Shown here: positions 1 to 64,000 of the stretch, one piece after another
Numbering within the stretch: the first letter of the stretch is position 1
How the letters are laid out: each line of letters begins with the position of its first letter
Assembly (NCBI RefSeq): GCF_030811855.1
Contig: NZ_JAUSRN010000001.1
Span: 558,001-622,000, forward strand
Reading direction: 5' to 3'
Source: Variovorax paradoxus
Lineage (GTDB): Bacteria > Pseudomonadota > Gammaproteobacteria > Burkholderiales > Burkholderiaceae_C
DNA length: 64,000 nt
Translations under genes and position numbers: made by a program
The notes under the pieces: model-generated
Seen by the model: the letters and a program-made list of their open reading frames with translations, nothing else
Told to the model about the DNA's origin: nothing
Databases searched by the model: none

Positions 1-72
1 AACGCTCCATGAGGGCAAGGCGGCGGCAGCGAGCGCCGGCACGGACGCAAGGAGAAGTTCACGGCGTTTCAT
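1..72 (-). CDS. Exported protein, N-terminal fragment (probable Bug-type binding protein)
   Basis: Only the first 24 codons are inside the window. They start at an ATG and begin MKRRELLLAS, followed by an Ala/Leu-rich stretch ending in LPSWSV. This is a typical bacterial signal peptide with basic residues then a hydrophobic core. The gene diverges from a LysR regulator 89 bases away. In Burkholderiales that arrangement is very common for tripartite-tricarboxylate (Bug/TctC) binding proteins, which often start this way. The family call is inferred from the leader and context only, because the mature protein lies outside the window. Confidence 0.5.
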   Translation of the reverse strand, partial: MKRRELLLASVPALAAAALPSWSV

Positions 73-124
73 GTCTCGGGTCTTTCTGTGTTGGAGTGAT
101 TAGAAGACGCGCGTGGCTATGATT

Positions 125-153
125 CAATCGAGACTTTCCAATCGAATGATTGG
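125..153. promoter_or_regulatory. Probable LysR binding region between divergent genes
   Basis: The 89-base divergent intergenic region holds the heptamer CAATCGA twice, at 125-131 and 139-145. It also holds a perfect inverted repeat, CCAATC-GAAT-GATTGG, at 138-153, a few bases before the LysR start. LysR proteins commonly bind such dyads next to their own gene to control a divergent target. The assignment is an inference from position and symmetry. Confidence 0.4.
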
Positions 154-161
154 CTCCGCTC

Positions 162-1094
162 ATGAATGTGACTCTCCGCCAGCTCCGGGCTTTCGTGCTG
201 GTCGCGCGGCTTGGCAACTTCACCCGCGCCGCGCAGGCCATGCACCTCACGCAGTCGGCCCTGAGTCTCTTGGTGCGCGAACTCGAAAGCGCCATCGAGA
301 CCCGGCTGTTCGACCGCACCACGCGTACCGTGGCCCTGACCGCGGCCGGCAGCGATTTCTTCCCGCGCGCCGAACGCATCCTGGCCGAGCTCGAATCGGC
401 GATCGCAGGCGTGGACAAGCTGGTGGCGCGGGAACGCGGGCGCGTCGTGGTGGCGGCCCCGCTGGTGCTGTCAAGCACCTACCTTCCGCCGATCCTGGCC
501 GCGTTCGGTGCGCAATACCCCGGCATCGAGGTCGTGCTGCAAGACACGCTACCCAACCAGGTGCTGCCGCTGGTCCGCGGCGGTGCGGCTGATGTGGGCA
601 TCGGCACTTTCGCATCGGATGAAGCCGACATCCAGCGCACCCTGCTCTTCTCCGAAGCCATGGCGGCCGCGTTCCCAGCCGGGCATGCGTTCAGCCGCCT
701 GAAGAAACTCAGCTGGGCAGACCTTGCGCAGGAGCCGGTGCTTGCATTGAGCCGCGGCAGCGTGTTCCGCGACCTCACCGAAGCCGGCTTCGCCGCCGCC
801 GGGCTGATGCTGAAGCCCGCACGGGAGGCCAACTATGCGGGCTCCCTCATCGGCATGGTGGATGCCGGGCTCGGCGTCGCGGTTCTTCCCGGCTATGCGG
901 TGAAGCTGGCCGACCCCGCGCGGATCGGCTGGCGCCGCGTGGAGAACCCGTCGATCGACCGAGAGGTCTCGCTCGTGCGGCGCGCAGGCGTTTCGCTCTC
1001 CCACGCGGCGCAAGGCTTCGTCGACTTCATCGTCGCGGCGCCCGGCGCGCAGCAACCCGCGCCGGCCAAGCCGCGCCGACGCAAGCTGACCTAG
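162..1094 (+). CDS. LysR-family transcriptional regulator
   Basis: This is a 310-residue LysR-type regulator. Residues 1-60 carry the winged helix-turn-helix (MNVTLRQLRAF, then TQSALSLLVRELE). The rest is a periplasmic-binding-like effector domain. I chose the ATG at 162 because family members begin at this MNxTLRQL block; a TTG at 150 would add four residues. It diverges from the exported protein at 1-72 and probably controls it. Its TAG stop overlaps the TAG stop of the convergent porin gene inside the palindrome CTAG at 1091-1094. The C-terminus is Ala/Pro/Arg-rich. The effector is unknown. Confidence 0.9.
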   Translation: MNVTLRQLRAFVLVARLGNFTRAAQAMHLTQSALSLLVRELESAIETRLFDRTTRTVALTAAGSDFFPRAERILAELESAIAGVDKLVARERGRVVVAAPLVLSSTYLPPILAAFGAQYPGIEVVLQDTLPNQVLPLVRGGAADVGIGTFASDEADIQRTLLFSEAMAAAFPAGHAFSRLKKLSWADLAQEPVLALSRGSVFRDLTEAGFAAAGLMLKPAREANYAGSLIGMVDAGLGVAVLPGYAVKLADPARIGWRRVENPSIDREVSLVRRAGVSLSHAAQGFVDFIVAAPGAQQPAPAKPRRRKLT

Positions 1095-2380
1095 AACGCG
1101 TGGCGAATGCCCAGGTCGTATCCGCTCGAGGTTCGCGGTGCAAACACGCTGGTGGTGATGAACGCCGGCCCGCCCACCGTCAACGCGGCGCCGTTCTTGT
1201 TGCTGATGCGCGCGACAGTCGCATACAGCGCGGTGCGCTTCGACAGGTTGTGCACGTAGCTGAGGCTGAGCTTGCCGGCTTTGGGATCGGGCACCGGCAC
1301 CAGGGCGGTGGGCGGCGCATCCGTGTCGTAGCTCACCCGTGAATAGGCGGCGCGGATGAGGCCCGGACCCACCGGAACGGTCGCACCGATCAGGTAGCCC
1401 TTGAGGTCCGTGTCGGGCATCGGAAAGAGCGGCGCGGCCGCGTAGTCGCGCGTCTTGCTCACGCGGGACAGTTCGCCGAACAGCTTGACGATGCCGAAGT
1501 CGTACGAGGCGCCCAGGTTGAGTGTCTTCACGTTGTCGGTGGTGCCCGCGAAATAGTCGTCCCCCGCCGTGCTGCTGCCGTAGGCGAGCGCGATGTCCAG
1601 GGGACCGTTGAGATAGCCGACGCGGCCTCCCACATAGCGGCCGGCGCGGCTGCTTGCGACGGCGCCGGCGTTGACCTGGCCGGTGAGCGGGTTCACGCCC
1701 GGCGGCGTGGCGGTGCCCGGGTCGTAGCTGTTGTTCTCGTGCAGCGCGTACATGAACTGGCCATAGAACCCGCCCAGATTGGGAGGCAGGAAGTAGCCGA
1801 TCGAGTTGCTGGCACGCAGGTAGTTGGCATTGCCGCCGAACCCGTTGGCGCCGCCGGTGGTATTGAAAAGGCTGGCTGCGGAGATCAGGTTGGCGCCGAC
1901 ACCGACCGCGGCAAACGGGTCGTACACCGTGTCGTTCCAGAAGGTGGGTGTGAAGTCGCGCCCCAGACGAATTTCGCCGAAGCCGCCCATAAGGCTCACG
2001 GTCGAACGCCGGCTGAAGTTTGCCAGGCCGGTCGCGCCGTCATCGTTGGTGATGGGGCTTTCGAGCCAGAAGCCGGCTGCGAGCCCGCCGCCAAGATCCT
2101 CGGTGCCGCGGAAGCCCAGGCGGCTGTTGTTGTAGGCCGAGTTTGCCAGCGCGGTCCGGCTCACGGTGCGCGAGCCCTGGTTGACATAGAACGGCGATGC
2201 CGGCGTTGCGAAGTTGCGGTCCTCCGACTTGCTGGAGTAATGGCTGACCGACGCGTCGACGACACCGAAGATGGTGACGGACGACTGCGCGCATGCAGCG
2301 CCGGCCGAGCCGAGAACGACCATGCCGAGCAATGAGCTTTTCAGCTTGTCCCGATGGCGCAGAGAGGGGTGGGGCTTCAT
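1091..2380 (-). CDS. Outer-membrane porin, Burkholderiales general-porin type
   Basis: This 429-residue protein has a signal peptide of about 31 residues (cleavage after ACA) followed by SSVTIFGVVDASVS, the usual start of the first strand in betaproteobacterial porins. Repeated amphipathic strands follow, with signatures such as LGFRGTEDLGGGL and GEIRLGRDFTP. It ends in GIRHAF, whose terminal Phe is the signal for beta-barrel assembly. A strong GGAG ribosome site precedes the ATG. It is divergent from the LacI regulator and has a near-consensus promoter with an operator at the start site, so it probably lets the substrate of the neighbouring catabolic operon cross the outer membrane. Confidence 0.93.
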   Translation of the reverse strand: MKPHPSLRHRDKLKSSLLGMVVLGSAGAACAQSSVTIFGVVDASVSHYSSKSEDRNFATPASPFYVNQGSRTVSRTALANSAYNNSRLGFRGTEDLGGGLAAGFWLESPITNDDGATGLANFSRRSTVSLMGGFGEIRLGRDFTPTFWNDTVYDPFAAVGVGANLISAASLFNTTGGANGFGGNANYLRASNSIGYFLPPNLGGFYGQFMYALHENNSYDPGTATPPGVNPLTGQVNAGAVASSRAGRYVGGRVGYLNGPLDIALAYGSSTAGDDYFAGTTDNVKTLNLGASYDFGIVKLFGELSRVSKTRDYAAAPLFPMPDTDLKGYLIGATVPVGPGLIRAAYSRVSYDTDAPPTALVPVPDPKAGKLSLSYVHNLSKRTALYATVARISNKNGAALTVGGPAFITTSVFAPRTSSGYDLGIRHAF

Positions 2381-2471
2381 GTCTTGTCTCCAGTTTTCGT
2401 TGCGATCCAGGCGAGGTGGCCGGACGGCGGATCAATCCGGCCGGCCTTGGGATGCGGCGCTCTCCCATTTG

Positions 2472-2518
2472 TGCTATCGTTAGCATTGATTCTAGAGAGA
2501 CTTTCTAGATGAAGTCAA
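2472..2518 (-). promoter_or_regulatory. Porin promoter with LacI-type operator at the start site
   Basis: On the minus strand a -35 TTGACT (2513-2518) and a -10 TAGAAT (2489-2494) are separated by 18 bases, each one base off consensus. Three bases beyond the -10, at the expected transcription start, lies the near-palindrome TGCTATCGTTAGCA (2472-2485). The operator copy on the livH promoter has the same three-base offset. The spacer also contains two TCTAGA hexamers (2491-2496 and 2504-2509). Repression by the adjacent LacI-family protein is inferred. Confidence 0.7.
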
Positions 2519-2529
2519 ACGGCTTTTTC

Positions 2530-2563
2530 TTGGCATCCGGACATCGTCGTGCTATCGTTAGTG
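2530..2563 (+). promoter_or_regulatory. Promoter of the LacI regulator with embedded operator
   Basis: A -35 TTGGCA (2530-2535) and a -10 TATCGT (2553-2558) are 17 bases apart. The -10 lies inside TGCTATCGTTAGTG (2550-2563), a second copy of the operator seen at the porin promoter. In this copy, and in the one before the FAH-family gene, the operator begins exactly three bases upstream of the -10. This suggests the regulator represses itself. A start codon at 2509 for the regulator would lie upstream of this promoter. Confidence 0.65.
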
Positions 2564-2598
2564 CATTCCCGTACACTGCTCGCGCATATAGTTCGCAC

Positions 2599-3645
2599 AT
2601 GGTCACGATCAAAGACATTGCCCGGCGCCTCGAGGTCTCCGCTTCCACCGTGGGGCGGGCTCTCTCCGACGACCCGCGCATCAGCGCCGCCATGAAGCAG
2701 AAAGTGGCCGAGGTGGCGAACGAGTTGGGCTATGTGGCCAACCGCGCGGCGCGCATGATGCGCGGCGCCTCCAGCAACCTGGTGGGCCTGGTCGTTCCGG
2801 ACATTCGCAACAGCTTCTACTCGACCATCGCGCATGCGCTGTCCAAATGCCTGGAGAGCGCGGACCTGCAACTCACGCTGTCCGAGACCGACGACGACCG
2901 CCTGGTCGAGCTGCGCCACATCCGCGAACTCACCAGCGTCAACGTGGCCGGCATCATCATCGTGCCGACCGCTCGGCCGCATCCGGAGTCGGTGCGACTG
3001 CTCAAGATGACGCCGCGCATCCAGCTGCTGCGCCGACATGCGGCGCTGGGCGAGCACTGGTTCGGCATCGACGACGCGCAGGCGCTGTTCCAGGCCACCC
3101 GTCACCTGGTCGAACTCGGCCATCAGCGCATCGCCTACATCGGCGGCACCACCGATCTGCCCACGGGTGCCGCGCGGCTGCAAGGCTTTCAGAATGCCCT
3201 CGCCGGCAGCAAGGCGGCCACGCATGCGCGCGAGGAACTCGGCGCACCCGCATCGACGGACTTCGGCCGCGACGCGATCCGCCGCCTGCTCGCACTGCGC
3301 ACCCCGCCCACGGCGGTGGTCCTGGGTTCGGTCCAGAACACGCAAGGCGTGCTGGAGGAACTGCTGGCCAGCGGCGTGCGCGTGCCGGAACAGCTGTCCG
3401 TCGTCGGCTTCGGCGACGAACTGGGCTTCCGCTGGTGGGGCCCCGGCCTCACGACCGTGAGCCTGCCGGTCTCCGAACTGGCCACCGCCTGCGGGCTCTG
3501 GTTCATTCACCAGCTGAAGCAAAAGCCAGAAAGCGCGACCCCCTACAGCTCCGTCTCGCCGCCCACACTCGTGGTGCGCGGCAGCACCCGCGCGCTGGAA
3601 ACGGCCAGCGCCAAACGCGGCCAGGCCCGTCTGCTCGCCGACTAG
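2599..3645 (+). CDS. LacI-family transcriptional regulator
   Basis: This is a 348-residue LacI/GalR regulator. Residues 2-25 form the DNA-binding helix-turn-helix (TIKDIARRLEVSASTVGRAL). A hinge with NRAARMMRG follows, then a sugar-binding-like effector domain beginning VGLVVPDIRNSFYS. I chose the ATG at 2599 because LacI proteins start at this MxTIKDIA block; the reading frame is open further upstream, but those codons overlap the promoter. No clear Shine-Dalgarno sequence is visible. It is divergent from the porin and 21 bases upstream of a hydroxyacid dehydrogenase. Four local palindromes near TGCTAACGTTAGCA are its likely operators. The effector is probably the imported substrate or a metabolite of it. 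Confidence 0.93.
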   Translation: MVTIKDIARRLEVSASTVGRALSDDPRISAAMKQKVAEVANELGYVANRAARMMRGASSNLVGLVVPDIRNSFYSTIAHALSKCLESADLQLTLSETDDDRLVELRHIRELTSVNVAGIIIVPTARPHPESVRLLKMTPRIQLLRRHAALGEHWFGIDDAQALFQATRHLVELGHQRIAYIGGTTDLPTGAARLQGFQNALAGSKAATHAREELGAPASTDFGRDAIRRLLALRTPPTAVVLGSVQNTQGVLEELLASGVRVPEQLSVVGFGDELGFRWWGPGLTTVSLPVSELATACGLWFIHQLKQKPESATPYSSVSPPTLVVRGSTRALETASAKRGQARLLAD

Positions 3646-3666
3646 CCATTCCACCCCTATCTCACA

Positions 3667-4632
3667 ATGAACCACACTGTCCTGCTCACCGACTACGCCT
3701 GGCCCGACGACCGCATCGAGAGAAACATCGTCGAAGCCGCCGGCATGCGCCTCGTGAGCGGCCCGGCTACGCCGTTGACGGCTGACGGCATCGAAGCGCT
3801 GGCGCGCGAGCACCAGCCATCGGCCATCCTGACCTGCTGGGCGCCCGTGTCGGCGGCCGCCATCGCCGCGGCGCCGGAACTCCAGATCGTCGCCCGGCTT
3901 GGCGTGGGACTGGACAACATCGCGGTCGATGCCGCCAGCGCGCGGGGCATCTGGGTCACCAACGTGCCCGACTATTGCGTGGAGGAAGTGTCGGACCATG
4001 CAGTCGGCTTCGCGCTCGCATGGACGCGCGGCCTGGTCCGCTTCGACCGCGAAGTGCGCGCCGGCCAGTGGGATCCCGCGACGGCCAGGCTGCGCCGCCT
4101 CGCCGAACTCACCTGCGGCATCGTCGGCTTCGGGCGCATCGGCCGCGCGACCGCGCGCAAGCTCGGCGCGTTCGCCTGCCGCCTGCTGGCACACGATCCC
4201 TATCTTTCCGCCGACGCTGAAGGCGCTCAGAGCGTGGAACTCGACACCCTCTTCTCGCAGAGCGACATCGTGATCGTGCACGCGCCGCTGACGGAAACAA
4301 CGCGGCATCTGGTCAACCGCGAGCGGCTCGCATTGATGCCCCATGGCGGCCTTCTCATCAACGTGAGCCGCGGCGGCGTCGTCGATACGGACGCCGTGAT
4401 CGAGGCCCTTGGCAGCGGCCGGTTGTCCGGCGCCGCGCTCGACGTTCTCGAGTCGGAACCCCACGTTCCGGATGCACTTAGAAGCCATCCCGGCGCGATG
4501 CTCACGCCCCATGTCGCGTTCTCGTCGGATGCGTCTCTGGTCGAGCTGCGCAGGCGTGCGGCCGAGGAAGTGGTGAGAGTGCTCCAGGGCGTTGCGCCAC
4601 AGCAGCCGCGCAACGCCGGACCGCAAAGATAA
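3667..4632 (+). CDS. D-isomer-specific 2-hydroxyacid dehydrogenase
   Basis: This 321-residue enzyme belongs to the NAD-dependent D-2-hydroxyacid dehydrogenase family (phosphoglycerate dehydrogenase/glyoxylate reductase type). The Rossmann glycine motif GFGRIG is at 154-159. The substrate-binding Arg is in NVSRGG (R235), the catalytic Glu in LESEP (E264) and the catalytic His in TPH (H282). It lacks the C-terminal ACT domain of SerA-type enzymes. It lies 21 bases after the LacI regulator on the same strand, so the two are probably cotranscribed. A plausible job is reduction of a 2-oxoacid or oxidation of a 2-hydroxyacid made by the neighbouring pathway; the substrate cannot be read from the sequence. 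Confidence 0.9.
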   Translation: MNHTVLLTDYAWPDDRIERNIVEAAGMRLVSGPATPLTADGIEALAREHQPSAILTCWAPVSAAAIAAAPELQIVARLGVGLDNIAVDAASARGIWVTNVPDYCVEEVSDHAVGFALAWTRGLVRFDREVRAGQWDPATARLRRLAELTCGIVGFGRIGRATARKLGAFACRLLAHDPYLSADAEGAQSVELDTLFSQSDIVIVHAPLTETTRHLVNRERLALMPHGGLLINVSRGGVVDTDAVIEALGSGRLSGAALDVLESEPHVPDALRSHPGAMLTPHVAFSSDASLVELRRRAAEEVVRVLQGVAPQQPRNAGPQR

Positions 4633-4638
4633 GCTTGC

Positions 4639-4658
4639 GGCCCGGCGGAGGCCGGGTT
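4639..4658. terminator. Hairpin between convergent genes
   Basis: CCCGGC (4641-4646) and GCCGGG (4651-4656) form a GC-rich stem around a GGAG loop, between the hydroxyacid dehydrogenase stop and the stop of the convergent kinase gene. There is no T-run on either side, so intrinsic termination is only a possibility. Confidence 0.4.
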
Positions 4659-5662
4659 CAGCGAAGCGCTGCCCGGCCCCACACGCGTGCGATGTGCGAG
4701 AGCTGGCTTGCGGGACGCAGCACCAGCGGCGCGGCGAATGCGCGCACTGCATCGCGCTGGGCCTCTTCGTTCACGTACTCGACCGGCGACTTGCCGTCGA
4801 CGCGGGCCAGCAGCAGCGCGGGCAGCAAGCGGGCCGCGCGTTCCTCCAGCTCTGCGCGCGGCTCCCAGTTCGCCTGCTCGAAGTAGGCATCGGCGAGCGC
4901 GGCGAACGCTGCGAGCAGGGCCTCGCATTGATCCGGACGTGCGAGGCACTTCAGTAAGAGGTGGTTCAGGCAAAAAGCCAGGTCGAAGGCCGGGTCGCCG
5001 TACCAGGCGCACTCCGCGTCGAGCAGCACGGGCCCGCGGGGGCCGACCAGGATGTTCTTCGGACTGACGTCGCCGTGCACCAGGGCGATATGCAGCCCGG
5101 CCGTGTGCTCCACCAGATCCATCAGCGCGGCGCCCAACGCCGGATGGCGCTCTGCCGTCGCGGCGAAGTAGGGTTCGAGGCGCAATGCCCGGAAATTGTC
5201 GGTCGTGTCGAAGGCGGCCGCGAGTTCGGCCCTGCCCGCACTGGCCGCATGCAACTCGCCGAGGACGCGGCCGACCACTTGCGCCGTGTGCGCCGCGACA
5301 TCGCCGGCCATCAGCTGCTCCTTCCACACCGGATGCTCCTCCGGCGCGAGAAAGGACATGGCGAAGAGCCCGGCCTCGGGATCATGGGCGAGCGGACGCG
5401 GCGCATTGTCGGGCGCATGGCGCGCCGCGAACTGCAGCCATGCCCACTCGTAGGCGTTGCGCGACACCGGCGCTTGCCAATCCGCGGACACCTTGAGCTT
5501 GGCCAACGCGCGCTTGATGCACAGCGATCGGCCCGGGAGCTCGACGCGCCAGATATCGGACGACACCCCGCCCGCCAGCGGATGCCATTGCGCCGGCTCC
5601 CCGGCGCGGGCCAATCCCTGCGACACCAGGAAAGCGCCGAGCATGGATTCCGTGCCGATCAC
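4658..5662 (-). CDS. APH-family phosphotransferase (small-molecule kinase)
   Basis: This 334-residue protein has the aminoglycoside-phosphotransferase/choline-kinase fold. The catalytic loop is HGDVSPKNIL and the metal-binding loop is DAECAWYGDPAFDL. The N-terminal lobe contains the glycine-rich GGVSSDIWRVEL and the ATP-contacting CIKRAL. The family phosphorylates hydroxyls of many small molecules, and nothing here points to drug resistance. Its ATGA start overlaps the stop of the upstream dehydrogenase, so it is the last gene of the 11-gene operon. With an enolase-like protein in the same operon, phosphorylation of a pathway intermediate is worth considering, but that is inference. Confidence 0.85.
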   Translation of the reverse strand: MIGTESMLGAFLVSQGLARAGEPAQWHPLAGGVSSDIWRVELPGRSLCIKRALAKLKVSADWQAPVSRNAYEWAWLQFAARHAPDNAPRPLAHDPEAGLFAMSFLAPEEHPVWKEQLMAGDVAAHTAQVVGRVLGELHAASAGRAELAAAFDTTDNFRALRLEPYFAATAERHPALGAALMDLVEHTAGLHIALVHGDVSPKNILVGPRGPVLLDAECAWYGDPAFDLAFCLNHLLLKCLARPDQCEALLAAFAALADAYFEQANWEPRAELEERAARLLPALLLARVDGKSPVEYVNEEAQRDAVRAFAAPLVLRPASQLSHIARVWGRAALR

Positions 5663-6786
5663 GCCGCGTCCACGGCCTGGGGCAGCACGACATAGTTGCT
5701 GAAGCCGCCGTCACGGTCCTTCAGCCCGGAGATCGCCTCGTTCACGCGCGAGAGCGGGAAGGCGCGATGCTCCAGATACGACAGGTCCAGCGTGCCGGTG
5801 CGAACCATCTCGGCCATCTCCTGGCCCTGCGCTGTCGTGAACCAGTTCGATCCGATCAGCTGGATCTGCTCGTCCATCAGCCACTTCACGTCGATCGGCA
5901 GGTCTTCCGCCACGCCGCCCACGTTGACCACCTTGCCGCCGCGGCGCACGCCCCCCATCGAGTCGAGCATGGTGGCCGCGGGCGCCTTCGCGCCCAATGC
6001 GCTGATGGCGAAGTCGGCACCCTCCCCGCCCGTGAGGGACTTGGCCCATTCGCCGGTGGAGCCCTCGCCGAGCCGCATCACCTGGATGCGGTCGGGTGCC
6101 AGCGCCTTGATCCTGGCGAGCAGCCGTTCGTCGCGTCCGGTGCCCAGGATTTGCGACAGGCCCATGGCCAGGCCCAGCATCGTGGCTGCGACGCCCAGCG
6201 TGCCCGTGATGCCGTCGATGAGGGCGACCTGGCCGGGGCCGGCACCCGCGTTCTTCAAGGCGCCGTAGGAGGTGCCCAGATAGCCGAAGCGCCCCGCTTG
6301 CTCGAAGCTCAGGTTGTCCGGCAGGTTGACGATCGCGTACTCCGGCGTCGTCATGTACTGGCTGAAGCCGCCGTACGGATACAGGTCGAAGATGCGCTGG
6401 CCATCACGGCTCGTGCTGAAGTAGCCGTTCAGCGTGAAGTAGCGGCAATGGCTGCGCTGGCCCGCGCGGCAGGCCCTGCAGGAGCCGCAGGAACGCAGCG
6501 GGCTCACGTACACGCGGTCGCCGGGCTTGGCATTGATCACGGCCTCGCCGACCTCCTCGACCACGCCCACGGCGTCCAGCCCGAAGATGGCCGGGAAGCG
6601 CGGCAGGGGCTGGTGCGGAAACCAGGTCGGCCAGTTGTTGATGACGTTGGCCATGTTGGGCACGATGCCGCACGCCATCACCTTCACCAGCAGGTCGCTG
6701 GGCCGGGGCTTGGGGACCGGGATCGTGTCGAGCGACATCGGCGTGCCGAGCGCGTGCAGCCGGGCTGCGGTCATTGTTCTGCTCAT
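5659..6786 (-). CDS. Zinc-type medium-chain alcohol dehydrogenase
   Basis: This 375-residue protein is a member of the medium-chain dehydrogenase/reductase family. The N-terminal GroES-like domain has a catalytic-zinc region (ACGIVPNMANV) and a structural-zinc-like cluster, CGSCRACRAGQRSHC. The NAD(P)-binding domain follows. The usual GxGxxG of the Rossmann fold is replaced by DGITGTLGVAA. It probably oxidises an alcohol or reduces a carbonyl in the pathway of the operon. It begins 21 bases after the binding-protein gene and overlaps the kinase gene by four bases (ATGA). The substrate is unknown. Confidence 0.88.
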   Translation of the reverse strand: MSRTMTAARLHALGTPMSLDTIPVPKPRPSDLLVKVMACGIVPNMANVINNWPTWFPHQPLPRFPAIFGLDAVGVVEEVGEAVINAKPGDRVYVSPLRSCGSCRACRAGQRSHCRYFTLNGYFSTSRDGQRIFDLYPYGGFSQYMTTPEYAIVNLPDNLSFEQAGRFGYLGTSYGALKNAGAGPGQVALIDGITGTLGVAATMLGLAMGLSQILGTGRDERLLARIKALAPDRIQVMRLGEGSTGEWAKSLTGGEGADFAISALGAKAPAATMLDSMGGVRRGGKVVNVGGVAEDLPIDVKWLMDEQIQLIGSNWFTTAQGQEMAEMVRTGTLDLSYLEHRAFPLSRVNEAISGLKDRDGGFSNYVVLPQAVDAA

Positions 6787-6807
6787 GAAAACCTCTTCTT
6801 GAAAAAC

Positions 6808-8031
6808 TTAAGGGGCGACGAATGCCGCGCCCGACGGACGAAACTTGGGCGGCCACACGGTGACCCACTTGCCGTTCTGGGCCTGCTTGATCTTGGTGTC
6901 GGCCGCGCCGCTGTTGAACTTGCCGTCGAAGCGGCGCGTGCCCAGCACGGTGTCGACCGGATTGGCGCGCAGCCATGCGGCCATGGCCTTGTCGTCGAGG
7001 CGGCCGACGCCCTTTGCCGCGGCTTCCAGGATCTGCCAGGCCGCGAACTCCGCCGCGGCCTGGTAGTCGACATGCGGCCAGGAAAGCCCCGCGGCCTTCA
7101 CGCGCTCGTTGTAGGCGGCAACGAATTCGGCCGCGCCGGCGTTCTGCGTGAAGGGTGCGTGGTCCTCGAACCACGTGAGCGTGGTCAGCCCGCCCGCCTG
7201 CGGATTCGACACCGTCGGCCCCGGCGCAGGGAACAGGTGGAACTGGCGCGCAGGCTGGTAGTCGATGCGCTTCATCGCGTCGAGCAGCTGCGCCGCTTCG
7301 AGGCCGACCGCGCCCGACCACAGCAGGTCGGGCGCGGCGTCCTTGATGCGCGCGGCAATGCCGCCGAAGTCGCGCGTTCCGAACTCGTACTCGAGCGACA
7401 GCACGGTCTTCAGGCCCCGCTTGGCCGCGATCTCCTGACCGCCCTTGGCCAGGTCCAGCGCCGAGGGAAACTTGCTGGTGACGAAGGCGATGGTCTTCGG
7501 CGGCGTGGTGGTGCTGGCATAGGCGTCGAGCAGCACCTCGGTATCGGCCAGACGCGGCTCCGGCCCCAGCGGGAGCGCCGGAAACTGCATCTCGTAAGGC
7601 GCCAGGCTCGGGTCGCCGAGGCTGCTCTGGATGAACAGCTTGTTGAAGCGCTGCGCCACGCCCATCGCCGCGATGATCGAGCTGGTGCCATAGGGTCCCA
7701 TCAGAAGGTCGACCTTTTCCCGCGTGATGAGGCGTTCGTACAAAGTGCGCGCGTTGCCCGGCTGCGACTGGTCGTCCAGCAGCATGAGCTCCACCTTGCG
7801 GCCCAGCAGTCCGCCGCGCTTGTTCAGCGCATCGACGAACACTTCGGCCGCCACCTTGTGGATGCCACCGACCGGTGCAAGGGGCCCAGTGAGGGGCAGC
7901 GTGCCGCCCACCCGGATCGGCTCTGCGCCACCGCCACCTTGTGCATGCGCAGGCAAGCCATAGGCCAGCATCAGTGTGCCGGACGCGGCAAGAAGGATTC
8001 GGCGCTGTTGTTGAAATCTGGTGATGCTCAT
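6808..8031 (-). CDS. Periplasmic substrate-binding protein of a LivK-type ABC importer
   Basis: This 407-residue protein belongs to the branched-chain amino-acid binding protein class (type I periplasmic fold). The ATG at 8031 has a good AGGAG site and starts a clear signal peptide ending GLPAHA. The mature protein opens with IRVGGTLPLTGPLAPVGG, the family's ligand-pocket start, and contains LLMGPYGTSSIIAAMGVA. The permease and ATPase genes livH, livM-livG and livF lie upstream in the same operon. In soil betaproteobacteria such systems often import aromatic acids. Beside a ring-cleavage dioxygenase that is the most likely role, though the ligand is inferred. Confidence 0.92.
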   Translation of the reverse strand: MSITRFQQQRRILLAASGTLMLAYGLPAHAQGGGGAEPIRVGGTLPLTGPLAPVGGIHKVAAEVFVDALNKRGGLLGRKVELMLLDDQSQPGNARTLYERLITREKVDLLMGPYGTSSIIAAMGVAQRFNKLFIQSSLGDPSLAPYEMQFPALPLGPEPRLADTEVLLDAYASTTTPPKTIAFVTSKFPSALDLAKGGQEIAAKRGLKTVLSLEYEFGTRDFGGIAARIKDAAPDLLWSGAVGLEAAQLLDAMKRIDYQPARQFHLFPAPGPTVSNPQAGGLTTLTWFEDHAPFTQNAGAAEFVAAYNERVKAAGLSWPHVDYQAAAEFAAWQILEAAAKGVGRLDDKAMAAWLRANPVDTVLGTRRFDGKFNSGAADTKIKQAQNGKWVTVWPPKFRPSGAAFVAP

Positions 8032-8056
8032 CGTTGTCTCCTGGAATTTCGGAAGA

Positions 8057-8078
8057 CCGGCCGGACGGCGCCGGCCGG
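8057..8078 (-). other. Intercistronic hairpin before the binding-protein gene
   Basis: Two copies of CCGGCCGG (8057-8064 and 8071-8078) flank the six-base loop ACGGCG in the 61-base gap between the decarboxylase-like gene and the binding-protein gene. There is no T-run. Such stems between cistrons can slow RNA decay and raise expression of a binding protein relative to its permeases. That role is an inference. Confidence 0.4.
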
Positions 8079-8092
8079 GCGTGCGGCGGCTG

Positions 8093-8623
8093 TCAGCGGT
8101 ATCCGTCCTCGAGCTCGATGGCCAGAGCACCCATGATGCGAACGCCGGAGTTGTACCAACCGATCGTGAGCACCAGTTCGACCAGCTCGCGCTCCGACAG
8201 GAAGGCGGCGGCCTTGCGCCACGTGGGTTCGCTCACATCGACCTTCAGCGTCGACTCGCGCGCCAGCGCCATCACGGCGCGCTCCTCGTCGTCGAAGAGC
8301 GCGGAGCTTTCGAAGTCGGGCACGGCCTTGAGCTGTTCGGCGCTGATGCCCGCTTTGAGACCATGCGACTGGTGATGCGCGATCTCGTAGGCCGACCCGG
8401 TGCAGTGGCCCACGGTAAGAATCGCGAGCTCGCGCAGCTTGGGGCTCAGCTTGGAGCCGCGCAGCGTGTTGGCATAGGAGATGAACCCGTCCAGCACCTG
8501 CGGCGCGTGCGCCAGCGCACTGAAGATGTTGGCGGTGGGCACCTTGCGTTCGCGTTCCAGCCTGTCGAACAGGGCTTGGTCGGCGTCGGTGTGCGAACGT
8601 TGGAGATATCTGACTCGTGCCAT
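8093..8623 (-). CDS. Carboxymuconolactone decarboxylase / AhpD-family protein
   Basis: This 176-residue protein has the AhpD-like core. Its motif GHCTGSAYEIAHH matches the family pattern ExxxxxxCxxCxxH only in part: one Cys and the His are present, while the position of the second redox Cys is Ser-Ala. Members of this type are usually annotated as carboxymuconolactone decarboxylase family rather than peroxidases. The gene lies between the dioxygenase and the binding-protein gene in the operon, which fits a role in aromatic ring-cleavage chemistry. The start at 8623 gives the MARVRYL beginning; a longer frame upstream overlaps the dioxygenase gene and is not used. Confidence 0.85.
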   Translation of the reverse strand: MARVRYLQRSHTDADQALFDRLERERKVPTANIFSALAHAPQVLDGFISYANTLRGSKLSPKLRELAILTVGHCTGSAYEIAHHQSHGLKAGISAEQLKAVPDFESSALFDDEERAVMALARESTLKVDVSEPTWRKAAAFLSERELVELVLTIGWYNSGVRIMGALAIELEDGYR

Positions 8624-8643
8624 GGCAGTGACCTTTCTCGTCT

Positions 8644-9651
8644 TTATTTCTGCATGGAGAGCGCCAGCGCATAGCTCTCCAGCGTTTGGGGATTGGGTTT
8701 CTCGGCCGGCTCGATGAGCGCGGCGCCGGCGAAGGCGGTGGCCTCGAAGTACCAGCGGGCGGGGGCAGGAATCCCCCAGCGCACATTGGTGCTCAGCGAG
8801 GCTGCCTCCCACCTGACGGGTTCGATCTCGAAGTCGATGGTCTGGTAGTGGCTGTTGAAGAGTTCCACGCGATGACCGTCCGGATCGCGCAGATAGACGA
8901 ACAGCATCCCGCCCGGCCCATGGCGCCCGGGCCCGCGTTCCACCGAAGCGGCGTAGCCGTAGTTGCCCGCCAGGTCGCAGGCCGTGAAGATGTTGTGCGA
9001 CTCCGAGACGGTGTAGGCAAAGTGGTGCAGGCGGGGCCCCGCGCCCTGCACGATCGCCAGGTCCAGGCAGGTGCCCTTGCGGTACATGAATGCACCCAGC
9101 AGCTTGTCGCCATGGGCGATGTACTCGGAGTTGCGAAAGCCCAGCCGGCTGTAGAACTCGCACAGCGCGTAGGTGTCCGGGGCCAGCAGCTGGTAGTGGT
9201 CGAGACGCTGCGCATGGGCACCGGTGAAGCTCTCGACCTTCAGGTACATGCGCGGCAGCGTCTCCATCTGCGCGCAGAGTTCGATCTTTGTGCCGATCGG
9301 GTCCTCCACGTGGAGCGTGCGCCCCTGATGCGGAACATCGACCCATTCGGCAGCGAGGCCCTCGGCCTTGAAGAACGCGTAGGCGCTGTCCAGGTCTTCC
9401 TCGAAGAAGACGCGAAAGCCGATTCGCTTGCATGTCTGTTCGCCGCCCTGCGACTGAACCAGCACCAGGCTGTGATGGCAGGCTTCGGCCAGCCCTCGCA
9501 GGTAGCAGACGCCTTTGCCCTCCTCCGAGATGACGAGCCCGACGATGTTGACGTAGAAGTCGCGGCTCCTTGCGAGATCGGCGACATGGAGGACGACGTG
9601 GCTGGCACGCGTGATGTTGAACGGCGGACGAAGATTGACTGCGGGCAGCAT
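8644..9651 (-). CDS. Extradiol ring-cleavage dioxygenase, type I (vicinal oxygen chelate)
   Basis: This 335-residue protein has two glyoxalase/bleomycin-type domains, about residues 14-130 and 145-275. The second holds the expected Fe(II) ligands of catechol 2,3-dioxygenase-type enzymes: His152 in LDHYQL, a His of RLHHFAY (209-210) and Glu263 in HRVELFNSHYQT. The family opens catechol-like rings next to the paired hydroxyls to give coloured hydroxymuconic semialdehydes. It is flanked by an FMN reductase and a carboxymuconolactone-decarboxylase-like gene. An FAH-family enzyme shares the operator, as expected for a meta-cleavage route. The ring substrate is unknown. Confidence 0.92.
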   Translation of the reverse strand: MLPAVNLRPPFNITRASHVVLHVADLARSRDFYVNIVGLVISEEGKGVCYLRGLAEACHHSLVLVQSQGGEQTCKRIGFRVFFEEDLDSAYAFFKAEGLAAEWVDVPHQGRTLHVEDPIGTKIELCAQMETLPRMYLKVESFTGAHAQRLDHYQLLAPDTYALCEFYSRLGFRNSEYIAHGDKLLGAFMYRKGTCLDLAIVQGAGPRLHHFAYTVSESHNIFTACDLAGNYGYAASVERGPGRHGPGGMLFVYLRDPDGHRVELFNSHYQTIDFEIEPVRWEAASLSTNVRWGIPAPARWYFEATAFAGAALIEPAEKPNPQTLESYALALSMQK

Positions 9652-9697
9652 GAGGAACCTCGCGGAGGGTTGGATTGAGAGGGAAAAGACTTGCCGC

Positions 9698-10285
9698 TCA
9701 GCCCAGGGCTGGCTGCGCTGACGAGGCTCGCGCCGCGCGAAGCAAACCGATCTCGGCGATCAGGTCGTTGATGGCTTCGAGCGCGAAGGCCAGGCTCGTG
9801 GCGTCTGCCAGCCGCCCGTCTTCGATCTTTGTATTGACGCCCGCGATGACGACCTGGGGCCTGGCGATCACGCGCGACAAGGTGCCGCCCAGCGTGTCGC
9901 GCAACTGGGCTTGCGCGCGCACGCCGCCGGTGAATGCAGGCGAACTGGTCATCACCAGCACCGGCTTGCCCTTCAGCGGAGAGGCGAACGCCGGCCGAGA
10001 TGCCCAGTCGAGCGCGTTCTTCAGGACGCCGGGCATTCCGAAGTTGTATTCGGGAGAGCACAGCACGACGCCGTCGCTCGAGTCGATCGTCGCCTTGAAC
10101 GCCCGCACGGCATCCGGAAGTCCGGGGCCATCGAGGTCCTGGTTGTACGAGGGAATGCCGTCGAGGGGCAGCAGCGCCATCTCTACGCCCGCTGGCAGCG
10201 ATGCCTGAAGCGTGCGGAGAATGGCCGTGTTGCTGGATGCTTTTCGCAGGCTTCCTGAAATGCCTGCCAGCCTGATCGTGGTCAT
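9698..10285 (-). CDS. NADPH-dependent FMN reductase family protein
   Basis: This 195-residue flavodoxin-like protein has the phosphate-binding loop GSLRKASSNTAIL near the N-terminus. It also has the family signature SPEYNFGMPGVLKNALDWASRP. Relatives reduce FMN or quinones with NADPH, often to supply a two-component monooxygenase. No flavin monooxygenase gene is in this operon, so it may act on a quinone made from the catechol, or serve an oxygenase elsewhere. It has an AGGAAAG ribosome site and lies 46 bases upstream of the dioxygenase gene. Confidence 0.88.
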   Translation of the reverse strand: MTTIRLAGISGSLRKASSNTAILRTLQASLPAGVEMALLPLDGIPSYNQDLDGPGLPDAVRAFKATIDSSDGVVLCSPEYNFGMPGVLKNALDWASRPAFASPLKGKPVLVMTSSPAFTGGVRAQAQLRDTLGGTLSRVIARPQVVIAGVNTKIEDGRLADATSLAFALEAINDLIAEIGLLRAARASSAQPALG

Positions 10286-10325
10286 GGGGATGTCTTTCCT
10301 GGTGGGATGAAGTGATGCGCGGCGT

Positions 10326-11618
10326 TCATTGCGCGCGATGTCGAAACGGCAATGCGGACCAACCGCTGAACACGGCGTCCCGGCCCAGCGACTCTTCGAT
10401 GCGCAGCACCTCGTTCCACTTCGCCATGCGCTCCGAACGCGAGAACGAACCGACCTTGAGCTGGCCCGCGTCCCAGCCGACGGACAGATGCGCGATGGTC
10501 ACGTCCTCGGTCTCGCCCGAGCGGGCCGAAACGATGGTTCCAAAACCCGCCTGCTTGCCGGCCTTGAGTGCCGCATGCGTCTCGCTGATCGTGCCGGCCT
10601 GGTTGGGTTTGATCAGCACCGCGTTCGTGCATTCATCGGCTGCGGCAGCGGTCACGCGCGCCGCGTTGGTCACGAGAAAATCGTCGCCGATCACCTGGCA
10701 GCGGCCGCCGTAGGCTGCGGTGAACTGGCGGAAGCCGGCCGCGTCGTCTTCGGCGAGCGGGTCTTCGATCGACAGGATCGGGTAGGCGTCGAGCCAACGG
10801 CCGAGCATGGCGATCATCTCGCCGGTGTCGAGGCTGCGGTCTTCCAGCGCCAGCGTGTAGCGCCCGTCACGGCCGAATTCGGAGGCCGCGATGTCGAGCG
10901 AGATGCCGACCTGCTCACCCGCGCGCAAACCTGCATCGGCGATGGCCTGCATCAGCGTGTCGAGCGCCTGTTCGTTCGAATCGAAGGCCGGCCAGTAGCC
11001 GCCCTCGTCGGCAACCCCTTGCAGCTTGCCTTGCTTCTTCATCAATGCGCCGGCGGCAAGATAGATCTCTGCGGTCCATTCGAGCGCCTCGCTGAAGCTG
11101 CCGGCGGCCGGGCACATCACCATGAAGTCCTGCACATCGACACGCCGCGCGGCGTGCGCGCCGCCACCGAAGATCTGCACTTCGGGCAGCGGCATGCGCA
11201 CCGGCCGCTCGCCAGCCAGATAACGCCACAGGGGTTGCTGCGCCGCCGACGCCGCGGCGTGCAGCACCGCCATCGATGCGGCCACGATCGCATTGCCGCC
11301 GAGCCGGCTGCGGTTCGGGGTGCCGTCGAGCGCCACCATGCGCGCATCGATTCCGGCCTGGTCGCGCGCATCGAGCCCCATCAGGCAGGACGCCATCTCG
11401 CGCATCGAGCCGAGCGCCTTCGCCACATCCAAGCCGCCGAAGCGAGAGCCGCCGTCGCGCAGCTCGAGTGCTTCGCCGCTGCCGGTGGAGGCGCCGGCGG
11501 GCGCGATGGCGCGCGCCACGGTGCCGCAGGCCAGCGTGACCTCGGCCTCCACCGTCGGCCGTCCGCGTGAATCCCACACGCGCCGCCCATGCAGGCGCGT
11601 GATCCTCGTGTCATTCAT
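10326..11618 (-). CDS. Enolase-like protein with altered active-site residues
   Basis: This 430-residue protein aligns end to end with enolase by its motifs: GASTG near 42-46, the mobile-loop His155, DEGGYWPAF (Glu205), the metal ligands Asp242, Glu285 and Asp312, the base Lys337 in IKPNQAGT, and Lys388. Two positions differ from glycolytic enolases. The His of the S-H-R-S-G-E-T segment is Ala365 (SARSGETED), and the Glu usually found in the QEFM segment is Asp164 (VQDFM). It lies in a catabolic operon rather than beside pyrG/eno. I read it as a paralogue acting on a different, perhaps phosphorylated, carboxylic acid. Carboxyphosphoenolpyruvate synthase is a known precedent for such divergence. 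The chosen ATG gives the usual enolase N-terminus. Confidence 0.85.
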   Translation of the reverse strand: MNDTRITRLHGRRVWDSRGRPTVEAEVTLACGTVARAIAPAGASTGSGEALELRDGGSRFGGLDVAKALGSMREMASCLMGLDARDQAGIDARMVALDGTPNRSRLGGNAIVAASMAVLHAAASAAQQPLWRYLAGERPVRMPLPEVQIFGGGAHAARRVDVQDFMVMCPAAGSFSEALEWTAEIYLAAGALMKKQGKLQGVADEGGYWPAFDSNEQALDTLMQAIADAGLRAGEQVGISLDIAASEFGRDGRYTLALEDRSLDTGEMIAMLGRWLDAYPILSIEDPLAEDDAAGFRQFTAAYGGRCQVIGDDFLVTNAARVTAAAADECTNAVLIKPNQAGTISETHAALKAGKQAGFGTIVSARSGETEDVTIAHLSVGWDAGQLKVGSFSRSERMAKWNEVLRIEESLGRDAVFSGWSALPFRHRAQ

Positions 11619-12192
11619 GAATATTCCCTGTGTCGAATGGGGTGTCATTGCGTGCCGCGGCCGAAGCGCCGATCAGCACGAAGGCGAGCGTCGCAGGACG
11701 CTCACTCTTGTTGCGCCATGCGTGGCGGGTGCCGTGCTGCACCACCACCTCATGGCGCCGAAGATGCGTGGAGCGCCCCTCGTCGAGCTCGATCCAGATC
11801 TCGCCGTCGAGCACGACGGCGTAGTCCATGGTTGGCGTCGCGTGCATGCCATCAGGCTCGAAGCACTCGGCCAGGCCCGGGCTGACGGCGAGGTTTTCCG
11901 CGGCCGCGGCGGCCGGCTCGAACTCCCGCGCCGCGAACACGCTGTCGGGCGGAAACGTGACGATCAGGAAGCGGGTGCCACCCGGTGAGGGAACGAAGCT
12001 GGCAACGGAGGGTGTCGGATCGAGGCCGTCGAACGGCAGCCCTGGCACCGGCGCACTCGCCCACACCAGGCGCGACACCATGCCCGGAACATGCTGGAAG
12101 GCATGGGAACGCGGCACGCCGGTGTCGAGCGCGACCTCGGATGCGCCCCTTGTGTCGTGGCCCGTGACAACGCGGCGGATGGCCAGGGGCAT
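11611..12192 (-). CDS. Cupin-domain protein
   Basis: This 193-residue protein carries a single cupin barrel in its C-terminal half. MDYAVVLDGEIWIELDEG is the first cupin motif and VVQHGTRHAWRNKS is the second, with a metal-type His pair. Cupins of this size act as isomerases, dioxygenases or sensors, and the reaction here cannot be assigned. The ATG at 12192 has a GGGCGAGG site and follows the LivF stop by about 20 bases. The 3' end overlaps the enolase-like start within ATGAATGA. It probably acts on a pathway intermediate of the operon. Confidence 0.8.
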   Translation of the reverse strand: MPLAIRRVVTGHDTRGASEVALDTGVPRSHAFQHVPGMVSRLVWASAPVPGLPFDGLDPTPSVASFVPSPGGTRFLIVTFPPDSVFAAREFEPAAAAAENLAVSPGLAECFEPDGMHATPTMDYAVVLDGEIWIELDEGRSTHLRRHEVVVQHGTRHAWRNKSERPATLAFVLIGASAAARNDTPFDTGNIHE

Positions 12193-12211
12193 GCCCTCGC
12201 CCGATGAAAGA

Positions 12212-12919
12212 TCAGACGCCAAGATAGGCCTCCCGGATGCGAGGGTTGCCGAGCAGCGTGTCCGCTTTTCCCGAAGCCACGATGCGGCCCTGCTCGATGA
12301 CATAGGCGTGGTGCGCCATCTCGAGCGCCTTGTGGATGTTCTGCTCGACCAGCAGCACGGCCACGCCGCGCTCGTTGATCGTCCGGATGATCCGGAACAT
12401 GTCCTCGACCACGGCCGGCGAAAGGCCGAGCGAGGGCTCGTCCATCAAGAGCACCCGGGGACGCGACATCAGCGCACGGCCGATGGCCACCATCTGCTGC
12501 TGGCCGCCCGACATCGAGCCGGCGATCTGGTGGCGGCGTTCGCTGAGGATCGGAAAGAGCGAGAACACCCTTTCGAGAGAGCCTTCTGCCGAGCCGCGCG
12601 CGTCGGCTCGCCAGCCCCCGAGTTCGAGGTTGTCGAGCACAGTCATGTGCGTGAACAGGCGCCGCCCTTCCGGAACAATGGCGATGCCGTGCTCGCACAC
12701 GCGATGGCTCTGGACCTTCGCGATGTCCTTGCCATCGATGCGGATCTCGCCCTGTCGCGCACGCAGGATGCCGGCGATGGTGTTGATCAGCGTGCTCTTG
12801 CCCGCGCCGTTAGGCCCGACCACGGCGACGATCTGTCCCGCGGCAACGTCGAGCGATGCATCCCAGAGCGCGGGCGCGTCGCCATGGGAAACGTGGAGGT
12901 TTCTGACTTCAAGCAGCAT
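12212..12919 (-). CDS. livF: Branched-chain-type ABC transporter ATPase LivF
   Basis: This 235-residue ABC ATPase has Walker A GPNGAGKST, the signature MSGGQQQM, Walker B VLLMDEPSLGLSP and a switch His region near VEQNIHKAL. The end, IREAYLGV, is typical of LivF. It partners the ATPase half of the LivM-LivG fusion upstream, and their genes overlap by 11 bases. Together with LivH and the binding protein it forms the importer of the operon. The start at 12919 gives MLLEVRNLHV, the family norm. Confidence 0.93.
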   Translation of the reverse strand: MLLEVRNLHVSHGDAPALWDASLDVAAGQIVAVVGPNGAGKSTLINTIAGILRARQGEIRIDGKDIAKVQSHRVCEHGIAIVPEGRRLFTHMTVLDNLELGGWRADARGSAEGSLERVFSLFPILSERRHQIAGSMSGGQQQMVAIGRALMSRPRVLLMDEPSLGLSPAVVEDMFRIIRTINERGVAVLLVEQNIHKALEMAHHAYVIEQGRIVASGKADTLLGNPRIREAYLGV

Positions 12920-14690
12920 GTGCGGTCCCCAGGTAAGCGCCGACGACACGGGGGTCCTGCATCGTTTCGCGCGGAAGCCCGAGGGCGAGCAGCGTGCCTT
13001 GGTCGAGCACCGCGATGCGATCGGCAAGCGCGACCACGGCGCGCATCAGGTGCTCGACGAAGACGATGGTGGTGCCGCCCGCTCTGATCTTGCGGATCAT
13101 TGCGATGGCGTGGTCGACTTCGGTCGGGGTCAATCCGCAAAGCACCTCGTCCAGCAACAGAAGGCGCGGCCGCGCTGCCAGGGCGCGCGCGAGTTCGACG
13201 AACTTGCGCTCATGCAGGTTGAGTGCGGGCGGCAGCACGTCTGCCTTGGCTTCGAGACCCGTGAACGCGAGCCAGCGTAGTGCCAGCGCATCGGGGCTCT
13301 CGCTGGCCGCGTCCGGTGCGCCGCCGAAGAAGGCGCACAGCCGCACGTTCTCCAGCACCGTCAGGTGATTGAAGAGGCGCGGGATCTGGTAGGTGCGCGC
13401 GATACCGCGGCGCGCGACCTCGTGCGGCGCCAGGCCGTCGATCGATGCGCCCTGCAGCTCGATGCTGCCGGAGCTGAGCGGAAAGTGCCCGCTGATCATG
13501 TTGATCAAGGTCGACTTGCCGGAGCCGTTGGGTCCGACGAGCGCGAGGATCTCGCCTTCCTCGACCTGCAGGTCGACGCCCTGCAGCGCCCGGATGCCGC
13601 CGAAGGACTTCACGACCGCGCGGCATGTCAGCAAGGGGCTTGCAGCCGTGGCGGCATGGACGGCTGGCGGCTTCATCACGACGACGTTGCCCGGCTCGCT
13701 CGCGGTCGCAGGTTCGGGTGCGGATACGGGCGCGGCGTTCTTGCGTCGAGCGAAGCGGCCGAACAGGCTGGGCGCGATGCCCTCGGGAAGAACCAGGATC
13801 ACGACCACAAGTGCGAGCGCCACACCGGCACGGCCGAGCTCGGCGTGTCCACCGCCAACGAAAAGGCTCAGCGCAACGGTGATCAAGGTGGCGCCGATGG
13901 CCGGTCCTGCCCAGTGGCGGGCGCCGCCGAGGATGCTCATGAGCACGACGTACAGCGGCACCGTGATCGAAAAGGTCTCGCCCACGGTGACATAGCCCAC
14001 GTACGCAGCCTGGATCGCGCCGGCCGCGCCGGCAATCGCCGAAGAGATGGCGAAGGCGACGAGCTTGTAGTGCAGGGTCGGCACGCCCTTGACCTCCGCC
14101 ACGTCCTCGTCGTCATGGATGGCCAGCAAGCCGGCCCCCAGGCGCGAGCGAAGGATTCGGCGCGAGACTGCGAGCGCGGTGAACGCCAGCACGAGCCCCA
14201 GCAGGTAGATGGCCCCCGGCACCGTGGTGCCGAGCTGGGGGATGGAGACGTTGCTCAGGTAGACCCCGCCACCACCGTCGATCGGCGTATTGGAAATGAC
14301 GGCCGCAAGCACGTAGGTCACGGAGAGCGTGAGCAGCGCGAAGAACTCGGCGCGCAGCGTGTTGATGCGGAACACCACCCACCCGATCCCGAGTGCGAGC
14401 GCCGCCGCGATCCCGGCTGCCGCCGGAATGGTCAGCAGAAAGGGCATGCCCCATTTGCCGGCCAGCGTGGCCGTCGTGTAGGCGCCGGCACCGTAGAACG
14501 CCGCGTGGCCGAAACTCCAGTAGCCCGAGTAGCCGCTCAGAATGCCCCAGCTGGTAGCCAGCGCGATCCATAAAAAGATGACATAGAGGTATGACAGGTA
14601 AAAGTCGGCAACGCCGGCAAAGGGCAGCGCGATCAGGCCGGCCACGGCCGCCATCGCCGCTGGGCGTGCATGTCGTGGGGTCAGAGCCAT
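12909..14690 (-). CDS. Fused LivM permease and LivG ATPase of a branched-chain-type ABC importer
   Basis: This 593-residue protein joins two transporter subunits. Residues 15-305 are a LivM-like permease with many membrane helices and the conserved GYSGYWSFGHAAFYGAGAY. Residues 310-350 are an Ala/Pro-rich linker. Residues 353-590 are a LivG-like ATPase with Walker A GPNGSGKST (387-395) and Walker B LLLLDEV (510-516). The usual LSGGQ signature is replaced by LNLHERKFVE (490-499). The ATG at 14690 overlaps the LivH end by 10 bases. Such LivM-LivG fusions occur in betaproteobacteria. It pairs with LivH in the membrane and LivF in the cytoplasm. Confidence 0.92.
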   Translation of the reverse strand: MALTPRHARPAAMAAVAGLIALPFAGVADFYLSYLYVIFLWIALATSWGILSGYSGYWSFGHAAFYGAGAYTTATLAGKWGMPFLLTIPAAAGIAAALALGIGWVVFRINTLRAEFFALLTLSVTYVLAAVISNTPIDGGGGVYLSNVSIPQLGTTVPGAIYLLGLVLAFTALAVSRRILRSRLGAGLLAIHDDEDVAEVKGVPTLHYKLVAFAISSAIAGAAGAIQAAYVGYVTVGETFSITVPLYVVLMSILGGARHWAGPAIGATLITVALSLFVGGGHAELGRAGVALALVVVILVLPEGIAPSLFGRFARRKNAAPVSAPEPATASEPGNVVVMKPPAVHAATAASPLLTCRAVVKSFGGIRALQGVDLQVEEGEILALVGPNGSGKSTLINMISGHFPLSSGSIELQGASIDGLAPHEVARRGIARTYQIPRLFNHLTVLENVRLCAFFGGAPDAASESPDALALRWLAFTGLEAKADVLPPALNLHERKFVELARALAARPRLLLLDEVLCGLTPTEVDHAIAMIRKIRAGGTTIVFVEHLMRAVVALADRIAVLDQGTLLALGLPRETMQDPRVVGAYLGTAHAA

Positions 14691-15529
14691 CTGGGCCTCC
14701 ACAGCAGCAGGACGATCAGGATCGAGAAGGCCACCAACGGTGCCCATGCGGGGTTGACCGCCGCCATGGTCACCGATTCCGAAACGCCAATCAGGCAGCC
14801 GGCCGCCAGCGCGCCGAGCGGACGCGCGAGCCCGCCGATGATCACCACCGCAAAGACCACGCCGATCCACGCTTCGATCTGCGAAGGCGCGAGCGTCGAG
14901 GTGAGCGCGATGAACACACCGGCGATGCCGGCCGAGGCGGCGCACAGGCCGGCCAATAGGTACGAAAGACGCTTGGCGTTGATGCCGAAGGCCGCTGCGA
15001 TCGGGCCATCGTGCGCGGCTGCGCGCAGCGCCTTGCCGAGCAGGGTCCGGTTCAGTCCGGCCCATGCGGCGACCGCGAGGAGCGCTGCGCAAGCGAAGGC
15101 GGCGAGTTCCAGCACCGGCACGAACAGCGGTCCGATCCGCAGCGACGCCTGCGCATAGCCGGACTCGAACCTGCGGTAGTCGGCGGACCAGAGCCACTGG
15201 ATCAGCGACTCGATCAGGATGGTGATGCCGAAGGTGACCAGCATCGACGCGAACTCGCTGACCTGGAAACGCATGAACAGCGCGTGCAAGGCAATGCCGG
15301 CGACGAAGAAGGCAGGCACCACGACCAGCGCCGACAGCCACGGTGCGATGCCGAACTGCGTTCCCAGTTGGTAGGTGAGATAGGCGCCGAGGAAGGCCAG
15401 GGCGAAGTGGCTCAGGTTCACCAGGCGCAGCAAACCCCAGCTCACGCTGAGGCCGAGTGCAAGCAGCCCGTAGATGCCGCCTAGCAGCAAGCCGCCAATG
15501 GCCGATTGGGCAAGCAGGGTCGCGCTCAT
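14681..15529 (-). CDS. livH: Branched-chain-type ABC transporter permease LivH
   Basis: This 282-residue integral membrane protein has the LivH pattern: an early helix with GGIYGLLALGLSVSWGLLRLVNLSHF, then six or more further hydrophobic helices, with DGPIAAAFGIN in a cytoplasmic loop. It is the first gene of the 11-gene leftward operon. I prefer the ATG at 15529, preceded by a GGGG site, over a TTG six codons upstream. Its promoter region carries the LacI-type operator, so substrate import is probably repressed until inducer is present. Confidence 0.92.
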   Translation of the reverse strand: MSATLLAQSAIGGLLLGGIYGLLALGLSVSWGLLRLVNLSHFALAFLGAYLTYQLGTQFGIAPWLSALVVVPAFFVAGIALHALFMRFQVSEFASMLVTFGITILIESLIQWLWSADYRRFESGYAQASLRIGPLFVPVLELAAFACAALLAVAAWAGLNRTLLGKALRAAAHDGPIAAAFGINAKRLSYLLAGLCAASAGIAGVFIALTSTLAPSQIEAWIGVVFAVVIIGGLARPLGALAAGCLIGVSESVTMAAVNPAWAPLVAFSILIVLLLWRPRWL

Positions 15530-15596
15530 GGTGAGCCCCTGGTCCAAAGCCGCAAAAGCGGTCCGTCTTTGTTCATGAGGTATGTCTCCTTGTTTG

Positions 15597-15643
15597 TGCT
15601 AACGTTTGCGCATATTCTTGCAAACGCGCATCCTGCTTGTCAA
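15597..15643 (-). promoter_or_regulatory. Promoter of the 11-gene catabolic operon with operator at the start site
   Basis: On the minus strand a perfect -35 TTGACA (15638-15643) and a -10 AAGAAT (15614-15619) are 18 bases apart. TGCTAACGTTTGCG (15597-15610) lies three bases beyond the -10 at the expected start, the same layout as at the porin promoter. A second dyad, CGTTTGC at 15603-15609 and GCAAACG at 15620-15626, spans the -10. The match to the operators beside the LacI gene supports control by that protein. Confidence 0.7.
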
Positions 15644-15677
15644 CGGCTTTCAGAAGAAACTACTTGTAGAGCCCTCG

Positions 15678-15711
15678 TTGACAATCGGCCATCTGAAAGC
15701 TAACGTTAGCA
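15678..15711 (+). promoter_or_regulatory. Promoter of the FAH-family gene with embedded operator
   Basis: A perfect -35 TTGACA (15678-15683) is followed after 17 bases by -10 TAACGT (15701-15706). The -10 lies inside the exact 12-base palindrome GCTAACGTTAGC (15699-15710), within the 14-base site 15698-15711. The site starts three bases before the -10, exactly as at the LacI gene's own promoter. It is the most symmetrical of the four operator copies. Confidence 0.72.
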
Positions 15712-15748
15712 TCAGACACCGGACACAACGAAAGAAATCGGAACCACC

Positions 15749-16543
15749 ATGCACATCGCCAGATACGCGTTGGACGAATGCGTCCACTACGGAATCATTG
15801 AAAACGAGGGCTCGATCGCTCGGCTGCAGAGTTCGCCGCTCGACGGCCTGAAGCGCAGCGGCGCGATCGATGCGCCGTCCGCCGTTCGCCTTCTCGCGCC
15901 CATCGAGCGGCCGCGCGTGTTCGGGCTCGGCTACAACTACGTCGCGCATTCGAAAGAAGTCGGCAAGGCGGTGCCGCAAATTCCGGTGCTGTTCATGAAG
16001 CCGAGCACGAGCGTCATCGGTCCGGACGAGTCGATCGTCTATCCCGAGGATGGGGAGAACATCCACTTCGAGGGCGAGCTCACGGTCGTGATCGGCAAGA
16101 AGGCGCGCCACGTGTCCGCGGCCGATGCGCTGGACCATGTGCTCGGCTACACCTGCGGCAACGACGTGAGCGACCGGGTGCTGCAGCGCCGCGAAAGCGA
16201 ATTCGGCTGCCTGCTGGCAGGCAAGGGCTACGACACCTTCGCGCCGATGGGGCCGGTGATCGCCACCGGACTGGACCCGTCGAAGCTCGGCATCATCACG
16301 CGGGTCAACGGCGCCGTGCGCCAGAACGGCACGACCGCGGACCTGCTGTTCTCGGTGCCGGAGCTCATTGCGTACCTGAGCCGGTACATGACCCTGCTGC
16401 CGGGCGACATGATCATGACCGGCACCCCCGCGGGCGTGGGACCGATCCAGGTGGGCGACACCATCGAGGTCGAGATCGAGGGCATCGGCATCCTGCGCAA
16501 CAACGTGGTGGCGGAGAACCGCGGCAGCGCTGCGCGCGGGTAG
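15749..16543 (+). CDS. Fumarylacetoacetate hydrolase family protein
   Basis: This 264-residue protein has the FAH C-terminal-type fold. It contains KPSTSVIGPDESIVYP, the metal-binding region IHFEGELTVVIGKKARHV, and the closing block GDMIMTGTPAGVGPIQVGD. The family hydrolyses or hydrates products of aromatic meta-cleavage (2-oxo-dienoates, acylpyruvates). It diverges from the catabolic operon and shares the operator motif, so it most likely processes the product of the extradiol dioxygenase after ring opening. Whether it is a hydrolase, hydratase or decarboxylase cannot be decided from the sequence. Confidence 0.9.
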   Translation: MHIARYALDECVHYGIIENEGSIARLQSSPLDGLKRSGAIDAPSAVRLLAPIERPRVFGLGYNYVAHSKEVGKAVPQIPVLFMKPSTSVIGPDESIVYPEDGENIHFEGELTVVIGKKARHVSAADALDHVLGYTCGNDVSDRVLQRRESEFGCLLAGKGYDTFAPMGPVIATGLDPSKLGIITRVNGAVRQNGTTADLLFSVPELIAYLSRYMTLLPGDMIMTGTPAGVGPIQVGDTIEVEIEGIGILRNNVVAENRGSAARG

Positions 16544-16548
16544 CGCAC

Positions 16549-16568
16549 GGCCGGCCTGGAGACCGGCC
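16549..16568. terminator. Hairpin downstream of the FAH-family gene
   Basis: GGCCGG (16549-16554) and CCGGCC (16563-16568) form a six-pair stem with an eight-base loop, six bases after the FAH-family stop and between convergent genes. No T-run follows, so the terminator call is moderate. Confidence 0.4.
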
Positions 16569-16625
16569 TTGAGGGCGTCCAGCTTCGTCATTGCAGTGCC
16601 CTTCACGCAGGTGAAGGAGGACGAC

Positions 16626-17690
16626 TCAGCGCACCTTGTCCGCGATCCAGCCCAGGATGAAGTCGGCCACCTGCAGGTTGTTCCTGTCCTGCATCATCAT
16701 GTGCGAGTTGCCTTTGATACCCACGTCCGGAAGCCGCACCAGGGTCGCCCTGCCCCCTTCAACGCGGTTGATCCGCTCGACCACGGCCTTGCGTGCCTCA
16801 TAGCGCGGCCGGCCCGTGAACACAGGCGCGTCCAGATGGTCGCCGAACAGTTCGAGCACGGGAACGCCCCGGTAGGCCGCGATCTGTGCATCGGTGGGAA
16901 CGACCGACTGCGCGCCCTCGATGTTCACGACCGCCTTGACCAAGGCCGGACGCAGTCCGACCAAGGCATCGGCAAAGGGTCCCGCGAGCGAATGCACCAC
17001 CACGATCGCGGGCCCGATTTTGTCGAGCAGCGCCGCGAGTGCCTGCGGGCCCGTGGCCATGCCACCGCCCTCGAGCAGAGCCTCCGCAAAAGGCACACCC
17101 TGCGAAGCGAAATTGGCGAAGGCCTCGACCGGGAACTGGGTGTCCGGGTATGCCGTTCCGTGCGATGGCCCGAAGCGAAAGAGCGGCCATGCCAGCTCGG
17201 CCGTGACCATCAACACGCTGGGCGGCAGCGCGGAGACATTCCCCTCGGCCCTGGCTTCGTTGATGGCCGTGGCATTGAAGCCGGACCGCCCGCGCCCGGG
17301 TGTGTCGACGACATAGACGGCATGGCCCTTGCGAACGAAGTAGGTCGCCCAGCCCTCGCGGCCGTCGGGCGTGGTCTCGTAGCTCATGCCGCTCAATCCG
17401 CCGCCGTGCACCAGGACGATGGGAACGGCGCCGGTCCGCTGGGCGGGAATACGGTAGTGCACGTACATCTGGTTGACGGCCACCGTTCCCGGCCGCGCCG
17501 GGCCGGCCGGCGAAACGCCCGGGTACTTGGAAGCGGATGGCTTTGCGTTGACGAAGAACATGCCCTCGTCGGCCAGGTTCAGCGGCCCGCCGATCGAAGC
17601 CGCCGTTGCAGTTGCGGCGGGGCCGATGCTGCCGCATCCGACCAGGAGGGCGCAGGCCGCGGCCGCGATCTTTCCAAAGATGTGAAGCAT
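16626..17690 (-). CDS. Alpha/beta-hydrolase, probable lipoprotein
   Basis: This 354-residue protein starts at an ATG with a GGAGAC site. It has a lipoprotein-like signal ending LLVGC, so it is probably anchored in a membrane facing the periplasm. The alpha/beta-hydrolase core shows the oxyanion strand VLVHGGGLSG and the nucleophile elbow VVVHSLAG. A likely acid lies in LFGDHLDAP, and the likely catalytic His is in GNSHMMMQD near the C-terminus. It probably cleaves an ester or lactone; the substrate is unknown. It diverges from an orphan binding protein and has an unusual palindrome just upstream. Confidence 0.85.
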   Translation of the reverse strand: MLHIFGKIAAAACALLVGCGSIGPAATATAASIGGPLNLADEGMFFVNAKPSASKYPGVSPAGPARPGTVAVNQMYVHYRIPAQRTGAVPIVLVHGGGLSGMSYETTPDGREGWATYFVRKGHAVYVVDTPGRGRSGFNATAINEARAEGNVSALPPSVLMVTAELAWPLFRFGPSHGTAYPDTQFPVEAFANFASQGVPFAEALLEGGGMATGPQALAALLDKIGPAIVVVHSLAGPFADALVGLRPALVKAVVNIEGAQSVVPTDAQIAAYRGVPVLELFGDHLDAPVFTGRPRYEARKAVVERINRVEGGRATLVRLPDVGIKGNSHMMMQDRNNLQVADFILGWIADKVR

Positions 17691-17706
17691 GAAGAGTCTC
17701 CGTTGT

Positions 17707-17725
17707 ATTCGTGGTGTCCACGAAT
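17707..17725. promoter_or_regulatory. Perfect palindrome upstream of the lipoprotein hydrolase
   Basis: ATTCGTGG-TGT-CCACGAAT is an 8+3+8 perfect inverted repeat starting 17 bases upstream of the hydrolase ATG. Its size and symmetry fit a dimeric regulator operator (TetR- or MarR-like). No obvious regulator gene of those families is adjacent. Confidence 0.45.
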
Positions 17726-17845
17726 TAGAGGTCTTCGAATGAGCCGCGTCCAACGAGGAAAGCCAATGAATTCATTGGGTGCGCTCATTGGTGACGCACG
17801 CACGGCGGCCAGAGTCGTATGCGCGCACCACGCGAGTGAAGATAC

Positions 17846-18694
17846 ATGCAAGAAAACACGGAGACGACGAACGCGCGACGTTGCATGACCAGACTGGCCA
17901 CTTACTCTTCATTGCTGATATCGCTGCTCGCGGGAACCGTCATGGCTGCCGAACCAGCCGTGGCCCCGACGGGCCAACTGCGCGCCGCATACATCGTCGC
18001 CAACCTGGCACAGGCGCGACGCGATCCGGCCACCGGCGTCGTCTCCGGCGTGGTGGCCGATCTCACTCGTGAGCTGGGCCGCAGGGCGGGCGTGCCGACG
18101 GCCATTGCACCTCTGGCGACAGCCGCGGATGTGCTGGAGGCCGTGCGAAGCGGATCGGCCGACATCGGATTCGTCGCGCCGAATCCGCAGCGACAGGGCA
18201 CAGTGCTCTACTCCCAGACCTACATGCTCGTGCAACAGAGTGCCCTGGTACGTGCCGACTCAAAGCTGCAGTCGGTCCGGGACCTGGACGGCGCCGCGCA
18301 AGCGGTTGGAGTGAACACGGACGACAGCGTGGGCGTATGGCTGCAAGGGCGGTTGGGCGCCGCGCGTGTACATGCAACGCCGGACTACACCTTGCGAGAG
18401 GCCGTTCAATGGCTCACGGACGGGACCGTGGTTGCCTTTGCCGGCAACCGGCAGCGGCTGGCAGCCAATACGCGAGACGCAACGGGACTTCGCCTGCTGC
18501 CCGACAACTTCTATGGCGTACCCCAAGCCATGGCAGTTCCTCTGGGCCAGAGTGATCGATTGAAGTGGATCAACGCGGCGCTGGACGACCTGCGCGCAAG
18601 CGGCTTCCTGGCGAATTCGGTGATGCGCAGCGGCGTGGATGGTCTCGACGTGGCACCGGCCGAACCGCGCCGCGACGCAAGCACCACCCGTTAG
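17846..18694 (+). CDS. Orphan periplasmic solute-binding protein (type II fold)
   Basis: The protein of up to 282 residues has the fold of family-3 extracellular solute-binding proteins. A signal peptide (MTRLATYSSLLISLLAG, cleavage after VMA) precedes LRAAYIVANLAQARRDP and the later YMLVQQSALVRADS. Two starts are possible: ATG 17846, with a weak GAG-type site, or ATG 17885, which begins exactly at the signal peptide. No permease or ATPase gene is adjacent, so it may supply a transporter encoded elsewhere or act as a sensor. Its stop overlaps the stop of the convergent Nudix gene. The ligand is unknown. Confidence 0.82.
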   Translation: MQENTETTNARRCMTRLATYSSLLISLLAGTVMAAEPAVAPTGQLRAAYIVANLAQARRDPATGVVSGVVADLTRELGRRAGVPTAIAPLATAADVLEAVRSGSADIGFVAPNPQRQGTVLYSQTYMLVQQSALVRADSKLQSVRDLDGAAQAVGVNTDDSVGVWLQGRLGAARVHATPDYTLREAVQWLTDGTVVAFAGNRQRLAANTRDATGLRLLPDNFYGVPQAMAVPLGQSDRLKWINAALDDLRASGFLANSVMRSGVDGLDVAPAEPRRDASTTR

Positions 18695-19170
18695 GCGTCG
18701 TACTCGCGCTGCACCGCATGCGAGAACGCCGGCGGATCGGCCGCCAGGGAAGCATGCAGGAACGTGGGCCTCAGGTTGACCGACGCAAGCTCCGTGATCG
18801 GGAACCAGCGGAACTCCAGTTCCAGGTGGCTCTCGATCCCGCGGTAGATGCGCGCCTTGTCGAGGTGGGGCGAGTCCTCGTCCAAGGAGACGAGAAAGTA
18901 GAACCCGATCTCGTGGTTCCGCTGCCCCGCCAGGTCGAAAAAATTTTCGGCAATGTGCAGCAGCGGACCGCAAGCCACGTCTTCGCCTAGTTCTTCCTTC
19001 ATCTCGCGCACGATCGTGGCCGATGCCGCTTCGCCCACTTCGACGCGCCCGCCTGGCAAGGCCCAGTAGGCGTCGCCCGGTGCGCGGTGCACGAGCAATT
19101 GGCCCTGATGAAGGACGATGGCCGCGGCGCGCACCTGGAAGCGCTGCCCTTGAAGATGGACTGAAATCAT
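18691..19170 (-). CDS. Nudix hydrolase
   Basis: This 159-residue protein has a well-formed Nudix box at residues 40-62 (GGRVEVGEAAS, then REMKEELGE) supplying the Mg2+-binding glutamates. The family hydrolyses nucleoside diphosphates linked to another moiety. The ATGA start overlaps the stop of the MocR gene, so the two are translationally coupled. The start at 19170 gives MISVHLQGQRF. The substrate cannot be predicted. Confidence 0.88.
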   Translation of the reverse strand: MISVHLQGQRFQVRAAAIVLHQGQLLVHRAPGDAYWALPGGRVEVGEAASATIVREMKEELGEDVACGPLLHIAENFFDLAGQRNHEIGFYFLVSLDEDSPHLDKARIYRGIESHLELEFRWFPITELASVNLRPTFLHASLAADPPAFSHAVQREYDA

Positions 19171-20612
19171 GGACGGCGATTGTGAGCGGCAAACGCCTTC
19201 GAAGCCATGGCGCCGAGTTTGCGCAGGCCCTTCTCGATCCGCGCGTCCCAGCCGTGGCCACCGCTCAGCCGCAGGCAGTGGGCGTACTTTCCGCTCGCCG
19301 AGAACACGACGCCGGGCGCAAAGCAGATGCCATGGTCCAGCGCTTCTGCAAACAGCAGCCGCGTGTCCGCGGGCTCGGGCAGCTCGACCCACAGCACGAA
19401 GTTTCCGGCGGGCCTCGATATCTTCGTGCCCGGTGGAAAAGCCTGCTCGATCACGCGCGTCATACGCCCCAGCGTGTCGGCGAACTCGCGCCGGATGCGG
19501 CGCAGGTGGCGGTCGTAGTCGCCGTTCGACAGGAAGGCGGCGAGCGCCACTTGCGTCAGCACCGGCGTAGCAAGGCTGGTGGCGAACTTGATCTCGAGCA
19601 CGCGCGCCATGTGCCGGCCGGTCGCGATCCAGCCGATGCGGTAGCCTGGCGCGAGCGTCTTGGAGAACGAACCGCAGTAGATGACGTTGTCGTGCCTGTC
19701 GAGCGCGCTGAAAGGCAGGGGCCGCTCTTCGCCGAAATGAACGTCGCCGTAGACGTCATCCTCGATCAGCGGCACGCGGTGTTTGGCGAGCAGGCGCAGC
19801 ACGGCGCGCTTGTTGTCTTCGGGCATGGTGCAGCCGAGCGGATTGCTGAAGCTCGATGCCAGCACGCAGGCGCGCACCTTGCCAGAGGCCACGACATCGC
19901 CCAGCGCTTGGACGTCCACGCCGGTCACCGCATCGGTCGGCAATTCGACCACCTTGAGCTTCTTTGCGCGCAGCACCTGCAGCAGCCCGAAGTAGGTGGG
20001 CGATTCGATCGCGACCGTGTCGCCCGGCTCCGTGACGGCGTCGAGCGCCAGCGCCAGCGCCTCCGTGCAGCCGCAGGTGACGGCGATATCGTCCGGCGAC
20101 AGCGCCTGCCCGAAGCGCAGTGCGCGCCGCGCGATCTCCAGGCGCAACGACATCTCGCCGCGCGGCGGCGAGTAGGTGTTGCACTGCGCGCCCTTCACGC
20201 GCGCCGTGCGCGCCAGGACGAGGTCGAGCTTCGAAGATGACAGCAGCCGCTGGTTGGGAATCGCGCAGCCGAGCGGCACCAGGGCGTCGTTGGAGGCGTG
20301 CTCCAGCAGGTCGAGCATGAGGCCCGACAGCTCCACCTTGGTGGGCCGGACCGAATGGCGCGTGGTCGTGGGCACGGGCAGCGCAGGCGGCGCCTTGGCA
20401 ACGTAATAGCCCGACTGCGGTCGCACTTCGAGAATGCCGCGGTCTTCGAGCAGGCGGTAGGCCTGGACCGCGGTGCTGAGGCTGGTGCGTTGCTGCGTGC
20501 TGATCTCGCGCAGCGACGGCGCGCGCGTTCCGGGCTGCAGCGTGCCGCGGCCCGCCAGGCCGGCAACGAAATCGGCGACTTCTTCATAACGAAACCGGGG
20601 AGTCTGCGACAC
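19167..20612 (-). CDS. MocR/GntR-family regulator with aminotransferase domain
   Basis: This 481-residue fusion has an N-terminal GntR winged helix (residues 1-75, with TLQPGTRAPSLREISTQQ). A fold-type I aminotransferase domain follows, with the PLP-lysine motif SFSKTLAPGYRIGWI. MocR proteins sense amino compounds or PLP and control adjacent genes. I chose a GTG at 20612 because it has an ideal GGAG site six bases upstream; upstream codons lack one. It diverges from an aminotransferase gene, its likely target, across 133 bases. Confidence 0.9.
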   Translation of the reverse strand: MSQTPRFRYEEVADFVAGLAGRGTLQPGTRAPSLREISTQQRTSLSTAVQAYRLLEDRGILEVRPQSGYYVAKAPPALPVPTTTRHSVRPTKVELSGLMLDLLEHASNDALVPLGCAIPNQRLLSSSKLDLVLARTARVKGAQCNTYSPPRGEMSLRLEIARRALRFGQALSPDDIAVTCGCTEALALALDAVTEPGDTVAIESPTYFGLLQVLRAKKLKVVELPTDAVTGVDVQALGDVVASGKVRACVLASSFSNPLGCTMPEDNKRAVLRLLAKHRVPLIEDDVYGDVHFGEERPLPFSALDRHDNVIYCGSFSKTLAPGYRIGWIATGRHMARVLEIKFATSLATPVLTQVALAAFLSNGDYDRHLRRIRREFADTLGRMTRVIEQAFPPGTKISRPAGNFVLWVELPEPADTRLLFAEALDHGICFAPGVVFSASGKYAHCLRLSGGHGWDARIEKGLRKLGAMASKAFAAHNRRP

Positions 20613-20745
20613 GGATGCTCCTGCTTGCGCGGTTGGAGAGGTATGCCAACTGTACTGCACCAGATTTCCATAAATTGTGGCTGTTATCGTGAGCCACGAA
20701 ACTGCAACATGAGTGCATCGACAACGACGTATCAAGCAGTAGGAC

Positions 20746-21882
20746 ATGGCACGGTTTCCGGACAACGAGATCATCTCCCTGGTCGGCAAGGCGCCCCGCT
20801 TCGACCTCGCGGAAAGCGTGGGTCCGAGCGTGCGGCTCGCGGAACTTGTCGACATGGCCTTTGGCGGCGGTGCCGACTTCTCGCTGGACTACGGTACGGC
20901 GGCGGGCAACGCGGCGCTTCGCCAGGAAATCGCGAACGACAACGGCGTCGATGCCGATGACGTCGTGGTCACGGTGGGCGGCATGCACGCCCTCTTCCTC
21001 ATCGCTTTCACGCTCTGTTCTTCAGGCGACGAAGCGGTCGTGGCCGAGCCGGTGTTTCCGTTGGCGCGCAACGCGCTCACCGCCGTTGGCGCGACCACGC
21101 GGGCGCTGCCGCTGCGTTTCGACACGGGTTACCGGGTCGATCTGGATGCGCTCCGCGAGCTGCTGTCGCCAAAGACCCGGGTGGTGAGCCTGGCCTCGCC
21201 GCAGAATCCGTCGGGCGTCGCAATTCCCCAGCACACCTTGCGCGAGATCGTGGCGTTGCTGGCCGAGCATGCACCTCAGGCCTGGTTGGTGATCGACGAG
21301 ACCTACCGCGAGGCGGCCTATGGCGACAACGCCGCCGCACCGAGCGCCGCATGCCTGGGTCCGAGGGTCATCTCGGTGTCCTCGCTGTCCAAGTGCCACG
21401 GCTCGGCGGGACTGCGCATCGGCTGGGCCATCACGCGCGACGCGGCGCTGCGCCAAGCTCTGGTGACTGCCAAGTTCAGCACGGTGATCTCGTGCTCGCC
21501 GGTCGACGAGGCGCTGGCGCTGGCCGTTTTCAGGCAGCGCGACCGGATCATCGGCGAGAGGCGCAAGCTGCTCGCACAGCACCTGCAGTTCACCGAGCAC
21601 TGGGTGTCGCGCCATGGCACTCACATCGAGTGGGTGCGCCCCGATGCCGGGGCGCTGTGCTGCATGCGCCTCAAGCCCGAAGTCTTCGATGCCGCGGCCG
21701 TCGAATGCTTCTACGCGACGCTGGCCAAGTACAGCACGCGCGTGGCGCCCGGTCCGTGGTTCGGTGACGATCCGCTGGTGTTCCGGCTGGGCTTCGGCTT
21801 GCCGACGCTCACGCAACTGGCCATCGCGCTGGAGTGTGTGTCGGTCGCGCTGACGGAAGCCACGCATGGCGGCGGCCCATAG
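20746..21882 (+). CDS. Class I/II pyridoxal-phosphate aminotransferase
   Basis: This 378-residue fold-type I aminotransferase has the N-terminal cofactor region DYGTAAGNAALRQEI. It carries the substrate/PLP motif SPQNPSGVAIP and the PLP lysine in SSLSKCHGSAGLRIGWA. An AGTAGGA ribosome site precedes the ATG. It is divergent from the MocR regulator, a layout usually meaning it is the controlled gene. The amino donor and acceptor are unknown. Confidence 0.9.
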   Translation: MARFPDNEIISLVGKAPRFDLAESVGPSVRLAELVDMAFGGGADFSLDYGTAAGNAALRQEIANDNGVDADDVVVTVGGMHALFLIAFTLCSSGDEAVVAEPVFPLARNALTAVGATTRALPLRFDTGYRVDLDALRELLSPKTRVVSLASPQNPSGVAIPQHTLREIVALLAEHAPQAWLVIDETYREAAYGDNAAAPSAACLGPRVISVSSLSKCHGSAGLRIGWAITRDAALRQALVTAKFSTVISCSPVDEALALAVFRQRDRIIGERRKLLAQHLQFTEHWVSRHGTHIEWVRPDAGALCCMRLKPEVFDAAAVECFYATLAKYSTRVAPGPWFGDDPLVFRLGFGLPTLTQLAIALECVSVALTEATHGGGP

Positions 21883-21897
21883 GACCGGCGACGCAGC

Positions 21898-22836
21898 TTA
21901 AGCCGCCTTGCGGCGAGTGCCCGAGGCCTTCTTGCGCGGAGCCTTTTTCGCGGCAGCCGCGGTCTTCTTCGCGCTGGCGCTTGTCTTGGATCCCGCTGAC
22001 TTCTTCGCAGATGTGCCGCCCGACTTGGCGGCCTTGCCACCCTTGAGGCTGCGCGTCAGGAGCTCGGTCAGGTCGATGATCTCGGCGCCCTCGGCCGGCG
22101 CTTCTTCTTCCGGCTCGATCACCGTTTCGGTGTCGCCGGCCTTGACCTTCTTCTCGACGACCTTCATCACGGCGTGCTTGAACTCGTCCTTGAACTCCTC
22201 GGGGTTCCACTTGCCGCTCATGTCCTTCACGAGCTGCTCGGCCATCTTCATTTCCGAGGCCGTCACCTTGGCGCCCTTGACTCCGGCCGCGGGCAGGTCC
22301 AGCCCCGCGAGCGATTTCACCTCGTCGCCCCAGCGAAGCAGATTGAGCACGAGCACCTCGCCCGCCGGCACCAGCGCGGCCAGGTGCTGCTTTGTGGCGA
22401 TCACAACCTTGGCCAGGCCCACTTTGCCGGTCTTGACCAGGACCTCGCGCAAGAGCGCGTAGACCTTCTGCCCCTTGTTGATCGGTGCGACGTAATAGGG
22501 CCGCTCCAGGTAGACGAACGGAATCTCGTTGGCGTCGATGAAGCGCTGGATCTCGATGGTCTGGGTCGTGCGCGGATAGATGGCTTCTATTTCTTCGGGC
22601 GAGATGACGACGTACTTTCCGTCCTCGTACTCGAAGCCCTTCACGATGTCGTCCTTGTCGATCTCCTTTCCGGTGCGCTTGTTGATGCGCTTGTAGCCCA
22701 CCGGGTCCATGCTGCGCTTGTCGAGCCAGTCGAAATCGACGCCCTGCTCGATGCTCGCAGTGTGCAGGCCCACGGGAATGTGCACCAGCCCGAACGTGAT
22801 TGCGCCTTTCCAGAGGGTTCTGCTTGCAGTTGCCAA
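21898..22836 (-). CDS. ku: Ku protein (first copy), DNA end-binding
   Basis: This 312-residue bacterial Ku homodimer subunit binds DNA double-strand ends and recruits ligase in non-homologous end joining. The core starts TASRTLWKGAITFGLVHIPV and includes GYKRINKRTGKEI and KPYY-like RPYYVAPINKG. The tail from about 265 is Lys/Ala-rich (KKSAGSK, KKAPRKKASGTRRKAA), as in Ku proteins with DNA-binding extensions. A TTG at 22836 has an ideal AAGGAG site and gives the normal N-terminus; an ATG 11 codons upstream is less well placed. It shares a leftward cluster with a second Ku gene. Confidence 0.93.
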   Translation of the reverse strand: MATASRTLWKGAITFGLVHIPVGLHTASIEQGVDFDWLDKRSMDPVGYKRINKRTGKEIDKDDIVKGFEYEDGKYVVISPEEIEAIYPRTTQTIEIQRFIDANEIPFVYLERPYYVAPINKGQKVYALLREVLVKTGKVGLAKVVIATKQHLAALVPAGEVLVLNLLRWGDEVKSLAGLDLPAAGVKGAKVTASEMKMAEQLVKDMSGKWNPEEFKDEFKHAVMKVVEKKVKAGDTETVIEPEEEAPAEGAEIIDLTELLTRSLKGGKAAKSGGTSAKKSAGSKTSASAKKTAAAAKKAPRKKASGTRRKAA

Positions 22837-22925
22837 GATGCTCTCCTTGCGACCTCTCAACGGGTCCATTGACGGACCCTAGCGCGGCGCAGCCGCTTTC
22901 GGCGTAGGAGGAAGCCACCTGCGCC

Positions 22926-23768
22926 CTACGTCTTGCCCTGAAGACGCCTGAATGCGCTGAAGTGCCGAATCGCGAGCTGCTTTTGCCCCAGTTCGGCGTA
23001 CAGCAGCGCGGCATTCTGATGGGCATCGGCCAGGTCGGGCTGCAGCTGCAGGGCCTTTTCATAGCTGGCCAGCGCGTTCTGGATGCGCCCGGCCCCCTCC
23101 AGCGCCACCGCGTGGTTGTAGTGCATCAGGGGATCGTCGCCGCAGTGCCGCACGCCCAGGTCGTACAGGTCCGCGGCCTCGTCGCAGCGGCCGGATTCGC
23201 AGAGCATGAAGCCCAGGTTGAGATAGGCATGGGCATAGCCGGGCTCTTCCTTCAGGATCTGGCGGTAGGTGGCTTCCGCCGCCCGGGGTGCGGTGGCCTC
23301 CAGCGCCTCGGCTTGTTCGAAGAGCGCGTCGAGGTCGGCGGCGCTTGAAGCCCGGCCCTGCTGGGAGAACAGCAAACTCACGGAGCCCTTGCCGGGTTCC
23401 ACGCTCAGGTCCAGCAGCAGCTGGCCGGTGTCCGGCTCCCAGTGCGCATGGGGCGAGCGCACGGTCACTCGGTCGCCCTCGGCCTTGATGCGGATGCCGG
23501 CCAGCGGCATCTCCGCGGGCAGCGTGGACCTCAGCTGCCGCAAGGACCGCAGAATCTGCCGCGTCGGGATGCGCGCCGCGCGCAGCTCGTGGGCGGAGCG
23601 CAAGAGGACCACGTCCTGGAACGAGAACTGCCAGGTTCCGGCCGACGTCTTGACCGGTGCCACGAAGCCGAGCTCGATGAGCTTGCTCACGGCATGCCGG
23701 GACAGGCCCAGCAGCTGGACCACGCCGCGCAGGGTGTAGGGCGACGAGAACCCGTTCGAGGCTTTCAC
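22926..23768 (-). CDS. MerR-like DNA-binding protein with TPR domain
   Basis: This 280-residue protein has a MerR-type helix-turn-helix at residues 10-75 (YTLRGVVQLLGLSRHAVSKLIELGFV). A short linker follows, then tetratricopeptide repeats from about 145 to 270 (ATYRQILKEEPGYAHAYLNLG, then ALASYEKALQLQPDLADAH). Its ATG overlaps the stop of the second Ku gene as ATGA, and the first Ku gene follows 89 bases later. It probably regulates the repair cluster or links DNA binding to a protein partner. Its exact role is not known to me. Confidence 0.85.
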   Translation of the reverse strand: MKASNGFSSPYTLRGVVQLLGLSRHAVSKLIELGFVAPVKTSAGTWQFSFQDVVLLRSAHELRAARIPTRQILRSLRQLRSTLPAEMPLAGIRIKAEGDRVTVRSPHAHWEPDTGQLLLDLSVEPGKGSVSLLFSQQGRASSAADLDALFEQAEALEATAPRAAEATYRQILKEEPGYAHAYLNLGFMLCESGRCDEAADLYDLGVRHCGDDPLMHYNHAVALEGAGRIQNALASYEKALQLQPDLADAHQNAALLYAELGQKQLAIRHFSAFRRLQGKT

Positions 23769-24706
23769 TTCTTCATGCGCGCGCGTGACGGGGCCGGAGC
23801 AACAGCCTTTTCAGCAACCTTGGGGGCGCGCTTGGCCTTGCTCGAGACACTGCGCAAGGGCGCCACCGCCGGCGGACTGGCACTGCGCTTTGCCGCAGCC
23901 GGGCGCACCTGCGGGCCCGAGGTCGCGTTGCGCACCAGGCTGGCCTTGAGCATCTCGGCAAGGTCGATCACCTGCCCGCTCGCCGCATCCTCCGGATGCT
24001 CCGCGGCCACAATCTCTTCACCCGCAATCTTCGCGTCGATGGCGGCGAGGATGCGCTTCTTTTCCTCGTCCTCGAACATCGTCGGCTCGTAGCTTTCCTG
24101 CGAGATCTGGTCGATCAGCTGCAGCGCGAGCTTGAGCTCCGAGGCGCTCGGCTCCAGCTGCTCGATCTCCAGGTCCTCCAGGGACCGCACCTCGTCCGCA
24201 TAGAGCAGCTGCTGGAGGATCAGCCCCTCTTCCTTTGCGCGCACCTGCACCACGTACTGCTTCGACTTCCAGGCCCACTTGGCGAGCGCGCAGCGGCCAC
24301 TCTCGAGCATGGCCTTCTTCAACAGGTTGTAGGGCTTGCCGCCGCGCTTGTCGGGCGCAAGGTAGTAGGGCTTGTCGTAGTAGATCGGGTCCACCGCATC
24401 CGCCGGGATGAAGGCGACGATGTCGATCAGGTGGCTACCGCCCTCCTCCAGCGCCTTGAGCTCCTCGGGCTTGAAGATCACGAAGCGGTCTTTCTCGAAT
24501 TCATAGCCCTTGACCATCTCGGCGCGCGGAACCACCTTTGCAGGGTCGTTGGCGGAAACGTACTGCTGCTTGACGCGCTCGCCCTCTTTGGACAGCAGGT
24601 TGAAATGCACCGTCGCCGACCCTTCGGTGGCCGAGTAGAGCCGAACCGGAATCGAAACCAGGCCGAAGCCCAGCGACAGCGAAGCGATAGAACGGGCAGT
24701 GGCCAT
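23765..24706 (-). CDS. ku: Ku protein (second copy), DNA end-binding
   Basis: This 313-residue Ku starts SIASLSLGFGLVSIPVRLY and has KPYYLAPDKRGGKPYNLLKKAM and a core ending near IDLAEMLKASL. The C-terminal tail of about 55 residues is basic but distinct from that of the first copy (KRSASPP, KAKRAPK). The two copies are clearly diverged, so this is not a recent duplication, and they may form heterodimers or serve different conditions. A good GGAG site lies before the ATG. It lies 121 bases downstream of the SbcC-like gene on the same strand. No LigD gene is in the window. Confidence 0.92.
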   Translation of the reverse strand: MATARSIASLSLGFGLVSIPVRLYSATEGSATVHFNLLSKEGERVKQQYVSANDPAKVVPRAEMVKGYEFEKDRFVIFKPEELKALEEGGSHLIDIVAFIPADAVDPIYYDKPYYLAPDKRGGKPYNLLKKAMLESGRCALAKWAWKSKQYVVQVRAKEEGLILQQLLYADEVRSLEDLEIEQLEPSASELKLALQLIDQISQESYEPTMFEDEEKKRILAAIDAKIAGEEIVAAEHPEDAASGQVIDLAEMLKASLVRNATSGPQVRPAAAKRSASPPAVAPLRSVSSKAKRAPKVAEKAVAPAPSRARMKK

Positions 24707-24827
24707 CTGGTGCTCCTCGGAACGAGGACACAAGATGCCACTTTTTGCGGTCCGAGAAAAGAGGTGCGTTTCGCCGGATGGGTGTCGGCGGCCGTGCAAG
24801 TCGCCAAGCGACGGCCTGCCAGGCCCC

Positions 24828-27488
24828 TCAGGCCAGCGGCCGCAGCGCAACACCCATGTCGCGCCAGTGCTCGGGATGGCAGGTGAACAGCAGCACCTGG
24901 TGCCGCTGCGCCGCATCGAACAACGCGCGCTTCATCTGCGCGAGGCGGGGCGCATCGCTGTGGACCAGCGCATCGTCGAGGATCAGCAGCGTCGGGCGGC
25001 CCGCCTCTTGCAGCAGATCGGCATACGCGAAGCGGCTGATGAGCCGCAGCTGCTCGCGCGCACCGAAGCTCAGCTCCTGCAACTGGCCGCTCTCGGCGGC
25101 GCCGCTCCCGTTGATGCGTGTGAGCGTGGCGGGCGCAAGCTCCGCATCCATCTGCACGGTGGCGCCGGGCATCAGCAAAGGCAGGTAGTGCTGCATGCGC
25201 GATTGCAAGGGCGCCTGCAACCGGACCAGCGTTGCCTGGCGCTTTTGCTCCAGCTTGTGGCACAGCAGCGCAAGCGCATCGGCGCGGCGCCGCAGCTCGG
25301 CGTGCCGGCGCCGTGCCTGCATGAGCTGGCCGGCCAAGGCCTCCCGCTGTTCCTCGAGGCCCTGCGCGCCGGCCTGCTGCAGCGTGTTTTCAAGCAGCAG
25401 CAACTGCTCGCGGCGCAGCTGATGGCTGCGCGTGAGCTGCTCGATGCTGCGCTGCAGGCGGTCGATGTCCTGCAGCACGATGTCCGGCCGCGCGGCCTGC
25501 ACGTTGGCATTCGTCTGGTCGATGCGCGCGGTCAGCGCCTCGGCCTCGGCGCCCACGGCCAGCCATTGCTGCGTGGCCTGGGCGTGGCGCTGCTGCCGGC
25601 CCGGGTCCGCGAGCGCAGCCCGTGCCGCCGCGAGTTCGCGTAGAGCCGATGCGCTCGCCTCCTGCGCCGCCGATTGCCGGCGCAGCGCTTCGGCGAGGGA
25701 TTTCTGCGCCGCCTGCTCGGCCGCCACCGCAGCTTGCTGCGCGGACTCGGCCTCTTCGATCGACAAAGCGGATTCGGCCGCCGCCGCAGGCAGGCGCTCG
25801 CAGGCCGCTTGCGCGGTGGCGATGCGCGATTGCGCCTGTGCGAGTTCATCGCGCAGCGCCTCCAGCCCGCGCGGCGCGACGATGCCGAGAGCCTGTTGCG
25901 CGAGTTTGATCTGCGCATCGAGGTCGGCCGAGGCGCCGAGCCGCGATCGTGCCTGCGCGATGCCGTCCACGCCCAAAGACAGCAGCGCCGCGTGCAACGC
26001 ATCGCGCGCATCGGCGTGCGACCGCGCAAGCGCCACGAGGTCGTCGCCGCCCGGCGTGATGACCAGCTGACCGCCGCCCGGCAGATGCAGCGTGACGGGT
26101 GCGTCGATGAGCCGTTCGCCCTCGCCGCGCAGGCCGTGGATCTGGTCGCGTGCCTGCAATTCGAGCGTCTGGCCCTCGGGCAGCACGAACTGCAGCCGCG
26201 TGGCCACGGCCTGTCGGCGCAGATCGGCATCGTGCGCGGCACGCTCGAGCTTCTGCAATTGCTCGACATCGCCGGCGCGGATTTTTGGCGCCACTGCGGC
26301 GGCGGCTAGCAACGTTGCCAGCCGCGCGTGCGCCTCCTCCGCACGCGCGAGGCTCTCGGCGCTTCGCGCCGCATCGGCCTGTGCCTGTTGCAGCAGCTGC
26401 CCGAGATTGCGGCGCTGCGCCTCCTGGCTGGCGCTGCGCCAGGCGTCGCGGGCACCGTCGACGCGGCGCTGGGCGTCTGCCGCGTTCTGGCGCGCGTGGG
26501 CCACGGCGGCGTCGCTGTCCTGCAGCTGCGTGGCCGCCTCTTCGCACGCACGCTCGCGCGTTTGCGCTTCGGCCTGCTGATGCGCGAGCCCGGCGAATTC
26601 TGTCGCTAGCAGCTCGCGGGTCTCCTGCAGCTGTCGCCATCTTGCGCGGTCGTTGCGCAATTGCTCTTGGCCGGCTTGCAGCGCGCCGTTGCGGCGTTGC
26701 GCGGCGAGCAGCTCCTCGCGCAGCGTTTCCCAGGGTTTGGCCATTTCGTCAGCCTGGTGCTGCTGTCGCATCTGCGCGAGCTGGTCGACCTGCTGTCGGT
26801 AGGTGGCGACCTGCGCGTCGATGGCGCCGAGCTCCGCCTCCAGCGCCGCCACCTGCGCAATGGCCTCGGCATGGGCGGCGCGTGGCTTGCCGGTCGAGGT
26901 CAGGAGCTCGTCGCGCTGGGCGCGCAGGCTGTCGAGGATCGCGTCGCCGCCGCTCGCGGCCAATTCCGCCGCCGAATCGCCGCCCGGGTCGCGCAGCGCA
27001 TCGTGCAGATGGTCGCGCGCGTGGCTCACGTCCAACTCCTGCCCGCGCCCCTGCTCCACCCACAGCAGGCCCGGGATGCCCCAGTTCTCCGGCTTGCTCG
27101 CGCCCTTGCTGGCAAAGGAGAAGCCGAACAGATGGGCCAGGTGGTCTTCTGCGTCGGTGCCGTCGAACGAGCGCGCGCCCGCGGCCAAGGTGCAGCGCTT
27201 CTTGCCGAGAAAGCTCTTCACGAGCCGGTGGTCCTGCCCGTCGAGCAGAAAATCGAGCTCGACCAGCGGTGCCGCGCCGCTGCCCTCGCCCCAAGGCCGC
27301 AGGTCTTCCACGGCCGTGGAGCGGTGGCGCTCGAAGAAGGCCGCGCGGATGGCGCGCACCAGCGTGCTCTTGCCCGCCTCGTTGGGCGCGGCCAGGATGT
27401 TGAGGCCGGGCTCGAAGCCGCCGAGCTCGAGCGGTGAGCGAAAGCGCCGCAGCTGCTCGACCCGCAGTCGGGTGATCTGCAGCTTCAT
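24828..27488 (-). CDS. SbcC/YhaN-like AAA ATPase, DNA repair
   Basis: This 886-residue SMC-like ATPase has Walker A APNEAGKST at 34-42. The long Ala/Gln/Arg-rich middle region is predicted coiled coil. The C-terminal ABC half shows LSFGAREQLRLISRFAYADLL and Walker B LLILDDALVHSD. I see no CxxC zinc hook, so it resembles the short SbcC-like YhaN/RecF-type proteins rather than classical SbcC. The ATGA start overlaps the stop of the phosphoesterase gene, so the two almost certainly form one nuclease complex acting on broken or hairpin DNA ends. Ku genes follow on the same strand. Confidence 0.9.
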   Translation of the reverse strand: MKLQITRLRVEQLRRFRSPLELGGFEPGLNILAAPNEAGKSTLVRAIRAAFFERHRSTAVEDLRPWGEGSGAAPLVELDFLLDGQDHRLVKSFLGKKRCTLAAGARSFDGTDAEDHLAHLFGFSFASKGASKPENWGIPGLLWVEQGRGQELDVSHARDHLHDALRDPGGDSAAELAASGGDAILDSLRAQRDELLTSTGKPRAAHAEAIAQVAALEAELGAIDAQVATYRQQVDQLAQMRQQHQADEMAKPWETLREELLAAQRRNGALQAGQEQLRNDRARWRQLQETRELLATEFAGLAHQQAEAQTRERACEEAATQLQDSDAAVAHARQNAADAQRRVDGARDAWRSASQEAQRRNLGQLLQQAQADAARSAESLARAEEAHARLATLLAAAAVAPKIRAGDVEQLQKLERAAHDADLRRQAVATRLQFVLPEGQTLELQARDQIHGLRGEGERLIDAPVTLHLPGGGQLVITPGGDDLVALARSHADARDALHAALLSLGVDGIAQARSRLGASADLDAQIKLAQQALGIVAPRGLEALRDELAQAQSRIATAQAACERLPAAAAESALSIEEAESAQQAAVAAEQAAQKSLAEALRRQSAAQEASASALRELAAARAALADPGRQQRHAQATQQWLAVGAEAEALTARIDQTNANVQAARPDIVLQDIDRLQRSIEQLTRSHQLRREQLLLLENTLQQAGAQGLEEQREALAGQLMQARRRHAELRRRADALALLCHKLEQKRQATLVRLQAPLQSRMQHYLPLLMPGATVQMDAELAPATLTRINGSGAAESGQLQELSFGAREQLRLISRFAYADLLQEAGRPTLLILDDALVHSDAPRLAQMKRALFDAAQRHQVLLFTCHPEHWRDMGVALRPLA

Positions 27489-28633
27489 GGCTTGCGCGCC
27501 TGTGCGAAGTCCGCAGCCGGTGCGCGCTGCGCGAGCTCGGCCGCCAGCAGCGCCAGCGCATCCTGCGCCACGCGTGCCTCAGGTGAATCGGCGCGGACCT
27601 GCGCATCGCGCAGTTCCTGCACCACCTCGCCCAGGTAGCCGTCGGCCTGCATGCCGGCAATGTCTTCGTCGGTGGGTACGAGCCGCAGCGCCGACAGGTC
27701 GACCTGCAGATGGCGGGCCCTGGCTTCGGCGCGGCCGATGGCCGCCTGCAGGCGCTGCAGCCCCGCAACGTCGACCTGGCCCCGCACGTGCAGGTCGGCC
27801 ACGTCCTGCGAATCCAACTGATCCAGTTGCGCGATCAATGCATGCCCGTCGCTCGGAACCTGCAGCACCGAGACGATCGATTGCCAGCGAAAACTGGCGA
27901 CCGCAAGCGGCGTCACCTGCGGCTCGGCGCCCGGTGCGGCAATGTCCACCAGCAGCGCCTGGCCCGCTCCGTTGTCCTTGAAGCGGTCCGGCTCGGGCGT
28001 GCCGGCGTACCAGGTGCGCGCGTCGATGCGCTTGCTGCCGTGCCAGTCGCCGAGCGCAAGGTAGTCGAGCCGCGCTATCGATGCGCGATCGGGGGCAATG
28101 GGGTTCGCCGAGTCGATGTCTTCCGAGAGCAGGCCCTGCACGCTGCCGTGCGCCAAGCCGATGCGCAGCATGTCCGCGGGCGTTTCGGCCGCGTCGAACC
28201 AGGCCGTGAGGTCATTGTAGGTGTGGCGCTGCGTGAGCGGCGCGGGCAGCACCGCAAAGCCCTGCGACTCGAACACGCGCACCTCGGGCGCCAGCAGCGC
28301 ATGGACGTTCGGCGGCACCGCGCCCAGCCGCTGTGCGCGCGTCCACACGCTTTCGGCCAGCGCGGCGTCATGGTTGCCGGGGATCATGAGCCAGAGGCCC
28401 GCATAGCCCGCCAGTGCATTGAACAGCCGACGCAGCGTGCGCTCCGAGACGGTCTGCACGTCGAAAACGTCACCGGCCACGAGCACCGCGTCCACCCGGT
28501 GCTCGGTGGCCAGTGCCGCGAGCCGCTCGACCACGGTGATGCGCGCCTCCGCCAGGATCGGTGCGTGCTCGGGATCGAAGGTCGCGAACTGACGGCCGAT
28601 CTGCCAGTCGGCGGAGTGAAGAAAGCGTGTCAT
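27485..28633 (-). CDS. SbcD-like metallophosphoesterase, DNA repair nuclease subunit
   Basis: This 382-residue protein has the Mre11/SbcD phosphoesterase motifs in order: HSADWQ (6-11), GDVFD (54-58), GNHD (86-89), LAHGS and GDWHG. These bind two metal ions for phosphodiester cleavage. It is the upstream partner of the SbcC-like ATPase and overlaps its start by four bases. Together they form the bacterial counterpart of Mre11-Rad50. The adjacent Ku genes suggest processing of ends before joining. Confidence 0.92.
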   Translation of the reverse strand: MTRFLHSADWQIGRQFATFDPEHAPILAEARITVVERLAALATEHRVDAVLVAGDVFDVQTVSERTLRRLFNALAGYAGLWLMIPGNHDAALAESVWTRAQRLGAVPPNVHALLAPEVRVFESQGFAVLPAPLTQRHTYNDLTAWFDAAETPADMLRIGLAHGSVQGLLSEDIDSANPIAPDRASIARLDYLALGDWHGSKRIDARTWYAGTPEPDRFKDNGAGQALLVDIAAPGAEPQVTPLAVASFRWQSIVSVLQVPSDGHALIAQLDQLDSQDVADLHVRGQVDVAGLQRLQAAIGRAEARARHLQVDLSALRLVPTDEDIAGMQADGYLGEVVQELRDAQVRADSPEARVAQDALALLAAELAQRAPAADFAQARKP

Positions 28634-28719
28634 CAGGGGTCGGTTAAATTCCGCAGATTCAGACGGCCAGCGGATCGTCCGACGTCGAAGTCGAGCCGCA
28701 GAACTTCCAGGATCAGAAC

Positions 28720-29145
28720 ATGAAAAAATCGGATGCGAGCCCCAGCCTGCCGGCCTCGGAACTCATCTCCCAAAGAATCGTCGACCTCGCGGACTGGCGC
28801 GGCGAAACCCTCGGCAGAATGCGCAAGCTCATCAAGGAGGCAGATCCGGAAGTCATCGAGGAATGGAAGTGGATGGGCACGCCGGTGTGGTCGCACGACG
28901 GCATCCTCTGCACCGGCGAATCCTACAAGGACAAGGTGAAGCTTACCTTTGCCAAGGGTGCGTTCCTGGAGGACCCGGCCGGCCTCTTCAACGCGAGCCT
29001 GGACGGCAACATGCGCCGCGCCATCGACATCCATGAAGGCGAGAAGGTCGATGGGCCGGCCTTCAAGGCGCTCGTGCGCGAGGCAATCGCCCACAACACG
29101 GCGGGCAAGGCCTCGAAAAAATCCGCAACGAAGGCGAAGACCTGA
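28720..29145 (+). CDS. DUF1801-family protein
   Basis: This 141-residue small cytoplasmic protein has the DUF1801 core (LKK-like RMRKLIKEADPEVIEEWKWM, then GTPVWSHDGILCTGESYKDKVKLTF). It has a Lys-rich tail (KASKKSATKAKT). The family function is unclear. It is divergent from the SbcD-like gene and convergent with another DUF1801-family gene 24 bases away, which is an unusual pairing. An AGGA site precedes the ATG. Confidence 0.85.
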   Translation: MKKSDASPSLPASELISQRIVDLADWRGETLGRMRKLIKEADPEVIEEWKWMGTPVWSHDGILCTGESYKDKVKLTFAKGAFLEDPAGLFNASLDGNMRRAIDIHEGEKVDGPAFKALVREAIAHNTAGKASKKSATKAKT

Positions 29146-29148
29146 GCA

Positions 29149-29171
29149 GAAGCCGCGGGTGCAGCGGCTTC
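29149..29171. terminator. Hairpin between two convergent DUF1801 genes
   Basis: GAAGCCGC (29149-29156) and GCGGCTTC (29164-29171) form a perfect eight-pair stem with a seven-base loop, placed between two convergent stops. It can terminate in both directions, although no long T-run follows. Confidence 0.5.
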
Positions 29172-29544
29172 ACCAGAAGGCATCGTCTTCGCGTTCACGC
29201 ACCGTGCGTACGCGGTGCTCGGCCATCTTGCGGATAAGCGCTTCGGGCAGAGGCTCGTCATAGCGGATCTGCAGCATGCCCTTGGTGGTCTTGTGCGTTT
29301 CCAGTTCCTTGCTGAACGGCTCGAGCCCCGCCGCCGTCGGCGTGAAATTGAGATGCGCCTTGTGCGCGGAAAATGCGAAAAGAAAGCGGGGCTCCACGAA
29401 GAATGGGGTGCCCCACTTGATCGCTTCTTCGGCGTCCGGCGCAACGCTTTTGAGCAGCGCGTAGAGCCGGCGTAGATGCGGCTGGCCCTCTCGCGGCGCT
29501 GCGCGGATGTAGTCATCGATCGTTGCCGGACGTTGAGCTGTCAT
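29170..29544 (-). CDS. DUF1801/YdhG-family protein
   Basis: This 124-residue protein begins RPATIDDYIRAAP and contains AIKWGTPFFV and HLNFTPTAAGLEPF, the DUF1801 (YdhG-like) signatures. It is a relative, not a copy, of the convergent gene at 28720. The family has been linked loosely to iron-chaperone and AhpD-like neighbourhoods. I would not assign a function. Confidence 0.82.
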   Translation of the reverse strand: MTAQRPATIDDYIRAAPREGQPHLRRLYALLKSVAPDAEEAIKWGTPFFVEPRFLFAFSAHKAHLNFTPTAAGLEPFSKELETHKTTKGMLQIRYDEPLPEALIRKMAEHRVRTVREREDDAFW

Positions 29545-29710
29545 CTGTTTTTTTCCGTGACGGACGCATGATCGCTCCCCAAAGTCCGGGCGCCCCGTCT
29601 GTTTTCTCGTGACATCTTGGAACCTTCTTCACGGTCGCGATGTGCGCGGCCCCGCGAGGCCATGCGTTGGAAGTACATCGGGATTGTTCCCGGAACTTTC
29701 AGGAGATGAA

Positions 29711-30085
29711 ATGATTTTGACTCGAACTGGCCTCAAGCTGGCCCTCTCTGGCGCGTTGGCCGCCGGCGCTCTCTTCGGGGTGGCCTCGGCCACCGCGGGC
29801 ACAAGCTGGTCGGTGGGCGTGTCCGTACCGGGCGTGGTGGTGAGCAGCGAGCCGGCGCCGGTCTACTACGAACCCGCGCCTGCATATTCGCCGCCGCCCC
29901 CTGTCTACTACCAGCCAGCCCCGCCAGTGCGCTACCAGCCGGCACCTGCCTATGTTGCGCCAGCGCCGGTCTACTACGAGCCGGGTCCAAGCTGGGAGGA
30001 GCGCCGCGCCGACCGGCGCGAATGGCGCCGCCGCGAATGGGAGCGCCGCGAGCATTACCGCCGCTACGGCGACGACCGGTACTGA
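29711..30085 (+). CDS. Exported Pro/Tyr-rich repeat protein
   Basis: This 124-residue protein has a signal peptide (cleavage after ASATA). The middle, residues about 45-95, consists of imperfect repeats of the type PVYYEPAPAY and PVRYQPAPAY. The C-terminus is very Arg/Glu-rich (ADRREWRRREWERREHYRR). The AGGAG site at 29701 fixes the ATG at 29711. Similar small envelope proteins are common in Burkholderiales and have no assigned function. Confidence 0.82.
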   Translation: MILTRTGLKLALSGALAAGALFGVASATAGTSWSVGVSVPGVVVSSEPAPVYYEPAPAYSPPPPVYYQPAPPVRYQPAPAYVAPAPVYYEPGPSWEERRADRREWRRREWERREHYRRYGDDRY

Positions 30086-30121
30086 TCTTCCGGGGGCGCC
30101 CGGTCCGCTCGAGCGGCAGCC

Positions 30122-30517
30122 TCACCGAGGCGAATCAGGCGCCCTGGCAATCACGTCGATTTCCACCAATGCACCCAGCGGCAGGCGCGACACCTCGACG
30201 CAGGCCCGCGCGGGAAATGCGCTCGGAAAGTAGCGGGCGTAGACCGCGTTCACTGAAGCGAAGTCGTCCATGTTCGTCAGGTAGACCGTCGCTCGAACGA
30301 CCCGGTCGAGGCCCGAGCCTCCGGCCCGCAGAATCGCTTCGATGTTCTTGAGCGCGCGGTCGGCCTGCTCGGCGGCATCCGCACCGGCGAGCGCGCCGGT
30401 GGCCGGATCGAGCGCAACCTGGCCCGACGTCCAGAGCCACCCGTCGAGAAGCACACCCTGCGAGTACGGACCGACGGCGGAAGGAGCCTCTGCGGTTTGG
30501 ACGATGGTCTTGCCCAT
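30122..30517 (-). CDS. ridA: RidA/YjgF-family enamine-imine deaminase
   Basis: This 131-residue protein has the whole RidA fold: AEAPSAVGPYSQGVLLDGWLW at the N-terminus, SGQVALDPATG, and the end block RACVEVSRLPLGALVEIDVIA with the catalytic-type Arg. RidA hydrolyses reactive 2-aminoacrylate-type imines formed by PLP enzymes. It stands alone here. The start at 30517 gives MGKTIVQT. Confidence 0.9.
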   Translation of the reverse strand: MGKTIVQTAEAPSAVGPYSQGVLLDGWLWTSGQVALDPATGALAGADAAEQADRALKNIEAILRAGGSGLDRVVRATVYLTNMDDFASVNAVYARYFPSAFPARACVEVSRLPLGALVEIDVIARAPDSPR

Positions 30518-30634
30518 GGCTTTCTCCCACGCGGCCGTGCAATGAGAGTCTTCCGGCCGCCGGCCCCGCAACCGAATCGGGAATATGCGCCTGAAGCGAC
30601 CAGCGAGCAAGAACGAGCGCTACCCCGGGACCGG

Positions 30635-30919
30635 TCACCTCGCGCGCCAGGGCCGGCGAGGTTCCCGCGCCACGTAGACCAGCGCCGCGATCAGGCCCAC
30701 CCCCGCGATGGCGCACCACGCCGTCGCAGGGCTGCGCAAAGCGAGCGCCCATGACGAGCGGGCGCGTCTTGGCGCCAGGCCCGAAGCGGCCTGCCCCAGT
30801 GGCGTGAGCGGCCGCGCGGTGTTCGGATCTTCTTCGCTCTCGAGCATCGCCTTGGAAATTTCCAGCGGCGTCAGTTCATCGGCAATGGGTCCGGAGAGAG
30901 ATGGCTCGTTGGCGCTCAT
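30635..30919 (-). CDS. Small single-pass membrane protein, unknown function
   Basis: This 94-residue protein has a polar N-terminal part (SANEPSLSGPIADELTPLEIS) and one predicted membrane helix near the C-terminus (SPATAWCAIAGVGLIAALVYVA). It ends in basic residues, which suggests the tail stays in the cytoplasm. I do not recognise the family. The ATG at 30919 lacks a strong ribosome site, so the call is moderate. Confidence 0.6.
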   Translation of the reverse strand: MSANEPSLSGPIADELTPLEISKAMLESEEDPNTARPLTPLGQAASGLAPRRARSSWALALRSPATAWCAIAGVGLIAALVYVAREPRRPWRAR

Positions 30920-31039
30920 GAGAAGACCTTTCGTCGGGCGGTTGGAGTTTTGCGAGCTTCGGCCACATTCTTGCCAAACCTGCACAGCCGGCAACGAAGA
31001 TCCGCGTAGGCCGAGGGCGCACGCGCACGCGAGGGCGCC

Positions 31040-31633
31040 TCAAGCCAGCCCGAGCTCCGGGCCATAGAGCGCCCTGGCCCAGTCCGGCAGGTCCTCAGAG
31101 GCGGCGATCACCTGGCCCTTGGTGAAGGCGATGAGGCGCCGCGCCGGCATGTTGAGCCCGGAGTTGTCGTACACGAAGGCGTGGTCGGCCAGCAGCACGG
31201 CTTCGCGGATCAGTGGCTGGTTGCGCTCGAACCGCTCTCTGATCTTGTCTTCGGGCACGTCGTGCCCGCCCTCGTCCACCCGCTGCGCCACGCGGCTGAC
31301 CGAGAGCTCCGGCCGGCGCACGTTGATGTGATAGACCACGACCCTGAATCCCGCCGCCTGGGCGTCGCGGATCAGTTCCAGCTTGGATGGATGGGAGAAC
31401 GTGGATTCAGAGACGAAGCTGATGCCCTTCTCCAGGGCCTGCCTGCGCCGGCTTTCGGCAATGGCGGCTGCACGGTAGGCCGCGGCCATCGAGGAATCGC
31501 CGAGTTCCTCGCGTTGGATCAGGTCGGCATTGATGAACAGCGCCTTGATCCGGGGGCGTATGACGAGTTCATGGAAGGTCGTCTTGCCGGCGCCATTCGG
31601 GCCGGCCAACATGATCATCGTCGGACGGCTCAC
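31040..31633 (-). CDS. Zeta-toxin-like P-loop kinase
   Basis: This 197-residue protein has Walker A GPNGAGKT (11-18) at the start of a zeta-toxin/uridine-kinase-like fold. FINADLIQREEL and SFVSESTFSHPSKLELI follow, both typical of zeta toxins and YbjI-type relatives. Zeta toxins phosphorylate UDP-N-acetylglucosamine and block cell-wall synthesis. The GTG start at 31633 is seven bases after the stop of the upstream ParD-like gene, forming an antitoxin-toxin pair. The toxic activity is inferred from family and context. Confidence 0.85.
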   Translation of the reverse strand: MSRPTMIMLAGPNGAGKTTFHELVIRPRIKALFINADLIQREELGDSSMAAAYRAAAIAESRRRQALEKGISFVSESTFSHPSKLELIRDAQAAGFRVVVYHINVRRPELSVSRVAQRVDEGGHDVPEDKIRERFERNQPLIREAVLLADHAFVYDNSGLNMPARRLIAFTKGQVIAASEDLPDWARALYGPELGLA

Positions 31634-31640
31634 ACGGTGC

Positions 31641-31997
31641 TCAACGCTTCACCGCGGGGGTGCCGAACACCAGTCGATCCTTGTCATCGAGCCCCACGCC
31701 CACGCCGCGGCGGCGGCGGTCTCGCCAGAAGTCCTCTTCCACGGCGGTGGCGGGTGCATCGGCCATGGCCTGGATGAAGTCGTCCTGCCCGGCTTCGGCG
31801 AGCGAATCGAGCGACAGCGGCTCCAGACCGCGCAAGGCCATCTCGACCCGGGAATAGCCGACTTGCGGATCGCGCTCCATGGCGCGCCCAATGCGTAGCC
31901 AGTGCTCGGCCTGGCCGGAAATCGACCGGCTGTTCACCCGCGCCGCATCGCGCAGCGCCTTCATTTCCATGTCTGAAATCTTGACTGCCTGGCTCAT
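31641..31997 (-). CDS. ParD-like antitoxin of the zeta-type system
   Basis: This 118-residue protein begins with a ribbon-helix-helix-like segment: AVKISDMEMKALRDAARVNSRSISGQAEHWLRIGRAME. It resembles the 'ParD-like TA antitoxin' group that commonly precedes zeta-like toxins in proteobacteria. The C-terminal half probably binds the toxin. The AT-rich stretch upstream (about 32115-32155) likely carries the autoregulated promoter, shared with a divergent small gene. Confidence 0.8.
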   Translation of the reverse strand: MSQAVKISDMEMKALRDAARVNSRSISGQAEHWLRIGRAMERDPQVGYSRVEMALRGLEPLSLDSLAEAGQDDFIQAMADAPATAVEEDFWRDRRRRGVGVGLDDKDRLVFGTPAVKR

Positions 31998-32167
31998 AGA
32001 GGAATTCCTGAGGTTCCATTTTGCAACCGCAAGGAGCAAACTGCAACCCTGCAGGTAATCAAGACTGGGGAAGTCCCGAATCCCCAATCGCCAACTGAAC
32101 GACCACCAAGCCGGCTCCTAGATTACAGTACTAAAGTTCACATTTAATCCAACCAACAGGTCCATCC

Positions 32168-32425
32168 GTGCCCTACTACGAACTGAAGATTGGCCACCAA
32201 ACCGGTCTGGTCCAGGTTGCCCAGGACCTCGTCTGCTACACCGCGACGCTGTACTGGATGCCTCAGCGCCGATCGCCGAAAGCGCCGGACGAGGTCAACT
32301 CCACGCCGCTTGAGCACCACCAGACCTTCGGGGCCTCGGAAGCGGAGGCACTCGAATCGCTGCGCACGTGGGCGGACGACAACTTCGAGTCGGTCAGCGA
32401 GTTCGTACAGATCGGAACGCAGTAG
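32168..32425 (+). CDS. Small hypothetical protein
   Basis: This 85-residue protein starts at a GTG with an AGG site seven bases upstream. It begins PYYELKIGHQTGLVQVAQDL and ends SVSEFVQIGTQ. It has no signal peptide or membrane segment. I do not recognise the family. It is divergent from the antitoxin-toxin pair. Confidence 0.6.
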   Translation: MPYYELKIGHQTGLVQVAQDLVCYTATLYWMPQRRSPKAPDEVNSTPLEHHQTFGASEAEALESLRTWADDNFESVSEFVQIGTQ

Positions 32426-32457
32426 GGTGCACCTTCACGCCCCGGCGGGCGAATCCC

Positions 32458-33015
32458 TCACGACGCAACCTTCGAAACCTGCCTGTGCAGCGGCGGACGC
32501 CGGCGTTCGCGCTCCCTTGCAGCGCCAACCTCCTTCGAGATGGACGAGACCACGGTGGCCCATTCTTCCGCCGTGAGCAGCAGCGCCGTGTGCGAATGCA
32601 GGAGCGTGTCCTCCTTGTCCAGGTGCACGGACATGAGCTTGCGGTGCTGCTGCAACAAGGACTCGGCTTTTGCGGCTGCGCCCATGTCGCCGGCTTCGGC
32701 AAGCTTCAAGGCGGCCTTGGCCTGCGAGAGAAGGCTGCTGCAGTGCTCGCTTTCCGCGTCGAGTTCACCCAGGAGCTCGTCGGCTTCGCCCGACCTCCCG
32801 CGCAGCATGTTCAGCATGACGACGCCCTTGGGGCGATGCGTCGCTTCTTCGAAGGCTTCGAGACGTTCGATGACCCTGATGGCGGACGCCGCCCGCCGAC
32901 GCACGCACGCCTCGTCCTCCTCGGTCTTCATCACGGTGTGAAGTCGGGCCAACAACTCCCGGGTGCGAGCGTGCTCGGCGCGCAGGATGGCCCACGCGCA
33001 TTCGGCTGCCAACAT
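32458..33015 (-). CDS. Hemerythrin-like (HHE-domain) protein
   Basis: This 185-residue helical protein has His and Glu residues spaced as in hemerythrin-like cation-binding domains: AEHARTREL near the N-terminus, EEATHRPKG, ESEHCSSLL and HRKLMSVHLDKEDTLLHSH. These would bind a di-iron centre for oxygen, NO or redox sensing. The ATG at 33015 has a strong AAAGGAG site. It is monocistronic, with no partner suggesting its signal. Confidence 0.75.
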   Translation of the reverse strand: MLAAECAWAILRAEHARTRELLARLHTVMKTEEDEACVRRRAASAIRVIERLEAFEEATHRPKGVVMLNMLRGRSGEADELLGELDAESEHCSSLLSQAKAALKLAEAGDMGAAAKAESLLQQHRKLMSVHLDKEDTLLHSHTALLLTAEEWATVVSSISKEVGAARERERRRPPLHRQVSKVAS

Positions 33016-33156
33016 GCTTCATCTCCTTTGGACCAGCGACTTGCCTTATCCCAAATTGCTCAAATTGCTGCGAAGTCGAACCAATAACACCATGGTTCTA
33101 CGCCGTTGCGGGAGGCACTGCAAGTCCATCGAGGCGCGAAGTGCAGACGAAGAGAA

Positions 33157-33453
33157 TCAGCCGCGTGAACGCAAATGGCGCATTGGAAGAACGTCGTAAC
33201 GCGCACCGCCGTCGGTCACCATCGGGTCTTGCGAGGCCAAGGCCTTGACGTCCACGTCGTCGGCAACCTGGTAGAGCGACAAGCCCCATCCTCCCGCCGG
33301 ATCATCCACGGGCCCGTGCGCGACCACGATGCCCTTGTCGAGCAGATCGTTCAGGAAAGCGCCATGACGTTTCATCAGGTCGACTTCCTCGGGCGTCATC
33401 GTCGCCAAAAAATCGGTGCGCGGAGGCAAGAACTTGCACAGGTAGTATTTCAT
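33157..33453 (-). CDS. YCII-family protein
   Basis: This 98-residue protein begins MKYYLCKFLPPR and contains MKRHGAFLNDLLDKGIVVAHGPVDD, the His/Asp-bearing YciI core. It ends in a hydrophobic strand and VLPMRHL. YciI-like proteins have a ferredoxin-like fold and mostly unknown or dehydrochlorinase-like activity. An AAGGAAAC site precedes the ATG. Confidence 0.82.
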   Translation of the reverse strand: MKYYLCKFLPPRTDFLATMTPEEVDLMKRHGAFLNDLLDKGIVVAHGPVDDPAGGWGLSLYQVADDVDVKALASQDPMVTDGGARYDVLPMRHLRSRG

Positions 33454-33578
33454 CGAGGTTTCCTTGAAAGAAGCGCAGTTGTCCCGCCCTTCCAACGGGG
33501 GTGTAACGCAGCTTCGGCGTTGCATCAGTCGCGGCCGTGACCACCTCCATATCGAGGGCGGAGATCGGGAGCCCCAGG

Positions 33579-34841
33579 TCAATCCCCGTCGAGCCGATCG
33601 CGCCGCATGGCACGCCAGAGCGCGAGGTCGTAGGAGATCTTGAGCAGCCCGCAGGCGATGAGCGGCACCGAGATCCATCCGGCTGCAAACAGCGCCCCGC
33701 TGATCGTAGGGCTGATGGCCGCGGCGAGGCTGCGCGGCACGGCAGTGAAGCTCGCGGCGGCGCTGCGCTCCGCGGGGGTGACGACCGCCATCACGTAGGC
33801 GGTGCGCGTGGGCACGTCCATCGACGACAGTGCGCTGCGAACCGTCAACAGCCCGAGCGCAATCGGCAGGCTCGGCGCCACCGCAGCGAGCACCAGGCAG
33901 ACGTTGGCCGGCAGGTGCGTGAAGACCATGGTGTTGAGCAAGCCGATGCGTTGCGCGACCACCGGTGCCGCAAGCTGCGACGCCGCGCCGAGCAGGCCGG
34001 TCCAGAAGAAGAACACGCCGGCCTGGGTCAGCGAGAAGCCGAACCGCTCCAGCAGCCACAACGACATCAGGGCGTTGATCGCCAGTCCACCGGCAAACGA
34101 ATCGACACTGAAGAGCGCCGCCAACCGCACTACGACGCGGCGCGACGGCCCCAGAGGCGCCGGCGCGACAGGCGTGATGTCCGCGTCGCTGGCGCCGGCT
34201 TGTGCCGGCAGATTGCGGTAGAGCCAGAACACAGCCAGGCCGATCGCGCCGTAGACGACGAACATGCCGCGCAGTGCATCGAGCCGCGCGAACTCGCTGT
34301 GGCGAACGAGCCAGTCGGGCACGGCGGCGGCCAGCGCACCCAACGCCGCACACAAGGCACCCAGCAGGCTGTAGCGCGCGAACAGTGCCGTACGTGCGTG
34401 GCCCCTTGCCGCCGCGGCAAGGCGGGCATGCTCGAGCGGAAGAAACACGCTGACGTCGCCTGAACTGGGATTGAGCGTGCCGACCAGCGCAACGATCAGC
34501 AACGGCCAGAACGACGACAGGCTCGCAAAGCCGAGGCCCGTGGCCGCCATCAGCAAGGCCGCGCCGCGAAGCAATCGCCCGCCCGCGAATCGATAGCCCC
34601 AGGCGCCCACCGCGAGCGTGGCGAGCGCGGAGCCCAGCATCGTGGCCGTGCTGACGATGCCCACTTCGAGCGTTCCAAGCCCAATCGACAGCAGGTAGGC
34701 CGGCAGCAGCACCGCCATGTACCCGTCGCCAAAGGCGCGCAGCCCGCGGGCGGCAAGCAAGGGTAAGGCGCCGGGGTCGACGCCCGCAGGCAGCAGGCGT
34801 GCGAGGACGTTTGCAGGGCGGGACAAGGGAGTGGCACTCAT
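33579..34841 (-). CDS. MFS transporter
   Basis: This 420-residue protein has about twelve hydrophobic segments and the MFS loop motif GYRFAGGRLLRGAALL between helices 2 and 3. It lacks large soluble domains. Acidic and basic residues inside the early helices suggest a proton-linked exporter or importer. I chose the ATG at 34841 with a GAAGG site over a TTG six codons upstream. No linked catabolic genes reveal the substrate. Confidence 0.88.
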   Translation of the reverse strand: MSATPLSRPANVLARLLPAGVDPGALPLLAARGLRAFGDGYMAVLLPAYLLSIGLGTLEVGIVSTATMLGSALATLAVGAWGYRFAGGRLLRGAALLMAATGLGFASLSSFWPLLIVALVGTLNPSSGDVSVFLPLEHARLAAAARGHARTALFARYSLLGALCAALGALAAAVPDWLVRHSEFARLDALRGMFVVYGAIGLAVFWLYRNLPAQAGASDADITPVAPAPLGPSRRVVVRLAALFSVDSFAGGLAINALMSLWLLERFGFSLTQAGVFFFWTGLLGAASQLAAPVVAQRIGLLNTMVFTHLPANVCLVLAAVAPSLPIALGLLTVRSALSSMDVPTRTAYVMAVVTPAERSAAASFTAVPRSLAAAISPTISGALFAAGWISVPLIACGLLKISYDLALWRAMRRDRLDGD

Positions 34842-35032
34842 CGCGTCGCCTTCATCCAAGAATGTGCAGGCACGCAGAAAGCAAAGTGAGGTGCGTCAGG
34901 CAAGGCGGTGTCCACGAACAGCTCCGTTGTGAGTCACCAGCGCTTGGACGGGACACCGTCTGACATTGCAGAACGGGAGGCTGTTTTCCCGTAGGCAGAT
35001 CGTAGCAGAGCAAGCTATGCCGAGCCGTTTCT

Positions 35033-35482
35033 TCATCCGGAGGTTTCGGGCGGCATGGCGTCGAAACCAGGCAGCTTGCGCAGCAACGCGGTCATCGACT
35101 TCGCGGCATAGGCCGGTATGTCCGCGATGTCGACCCATCGGAACTGGTCCACCTCGGGCGTCATCGCGCCCGAGGCATGATGAGGAAAGAAGCTCGTGCA
35201 TTTGCAGGCCGCAATGTCGCAGTCGCGCGTGTGCAAGAGAACGCGGAACAGGTGCAGGTCCTTGCGCGCCATGTACGCCATGCGGCCGATCTCTTCCATC
35301 GAATCCGCGGCCAGTTCGATGCCAGTTTCTTCACGGACTTCGCGGATGGCCGCCTCGGGCGCGGACTCGCCCGCTTCTGCGCCGCCTTTCGGAATGTCCC
35401 AGTGCTTCTGGCCCGTCGCATGCGCCAGCAGAAGCTGGCCTTGCTCGTTGAAGATGAGCACGCCATAAGAGGTGGTTTTCAT
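35033..35482 (-). CDS. Nudix hydrolase
   Basis: This 149-residue protein has the Nudix box at residues 33-55 (GGAEAGESAPEAAIREVREETG). It begins KTTSYGVLIFNEQGQLLLAHA, and WDIPKGGAEAGE is typical of the diadenosine-polyphosphate hydrolase branch. A CxxxC pair occurs in DCDIAACKC. The likely role is removal of signalling or damaged nucleotides. It stands alone, divergent from the DUF899 gene. Confidence 0.86.
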   Translation of the reverse strand: MKTTSYGVLIFNEQGQLLLAHATGQKHWDIPKGGAEAGESAPEAAIREVREETGIELAADSMEEIGRMAYMARKDLHLFRVLLHTRDCDIAACKCTSFFPHHASGAMTPEVDQFRWVDIADIPAYAAKSMTALLRKLPGFDAMPPETSG

Positions 35483-35703
35483 AGCCTGCCAATTGTCGCC
35501 ACCCGACGGCTGGCGCGCCACGTGTGCACCGTTCATGCGGCCTGCGGCTCCCCTGCAATCCCGCCACACTTGTTACTCCCAAATTTCGATCTGCCGCGCC
35601 ACACTGTCTTTCCCGGCTCGACCACGAGCGATGAGCAAGCAGCGGATGGCATCGCGCTTCAGGCATGAGGCGCGGACATTCGCCCAACCAGGAGATTCCA
35701 GCA

Positions 35704-36486
35704 ATGAGTACCTCTGCCGAGAACGAAGCCCAAGGCGGCCAGAGCGCCATGCAGACACCACCCATCGTCTCGCCGCAAGCATGGGAGGCGGCCCGCGAGC
35801 AGCTGCTCGTGAAGGAAAAAGCCCAGACCCGCGCACGCGACGCGTTGGCCGCCGAGCGCCGGCGCATGCCGTGGATGGCGGTGGAAAAAACCTATGTGTT
35901 CGAAGGACCCGCGGGCAAGACCAATTTGCTCGACCTGTTCGAAGGCCGGCGCCAGTTGATCGTCTACCGTGCCTTCTTCGAGCCGGGCGTGTTCGGCTGG
36001 CCCGACCACGCCTGCCGCGGCTGCTCCATGGTGGCTGATCAGGTGGCCCACGTGGCCCATCTGAACGCGCGCGACACCACTCTCGTTTTCGTCTCGCGTG
36101 CACCGCAGGCAGACATCGCGCGGCTCAAGGCCCGCATGGGGTGGGAGATCCCGTGGTTCACCCTCACCGACAGTTTCGACGCTGACTTCGGCGTCGACGA
36201 ATGGCACGGCACCAACGTGTTCTATCGCGATGGCGCCCGCGTGTTCCGCACCTACTTCCTCAACAACCGCGGCGACGAGCAGATGGGCAACACCTGGAAC
36301 TACCTGGACATCACGCCGCTCGGCCGGCAGGAGGTCTGGGAAGACTCGCCTCGGGGCTATCCGCAGACGCCGACCTACAAGTGGTGGAACTGGCACGACA
36401 ACTACGAAGCGGAAGCAGTGCCCGACAAGATGTGGGTCGAGGTGTCGGACGCCGGCGAAGCGGCGTTCCGCGCGCAAGGGCAATGA
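35704..36486 (+). CDS. DUF899-family thioredoxin-like protein
   Basis: This 260-residue protein belongs to DUF899. The N-terminus (IVSPQAWEAAREQLLVKEKA) and LLDLFEGRRQLIVYRAFFEP are characteristic. A CRGCSM motif sits at the position of the thioredoxin active site. The final part has YKWWNWHDNY. The ATG at 35704 has AGGAG nine bases upstream. The family is thought to be redox-related; the function is not proven. Confidence 0.85.
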   Translation: MSTSAENEAQGGQSAMQTPPIVSPQAWEAAREQLLVKEKAQTRARDALAAERRRMPWMAVEKTYVFEGPAGKTNLLDLFEGRRQLIVYRAFFEPGVFGWPDHACRGCSMVADQVAHVAHLNARDTTLVFVSRAPQADIARLKARMGWEIPWFTLTDSFDADFGVDEWHGTNVFYRDGARVFRTYFLNNRGDEQMGNTWNYLDITPLGRQEVWEDSPRGYPQTPTYKWWNWHDNYEAEAVPDKMWVEVSDAGEAAFRAQGQ

Positions 36487-36662
36487 GCGGCGTGTCTCCG
36501 AACTCCTGATCGGAGGCCGGGGCATCCAACCGTTCAAACCGTCAGCATCCTTGGTCAAAGCGGCGAAACGCACAGCGCTTTCGACGATCTGGTCTCTGGC
36601 AATTGCCAGCCACCCCTTCTACATTTTTCTTCATGGAGCCATCTGCTCCTTGGAGAAACAAA

Positions 36663-37802
36663 ATGTCGAAACAGCTACAACTCAAGAACGTCCTAGTGCT
36701 GGGCGCGGGCAAGGTGGGCAGCACGGTGGCGGACATGGTGGCCGAGTACCACCGCGTGCCCGTGACGCTGGCCGATCTGCGCGACGGCAAGCCATCCAAC
36801 GATCCCCTGGTACGCCAAATCACGCTGAACGTCGAAGACGACGCGGCGCTTGCGAGCGAACTGGCCTTGCACACCGTGGTCATCAATGCATTGCCTTTCT
36901 TCCTGGCCGCGCGCGTGGCCTCGCAGGCGGCCAGGCTGGGCGTGCATTACTTCGACCTCACGGAGGACGTGGCGGCAACCCACGCCATCCGCCAGCTGTC
37001 CAGTGAAGCCACCTCGGTGCTGATGCCGCAAAGCGGCCTTGCGCCCGGCGTGGTCGGCATGCTCGGCGGCCACTTGGCAGGACACTTCGACGAGCTGTAC
37101 GACCTGCGCCTTCGCGTTGGCGCGCTGACGCGCAACGCCACCAACAGCCTACGTTACAACTTCACCTGGAGCATCGACGGCGTCATCAATGAGTACTGCA
37201 ATGCCTGCGATGCGATCGTCAACGGCCAGCTCGTGTCGGTGCAGCCGCTCGAAGGCCACGAGACCTTCACGCTGGATGCCGAGGCGTTCGAAGCCTTCAA
37301 CACCTCGGGCGGCCTGGGCACGCTGTGCGAGACGCTGCGCGGCAAGGTGCGCAACCTCGACTACAAGACCATCCGCTATCCGGGCCATCGCGATGCAATG
37401 AACTTTCTGTTGCACGACCTGCGCCTGATCGAGCGGCGTGACCTGCTGCGCCAGGTGCTGGAGCACGCCGTGCCCCACAGCCGCGAGGACGTGGTGATCG
37501 TGTTCGCTTCGGCCTCGGGCATGCGCGATGGCCGGTTCGAACAGGAAACCCGCGTGGGCCGCGTCTTTGGCGCCACGCTACGCGGCAAGGAGCGCACCGC
37601 CATCGAGCTCACCACAGCCGCCGGTGTGGTCGGCGTGCTCGAACTGGTGCTCAAGGGCAAGCTGCCGCATGCCGGCTTCGTCGGTCAGGAGCAGGCTCGG
37701 CTCGAGGAGTTTCTCTCGACACGCGTGGGCCACTACTACAAGGGCCTCGGCGTAAGCGCATCGCCGATGAGCCCCATGCACCCGGAGCTCGCGCAAGCCT
37801 GA
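36663..37802 (+). CDS. Saccharopine dehydrogenase family oxidoreductase
   Basis: This 379-residue protein has an N-terminal Rossmann fold (NVLVLGAGKVGSTVADMV, residues 9-26). The substrate domain follows with GLAPGVVGMLGGHLAGHFDEL and GGLGTLCETLRGKVRNLDYKTIRYPGH, as in saccharopine dehydrogenase and lysine 6-dehydrogenase-like enzymes. It probably oxidises or reduces an amino acid or an amino-acid adduct. A strong intrinsic terminator follows it. The genes downstream encode a ThDP enzyme, an amino-acid oxidase and an amino-acid importer, pointing to a lysine- or D-amino-acid-type pathway. Confidence 0.88.
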   Translation: MSKQLQLKNVLVLGAGKVGSTVADMVAEYHRVPVTLADLRDGKPSNDPLVRQITLNVEDDAALASELALHTVVINALPFFLAARVASQAARLGVHYFDLTEDVAATHAIRQLSSEATSVLMPQSGLAPGVVGMLGGHLAGHFDELYDLRLRVGALTRNATNSLRYNFTWSIDGVINEYCNACDAIVNGQLVSVQPLEGHETFTLDAEAFEAFNTSGGLGTLCETLRGKVRNLDYKTIRYPGHRDAMNFLLHDLRLIERRDLLRQVLEHAVPHSREDVVIVFASASGMRDGRFEQETRVGRVFGATLRGKERTAIELTTAAGVVGVLELVLKGKLPHAGFVGQEQARLEEFLSTRVGHYYKGLGVSASPMSPMHPELAQA

Positions 37803-37817
37803 GCGGCATAGCGAGGT

Positions 37818-37867
37818 CCCGCGGCCGGGAGCCCCCCTCCCCGGCGACGCCGCGGGTGTCTTTTTTT
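37818..37867 (+). terminator. Intrinsic terminator after the saccharopine-dehydrogenase-like gene
   Basis: CCCGCGGC (37818-37825) pairs with GCCGCGGG (37849-37856), and the stem is followed by seven T residues at 37861-37867. This is the clearest rho-independent terminator in the window. It lies between two genes on the same strand, so the ThDP gene needs its own promoter or read-through. Confidence 0.75.
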
Positions 37868-37904
37868 CGTCCTTTCTTTTTCAATCCCGAACTGGAGTTT
37901 TGCC

Positions 37905-39656
37905 ATGCGTGGTGCAGACGTGCTCGTGCAGATGTTGATCAACTACGGCGTCGACGTTCTCTTCGGTGTGCCCGGCGACACCAACGTGCCTTTCTACGAG
38001 GCGCTTCAACGTCGCGAGAGCGACATCGAACACGTGATGGCGCGCGACGAGCGCTCCGCCGGCTACATGGCCGACGCCTATGCGCGGCTGACCGACAAGC
38101 CGGGCATCTTCGAATGCCCCTCGGGCGCCGGTGCCATGTACTCGCTGCCGCCGCTGGCGGAGTCGAACGCGTCGTCGGTGCCGGTCATCCTGCTCACCAT
38201 CGACCTCCCCCTGCCGGGCGAAGGCCGCGGCATGATCACCGAACTCGACTGCGCCCGGCTCTTCGAGCCCGTCACGAAGATGTCGGTGCAGGTGAAGTCG
38301 CCCGAGAAGCTGCCTGAAATCGTTCGGCGCGCGTTCCGCGTCGCCTGCTCGGGCACACCCGGCGCCGTGCACCTGCAGATCCCGGAAGACATGCTGCTCG
38401 CAGACATCGATCTCGCCACGGTCTCGCTGCACGCCGAGCCCGAATGCAAGACCTTCCCCGCGTATCCGATGGCGCCCGCGCCGGGCAAGGTGGGCGAACT
38501 CTTCGCTCTGCTGCGCAAGGCCTCGAAGCCGCTGTTCGTCGCGGGCGGGGGCGTGAACCGCTCCTGTGCGGGCAGCGCCCTGACCGACGTGGCCGCAAGA
38601 CTCAACGTGCCCGTGGTCAACACGATCACCGGCCAGGGCTCATTGCCCGACGACCATCGGCTGGCCATCGGCGTGATCGGCGACAACGGTTTTCATCCCC
38701 ACGCCAATCGCGCCCTGGAGGAATCGGACCTCGTGATCTTCGTCGGCTCGCGCATGGGCTCCGTCGTCACCGTTGGGTGGACCTTTCCCAAGTCGACGCT
38801 CAACCAGCGCGTGGTGCAGATCGACATCAACCCGGAGCGCCTTGCGAACAACTACGAGAACCTGCTCTCGATTGCCGCCGATGCGCAGCTGGCCCTGGTG
38901 CAGATCCTGGAGCAAGCGCCTGCCGATTTCGATGCCTCCAGGCACACACCCTGGGTCGATCACCTGAACGCCTATCGCGCGAACTTCTGGGACCATGCGG
39001 AGAGCGTGCTTACTCTCGACGACGTGCCGCTGCGGCCTGAACGTGTCGTGCGCGAGTTCGGCAACCGCCTCGCCCAACACGGCAAGGCCGTGCACATTCT
39101 CTCGGACGCCGGCACGCCCACGCCGTACATGACGCGCTTCCTGCGCATCGGCGACCGCCGCACCCGGTTCGTGATTCCGCGCGCATTCGGCGGCCTGGGC
39201 TCCGCGATTCCGGCGGTGGTCGGCGCCTGGTATGCCGACAAGACCCGGCGGCCGATCGGCATGTTCGGTGACGGCTCCTTCAACATGGCCGTTGGCGAAC
39301 TCGAGACGCTGGTGCGCAAGAAGGTGCCGGCGCTGCTCATGCTGTTCAACAACGGCTGCTTCGGCTGGATCAAGGGGCTGCACCGGCTCAAGGGGCACGA
39401 CGAATGCTTCGGCGTCGACTTTCTGCCGCCGCGCGGCCAGGCCATTGGCGAAGCCTTTGGCCTCAAGGCCTGGACGGCCAGCACGCCCGACGAGCTGATC
39501 CTGGCGCTCGACGAAGCCTTCGACTTCGATGGTCCCTGCCTCATCGACATTCACATCGAGTCGCTCGCGGACCGGGTGCCTCCTGTCTATTCATGGCTGG
39601 CCAGGAAGAAGCTCGACCCCCTGGCGCTGGCGCCGGAAGACGTGGCCTACCTGTAG
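37905..39656 (+). CDS. Thiamine-diphosphate-dependent enzyme, acetolactate-synthase-like
   Basis: This 583-residue protein has the three-domain ThDP decarboxylase/synthase fold. The catalytic Glu49 is in ARDERSAGYMADAYARL. A central FAD- or nucleotide-type domain contains FVGSRMGSVVTVGW. The C-terminal cofactor motif is GDGSFNMAVGELET (around 455-468), ending in NN of LLMLFNNGCFG. Substrates are 2-oxoacids, which are decarboxylated or condensed. It follows the saccharopine-dehydrogenase-like gene and precedes an amino-acid oxidase that would make 2-oxoacids. It may therefore act on the oxidised amino acid. Acetolactate synthase itself is unlikely without a small subunit. Confidence 0.88.
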   Translation: MRGADVLVQMLINYGVDVLFGVPGDTNVPFYEALQRRESDIEHVMARDERSAGYMADAYARLTDKPGIFECPSGAGAMYSLPPLAESNASSVPVILLTIDLPLPGEGRGMITELDCARLFEPVTKMSVQVKSPEKLPEIVRRAFRVACSGTPGAVHLQIPEDMLLADIDLATVSLHAEPECKTFPAYPMAPAPGKVGELFALLRKASKPLFVAGGGVNRSCAGSALTDVAARLNVPVVNTITGQGSLPDDHRLAIGVIGDNGFHPHANRALEESDLVIFVGSRMGSVVTVGWTFPKSTLNQRVVQIDINPERLANNYENLLSIAADAQLALVQILEQAPADFDASRHTPWVDHLNAYRANFWDHAESVLTLDDVPLRPERVVREFGNRLAQHGKAVHILSDAGTPTPYMTRFLRIGDRRTRFVIPRAFGGLGSAIPAVVGAWYADKTRRPIGMFGDGSFNMAVGELETLVRKKVPALLMLFNNGCFGWIKGLHRLKGHDECFGVDFLPPRGQAIGEAFGLKAWTASTPDELILALDEAFDFDGPCLIDIHIESLADRVPPVYSWLARKKLDPLALAPEDVAYL

Positions 39657-39722
39657 TCCGCGACAGTCCGCGAGGCCTGCGGTTCACGATAGACTTTTCG
39701 CCGAATGAACTGATTGGCCTGG

Positions 39723-40979
39723 ATGAAGAACACTGTTGCCGTGCTGGGCGCCGGAATCGTCGGCGTGTCGTGTGCCCTCGAACTCCAGCGGCGGGGTTTC
39801 AACGTAACGGTGTTCGACAGGACCGCACCGGGCAGCGAGACCTCCTACGGCAATGCCGGGGTGATTGCCCGCAGCTCGCTGATGCCGTTCAACCACCCGG
39901 GCTTGTGGGCCACGCTTCCCAGGCTGCTGAAGAACAAGGCTGCCAGCTTTCGCTACGACCCGCTCTTTCTTGCCAAGAACCTGCCGTGGGCGCTGAGCTT
40001 CCTTGCGAACACGCGCGCTGCCGTCTTCCATGAAACCACCGCGGCGCTCGACGCGCTGATCCGGCTTTCGACGGCGGAGCACCAGCGGCTGCTCGTCGAG
40101 GCAGGCGCAGCGCATCGCCTGCGCATGAACGGATGGCTCTTTCTCTACCGCAGCGAGGAAGGCTTTCGCGGCAGCCAGCGCGCCCGCGAAACCTTCGAGA
40201 ACTTCGGCATCTCGACGCAAGTACTCGATGCGCGAGCGCTCGCCGACCTCGAACCGCATCTGAAGCCGCTGTTCCCGCGCGCCCTCTGGATCCGCGATAC
40301 CGCATCGGTGGACAGTCCGGGCCGGGTGGTCGAGGCCTATGCGCGGCTTTTCACCGCACGCGGCGGCCGCATCCTGCAGGCTTCGATCGGCGGGCTTCGA
40401 CGATCGGCCACCGGCGACGCCTGGCACGTGACCGAGGAAGGCGGCGCGGCTCACGAAGCCTCGCGCGTCGTGCTCGCACTGGGCCCCTGGACACGGGAGT
40501 TCGCGAAGAAAGCGCTGGGCCTGTCGGTACCGATGGCCTTCGAGCGCGGCTATCACATGCACTACGGGGCGGCAGGCGGTGCCACGCTCGGGCGCCCGGT
40601 CTACGATACCGGCGGCGGCTATGTGCTCTCGCCGATGGAACAGGGCCTGCGGCTGTCGACCGGCGTACAGCTGGCCGATCGCGCAGCGCCGCCCGACCTC
40701 GTGCAACTGGACCTGGCTGAACAAGCGGCGCGCGAGGCCTTTCCCCTCGACACGCGCCTGGACGAGAAAGCCTGGCTCGGCAGCCGACCGACGCTGCCGG
40801 ACAGCCGACCCATCATCGGCGAATGCCCCGGCCGCCCCGGCCTGTGGCTCGCATTCGGCCATCAGCACATCGGCTTCAATACCGGCCCCGGCACGGCCGC
40901 GCTCCTGGGATCGATGATGACCGCCGAGGCCTGCGCGTTCGATCCGTCGCCGTTCCGCGCTTCCCGATATTTAGGCTAA
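39723..40979 (+). CDS. FAD-dependent D-amino-acid dehydrogenase-like oxidoreductase
   Basis: This 418-residue DadA/DAO-family flavoprotein starts with the FAD-binding GAGIVGVSCALELQRRGFNV and ends with the family's closing block GLWLAFGHQHIGFNTGPGTA. It also contains TSYGNAGVIA, which is typical of DadA. It probably oxidises a D-amino acid or another amine to the 2-oxoacid and ammonia, passing electrons to the respiratory chain. I chose the ATG at 39723 over a TTG three codons earlier. An ABC amino-acid importer and an Asp/Glu-racemase-like gene downstream support amino-acid use. Confidence 0.88.
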   Translation: MKNTVAVLGAGIVGVSCALELQRRGFNVTVFDRTAPGSETSYGNAGVIARSSLMPFNHPGLWATLPRLLKNKAASFRYDPLFLAKNLPWALSFLANTRAAVFHETTAALDALIRLSTAEHQRLLVEAGAAHRLRMNGWLFLYRSEEGFRGSQRARETFENFGISTQVLDARALADLEPHLKPLFPRALWIRDTASVDSPGRVVEAYARLFTARGGRILQASIGGLRRSATGDAWHVTEEGGAAHEASRVVLALGPWTREFAKKALGLSVPMAFERGYHMHYGAAGGATLGRPVYDTGGGYVLSPMEQGLRLSTGVQLADRAAPPDLVQLDLAEQAAREAFPLDTRLDEKAWLGSRPTLPDSRPIIGECPGRPGLWLAFGHQHIGFNTGPGTAALLGSMMTAEACAFDPSPFRASRYLG

Positions 40980-41244
40980 GCCGTCGCGACTCTCGCTTTG
41001 ATTGCAACGTGGGAGCGCACCGGTCTGGAACCTTGGTCCTGCCGATGGTGCGAGCGGTGAACATCCATCTGCTTTTTTGACGAAAACGGTCGTTTCGCCT
41101 GTGTGAGTTGACGGTATGACGACAACTTCCGCTCATCCTGACGAAGTGTCACATTGCTCGTGACTATCATGACTCCTAGACTTCAGTCGCGGCCGAAGCC
41201 TTCTTTCCAATTGTTCAATGGCGAGCTTTTTGCTTGGAGATAGC

Positions 41245-42078
41245 ATGATTAAAAAACGAGCGTTCCTTCGTACCCTCCTCGCACTGGCGAGCGCATGCAC
41301 CTTGACCCTCAGCTCCGCCCAGGAGCCTGAAAGCTCGATGGCCCGCGTTCAACGGACCAAGGTCCTGAGGGTGGGCGCGATTGCCGGCGCCATTCCCTAT
41401 TTCAACAAAGATCTCGTTTCGGGCAAGTGGGAAGGCTTCGGCCCCGACTTTTCCGAGAACCTGGCCAAGAAGTTGGGAGCCAAGGTCGAATACGTGGAAA
41501 CGACCTGGGGCAACGCGGTGCTCGACCTGCAGTCGAACAAGATCGACGCAATGTTCGGCATGGCGCCCACGCCAGCGCGCAAGGAGGTGGTGAACTTCTC
41601 CGACACCCTGTTCGACAACACCTACACCGCCGTGTGCAAGAAGGGTTTCCCGACCAAGACGTGGGAGCAGCTGAACGCGCCTGAAAACAAGATCGTGGTT
41701 GACGTGGGCTCGAGCCATGACCAGCTGGCCACGCGCATTCTCCCGAAGGCCGAAGTGCAACGCCTCGAGAACTCAGGCTCCGCAACGCTCGCACTCCAGG
41801 CGGGTCGCGCCGACTGCCAGATTCTGGTGATCCTGCTGGCGCAGCCGCTGCTGGCCAAGCGAGCCAACGTTGGGGTCATGCAGATCCCGACGCCGGTCTA
41901 CACCGCGCCCGTGAGCATCGGCTTGCGCAAAGAGGCCGATCCCGCGATGCAGACGGCGGTCAATGCCTGGCTGAGCGAGGTTCGCACCAAGGGCGAAGTC
42001 CGCAGCGTGATCCTGAAGAACATGGAAAAACTCGCCGGCGTCCCTGCCAGCGCATTTCCGCCCGAGATCAAGTTCTGA
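41245..42078 (+). CDS. Amino-acid ABC transporter periplasmic binding protein
   Basis: This 277-residue family-3 extracellular binding protein has a signal peptide (cleavage near SSA). The mature core contains LRVGAIAGAIPYFNKDLVSGKWEG and FGPDFSENLAKKLGAKVEYVET. The GGAGATAGC site fixes the ATG at 41245. Permease and ATPase genes follow at 12 and 1 bases spacing, forming one importer operon. The ligand is probably a polar or aromatic amino acid. The upstream 264-base gap shows no gene and presumably holds the promoter. Confidence 0.92.
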   Translation: MIKKRAFLRTLLALASACTLTLSSAQEPESSMARVQRTKVLRVGAIAGAIPYFNKDLVSGKWEGFGPDFSENLAKKLGAKVEYVETTWGNAVLDLQSNKIDAMFGMAPTPARKEVVNFSDTLFDNTYTAVCKKGFPTKTWEQLNAPENKIVVDVGSSHDQLATRILPKAEVQRLENSGSATLALQAGRADCQILVILLAQPLLAKRANVGVMQIPTPVYTAPVSIGLRKEADPAMQTAVNAWLSEVRTKGEVRSVILKNMEKLAGVPASAFPPEIKF

Positions 42079-42090
42079 AGCACGCCTGCC

Positions 42091-42885
42091 ATGGAATACG
42101 CTGAATCGCAGGAGTCGCCCAAGTCGCGATCTCGACTGGGCATTGCCCTGATGGTGGTTCTCGCGCTTGCCGGAGCCTGGGCCCTGGTCAAGCACTTCGC
42201 CGGCGCAAGCGCGGCTTCCGCCGGTTACGACTGGGACTTCAGCGTGCTGTGGAAGTACCGATCGCTGCTCATCAGCGGACTGCTGTACACGCTGCTCTTC
42301 ACGGTGGTGTGCGTGGTGCTCGGGCTGATGGTGGGCTTGGTCACGGGGCTGGGACGGCTTTCGACCAATCCGTACATCACGGCGCCGCTGCGGGCCTACA
42401 TCGAGGTGTTCCGGTGCACGCCGGTGCTGGTGCAACTGGTGTGGTTCTACTATGCGCTGCCCGTGCTCACCGGTCTCGAACTGTCGGCCACGGCCGCCGC
42501 CACCCTGTGCCTAACGCTCTATGGCGGCGCGTTCTATTCCGAGATCGTCCGCGGCGGGATCATCTCCATCGATGCCGGCCAGACCGAAGCAGGCAAGGCA
42601 CTGGGCATGACGCGCCTGCAGCTGCTTCGCCGGGTCGTGCTTCCGCAGGCGTTCAAGAAGATGGTGCCGCCGCTGATGAACCAATCGATCATGCAGTTGA
42701 AGAACACCTCGCTGCTCTCGGTGCTGGCCGTGCCGGACCTGCTGTATCAGGGCCAGGTGATCGCGCACGACACCTACCGCCCGCTCGAGCTCTACACCTT
42801 CATCGCGATCGCCTACTTCGCCGTGCTCCTGCCCGTGACGATCTGGGCCAAGCGCATGGAATACGGCGCGGCCAAGGAAGCCTGA
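42091..42885 (+). CDS. Amino-acid ABC transporter permease
   Basis: This 264-residue HisM/GlnP-type permease has about five to six hydrophobic helices. The conserved EAA loop is [27 protein letters not shown], where the ATPase docks. It starts 12 bases after the binding-protein gene and ends one base before the ATPase start. A single permease gene implies a homodimeric channel. Confidence 0.92.
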
Positions 42886-42886
42886 G

Positions 42887-43678
42887 ATGAACCAAGCTGT
42901 GATCGACATCGCAGGCCTTCGAAAATCCTTCGGCGGCCAGGCGGTCCTCAAGGACATCTCGCTGAAGATCGAACGTGGACAGGTGGTCGCCATGATCGGC
43001 CCCTCCGGGTCCGGAAAATCCACCCTCCTTCGCTGCATCAACCTCTTGACCATTCCGGACGGCGGGCGGATCGCCGTCGGCGACCAGACGATCCAGTTCA
43101 GCGGCAAGGACACGGCGCTGCCGAGCGAGCGCAAGCTCGCCAAGTTTCGCGCTTCCACCGGCATGGTGTTTCAGCACTTCAACCTGTTCCCGCACATGAC
43201 CGCGCTGCAGAACGTCATGGAAGGCCCCCTCACGGTATTGAAGACCCCGAAAGCGCAAGCCTCGGCGGAGGCCAGGGCGCTGCTGCAGAAGGTGGGGCTG
43301 CTCGACCGCGCCGACTACTATCCCGACAAACTTTCGGGCGGGCAGAAGCAGCGCGTGGCCATTGCACGCGCGCTGGCAATGAAGCCGAATGTCATGCTGT
43401 TCGACGAGGCCACATCGGCACTGGACCCCGAGCTCGTCGGCGAAGTCCTGAGCGTCATCAAGGGCCTGGCGAAGGAAGGCATGACCATGATCCTCGTCAC
43501 TCACGAGATCGGCTTTGCGCGCGAGGTGGCCGACCAGGTGATCTTCATGCGCGACGGCGTGGTTGCCGAATGCGGCCCGCCGAGCATCGTGATCGACAAC
43601 CCGCAGCAGGAATCGACGCGCGCCTTCCTGGGCCGCTTCAAGGCAGCCGCAGGCGCGCACGAGCCGGCCATTGCGTAG
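42887..43678 (+). CDS. Amino-acid ABC transporter ATPase
   Basis: This 263-residue GlnQ/HisP-type ATPase has Walker [10 protein letters not shown], the signature [15 protein letters not shown], Walker [15 protein letters not shown] and the switch His in [14 protein letters not shown]. It energises uptake by the permease encoded one base upstream. The last base of its TAG stop is the first base of the next gene's GTG. Confidence 0.94.
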
Positions 43679-44058
43679 TGGCTGGCGAGCGTCCGACGGG
43701 AGAAGCCCGCGCATGGCAGCAGGGGCGGTGCCATTGCGGCGCGGTGCGCTTCGAATTCCTGCTCGCGTCGTGGAAGGGCGTGCGCTGCAACTGCAGCTAT
43801 TGCGTACGCAAGGCGGCACTGCACCACCGCGTGCCTGCGGAGCACTTCCGCCTTCTCACGGGCGGGGAACGGCTGTCGAGCTACCAGTTCGGCACGGGAC
43901 GCGCACGCCACCTCTTTTGCAGCACGTGCGGCATTCATACGCATTGCCATCCGCGATCGGCGCCCGAACAGATCAACGTCAACCTGCACTGCGTGGACGC
44001 GGTGCAGGACGCACGGGTCGAAGTTTCCCTTCATGACGGTCGCAGCTGGGCCGCATGA
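43678..44058 (+). CDS. GFA-family zinc protein
   Basis: This 126-residue protein has the cysteine pattern of glutathione-dependent formaldehyde-activating/CENP-V-like proteins: C18-x-C20-G, C37-x-C39-x-x-C42 and C81-x-x-C84-G, which bind two zinc ions. The GTG at 43678 overlaps the stop of the ATPase gene by one base, so it is cotranscribed with the importer. The activity is uncertain, because the family name is historical and most members are uncharacterised. Confidence 0.82.
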   Translation: MAGERPTGEARAWQQGRCHCGAVRFEFLLASWKGVRCNCSYCVRKAALHHRVPAEHFRLLTGGERLSSYQFGTGRARHLFCSTCGIHTHCHPRSAPEQINVNLHCVDAVQDARVEVSLHDGRSWAA

Positions 44059-44122
44059 CCCTGCGTGCGCGCACTGCCGTAGCATGCCGGTCATATCACT
44101 TCCAATTTGAGGAGGCAGTGCG

Positions 44123-44596
44123 ATGGATGGAAGACTGGATGACCTCGACCGCCACCTGTTGAGCCTGCTGCAGGCAAACGCCAGGGAGCCCGCCGCCAAC
44201 CTGGCGCGAAAGCTCAAGATCGCACGCACCACCGTCGTCGCGCGCATTGCACGGCTCGAACGCGATGGCGTGGTTGCGGGATACGGCGTGCGGCTCGGAC
44301 AGAAGCTGGAGCATGCCGCGGTGCGCGCGATCTGCGGCATTAGCGTCAATGCGAAGAGTGCCCCAGCCGTGATCCGGGCGCTCGAACGCGTGCCGGAAGT
44401 GGAGGAACTTTCGGCGGTGAGCGGCCAGTTCGACTACATGCTCTTCCTGCGCTGCGAAACGCCCGAAAAGCTGGACATCCTGCTGGACCAACTCGGGCAG
44501 CTCGACGGCATCAACCAGACGCAGACCTCCATCGTGCTGAGCCGGAAAATAGACCGCCGAAGCGCGATCTCCACAGTTCCCGAGCCCGCCCCATGA
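44123..44596 (+). CDS. Lrp/AsnC-family transcriptional regulator
   Basis: This 157-residue Lrp-type regulator has an N-terminal helix-turn-helix (LDDLDRHLLSLLQANAREPAANLARKLKIARTTV) and a C-terminal RAM/ACT ligand domain. It has a strong GAGGAGG site. Its stop overlaps the racemase-like start as ATGA. It probably senses an amino acid and controls the importer or the racemase-like gene. Confidence 0.92.
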   Translation: MDGRLDDLDRHLLSLLQANAREPAANLARKLKIARTTVVARIARLERDGVVAGYGVRLGQKLEHAAVRAICGISVNAKSAPAVIRALERVPEVEELSAVSGQFDYMLFLRCETPEKLDILLDQLGQLDGINQTQTSIVLSRKIDRRSAISTVPEPAP

Positions 44597-45285
44597 CCGC
44601 TGCGGCGCCAGGCTTTCTGGGCGTGTTGATGCTCGACACGCGATTTCCGCGGCCGCCAGGCGACGTCGGCAATCCGGACACCTATGCGAGGGCGGGCATC
44701 CCGGTGCGCTTCCTGACCGTGGAAGGCGCTTCGCCCCGGCGCATCGTCGAGGAAGCCGATCCGCGCTTGATCCAGCCCTTCGTCGACGCCGCGGTGCGGC
44801 TGGTCGCGGAAGGCGCTTCGATGATCACCACCAGCTGCGGCTTCCTGGCGGCTTACCAGGCCGAGCTTTCGAAGGCGGTTCCGGTGCCGGTGCTGACCTC
44901 GAGCCTGCTGCAGGTGCGGCGCTATGCAAACCCGGGCATCGTCACTTTCGATGCCGCATCGCTGACCCCGCAGATTCTGCAGGCTGCCGGCGTGCCCGCG
45001 GGAACGCCCATCGCGGGCGTGCGCCCGGGCTGCGAATTTCATCGCCGCATTCTGAACAACGACACCGTGCTCGACCTTGCCGAGGCGCAGCGCAACGTCA
45101 TCGACGCAGCCATGCGATTGGTGGAAGCAACGCCCACCATCGAGAACATCGTGCTGGAATGTACGAACATGCCGCCCTACCGCGAAAGCCTGGCCGCCGC
45201 AGTCGGCCGCAAAGTGCACGACATCGAGACCCTGATCCTGGAAGCGTGGTGCGCCGGGAACGCGGCGCAGCATCCGCGGCGCTAA
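44593..45285 (+). CDS. Aspartate/glutamate racemase family protein
   Basis: This 230-residue protein has the two-cysteine scheme of the Asp/Glu/hydantoin racemase superfamily: Cys82 in TTSCGFLA and Cys190 in LECTNMPPY. These would act as acid and base on the two faces of the substrate. Translation is coupled to the Lrp gene. It may interconvert L- and D-amino acids for the DadA-like oxidase nearby. Maleate isomerase or decarboxylase activity within the same superfamily is an alternative. Confidence 0.87.
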   Translation: MTAAAPGFLGVLMLDTRFPRPPGDVGNPDTYARAGIPVRFLTVEGASPRRIVEEADPRLIQPFVDAAVRLVAEGASMITTSCGFLAAYQAELSKAVPVPVLTSSLLQVRRYANPGIVTFDAASLTPQILQAAGVPAGTPIAGVRPGCEFHRRILNNDTVLDLAEAQRNVIDAAMRLVEATPTIENIVLECTNMPPYRESLAAAVGRKVHDIETLILEAWCAGNAAQHPRR

Positions 45286-45289
45286 CCGC

Positions 45290-46243
45290 TCAGCCGCCGC
45301 GGCCTGCCTGGCTGGCGTCCGCGCCATCGCCCACCAGCTGCCACAGCGCCTCCGCCACGGGCGCCATGTGGGCCGCCTGCCGGTACAGCCGGATGTCCAC
45401 CGGCACGCGCCAGCCGCCCGCGCCGGCATCCACCAGCGCGCCGCTGCGCAGGTCGTCCGCGACCAAGCTCATGGGCAGCCACGCCAGGCCACGCCCTTCA
45501 AGCGCCATGGTGCGCAGCAGCACGGCATGGTGGGCCGTAAAGACCACCGGCAGCGAAGGCGCGAAGTCCTTGCCGAACTGGCTGTCCTGGATCGCCCGCA
45601 TGATCCGGCCGAGGCCGGACGCCTCGCTGTACGCCAGCACCGAAGGCGCGTGATCCGCGCCCAGCGCGTGCATTGGCACGCCCTGCGCATCGGGCGCCGC
45701 CACGGGCACCAGCACGTCCTCGCTCAGGCGCAGCATGGGGTACTGCGCCTCGTCGAGCCGGCCCGGCGCCCCGGCATGGCCGTGGCACAGCACGAACTGC
45801 ACGCGGCGCTGCAGCATCAGGTCTTCGCAGGCCTGCGCGCTGTCCGAGATGGTCTGGATCGGCCCCAGGCTCAGCCGCGCCTCCACGCGGCCCAGCCAGC
45901 GCGGAAAAAAGGTGAGCGAGAGCACGTGCGTGGCGGCAAAGCTCAGGCTGGCCGCGGCCATGTCGTGCGCCGCGCGCGCCTTGATGCGGGCCGCTTCCAG
46001 CGCAGCCAGCACCTCCTGAAGCAGCGGCTGGAGGCGCTTGCCCGCCGCGGTGAGCGCCGCGGGGTGCGCGCTGCGGTCGAACAGGTCGACACCCACCCAT
46101 TCCTCCAGCGCGCGGATGTGCCGGCTGAACGCGGGCTGGGCGATCGAACGCGCCTGCGCCGCGCGCGAGAAATTGCCGCTCTCGGCCAGGGCGATGAAAT
46201 CTTCCAGCCATTCGAGATCGAGGGGTCGGTTGCCGGGGCCCAT
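45290..46243 (-). CDS. LysR-family transcriptional regulator of the D-tartrate cluster
   Basis: This 317-residue LysR regulator has its helix-turn-helix at residues 8-60 (LDLEWLEDFIALAESGNFSRAA, then AQPAFSRHIRALEEWVG). The C-terminal effector domain is standard. I chose the ATG at 46243; the frame stays open upstream but would overlap the divergent DapA-like gene. It is divergent from the four-gene rightward cluster ending in TarD and probably activates it. The ligand is likely tartrate or a product. Confidence 0.9.
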   Translation of the reverse strand: MGPGNRPLDLEWLEDFIALAESGNFSRAAQARSIAQPAFSRHIRALEEWVGVDLFDRSAHPAALTAAGKRLQPLLQEVLAALEAARIKARAAHDMAAASLSFAATHVLSLTFFPRWLGRVEARLSLGPIQTISDSAQACEDLMLQRRVQFVLCHGHAGAPGRLDEAQYPMLRLSEDVLVPVAAPDAQGVPMHALGADHAPSVLAYSEASGLGRIMRAIQDSQFGKDFAPSLPVVFTAHHAVLLRTMALEGRGLAWLPMSLVADDLRSGALVDAGAGGWRVPVDIRLYRQAAHMAPVAEALWQLVGDGADASQAGRGG

Positions 46244-46354
46244 GCGTGCGCGATCTGTTGAATAGTTGTATGCGATTCGAGTATTGGACGGTACCTGGCC
46301 CGGCGGCAAAGATGCACGCATTCCTGCACCTTGAACCACAAACGGAGACACAGC

Positions 46355-47293
46355 ATGCCTTCCATCGCGAATTATCGCGGGATCATCCCCGCCATTTCCT
46401 GCCCGTTCACCACCGACCACCGCATCGACGAACCGGCGCTGCGCAAGCTCGCCTCCTGGCTCGCCGGCCATGACGGCGTGGTGGCGATCATGACCAACGG
46501 CCACACCGGCGAGGTGTTCTCGCTCACGCCGGCCGAGCGGGCCGAGGTCACCCGCATCGTGGCGGATGAACTGCGCGGCCGCATGCCGGTGATCTCGTCG
46601 ATCGTCTGCGAAGGTCTGGCCGACGCCGCCGAGCATGCGCGGGCCGCCGCGGCCGCCGGCGCGGTGGCGCTCGACGTGATGCCGCCGCACCACTGGCTGC
46701 GCTTCGGCTTCACGCCCGGCCATGCGCTGCAGTACTTCGAGGCCATCCACCGCGCCGCGCCGGAACTGGATCTGGTCTGCCACGTGTACCCGGCGTGGAC
46801 CCGCGCCTCCTACTCGTCGCAGCTGCTGGCCGAGCTGGCCCGTTTGCCCTACCTGCAGGCTTTCAAGGTCGGGCAGCGCGACATGAACAAGTACGCCCGC
46901 GACATCCAGGCGATTCGCGAGGCCGATGCGTCCAAGGCGATCCTGACCTGCCACGACGAGTACCTGCTGGCCTCGATGGTGCAGGGCGTGGATGGCGCGC
47001 TGGTCGGCTTTGCCACCTTCATCCCCCAACTGATCATCGACCTGTGGAACGCGGTCAAGGCCGGCGACCTGAAGCAGGCCATGGCGGTGCAGGCCCTCAT
47101 CACGCCGCTGAAGGACGCAGTGTACGGCGGCGGCGAACCCACGGGCGAGGCGCATGCGCGCATGAAGGGCGGCATGTACCTGGCCGGCGTGCTCGCCAAC
47201 GCCACGGTGCGCCCGCCGACCGAAGCGCCGAATGCGCAAGAGATGGACGCGCTGCGGGCCGCGGTCGCGCAGGCGGGCCTTTCGAAGCGCTGA
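46355..47293 (+). CDS. DapA-family lyase/aldolase (dihydrodipicolinate synthase superfamily)
   Basis: This 312-residue TIM-barrel protein has the superfamily motifs GHTGEVFSLTPAERAEV, a Tyr in HVYPAWTRASY at the proton-relay position, and the Schiff-base lysine in QAFKVGQRDM. Members are 2-oxoacid aldolases or dehydratases. A GGAGACACAG site fixes the ATG. As first gene of the TarD cluster it may cleave or dehydrate a related sugar acid; true dihydrodipicolinate synthase is unlikely in this setting. Confidence 0.87.
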   Translation: MPSIANYRGIIPAISCPFTTDHRIDEPALRKLASWLAGHDGVVAIMTNGHTGEVFSLTPAERAEVTRIVADELRGRMPVISSIVCEGLADAAEHARAAAAAGAVALDVMPPHHWLRFGFTPGHALQYFEAIHRAAPELDLVCHVYPAWTRASYSSQLLAELARLPYLQAFKVGQRDMNKYARDIQAIREADASKAILTCHDEYLLASMVQGVDGALVGFATFIPQLIIDLWNAVKAGDLKQAMAVQALITPLKDAVYGGGEPTGEAHARMKGGMYLAGVLANATVRPPTEAPNAQEMDALRAAVAQAGLSKR

Positions 47294-47358
47294 GAAAAAA
47301 GGCGCACGGCCCACCGTGGCCGGTGCTTTGCCCGAACAACCAGAAGGAGACAAGAGAC

Positions 47359-48330
47359 ATGCAACGCAACCATTTCCTGCGCGCCACGTTCGCCGCCCTC
47401 GCGCTAGCCGCGGCGGCCCCAGGCTTTGCACAAGCGCAGCCCTGGCCGAGCCGGCCGGTGCGCATGGTGATCCCGTTCCCTCCGGGCGGCACGCTCGATA
47501 CCGTCGGCCGCCTGCTCGCGCAAAAGCTCGGCGACCAGACGGGCCAGCCCTTTATCGTCGAGAACCGGCCCGGCGGCAACGGCGTGATCGGCGCCGACGT
47601 GGTGTCGAAGGCGCCGGCGGACGGCTACACGCTGCTGTTCAACGCCTCGACTTTCACGACGGCACCCATGACGATGAAGTCGGTGCCCTACGAAGTCGTC
47701 AGGGACTTCACGCCCGTGGCGCTGGTCGCCAAGGCGCCGCTGTCGGTCGCCATTAACAAGAACCTGCCGATCACCGACGTCAAGTCGCTCATCGCGTATG
47801 CCAAGGCGAACCCCGGCAAGATGACCTTCGCGGTCGGCTCGATCGGCTCGGCGGGCCATCTGTCGACGGAACTGCTCAAGCGTGCGGGCGGGCTCGACTA
47901 CCTGATCGTGCCGTACAAGGGCACGGCGCCGGCCTTCCAGGACTTGATCGGCGGGCAGATCGACGGCTTCATCGATCCGATCCTCGGCTCGCTGCAGTAT
48001 CACAAGAGCGGCATGCTGCGCGTGGTGGCCGTCACCTCGGCCGCGCGGGCCACCAGCCTGCCGAATGTGCCCACGGTGGGCGAGAGCATTCCAGGCTACG
48101 AGTTCTACAGCTGGTACGGCCTGTGGGGCCCGGCCAAGCTGCCGGCCGCGATCACGCAGCGGCTCAATGCCGAAGTGAACAAGGCGCTGGCCACCGACAT
48201 GCGCGAGACGCTGAATGCACAGGGGCTGCTGCTCACGCCGGGCAGCGTCGACGACTTCGTGAAGTTCCAGCAGGCCGACATGGAGCGTTCGAAGAAGATC
48301 ATCGTCGAGGGCAACATCCGTGTCGAATGA
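47359..48330 (+). CDS. Bug-family tripartite tricarboxylate binding protein
   Basis: This 323-residue Bug protein has a signal peptide (cleavage after FAQA) followed by PWPSRPVRMVIPFPPGGTLD, the family's opening block. It also has ENRPGGNGVIGADVV and LVPYKGTAPAFQDLIGGQ-like segments. Bug proteins bind carboxylates, and here D-tartrate is the natural guess from the neighbouring TarD. No TctA/TctB membrane genes are nearby, so it must share a transporter or act as a sensor. An AAGGAGA site precedes the ATG. Confidence 0.92.
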   Translation: MQRNHFLRATFAALALAAAAPGFAQAQPWPSRPVRMVIPFPPGGTLDTVGRLLAQKLGDQTGQPFIVENRPGGNGVIGADVVSKAPADGYTLLFNASTFTTAPMTMKSVPYEVVRDFTPVALVAKAPLSVAINKNLPITDVKSLIAYAKANPGKMTFAVGSIGSAGHLSTELLKRAGGLDYLIVPYKGTAPAFQDLIGGQIDGFIDPILGSLQYHKSGMLRVVAVTSAARATSLPNVPTVGESIPGYEFYSWYGLWGPAKLPAAITQRLNAEVNKALATDMRETLNAQGLLLTPGSVDDFVKFQQADMERSKKIIVEGNIRVE

Positions 48331-49021
48331 AACGGCCCCGCTCGCCGTCGTGACGGGCAGCAGCGGCGGCATCGGCCGCGCCATCGCATCGCACCTGCTC
48401 GAAGGCGGCTGGCGCGTGAGCGGACTCGACCTTGCGGCGCCGACGCTCTCGCACAAGCGCTTCGCGCACGTGGCGGTCGACCTGTCGGAGGCCGGCGCCA
48501 TCGCGCGTGCCGCAGCCGAACTGCAAGACGCCGACGCGCTGGTGCATGCGGCCGGGGTGTTGCGCGTGGGCCCGCTCGGCCGGCTCGACCATGCGGGCGG
48601 CGAACTGATGTGGCGTCTGCACGTGGATGCGGCCACGCGCCTGGCCGATGCGATCGTGCCCGCGATGGCCGCACGCGGCAGCGGCCGGGTGGTGTTCATC
48701 GGCAGCCGTGTGGCCCAAGGCCTTCCAGGCCGCGGCCAGTACGCAGCCACCAAGGCGGCGCTGATCGCGCTCGCGCGCAGCTGGGCGGCCGAGGTGGCCG
48801 CGAGCGGCGTTACCCTCAACGTGGTGTCGCCCGGCGCAACACAAACCGCCATGCTGCAGGACCCGGCGCGCGCAGGCAGCGCACCCCGCCTGCCCCCCAT
48901 CGGCCGGCTCATCGAGCCTGTCGAGATCGCCGCGCTGGTCGCCTTTTTGCTCTCTGCGCCGGCAGCGGCTATCACCGGTCAGGACATCGCCATCTGCGGC
49001 GGTTCGTCGCTGCACCTCTGA
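48320..49021 (+). CDS. Short-chain dehydrogenase/reductase
   Basis: This 233-residue SDR has the cofactor motif TGSSGGIGRA near the N-terminus and the active-site Tyr and Lys in GQYAATKAALI. The end carries ITGQDIAICGGSSLHL. The GTG start lies inside the last codons of the Bug gene (11-base overlap), which indicates coupling. It probably oxidises a hydroxyacid or sugar-acid intermediate of the cluster. Confidence 0.88.
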   Translation: MSNETAPLAVVTGSSGGIGRAIASHLLEGGWRVSGLDLAAPTLSHKRFAHVAVDLSEAGAIARAAAELQDADALVHAAGVLRVGPLGRLDHAGGELMWRLHVDAATRLADAIVPAMAARGSGRVVFIGSRVAQGLPGRGQYAATKAALIALARSWAAEVAASGVTLNVVSPGATQTAMLQDPARAGSAPRLPPIGRLIEPVEIAALVAFLLSAPAAAITGQDIAICGGSSLHL

Positions 49022-49052
49022 CTGTTTCACTCATCTTCTTTTGCAAACGACC

Positions 49053-50219
49053 ATGAAAATCGTCAACGTCCTCGAGTCCACGCGCCCCATCAAGTCGGAC
49101 ATCCGCAACGCCTACATCGACTTCTCGAAGATGACCCTGAGCCTCGTGGCGGTGGTCACCGACGTGATCCGCGACGGCCGGCCGGTGGTGGGCTACGGCT
49201 TCAACTCCAACGGCCGCTACGGCCAGGGCGGCCTGATCCGCGAGCGCTTCCTGCCGCGCATTCTCGAGGCCGAACCAGCGTTACTCCTCGACGAGACCGG
49301 CGACAACCTCGATCCGCACAAGATCTGGGCCCGCATGATGATCAACGAGAAGCCCGGCGGTCACGGCGAGCGTTCGGTGGCCGTGGGCACCATCGACATG
49401 GCCGTGTGGGACGCCGTTGCCAAGATCGCCGGCAAGCCGCTGTACCAGCTGCTGGCCGAACGCTACGGCAGCGGCACGCCCGACCCGCGCGTGTTCGTCT
49501 ATGCCGCGGGCGGCTACTACTACCCCGGCAAGGGCGTCGAGGGCCTGCAGCGCGAGATGACCAGCTACCTCGAGCGCGGGTACTCGGTCGTGAAAATGAA
49601 GATCGGCGGCGCCACGCTCGCCGAAGACTGCGAACGCATCGAGTCGGTGCTCAAGATCCTCGGCCCCGGGCAGCAATTGGCCGTGGACGCCAACGGCCGC
49701 TTCGACCTGCCCACCGCCATCGACTACGGCCGTGCACTCTCGCAATACCCGCTCTTCTGGTACGAGGAAGCCGGTGACCCGCTCGACTACGAACTGCAGG
49801 CGAAGCTCGGCGAGGTGTACGCCGGACCCATGGCAACCGGCGAGAACCTGTTCTCGATGCAGGACGCGCGCAACCTCATCCGCCACGGCGGCATGCGGCC
49901 CGACAGCGACTGGCTGCAGTTCGACTGCGCGCTGAGCTACGGCCTCGTCGAATACCTGCGCACGCTCGACATGCTCAAGGCCAACGGCTGGTCGCCCTCG
50001 CGCTGCATCCCGCACGGTGGCCACCAGATGTCACTGGCCATTGCCGCAGGCCTGGGCCTCGGCGGCAACGAGAGCTACCCCGACCTGTTCCAGCCCTATG
50101 GCGGCTTCCCCGACGGCGTGAAGGTACAGAACGGCTACGTCACGCTGCCGCCGCTGCCGGGCATCGGCTTCGAAGGCAAGGCCGATCTCATTGCCGAGAT
50201 GCGCGCGTTGGCGCAGTAG
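49053..50219 (+). CDS. tarD: D-tartrate dehydratase (enolase superfamily)
   Basis: This 388-residue enolase-superfamily enzyme closely follows the characterised Bradyrhizobium D-tartrate dehydratase as I recall it, including NAYIDFSKMT, VGYGFNSNGRYGQGG and the C-terminal NESYPDLFQPYGGFPDG. The active-site residues are in place: K181/K183 in KMK, D212 in VDANG, E239 in EEAGDP, E264 in ATGENL and the His of IPHGGH (321-324). It dehydrates D-tartrate to oxaloacetate. The ATG at 49053 is chosen over a TTG four codons earlier. It is the last gene of the cluster. Confidence 0.9.
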   Translation: MKIVNVLESTRPIKSDIRNAYIDFSKMTLSLVAVVTDVIRDGRPVVGYGFNSNGRYGQGGLIRERFLPRILEAEPALLLDETGDNLDPHKIWARMMINEKPGGHGERSVAVGTIDMAVWDAVAKIAGKPLYQLLAERYGSGTPDPRVFVYAAGGYYYPGKGVEGLQREMTSYLERGYSVVKMKIGGATLAEDCERIESVLKILGPGQQLAVDANGRFDLPTAIDYGRALSQYPLFWYEEAGDPLDYELQAKLGEVYAGPMATGENLFSMQDARNLIRHGGMRPDSDWLQFDCALSYGLVEYLRTLDMLKANGWSPSRCIPHGGHQMSLAIAAGLGLGGNESYPDLFQPYGGFPDGVKVQNGYVTLPPLPGIGFEGKADLIAEMRALAQ

Positions 50220-50256
50220 GCTGCAATGCCCGGTCGATGGGAACTGGCTATCAGAA

Positions 50257-50757
50257 TCAGAATCGGCGGTCGTAGGAGAAGGTCACGCCCGCCTTGCCAA
50301 GAACCGCGGCCTGGATGGCGTCCTTGGGCGTCAAGCGCCAACCAATGGCTGGAATGATGGCCGGCGAGAAGCCTCCGACGTTGAGTGGCACCTTGTCCTT
50401 GAAGCGCCCGCGGTAGCCGTAGATGATGCCGCCGGACAACTTGAAATACAGCGAGTCGGAGCCCAGCAGATCGTTCCACTCGTGTCCGTAATATGCATAG
50501 GCCGAGAGCTGGCCGAAAGAATTCCTGAAGAGCGCACCGCCCACCGTCGAGCCATCGGAGGCAATCCGCTCCAGGCCGAGCAGGACAACCGCGCGGTGCT
50601 CCGCATCCTTGTGCCAATGATGCGTGAACGGGGCCACCACCAGCTCCCATGAGGCCTGGGCTGTGGGCTCGGACGGAGTTGCGGCGAAGGCGCCAAGACT
50701 CGCACAAGCGCTCGCGGCCAGTACGGCGGCTGCACGCCTGACATTGCATTTCTTCAT
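50257..50757 (-). CDS. Exported outer-membrane-like protein, unknown function
   Basis: This 166-residue protein has a signal peptide (cleavage after AFA). The mature part is rich in Gly and aromatic residues and ends in GKAGVTFSYDRRF. The final Phe and the alternating pattern suggest a small eight-strand beta-barrel. It contains THHWHKDAEHRAVVL and ends with a strand-like AILG segment. Similar proteins in Burkholderiales are often given transporter names without evidence. I cannot assign a role. Confidence 0.7.
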   Translation of the reverse strand: MKKCNVRRAAAVLAASACASLGAFAATPSEPTAQASWELVVAPFTHHWHKDAEHRAVVLLGLERIASDGSTVGGALFRNSFGQLSAYAYYGHEWNDLLGSDSLYFKLSGGIIYGYRGRFKDKVPLNVGGFSPAIIPAIGWRLTPKDAIQAAVLGKAGVTFSYDRRF

Positions 50758-51118
50758 GAGGGGTTCCCTGATTTTTTATAGTGCTCCAGGCCAACTGTGG
50801 AGTGCCTTCAATCGGGCCCGGGTGCTTCTTGAGATACGACGCTGATTCAATGCCAGTGTCGTCCTGGATTTCGAGATCCGGGGGGAGCCTACCCCTAAAG
50901 GCGCATCAGGAAACAGGTTGCTGGATAACTGAAAGGCGCGGGCAAGCAATTCTTCACGACGGAAGGATTTCGCGTAGTTGGAACCTCTTGCAGCAAGCCG
51001 GCGCCGCTGCCGCGGATACGGAACTCGCAACTTCCCTTTTCCTGAGTGAGCTCAGCGACGTGCCCCAATGCGGCCGAAAGCCACCATCATCCAAGGAGTT
51101 TCGGGGACACTACTTCAG
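50758..51118. other. Gene-free stretch
   Basis: This stretch of about 360 bases lies between the outer-membrane-like gene and the Imm42-like gene. It has visibly lower GC than the preceding clusters. I see no convincing coding frame with a ribosome site, RNA gene or repeat. A GTG-less upstream extension of the Imm42-like gene from 51068 is possible. An AAGGAG at 51092-51097 has no start codon at proper spacing in that frame. Confidence 0.5.
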
Positions 51119-51676
51119 ATGCTATTTGGACAAACACAACGCTTCGCCATTGAGGCAATGAGTGAGCCTGGCCTGAGCTCTCCGTCGAGAGTTTGGGGTC
51201 GCATGCGCGTTTGGTGCGACGGAAGAGCGATAGGAGACTATTCGAACAAGCAATGTGGGATGCCCTACATCCAGTTCAAAGCACTCCGAGCCAATTTGCC
51301 AAAGTTGTGGATGAGGGAGTTTGATGCGCTTGACGATGTAAGCATCTTTCATCGCTTGGATATCGCCTTGTTTGGTTGCAGAGACGGTATCGAGGTCTTG
51401 GATGAGAGAACACCCGTGCAATACGGCGACGATGCCTTGCTCTACGGCCGGTTCACCTTTCTCGCGAACTGGGGAGAGATGTTTGATGGCGAGGGCAAGC
51501 TGTTTATTCTTTGCGCAGACGGCATTCACGTGAAAGTGCTCCATCAGCCCGTGGGCTCGAAGGGTTGTCGTGTGCTGACAGCGCCAGTCACAGACGTCGA
51601 GGGCGCCTGCGATGGCTTCCTTTCCTGGTTTGAGCGCCAGGCCTCTGCACTGGGAGCACCGGCCGATCCATCTTGA
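51119..51676 (+). CDS. Imm42-like immunity protein
   Basis: This 185-residue protein matches the Imm42 pattern as I recall it. It starts MLFGQTQRFAIEAMSEPG, then gives an aromatic/charged strand (MRVWCDGRAIGDYS) and later LLYGRFTFLANWGEMF and FILCADGIHVKVLH. Imm42 proteins neutralise polymorphic toxins delivered by contact or secretion systems. The start is placed by family homology; an ATG at 51068 would add 17 residues. No cognate toxin gene is present in the window, so this may be an orphan immunity gene. Confidence 0.65.
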   Translation: MLFGQTQRFAIEAMSEPGLSSPSRVWGRMRVWCDGRAIGDYSNKQCGMPYIQFKALRANLPKLWMREFDALDDVSIFHRLDIALFGCRDGIEVLDERTPVQYGDDALLYGRFTFLANWGEMFDGEGKLFILCADGIHVKVLHQPVGSKGCRVLTAPVTDVEGACDGFLSWFERQASALGAPADPS

Positions 51677-51916
51677 CAAAAATCGCGGTTTCTGGCCCGG
51701 CAGGGCAGACTTCGGTGGTCGACCAAGGAGTTCAGTTCATTTGCGCAAGGATTGGATGGGCGCCTGAGGACCTTCAGCGCTGCCGCCATATTTCGCTACC
51801 GAGGGAGGCTAGTTCGAGTTGCCGACCGCGTAGCGGCAACGGGATCAAACGCTTGAGAGCAATCGACGATGCCAAACCGCTGTCATCGCACGACGCCTGA
51901 GCGACGCGCAGTCGCG

Positions 51917-52321
51917 TCAACTCTCCATGCCTGGTGGCCAGTCCTCGTAGAAGTTGCTGCCTTCGGGGATCGAATGCCCATCCATGATGTGCGCCGCCCA
52001 TGCGAGTACATGCGCCACGTTCTTGGCTCCAATTGGCGTCAGTCCGCACGACTCGGCGACTTCGCTCAGCCGCGCACGGCAGACATCGAGGTGGCGCCGG
52101 ACTCCTTCAGGACCGCCGAGATAGGAGTGGAATTCGTCGAGATCGATGCCCAACCCGGAGACCCCGTAGGTGCCGGCCACGCCGGCTGCTTCCTCATAGA
52201 TGGTCATGATATTCCGGCCCTCCAGGGTTGCGACAGTCGTGAGGACCTCGCAGAAAGCGTCCTTCAACCCGTTGGTGATCCACAAATCCTTGTTTTCACC
52301 GATCCAGATTGGGGCGCCCAT
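51917..52321 (-). CDS. Hypothetical cytoplasmic protein
   Basis: This 134-residue protein begins MGAPIWIGENKDLWITNGL and contains IMTIYEEAAGVAGTYGVSGLGIDLDEFHSYLGG. It ends in WPPGMES. It has no signal or membrane segment. Its size, acidity and position next to an immunity-like gene suggest another orphan immunity protein, but I do not recognise the family. An AAAGG stretch lies upstream of the ATG. Confidence 0.6.
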   Translation of the reverse strand: MGAPIWIGENKDLWITNGLKDAFCEVLTTVATLEGRNIMTIYEEAAGVAGTYGVSGLGIDLDEFHSYLGGPEGVRRHLDVCRARLSEVAESCGLTPIGAKNVAHVLAWAAHIMDGHSIPEGSNFYEDWPPGMES

Positions 52322-52394
52322 GGGTCATGCCTTTCATTGCGCCGACGGAAGGCGCCGAGGTTGTAACGGTTTCAGCGGTCCAAGATGTTCTTGG

Positions 52395-53438
52395 CTACGA
52401 AACGCCATCATGCCCACCAGCACGACGCCGCTTCCAAATCACGCCGTCCGCCAAGTAGTGGTGAAAGTTCAAGACCAAGTGCGCAATGAGAATGGTCGGG
52501 AGCCCCAGCCAAAGAAGACTTTCTCCGACACCGCCAGCGGCCGCGTACAAGATGGCTCCCGCGGTTGAACACGTCAGAAAAAAAATCGCTGGGGGCTTCA
52601 AAGCCTCCACTAATGACTTGCGACGTGCTAATGCATCGTCTGACTTATCCCTATTTTTTCCCGTCGTGCTTCCGGGCTGCCGCTGACGATAGACGAATAT
52701 CAAGTACTGGATGTTGTGCCAAACGTTGACCACCAACCAGCCAACAGTGATGTCACTGATCCAGACATAGCCGACCAACGAAATCACCAAATGGGAGAGC
52801 ACGAAGCTGTTGAAAGGATCGTCAGCCTGCCGCGCGCCCCTGGCATACCACAGGCATGCAAACCAGCACAATGCACCAACGACGGCTGCGGCCCCTGCCG
52901 CAAAGGCCAACTCCTGCGGGATGGGTGGCAACCAGATCGGGTATCCCAGAAAACTGCTGGGCGCCTGCGCACTGCGATGCAAATATCCCCACGCAGGAAA
53001 CAAATAAATCAGCAAATAGGCCAGGCCTTGATAAGGCCGCTGAAGCCGACGGTGATGACGTCTTGCGATTCCATAGCTCTGGCGAGAAACATGGAACGTC
53101 TGAAGTACAAAATAAAGAGCAATCAGCCCAGTCGCTTCATATGCAAGCGCAATGATCGTCAAGCCCGCCAATATTGCGATTGGTGCGACAACGATCAGAG
53201 CCCAACGCCGGCGAATGCGCGACGAGATCGCGCCGATGCGCGTGTAAGTCGCAACCAAATGAGGATTTGCCAGCAACCATATATCGATATAGAGGATGGC
53301 CAGCATCATCGGTGCGGACCACGATGCCAACGCTCCGGCCGATAGCGCCGCGAACAGGTTGCCAAAGATGAGCCAGTGCTCCTGGCGCCGCGCAGCGCTC
53401 GTGGCGCTCCCCAACGAAAGCTGCGCGTGAACGGTCAT
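52395..53438 (-). CDS. Multi-pass membrane protein with conserved histidines
   Basis: This 347-residue integral membrane protein has about eight hydrophobic segments. Histidine-bearing motifs recur near helix ends: TFHVSRQSYGIARRHHRR, NVWHNIQYLIF and NFHHYLADGVIWKRR. This spacing resembles membrane di-iron or haem-like enzymes more than a transporter. I do not know the reaction. The ATGA start overlaps the stop of the upstream exported protein, so the two are likely to work together. Confidence 0.7.
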   Translation of the reverse strand: MTVHAQLSLGSATSAARRQEHWLIFGNLFAALSAGALASWSAPMMLAILYIDIWLLANPHLVATYTRIGAISSRIRRRWALIVVAPIAILAGLTIIALAYEATGLIALYFVLQTFHVSRQSYGIARRHHRRLQRPYQGLAYLLIYLFPAWGYLHRSAQAPSSFLGYPIWLPPIPQELAFAAGAAAVVGALCWFACLWYARGARQADDPFNSFVLSHLVISLVGYVWISDITVGWLVVNVWHNIQYLIFVYRQRQPGSTTGKNRDKSDDALARRKSLVEALKPPAIFFLTCSTAGAILYAAAGGVGESLLWLGLPTILIAHLVLNFHHYLADGVIWKRRRAGGHDGVS

Positions 53439-54445
53439 GTCACGACCATCGGAGTCGGTTGCGGCCGCGGCGATCCGAGGGGCGCTCGTTTGGGAGGTAA
53501 CGAAAACACGGAGCGAGACCTCAGATAGCGCTCGAGGTCGGTACGCATGCTTTCGTATGCCGCATTCCGCGCTGCCGTGAATCTCGACTCCAGGGTTGCA
53601 CGGCTCAGGACGCCCGACAAACCCGCCGGGGGAAGTTGCTGGTACGGATCGTAATGTTCGGTGACCTCGCAGGGGTAGCAGTGGCCGTCTGCGTCGTACT
53701 GGCTGTAGATTGTCACCTTGTAGACCACGCCGCCGTCCTTGACCGGATCCACGGGAAAGCTGAAAGTCAGAGTGAGCTCGGAAGCCTTTGGAGGAGCCTC
53801 GCTTTCAACAGACAGGAAGCCAGCGCTCCGGTAAGCGCGAACAATATTTTCCTTGAGGTCGGACAAACTGAGGCCGACGAAGGAGTTGCCGAACAAGGTC
53901 TGCTCACCTCGCCATTGCCGCTTGTAGTTGAACTCGAACGAAGGGTCGAGATACTCACGCCCGGCGGACTCAATCGACGAGTACGCATTGTCGATCGCCG
54001 GCACGAGTTGCGCGCTAAGGTCGTACTGAGCCATCCACGGAAGTGTCTTCACAACTTGCGAATTTTTTATCTCGGCAAATCTCAAGAAGCATGGATTGCA
54101 CTTCTTCTTGCTATCGAGCAACTCGTCGGCAGATACGAGAACGATCGGAGCGAACCGAAACTTAGGATCGGCATTGAATTTGAATTCGAAGACCGTCGAC
54201 TTGTTCTTCTGCTCACCCGCGGCAACGAAAGAGAAGTCCGACTTCTGAAACGCCCTGCTCACCAGCGACCGGAATTCCGCAACACTGATATTCCGGTAGG
54301 CAGCGACTGGGAGAGCGGGCGTTCCGATCCTGTAGCTCAGATCCAGAGCACTCTGCGGCAGCTGCGGCAGGGCGAAAGCAGGCAGTTCAGCCAGCAAGAA
54401 GCATCCGCCAAGCAATGCTTTGCGAATGCCCGAAGTAAACATCAT
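53435..54445 (-). CDS. Exported protein with tandem CxxC-containing domains, unknown function
   Basis: This 336-residue protein starts MMFTSGIRKALLGGCFLLAEL, a signal or lipoprotein-like leader, with an AGGGAG site. It contains an internal duplication. ISVAEFRSLVSRAFQKSDF then KKCNPCF in the first half corresponds to LSLSDLKENIVRAYRSAGF then GHCYPCE in the second. Each unit therefore carries one CxxC, which could bind metal or form a redox pair. The tail is Pro-rich. Its stop overlaps the start of the histidine-bearing membrane protein. Confidence 0.65.
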   Translation of the reverse strand: MMFTSGIRKALLGGCFLLAELPAFALPQLPQSALDLSYRIGTPALPVAAYRNISVAEFRSLVSRAFQKSDFSFVAAGEQKNKSTVFEFKFNADPKFRFAPIVLVSADELLDSKKKCNPCFLRFAEIKNSQVVKTLPWMAQYDLSAQLVPAIDNAYSSIESAGREYLDPSFEFNYKRQWRGEQTLFGNSFVGLSLSDLKENIVRAYRSAGFLSVESEAPPKASELTLTFSFPVDPVKDGGVVYKVTIYSQYDADGHCYPCEVTEHYDPYQQLPPAGLSGVLSRATLESRFTAARNAAYESMRTDLERYLRSRSVFSLPPKRAPLGSPRPQPTPMVVT

Positions 54446-54530
54446 GCGTGGCTCCCTGTAAATGCGCCAGTATGTGCGTGGACTCGCCATTGGCGTTCTG
54501 ATGGATGTCCGATACTGGCCGGCCCGTTGT

Positions 54531-54659
54531 TCACTTCGGGTCTTCTGAGGACATGGCTCGTACCTCCCATTTTCCAACCTCGACGAACATCGGGCCAGCT
54601 CTAGCGGAACGAGGCATGTCGGCTTCAACCGTCTCGGGAATGTAGTTCGTTTCAATCAT
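54531..54659 (-). CDS. Possible small peptide gene
   Basis: A 42-codon frame starts at an ATG with a GGAAT-type site and ends SSEDPK. It begins MIETNYIPETVEADMPR. It is upstream of, and on the same strand as, the duplicated-domain protein and the histidine-bearing membrane protein. It could be a small peptide precursor or nothing, as no homologue is known to me. Confidence 0.3.
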   Translation of the reverse strand: MIETNYIPETVEADMPRSARAGPMFVEVGKWEVRAMSSEDPK

Positions 54660-55011
54660 AGGTATTCCGCGGATTCCGCACGTGCAATGGACACTCGTGC
54701 CTCTTGGAAACCGGCACACCGCACCAGGCCAGAGCCCTGTGCAGATTGCACAACACCTGTGCCAAAGTATTGTTTGAGTCGGAATTGTGGCGGCGAGTCC
54801 TGCGAAATCAGAGGAAGTTCGTCACGAAGCAACCGGGTTCATTGACGTCGCGAGACGGCGCAAGGACCCGGACTTAGAAGGAAGTCTTACTTGAAGAGGC
54901 TTTGCTTGAAGGGCTACGTCCACGGCGGGCAAGGCCGGGGCCAGCAAGGCACATACCCGTGCCTCGTTTTCGCATCAAGCAGCGGCCCAGCATCAGGTTT
55001 ACCGAAAACGC
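54660..55011. other. Gene-free stretch
   Basis: About 350 bases lie between the accessory block and the copper cluster. I see no good coding frame, no long inverted repeat and no T-rich terminator. GC rises again toward the copper genes. Confidence 0.5.
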
Positions 55012-55350
55012 TCACGGCGCAGGTTCAATGCGCATGACGACGATCTTGCCGTCCATCTTTCCGGCATCGAAGCGCACCTTGTCGCCGGCCTGGAACTTGT
55101 CGAGCACGCTCTCGTCGCTCACTGCAAAGACCATGGTCATGCTGGGCATGTCCAGGCTCTTCAGCGGGCCGTGCTTGATGGTGAGCTTCTTGTTGTCCTT
55201 GTCGACCTTGCGGATCTCGCCATCGGTGAGATCCGAGGCCGCGGGCTGCGCGACGGCTGGCGCGTCTGCATTGGACGATTGCGCCTCGGCAGCGCCCGCA
55301 AAGGCAAAAGCGGCCACGGCCGCCATGAATGAATAGCGAATCTTCGACAT
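55012..55350 (-). CDS. CusF-like periplasmic copper-binding protein
   Basis: This 112-residue protein has a signal peptide (cleavage after AEA) and the CusF-type OB fold. Copper ligands appear as H60 (IKHGPLK), M71 and M73 (PSMTMVF). The position of E. coli CusF Trp44 is Met68, so the cation-pi contact is missing, as in many CusF-like proteins. It would pass Cu(I) or Ag(I) in the periplasm. It is the last gene of the leftward copper cluster, 30 bases after the cupredoxin gene. Confidence 0.85.
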   Translation of the reverse strand: MSKIRYSFMAAVAAFAFAGAAEAQSSNADAPAVAQPAASDLTDGEIRKVDKDNKKLTIKHGPLKSLDMPSMTMVFAVSDESVLDKFQAGDKVRFDAGKMDGKIVVMRIEPAP

Positions 55351-55380
55351 AGATGTGTCTATCCTGAAAGCTTGTCGGGT

Positions 55381-55860
55381 TTACTTGGCCACCGTCACGG
55401 CACCCTTCATGCCGGCGTCGTAGTGGCCGGGCTGCAGGCATGCGAAATCGACCTTGCCGGCCTTGGTGAACTGCCACACGATCTCGCCGCTCTTGCCGGC
55501 GGCCAAAGTCACCATGTTCGGATCGGCGTGTTCCATCTCGGGGTTCTTCTTCATGGCCTCGTAGTGCTCCTTGAGCTCCTTCTCGGTGCCGAGCACGAGC
55601 TCGTGTTTCAGCTGCCCCGAGTTCTTGACGACGAAGCGAACGGTCTCGCCCTGCTTCACGCGGAGGTCGGCGGGCGTGAAGCGCATGCCGTCGGTCATGT
55701 CGACGTGGATGGTTCGCATGGCTCTGGAGGCCGAGCCGGGCTTGCCGATGGCTTCGTCGCCGTCGCCATGGCCGCCGGCGTGATTGCCGGTGGCAGAGGC
55801 GGCTATGGCCGCAAAAGCGAGGAGCGCGGGGAAGGCGGTGTTGCGGAGGATGTGCTTCAT
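55381..55860 (-). CDS. Exported cupredoxin
   Basis: This 159-residue protein has a signal peptide (cleavage after ASA). After a His/Gly-rich stretch comes a type 1 copper fold with the His in LKHELVLG and the Cys/His/Met loop CLQPGHYDAGM near the C-terminus. Such proteins shuttle electrons or bind copper in copper-resistance clusters. A good AAGGAAACC site lies before the ATG. Redox partnership with the multicopper oxidase encoded upstream is likely. Confidence 0.88.
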   Translation of the reverse strand: MKHILRNTAFPALLAFAAIAASATGNHAGGHGDGDEAIGKPGSASRAMRTIHVDMTDGMRFTPADLRVKQGETVRFVVKNSGQLKHELVLGTEKELKEHYEAMKKNPEMEHADPNMVTLAAGKSGEIVWQFTKAGKVDFACLQPGHYDAGMKGAVTVAK

Positions 55861-55919
55861 GGTTTCCTTCTGAGAGTTGGAGGGAAGAGAGAAAAATGCG
55901 GATAAATGGATAAATGAAC

Positions 55920-57335
55920 TCAGTGCCCCGCGTGGCCGCTGCCGGGCTTGCGGACCTGCACTTCGATGTTCTTGGCGGGCATGTTCTGCGCCGGCATCGC
56001 GGCCGCGCCGGCATCGCGCCGGCGCGAGGTTTCGGGCAACGAACCATCGAATTCGTAGGCCACGGTGCCCTTGGGATGCCTGAACCAGCCGGGGTTCGAA
56101 TAGTCCCCGGCCTTCTGGTTCTTGCGCACCTTCACCACGCTGAACATGCCGCCCATCTCGACCGATCCGAACGGTCCTTCGCCGGTCATCATTCGCGCGG
56201 TGTTGTCGGGAATCGGCATCTCCATTTCGCCCATGTCGGCCATGCCGCGTTCGCCCATCACCATGTAGTCGGGCACCAGGTTCGTGATCTGCTTGACCAT
56301 GTCCTTGTGGTCGAGGCCGATCAGCGTGGGCACGTCGTGGCCCATCGCGTTCATCGTGTGATGGCTCTTGTGGCAGTGAAAGGCCCAGTCGCCTTCCTCG
56401 TCGGCCACGAACTCCAGCTGGCGCATCTGGCCGACCGCCACGTCGGTGGTCACCTCGTAGTGGCGCGTGCTCTTGGGCGTCGGTCCGCCATCGGTGCCGG
56501 TGACGAGGAATTCATGCCCGTGCAGATGCATCGGATGGTTCGTCATCGTCAGGTTGCCGATGCGGATGCGCACCTTGTCGTTCAGCCTGACGTTGAGCGA
56601 ATCGATGCCCGGAAAGATCCGGCTGTTCCATGACCACAGATTGAAGTCCAGCATCGTCATGATCTTGGGCGTGGCGCTCCCGGGCTCCACGTCGTAGGCG
56701 TTGAGCAAGAAGACGAAGTCGCGGTCCACCTTGTCGATCAGCGGATGCTCGGCCTTCGGATGCGTCACCCAGAAGCCCATCATCCCCATGGCCATCTGGG
56801 TCATCTCGTCGGCATGCGGGTGATACATGAAGGTGCCGGGCCGGCGCGCGACGAACTCGTAGACGAAGGTCTTGCCGGGCCGGATCGGCGGCTGCGTCAA
56901 GCCCGAGACGCCGTCCATGCCGTTGGGCAGGCGCTGCCCGTGCCAGTGCACACTGGTGTGCTCGGGCAGCTTGTTGGTCACGAAGATCCGCACCCTGTCG
57001 CCTTCCACCACCTCGATGGTGGGGCCGGGCGACTGGCCGTTGTAGCCCCACAGGTTGGCCTTGAAACCAGGCGCCATTTCGCGCACGACGGGCTCGGCCA
57101 CCAGATGGAACTCCTTCACGCCGTTGTTCATGCGCCAGGGCAGCGTCCAGCCGTTGAGCGTGACCACGGGGTTGTAGGGCCGCCCGCTCGAAGGCACGAG
57201 CGGCGGCATGGTGTTGGGCGTGGTCTGCGTGACAGGCTCGGGCAAGGCGGCCGTCGCCACCTTGCTCACGCTCGCGGCGGCAATGGCACCAGTGATGGCA
57301 CCCGCGCCGCTCAGAAAATTACGTCTGTTGGTCAT
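55920..57335 (-). CDS. Multicopper oxidase with Met-rich C-terminal extension
   Basis: This 471-residue periplasmic oxidase has a twin-arginine leader (TNRRNFLSGAG). Copper motifs are HWHG (130-133), HPH (172-174), HPMHLHGHEF (about 267-276) and the type 1 site HCHKSHHTMNAM with C321, H326 and M331. Unusually, about 140 residues follow the type 1 site, including a Met-rich stretch (VMGERGMADMGEMEMP). The family oxidises Cu(I) to protect the periplasm. The ATG at 57335 is chosen over a TTG ten codons earlier because it starts the Tat leader. Confidence 0.9.
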   Translation of the reverse strand: MTNRRNFLSGAGAITGAIAAASVSKVATAALPEPVTQTTPNTMPPLVPSSGRPYNPVVTLNGWTLPWRMNNGVKEFHLVAEPVVREMAPGFKANLWGYNGQSPGPTIEVVEGDRVRIFVTNKLPEHTSVHWHGQRLPNGMDGVSGLTQPPIRPGKTFVYEFVARRPGTFMYHPHADEMTQMAMGMMGFWVTHPKAEHPLIDKVDRDFVFLLNAYDVEPGSATPKIMTMLDFNLWSWNSRIFPGIDSLNVRLNDKVRIRIGNLTMTNHPMHLHGHEFLVTGTDGGPTPKSTRHYEVTTDVAVGQMRQLEFVADEEGDWAFHCHKSHHTMNAMGHDVPTLIGLDHKDMVKQITNLVPDYMVMGERGMADMGEMEMPIPDNTARMMTGEGPFGSVEMGGMFSVVKVRKNQKAGDYSNPGWFRHPKGTVAYEFDGSLPETSRRRDAGAAAMPAQNMPAKNIEVQVRKPGSGHAGH

Positions 57336-57370
57336 GTCGTTCAAATCGTTGATGGGCACAGGCAATGCGC

Positions 57371-58795
57371 TCAGTGGGCGGCGCCGGCGGAGGCGGCTTC
57401 GCCACCCACGCTGGCGGTCGAAGCACCCATGGCCATGGGCTTGCCGATCACGGAGGCCGCCAGCGCGGCATCGGCCAGCCAGAACTGCTGCTGGGCATTG
57501 ATGGCTTTGGTGACGCTTGCGATCTGGTCGCGCGCCTCGGCCAACAGCTCGAAGACGCCGATCAGCATGCCGTTGTAGCGAAGCAGGTTCTCGTCGGCCA
57601 TGGCCTGGCGCAGCGGCACGATCTCGTCGCGGTAGTGCCGCGCGATGTCGTAGGCCGTGCGATAGGCCGAGTAGCCTTCGCGCAGCTGCGACGAGGCACC
57701 GCGCACCGCCGCGTCGTAGCGGTTGGCCGCGGCCAGCGACTGCGCGTTCAGCACATCCCGCTGCGCCGAGCCCCAGTCGAACAGCGGCAGCCGGATGTCG
57801 AGCTCGAAGCCGCGTCGCGTGCTCTTCGTGCCTTCCGCGTTGTCGAACACCGTGTCGCGCCGGCCGCCCACCTCCACGTCGATGAAGGTCGTCAGCAGAT
57901 TGATGCCTTGCGACTTGCCCGCCACGTCCAGCTGCGCACGCGCCAGCTGCACGTCCAGGCGCTGCTCGGTCGCGGTGGCGGCCACTTCCTTGGGCTCACG
58001 CGGCGCCTTGGGCAGATCGGGCAGCCGATCGGGCAAGGCCAGTTTTGCGGCCTGCGCATCGTCCAGGCCCAACGCACGCACCAGCTCCTCGCGCGCGGCA
58101 GTGACGGCGTGCCGCGCGGACGCCAGCTGCGTGGTCGCGTCGGCATAGAACACCTGCTGGCGCGCCCGCTGGAGCTTGCTGAAGTTGCCGATCTGCTGCA
58201 TGCGCCGCGCGAGTTCCGCGCTGGCCTGGGCCGAGCGGTTGACCTGCTCGGCGTACTGCAGCATCTGCTGCGCGGCAACGGCGCGCACCCACGCCTGCCG
58301 AACCTGCGTCACTTGGTCCACCACGGCGCCGGTGAGCTGCACCTTGGCTTCTGCGGACTGGCTGCGCGACATGGTCAAGCGCTGTGGCAGCAGGATGAGG
58401 TCGACGAGGCCGAAGGACAGCAGCCGCCCGATTTCGAGTTCGCTGCCAAGGCGCATGCGCTCGAAAGTGAAGACCGGGTTGAGCATCCGGCCCGTCTGAT
58501 TGGCCGCCGCCATCTCGCCCCAGCTCTGCGCGACCAGGGCCTGCACGGCCGGACTGTTGGCCAGCGCAAGCTGCACCGCATCGCCTTGCGACAGCGGCTT
58601 GGACAGCAGCTCTTGCGACAGCGCCGCGCGGCGGTCCCGCTGCTCTTGCGTGCGGCTGAGTTCGAGCTTGCCGCCGGTGAACTGCTGTGCCTGCGCGTTC
58701 GTGTCCTTGAGGGCGTCGTCGATGCCCACCGAAGCACAGCCGGCAAGAAAGGCGGCCGCGACGGCGACAGCCGAAAGGCGCAACGCGCGCTTCAT
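57371..58795 (-). CDS. TolC-family outer-membrane lipoprotein
   Basis: This 474-residue protein has a lipoprotein signal (AFLAGCASV) and the coiled-coil-rich TolC/CusC fold: long Gln/Ala/Arg helices, with LRLGSELEIGRLLSFGLVDLI-type segments. It would form the outer-membrane channel for efflux. No RND pump or adaptor gene is in the window, so it may pair with one elsewhere. AGGAGCAGCC precedes the ATG. It lies within the copper cluster, and its start overlaps the stop of the small upstream gene. Confidence 0.88.
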   Translation of the reverse strand: MKRALRLSAVAVAAAFLAGCASVGIDDALKDTNAQAQQFTGGKLELSRTQEQRDRRAALSQELLSKPLSQGDAVQLALANSPAVQALVAQSWGEMAAANQTGRMLNPVFTFERMRLGSELEIGRLLSFGLVDLILLPQRLTMSRSQSAEAKVQLTGAVVDQVTQVRQAWVRAVAAQQMLQYAEQVNRSAQASAELARRMQQIGNFSKLQRARQQVFYADATTQLASARHAVTAAREELVRALGLDDAQAAKLALPDRLPDLPKAPREPKEVAATATEQRLDVQLARAQLDVAGKSQGINLLTTFIDVEVGGRRDTVFDNAEGTKSTRRGFELDIRLPLFDWGSAQRDVLNAQSLAAANRYDAAVRGASSQLREGYSAYRTAYDIARHYRDEIVPLRQAMADENLLRYNGMLIGVFELLAEARDQIASVTKAINAQQQFWLADAALAASVIGKPMAMGASTASVGGEAASAGAAH

Positions 58796-59115
58796 GGCTG
58801 CTCCTTCTTCTCCGGCATCGGCATCGCATGGCCCTGATGTGCGGCGGGTGCATCCGCTGCTGCGCCCTTGGACGATTCGGCGGCCGCCGGCGGCGCGCCC
58901 TCAGCAGCCTCCTTGGCGTAGGCCTGCCAGCCGCCGCGGCGGTAGACCGTTTCGTTGGCCTCCTTCCACGGAATTGGTTTTTCGTCGGCGAAGGGCCGGT
59001 AGCCCTCGAGCGCGGACTTGTAGTTCAGGACCGTCGGCGCGGGCTGCGCCGCTGCAGACAATGCCGCAAAAGCGGAAAGTAGAGCCAGCCAACCGGCCGG
59101 CGATGAATGGAACAT
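58792..59115 (-). CDS. Small exported protein of the copper cluster
   Basis: This 107-residue protein has a signal peptide (cleavage after SAAAQ). The mature part includes VLNYKSALEGYRPFADEKPIPW and a His/Met-bearing tail, HQGHAMPMPEKKEQP. The middle is Ala-rich. The end may bind copper. Its ATG has a GAGGACGCC site. I do not recognise a family, but similar small genes precede TolC-like genes in copper clusters. Confidence 0.7.
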   Translation of the reverse strand: MFHSSPAGWLALLSAFAALSAAAQPAPTVLNYKSALEGYRPFADEKPIPWKEANETVYRRGGWQAYAKEAAEGAPPAAAESSKGAAADAPAAHQGHAMPMPEKKEQP

Positions 59116-59232
59116 GGCGTCCTCGCGTGTTCATGAACGAGTGCGTCGAAGCTGCCCAATGGGCATGACGCAGGCGATGCATGCGCGCTCGCGGCAGCCC
59201 ATGGCCGGGCCGCACGCAGGCGCACGAACGCT

Positions 59233-59646
59233 TCAGGCGCGAGGAGGTTTGTCGAGAAGGCGAGGCACGGCCGTGGCCACGGTGGTGGCGGGCTCGGCCA
59301 GATCGGCGCGGGGAAGGCCCTGGAACACTGCGAGTTCCAGCGTGCTGGTCAGCGCCGTGGCATGGCAGGCGCCGCAGGTGCCGCACTTGTGCATGGAGTC
59401 GGCCCCTGCATGCGCGCTGGCGTCGGCGCTGTCGTGCGCGGGCTGCTTGGCGTCTTGCGCTGCGACTTCGTGGTGATGGCGATGATCCGCATGCCCGCCA
59501 CCATGCGACGCCGCAGCGGTGGACGCTGCAGCCATCACCGCATCGCCCTGCCCCGGTCCGCAAAAGGACATGGCTGCCGCCGCGTAGGCCTGGAAAGGCA
59601 CGGCAAACATCATGATCCAAAGGACGAAAAGGCGAACCCGGTGCAT
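59233..59646 (-). CDS. His-rich exported protein, probable copper-cluster leader gene
   Basis: This 137-residue protein has a signal peptide (cleavage after AYA). The mature part has a His-rich run (HGGGHADHRHHHE), a MHKCGTCGACHA cluster and a basic C-terminus. The metal-binding residues fit copper or zinc buffering. It is the first gene of the leftward copper cluster, 117 bases upstream of the next gene. It may act as a metal sponge or sensor; DUF2946-type proteins are somewhat similar. Confidence 0.7.
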   Translation of the reverse strand: MHRVRLFVLWIMMFAVPFQAYAAAAMSFCGPGQGDAVMAAASTAAASHGGGHADHRHHHEVAAQDAKQPAHDSADASAHAGADSMHKCGTCGACHATALTSTLELAVFQGLPRADLAEPATTVATAVPRLLDKPPRA

Positions 59647-59819
59647 GTGCCCGATTGTAGATAGAGCGGTGCATCCGTCTACGCTGTGGGTCTATCCAGT
59701 CGGCGGCCGGCGCCATCGTTAGTAGGAAAGTACCGACCCCGACTGGCGGCCCCGGCCCGCGCGGGATGTCGGTGGTTGTGGCTCAGATGAAGGGTCAGTC
59801 AGGCAACGGAGGTAATCCT

Positions 59820-60308
59820 ATGCATGCAAAAGCTCGTTTCCTCGGCCATTCCGTGCATCAGATGCTCGTGGTTTTTCCACTCGGGCTGCTGGCCACGGCG
59901 GTTGTCTTCGACTTGATCTATCTCGCGGGCCGGAGCCAGGTCATGGCGGCCGTGTCGTATTGGATGATCGCAGCCGGCTTGGTGGGCGGTGTTCTGGCCG
60001 CGCCCTTCGGCACCATCGATTGGCTGAGCATTCCGGCCGGCACGCGCGCCAAGCGCATCGGCGCCATGCACGGCGCCGGCAATGCGGTGGTGCTGCTTCT
60101 CTTCGCGTTGAGCTTCCTGCTGCGCGACCGCGACTATGCGCCGGTGCCAAGCCAGATGGTCTGGGCCTTTGCAGGAGCAGCCCTTGCGCTGGTCACGGCT
60201 TGGCTGGGCGGTGAACTGGTGGACCGGCTCGCGGTGGGCGTCGACGAGGACGCCGACTTGAACGCGCCCAGTTCGTTGCGCAAGCCGCATACGGAAACAG
60301 GCAAGTAG
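59820..60308 (+). CDS. DUF2231-family membrane protein
   Basis: This 162-residue protein has four hydrophobic segments and the DUF2231 features HSVHQMLVVFPLGLLATAVVFD near the N-terminus and MHGAGNAVVLLLFALSFLLR later. A strong GGAGGTAATCCT site fixes the ATG at 59820. Members of this family can carry a haem or metal near the conserved His, and their function is open. It diverges from the copper cluster and converges with an aldehyde dehydrogenase. Confidence 0.85.
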   Translation: MHAKARFLGHSVHQMLVVFPLGLLATAVVFDLIYLAGRSQVMAAVSYWMIAAGLVGGVLAAPFGTIDWLSIPAGTRAKRIGAMHGAGNAVVLLLFALSFLLRDRDYAPVPSQMVWAFAGAALALVTAWLGGELVDRLAVGVDEDADLNAPSSLRKPHTETGK

Positions 60309-60325
60309 CTGCGTTGTCCTGCAGC

Positions 60326-60360
60326 AGGCCGCGCGGCAACCAAACTTGCGCGCGCGGCCT
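60326..60360. terminator. Bidirectional hairpin between convergent genes
   Basis: AGGCCGCGCG (60326-60335) and CGCGCGGCCT (60351-60360) form a perfect ten-pair stem around a 15-base loop, in the 60-base gap between convergent stops. There is no T-tract, but the stem is very stable and could serve both genes. Confidence 0.5.
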
Positions 60361-60368
60361 CTGCACGC

Positions 60369-61889
<1,521 letters not shown>

Positions 61890-61967
61890 GGTCTTTTCGT
61901 CTCCGTTGAGTAGGGGTGGAAGGGGACCGCGCAAACCAGATGCAGCGCAGCCCCTGGTGTGCTGCAT

Positions 61968-61983
61968 TGCACTTGCCGTGCCA
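61968..61983 (-). promoter_or_regulatory. Sigma-54 promoter of the aldehyde dehydrogenase gene
   Basis: On the minus strand TGGCACGGCAAGTGCA matches the sigma-54 consensus TGGCACGNNNNTTGCW at every fixed position but one. The -24 GG and -12 GC are ten bases apart, as required. It points toward the gene starting at 61889. Sigma-54 promoters need an upstream enhancer-binding activator. Confidence 0.7.
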
Positions 61984-62076
61984 CGTGGGCTTGGCCGCGA
62001 TTCGCCCTGCCTGGCACGTGGACCGGGCCAGTTTCTTGCGCCATACCGCAACAGAAGCGCGTGCTGCGGCGCGCAC

Positions 62077-62109
62077 CTGTCACGAAAAGGGACAGTGCAA
62101 CACTGCACT
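62077..62109. promoter_or_regulatory. Probable enhancer-binding sites for an AcoR-like activator
   Basis: Two dyads lie about 100-125 bases upstream of the sigma-54 promoter: CTGTC (62077-62081) with GACAG (62091-62095), and AGTGCA (62094-62099) with TGCACT (62104-62109). This distance is normal for enhancer-binding sites. No activator gene lies within the window near the site. The role is an inference. Confidence 0.5.
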
Positions 62110-62300
62110 CATGCTCAAACCTGAGACCTCGCGCCAAAGAAGATGCTGACATCGGCGCGACTGCGAAATCCTGTGCTGGATCGCGAGCCCAATTCGGTGT
62201 GAACGGGCGTGGGGTGGCTTCTATGCTTGTAGTGCACGACACCTCCTCACCTGTGGCCGCTGCGGCGCCATCCTCCCCTTCTCACTGGAGTTCCCCTCGT

Positions 62301-62999
62301 ATGTCCCTGCAAGATTTCAAGGTCCTCACCTTCGACGTGGTCGGCACGCTGATCGACTTCGAAGGCGGCATGCTCGCCTACCTGCGCTCGGCGGTGCCCG
62401 ATGCCGCCGTGAGCGACGACGACTTTCTGGCCGCCTACCGCGTTGCCCGCGCCGACGGCAACTCGGGCTGGTACCCCGACGACCTGGAGCGCTGCTGGCA
62501 CGTCATCGCACCCGCACTCGGCCTGCCCGACAACGATGCGCTTGCACAAGGCCTGCGCGATTCCGTCGCGCAGTGGCCGGCGTTTCCGGATTCGGTCGAA
62601 GCATTGAAGCGGCTGAAGAAGCGCTTCAAGCTGGTGACGATGACCAACGCGCAGCATTGGGCGCTGGCGCACTTCAACAAGACGCTCGGCTCTCCCTTCG
62701 ACATGCTGCTGAGCTGCGACGATGCGCTGTGCGAGAAACCCGATGCGCGCTACTTCGCCTATGCGCGCGGCCGCTTCGAAGGCGCATGGGGCTACAAGCA
62801 GGCCGACAACCTGCATGTGGCGCAAAGCCAGTACCACGACATCGGCATCTCCAAACAGCTGGGCATCGCCACCTGCTGGATCGAGCGCCGACACGCGCAG
62901 AAAGGGTCGGGCGGCACCATCGAGTCGAAGCGCACCGAACCCGACTACCACTTCCACACGCTGGCCGAGCTGGCCGACGCCGTCGAGGCGGGGCGCTGA
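62301..62999 (+). CDS. Haloacid-dehalogenase type II-like hydrolase
   Basis: This 232-residue HAD-superfamily protein has motif I DVVGTLIDFEGG (nucleophile Asp; the second Asp of DxD is Gly), motif II in MTNAQHW and the Lys of CEKPDARYF. YHDIGISKQLGIATCWIERRHA near the end is typical of type II haloacid dehalogenase-like proteins. It probably hydrolyses a 2-haloacid or a phosphate. A GGAG lies about ten bases before the ATG. The next gene starts two bases after its stop. Confidence 0.85.
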   Translation: MSLQDFKVLTFDVVGTLIDFEGGMLAYLRSAVPDAAVSDDDFLAAYRVARADGNSGWYPDDLERCWHVIAPALGLPDNDALAQGLRDSVAQWPAFPDSVEALKRLKKRFKLVTMTNAQHWALAHFNKTLGSPFDMLLSCDDALCEKPDARYFAYARGRFEGAWGYKQADNLHVAQSQYHDIGISKQLGIATCWIERRHAQKGSGGTIESKRTEPDYHFHTLAELADAVEAGR

Positions 63000-63001
63000 C
63001 C

Positions 63002-63358
63002 ATGACCGGCATCACCGTTCTCCATCAGTCCGCCACCATCGGCGGCCTGCAAGACCAGGGCACGCCCGCGCGCCCGCTCACCCAGCCGCCCTGCCGCCTG
63101 CGCGGCATCGACGTCGAGCTCGCGGGTGCGGGAGGCAATGACAGCGGCATCTGGGAATGCGAGCCCGGCCGCTTCGAGCGCCAGCTGCCCAATGCCGAGG
63201 TCATGCACATCCTCGCGGGCGCCGGCACCTTCACGCCGACGGGCGAGGAGCCATTGGAAATTCGCGCGGGCGACACGCTGTTCTTTCCGGCGAATACCAC
63301 TGGGGAGTGGCAGGTGCAAGAGACCGTGCGTAAGGTGTTTGTTGTGATGGCGATGTAG
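63002..63358 (+). CDS. Cupin-domain protein (DUF861/EutQ-like)
   Basis: This 118-residue single-cupin protein has GIWECEPGRFERQLPNAEVMHILAG and the late block GDTLFFPANTTGEWQVQETVRKVFVV. That pattern matches cupin_3/EutQ-like proteins, some of which are (S)-ureidoglycine aminohydrolase relatives. It follows the HAD-like gene by two bases, so they are cotranscribed. The function is open. Confidence 0.8.
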   Translation: MTGITVLHQSATIGGLQDQGTPARPLTQPPCRLRGIDVELAGAGGNDSGIWECEPGRFERQLPNAEVMHILAGAGTFTPTGEEPLEIRAGDTLFFPANTTGEWQVQETVRKVFVVMAM

Positions 63359-63455
63359 GTTTCTATCGTCGCGTCGTGGAATGGCGTTGCAGCGTTCGTG
63401 ATCCGGTCCGTTAGCCGCGGACGGTGCACTCGGGCATCTTGACGTCAGCAGATGA

Positions 63456-63989
63456 CTACGATGCGCGGGACATTCTTTCGATCGCTTCGAGTGCAACGAA
63501 GGCCGGGTAGGACTGCAGCGTTGGGAAGCGCCTTCGGTAGTAGCAGTCCCAGTAGCTCGTAGCCCGCCGTCTTGTGGTCGCCATAAAGTCGGGGTTCTCG
63601 CGTGCGAATGCAGAGAGCGGGTCGGGGTCGGCGTCAGAGACAGCGGCAGCAATCGCTTCCACGATCTCGATGACATATTCACCCAGAAGCTGAACGACGA
63701 ATGGAACAACCCATGGCCGATCGTTGCCGATGAGCTGTCGCAGGCAATCCTCGCGAACATAGCCATTCCAATGCCTGGTGCCGAGGCAGAGCGCGAGCGT
63801 TCGAGTGTCGCCACTCGAACGCGCGATGACCGATTGAAGGTTTTGCGGTGCGTAGTAGACGCGGTATGGAACAGACAACTGCTCGCCCTGCACGAGGACG
63901 GTGAACCCGTCCGTGGATGGTGCGAGCTCCGCGTCGGGAAGCGCGAGTAGCAGCGTTGATGCGGCTGGCCACAGCACAGCGGGGAACAT
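63456..63989 (-). CDS. Hypothetical protein, possibly 5'-incomplete
   Basis: A 177-codon frame starts at the ATG at 63989. There is no ribosome site in the 11 remaining bases, and the frame stays open to the window edge, so the true start may be outside. It begins MFPAVLWPAASTLLLALPDAEL and contains RTLALCLGTRHWNGYVREDCLRQLI and TSYWDCYYRRRF. I do not recognise the family. Confidence 0.6.
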   Translation of the reverse strand: MFPAVLWPAASTLLLALPDAELAPSTDGFTVLVQGEQLSVPYRVYYAPQNLQSVIARSSGDTRTLALCLGTRHWNGYVREDCLRQLIGNDRPWVVPFVVQLLGEYVIEIVEAIAAAVSDADPDPLSAFARENPDFMATTRRRATSYWDCYYRRRFPTLQSYPAFVALEAIERMSRAS

Positions 63990-64000
63990 CGGGCGGTAAG

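Follow-up and report, generated by a model that had tools for sequence, protein, structure and literature searches.

A predicted local LacI-family regulon with four palindromic operators around a putative uptake and breakdown cluster in Variovorax paradoxus

The LacI-family protein encoded at positions 2599-3645 of the stretch analysed here is, with a probability of about 0.9, a local autoregulated repressor which would block four promoters until an effector releases it. Its predicted operators are four copies of a 14-bp palindrome, TGCTAWCGWTAGCA, found near the genes of a cluster of about 15 kb for the putative uptake and breakdown of one compound. This reading draws on the conservation of the site, its co-occurrence with the regulator, the sets of target genes and the promoter geometry, all of which were observed computationally. 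The regulon as such is ordinary and it is the regulated cluster that is of interest. The window is the whole stretch of 64,000 nt from Variovorax paradoxus (GCF_030811855.1, NZ_JAUSRN010000001.1:558,001-622,000, forward strand) and all coordinates are window-based.

The locus, its operators and its promoters

The regulator and the genes of the cluster are as follows.

1091..2380, minus strand: outer-membrane porin (Porin_4; Pfam)
2599..3645, plus strand: LacI-family regulator, 348 aa, putative repressor of O1-O4 (Pfam LacI and Peripla_BP_3; orthologues co-occur with the site)
3667..4632, plus strand: D-2-hydroxyacid dehydrogenase, 21 bases after the lacI stop
4658..5662, minus strand: APH-fold kinase, at the end of the minus-strand run
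5659..6786, minus strand: zinc-type alcohol dehydrogenase (Pfam)
6808..8130, minus strand: periplasmic binding protein of the liv-type importer (start uncertain)
8093..8623, minus strand: carboxymuconolactone-decarboxylase-like protein (Pfam)
8644..9651, minus strand: extradiol-dioxygenase-like protein of the homoprotocatechuate 2,3-dioxygenase family, with L at the H200 position
9698..10285, minus strand: NADPH-dependent FMN reductase family (Pfam)
10326..11648, minus strand: enolase paralogue (NCBIfam eno, 474 bits)
11611..12303, minus strand: cupin-like protein (weak match below cut-off; start uncertain)
12212..12919, minus strand: LivF-type ATPase (profile match)
12909..14690, minus strand: LivM-type permease and LivG-type ATPase in one frame, 593 aa (BPD_transp_2 32-300, ABC_tran 369-515)
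14681..15547, minus strand: LivH-type permease, first gene of the 11-gene minus-strand run ending with the kinase
15749..16543, plus strand: fumarylacetoacetate-hydrolase (FAH)-family enzyme, HpaG-like (profile match)

The four palindromes named in the preliminary description were all found where it had placed them, two in each divergent region and 78 and 101 bp apart. They are listed below with the promoters, which come from a consensus scan unless otherwise stated.

2472..2485: predicted operator O1 (porin promoter), TGCTATCGTTAGCA, 0 mismatches to TGCTAWCGWTAGCA, starting 3 bases downstream of the porin -10
2489..2518, minus strand: porin promoter, TTGACT-18-TAGAAT, then 3 bases, then O1
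2530..2558, plus strand: lacI promoter, TTGGCA-17-TATCGT, the -10 beginning 3 bases inside O2
2550..2563: predicted operator O2 (lacI promoter), TGCTATCGTTAGTG, 2 mismatches, with the -10 TATCGT (2553-2558) inside
15597..15610: predicted operator O3 (livH promoter), TGCTAACGTTTGCG, 2 mismatches to TGCTAWCGWTAGCA
15614..15643, minus strand: livH-operon promoter, TTGACA-18-AAGAAT, ending 3 bases before O3
15678..15706, plus strand: FAH promoter, TTGACA-17-TAACGT, the -10 inside O4; read from the sequence, absent from the consensus scan
15698..15711: predicted operator O4 (FAH promoter), AGCTAACGTTAGCA, 1 mismatch, with the -10 TAACGT (15701-15706) inside

The geometry described earlier was confirmed, with the site 3 bases beyond the -10 at porin and livH and the -10 lying inside the site at lacI and FAH. 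The accompanying claim of good -35 and -10 elements at all four promoters was found to be too strong for the -10 elements inside O2 (4/6) and O4 (3/6). Over 17.8 kb the consensus scan gave four promoter-like sites against a shuffle mean of 1.4, and three of these are the livH, porin and lacI promoters. In an alignment of eight Variovorax genomes, window included, the sites and the -35 elements form islands of conservation while most spacers have diverged. O1 is identical at its 14 bases in 8/8 genomes, whereas O2 differs by one base and O3 by a few bases in 2/8. Both hexamers of the porin promoter, the TTG of the lacI promoter, the livH -35 and the TTGACA of the FAH promoter are kept in 8/8, and the lacI spacer is one base longer in WS11.

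We observed two peaks in the distance of -35-like elements from the operator, one at -33 and one at -20, with 12 each among 57 oriented Variovorax sites against a mean of 0.53 per offset. Other groups show offsets similar to, though not identical with, those of Variovorax. A further -35-like offset of +8, inside the operator, was seen in the actinobacterial sites and is taken as an artefact of the motif. A common helical phase for the paired operators was also considered and rejected, as their spacings group at 70-71, 101-104 and 114-116 bp and do not share one phase; looping is therefore not claimed.

Occurrence of the site in the window, the genome and related loci

Within the window, eight matches with up to three mismatches to TGCTAWCGWTAGCA were found against 3.35 expected, a count reached by 2 of 100 shuffles, and the four matches beyond O1-O4 all have three mismatches. 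The window by itself is therefore only mild evidence. The own genome (6.2 Mb) was scanned for the same palindrome with the reversed pattern as control. At up to one mismatch it holds two places, both among O1-O4, so that the good sites are confined to the neighbourhood of the cluster. At up to two mismatches there are 11 places against 22 for the control. The total is not above background and the signal lies in exactness and clustering rather than in raw counts. The preliminary description had raised the question of whether the motif is frequent at random genome sites, and the outcome, with four of these 11 places being O1-O4, favours the regulon.

All of the other seven places overlap mechanically listed ORFs of 100 aa or more. 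They also score lower than O1-O4 with an operator matrix which was built from 35 actinobacterial loci alone, its sites being picked with the consensus of the preliminary description. The same 14-mers also head an unguided list of near-palindromes from the actinobacterial loci. With this matrix O1, O4, O3 and O2 take ranks 1 to 4 in the window (31.2, 21.2, 20.9 and 17.2), and the next score is 7.9.

The comparative set comprises the surroundings of LacI relatives at 75 distinct loci, 1.45 Mb in total, or 76 loci with the window added. The order-wide search for relatives scored 5 candidates per genome and a further search at most 20, so rare misses are possible. A total of 240 sites with up to one mismatch were found in the 75 loci against a mean of 0.78 for 400 permuted palindromes, the site counts being inflated within genera by shared ancestry because the loci were selected via their LacI. 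The maximum among the permutations, 153, belongs to a near-identical one and the next highest is 14. Across the 76 loci, 202 of the 242 sites at this threshold are found no more than 320 bp upstream of window-type genes, in zones that make up 14% of the bases; two fall inside an aligned gene body, and 5/76 loci have no such site.

With up to two mismatches allowed, the operator was observed upstream of 65/73 LacI relatives, 19/20 livH genes, 11/11 window-type porins and 48/64 FAH-family hits. The site travels with the LacI relative across two phyla and precedes the same families of genes where the cluster is rearranged, and the cluster recurs in Alphaproteobacteria, Betaproteobacteria and Actinomycetota. 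The earlier proposal that porin, importer, enzymes and regulator may form one local LacI regulon gains support from this co-occurrence and from the shared target families. More distant relatives show variation: the gene of one LacI (G023, 65% identical) is preceded by no better site than one with 3 mismatches, and among the Bosea relatives (about 50% identical) 0/3 lacI genes have a site, though their kinase gene has one. In eight other LacI-bearing Variovorax genomes, 16/17 sites with up to one mismatch are in the cluster, the reversed control giving 9 places against 17 at 1 mismatch. An exact site was absent from 16/16 tested Variovorax genomes without the LacI, which hold five sites with up to one mismatch.

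Proposed mechanism of repression

The regulator combines a LacI helix-turn-helix with a periplasmic-binding-like effector domain, both above cut-off (PF00356, PF13377). It would bind the even palindrome at O1-O4 and thereby control four transcription units: the porin gene; lacI together with the D-2-hydroxyacid dehydrogenase gene, which probably form one operon; the predicted livH-to-kinase operon, of 11 genes when LivM-LivG is counted as one; and the FAH-family gene. Dimers on these operators would obstruct RNA polymerase sterically, at porin and livH from a position just downstream of the -10 and over the start site, and at lacI and FAH from an operator which itself contains the -10. A small molecule derived from the substrate may release LacI, and the regulated products would then provide an uptake and breakdown route for a probably acidic or ring-bearing compound.

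It is very unlikely that the palindromes are bound by another regulator, such as a further LacI of the genome or the LysR-type protein encoded at 150-1094. The end of the porin gene and this LysR gene overlap, and in Bradyrhizobium (L060) the distance between an exact site and the start of a LysR gene is about 400 bp. However, none of the homologues of the window's LysR in seven loci (six Variovorax, one Paraburkholderia) has a site, even at two mismatches, within 320 bp upstream, and this protein is judged an unlikely binder. A related palindrome with two mismatches, TGCAATCGTTTGCA, lies about 140 bp upstream of another LacI gene of the own genome (C11:188931), so the LacI proteins of this genome may overlap in specificity. 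Against a different binder, no regulator other than the LacI is shared by the loci, which were selected by it, and exact sites are missing from the Variovorax genomes that lack it. The even, CG-centred form of the site is also described as usual for LacI-family proteins (PMC4052901).

That LacI is an activator, or a repressor at some sites and an activator at others, is very improbable. The two operators per divergent region make either gene addressable in principle, but each of the four sites overlaps either the -10 or the region of the start, where steric repressors typically bind, and the two -35 offsets that dominate in Variovorax, with their similar counterparts in other groups, also argue for a repressor. 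Finally, the mild excess in the window and the unremarkable raw genome counts would suit unrelated palindromes falling by chance in two promoter regions, a negligible prospect given the cross-phylum conservation, the permuted-palindrome control, the footprint and the lack of exact sites where LacI is missing, in line with the earlier judgement that a random origin is unlikely.

The regulated cluster and comparison with known systems

The enolase paralogue scores above the curated enolase cut-off (TIGR01060, 474 against 300) and is 47% identical to the own genome's other enolase, encoded on C22. It keeps the K345, E211, K396, S375, R374 and H159 positions. Unlike enolase, it has D for E168 and A for H373 (yeast numbering), which we take to be catalytic residues, in 54/54 distinct loci compared (paralogues 43-97% identical to the window's protein, or nearer). 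The same D and A occur in 120/120 database relatives among the matches listed, and the second enolase of the genome has E and H there. Databases name this paralogue subfamily as ordinary enolase.

The dioxygenase-like protein and the HpaG/HpcE-like FAH-family enzyme resemble components of homoprotocatechuate (hpa/hpc) meta-cleavage. However, the HpaD score is 291.1 against a cut-off of 321.4 and that of the HpaG C-terminal model 202.7 against 276.4 (NCBIfam). The plain homoprotocatechuate pathway is rejected because dioxygenase and decarboxylase are thus not at equivalog level. The dioxygenase-like protein has L at the H200 position in 51/51 cases, window included, with the iron ligands kept, and no aldehyde dehydrogenase or aldolase family was found among the cluster proteins scanned by profiles. 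A route from hydroxypyruvate through D-glycerate and 2-phosphoglycerate to PEP was suggested by an operator upstream of a PEP carboxylase gene in Ensifer (L070) and by a PEP carboxylase gene near the Microvirga cluster (L059), the latter gene having no operator within 320 bp; the changed enolase residues oppose this route without excluding it. Kojic-acid-like pyrones as substrate are a guess, kojic acid being absent among the matches listed in the literature.

We tentatively suggest, at a little under even odds, that the regulon serves an undescribed two-phylum pathway in which the APH-fold kinase would phosphorylate a hydroxy acid and the E168D/H373A enolase paralogue, having lost the normal 2-phosphoglycerate specificity, would then dehydrate it. 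If so, the substrate of this LacI-family regulon would be a ring-bearing compound other than a sugar, and the present name phosphopyruvate hydratase would be wrong for an entire subfamily. The analysis singles out this enolase subfamily, whose active-site change is identical in every member examined. Furthermore, it provides a testable set of regulator, operator and targets for a widespread cluster for which no assigned substrate was found. The substrate may thereby be found, since any compound found to derepress the FAH or liv promoter would be a lead.

Literature searches for the gene combination of the cluster and for the operator strings found no description of either. The main text of PMC4052901 has no mention of Variovorax, Streptomyces, enolase or aromatic, and its supplements or RegPrecise may hold an entry. 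According to that survey (Ravcheev et al. 2014), most LacI-family sites are even palindromes with a central CG, and 96% of the groups with an assigned pathway are assigned to carbohydrates. The predicted regulon resembles the local carbohydrate regulons described there in several ways: the regulator gene, itself among the predicted targets, lies next to the others; the sites are even palindromes with a CG centre, close to promoters and with more than one in a divergent region; and the targets include a porin, a transporter and enzymes. It differs from them in its genes, which suggest ring cleavage, acylpyruvate hydrolysis and a phospho-hydroxyacid branch.

Palindromes and promoters in the window and its genome

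Four copies of one palindrome had been placed on four promoters of a local LacI-family regulon in the preliminary description. All four were found at their positions, with 0, 2, 2 and 1 mismatches to TGCTAWCGWTAGCA. The promoter geometry was also described correctly: the porin and livH operators lie 3 bases past the -10, and at lacI and at the fumarylacetoacetate-hydrolase-family (FAH) gene the -10 is within the operator.

Proposed regulon: cluster, regulator and predicted operators
1091-16543: regulated cluster of porin, liv-type importer and enzymes, from domain and family matches
2599-3645, plus strand: LacI-family regulator gene (lacI)
2472-2485: operator, porin promoter (minus strand), TTGACT-18-TAGAAT, then 3 bases, then the operator
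2550-2563: operator, lacI promoter (plus strand), TTGGCA-17-TATCGT, -10 beginning 3 bases into the operator
15597-15610: operator, livH promoter (minus strand), TTGACA-18-AAGAAT, then 3 bases, then the operator
15698-15711: operator, FAH promoter (plus strand), TTGACA-17-TAACGT, -10 beginning 3 bases into the operator

A consensus promoter scan over 17.8 kb gave four candidates, three of which are the porin, livH and lacI promoters; the FAH promoter, whose -10 has 3/6 consensus matches, is absent from that list. In a loose search of the window only (3 mismatches), 8 matches were observed against 3.35 expected and 2 of 100 shuffles reached 8, an excess only mildly above chance.

The expectation that the motif would be rare in the genome (6.2 Mb, 41 contigs) was borne out. 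With at most one mismatch only two places were found, both among the window's four sites. With at most two mismatches there are 11, four of them the window's sites, and this total is not above background since the reversed control pattern, at 2 mismatches, matched 22 places. The sites are notable for how few mismatches they have and for lying together, not for the total count. An independent matrix scored the other seven places 3.4 to 14.3, compared with 17.2 to 31.2 for the window's four. When ORFs of 100 aa or more are listed mechanically, each of the seven overlaps one. Two of these could be promoter sites: L007 is at the 5' end of a 220-aa ORF, and TGCAATCGTTTGCA (L009; own genome, G000:C11:188777-188790) precedes a different LacI gene by ~140 bp. 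The latter is possibly the operator of that neighbouring regulator itself.

The regulator and its site in relatives

The regulator occurs sporadically. With a cut-off of E <= 1e-60 it was found in 9 of 101 Variovorax genomes and in 2 of 399 sampled across the order; both counts include the window's own genome, and the second hit of the order-wide sample is only 40% identical. Eight further Variovorax genomes carry the LacI; of their 17 sites with one mismatch or none, 16 are inside the cluster, against 9 places for the reversed control, and seven of the eight genomes have an exact site. No exact site was found in the 16 LacI-free genomes searched (out of 92 such in the genus), where five one-mismatch sites in four genomes compare with 7 for the reversed control.

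A one-genome-per-species collection gave 74 LacI loci, from Variovorax, Paraburkholderia, Pandoraea, Pseudoduganella, Trinickia, Caballeronia and Ramlibacter, and further from Rhizobium, Ensifer, Bradyrhizobium, Microvirga, Bosea, Streptomyces, Arthrobacter, Nocardia, Parafrankia and a few distant rows. Nine further stretches were added, and five duplicate Variovorax genomes (L054-L058) together with three rows of LacI identity below 30% (L125-L127) were left out, which gave 75 loci with 240 sites of at most one mismatch versus a mean of 0.78 for 400 permuted palindromes. A matrix built from 35 actinobacterial loci alone ranked the window's four sites 1 to 4, the next score being 7.9. The window brings the set to 76 loci, in which 202 of 242 sites were observed within 320 bp upstream of window-defined gene families, zones covering 14% of bases, and 2 within aligned gene bodies; including site-neighbouring families raised the assigned sites to 225, a partly circular count. 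Five of the 76 loci (L053, L119, L122, L123 and L124) have no site with at most one mismatch. The actinobacterial rows form one group in the LacI tree (support 95/95), Alpha- and Betaproteobacteria are not separated, several forks are open or unsupported, and one Variovorax genome (G023) stands apart from the other eight. This pattern is compatible with horizontal transfer but is no proof of it.

Counting upstream sites with at most two mismatches, operators precede livH in 19/20 cases, window-type porins in 11/11, lacI itself in 65/73, FAH-family matches in 48/64, the dehydrogenase gene in 29/54, the enolase paralogue in 25/58 and the dioxygenase-like gene in 16/51. The low counts can be due to operon-internal position, as in the window, or to truncation at the limits of the retrieved sequence. 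The nine Rhizobium loci have operators upstream of livH, lacI, the dioxygenase-like gene, FAH and the carboxymuconolactone-decarboxylase-like (CMD) gene; in Streptomyces they are mostly upstream of FAH, lacI, the FMN reductase, enolase paralogue and dehydrogenase genes. G023, with a 65% identical LacI and a different gene order, again has a site pair upstream of a porin. Ensifer has an operator upstream of a PEP carboxylase gene (L070:11043-13796).

Some neighbouring genes were also noticed. Microvirga has a PEP carboxylase gene near the cluster (L059:2044-4785), with no operator within 320 bp. In Pseudoduganella the kinase and lacI genes flank a gene for a PAS-domain chemoreceptor (L062:8248-9873), which has a related copy in L068. 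In Bradyrhizobium (L060:6675-9790) an operator-bearing FMN reductase gene comes before genes for an acyl-CoA dehydrogenase and a glutarate-type CoA-transferase; genes of these last two kinds are also found near clusters in several genera, where no operator lies within 320 bp of them. The same locus has an exact operator near the stretch end (position 20836), ~400 bp from where a LysR gene begins, to which no target gene was assigned.

Promoter footprint and proposed mode of action

Alignment of both intergenic regions from eight Variovorax genomes, window included, shows invariant or near-invariant islands at the operators, the -35s and the porin -10; most spacers diverged, and a few other short stretches were also kept. 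Single-base variation was observed in the lacI, livH and FAH operators. Relative to the operator, -35-like hexamers peak at -33 and -20 in Variovorax (12 each of 57 oriented sites), -31 in other Betaproteobacteria (6/54), -24, -21 and -28 in Alphaproteobacteria (9, 8 and 7 of 72) and -22 and -31 in Actinomycetota (26 and 22 of 320). The offsets differ between groups, so the precise 3-base arrangement belongs to Variovorax, while operators lying over the promoter are seen in the other groups too.

On the simplest reading, the predicted repressor would sterically block all four promoters. Its own promoter is among them, so it would be autoregulated, and a pathway compound may act as inducer.

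The encoded pathway and known LacI-family regulons

The cluster encodes an APH-fold kinase, a D-2-hydroxyacid dehydrogenase, an enolase paralogue, a zinc alcohol dehydrogenase, a homoprotocatechuate-dioxygenase-like protein, an HpaG-like FAH enzyme, a CMD-like protein, an FMN reductase and a weak cupin match. In the importer, a single open frame (12909-14690) carries both a LivM-type permease domain and a LivG-type ATPase domain.

The enolase paralogue (10326-11648; yeast enolase numbering) has E168 replaced by D and H373 by A in all 54 distinct loci, which span two phyla and reach down to rows 43-46% identical, with lysine 345, glutamate 211 and lysine 396 retained. The same D/A pair is found in 120/120 database relatives (best 120 of 8000 scored, at least 77% identical), the named ones being labelled enolase or phosphopyruvate hydratase in their sources. 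The genome's other enolase, 47% identical to the paralogue, has the usual residues at both positions. In the dioxygenase-like protein (8644-9651), the H200 position is L in 51/51 rows, window included, and the three iron ligands are retained. That the replacements are identical in two phyla may point to a shift in substrate more than to lost activity.

Within the collection of papers searched, none matched this set of genes or the operator sequences. PMC4052901 gives predicted functions for 190 LacI-family regulator groups, and 96% of the groups with an assigned pathway concern carbohydrates. The regulon itself is of a familiar type, and it is the pathway that is uncommon.
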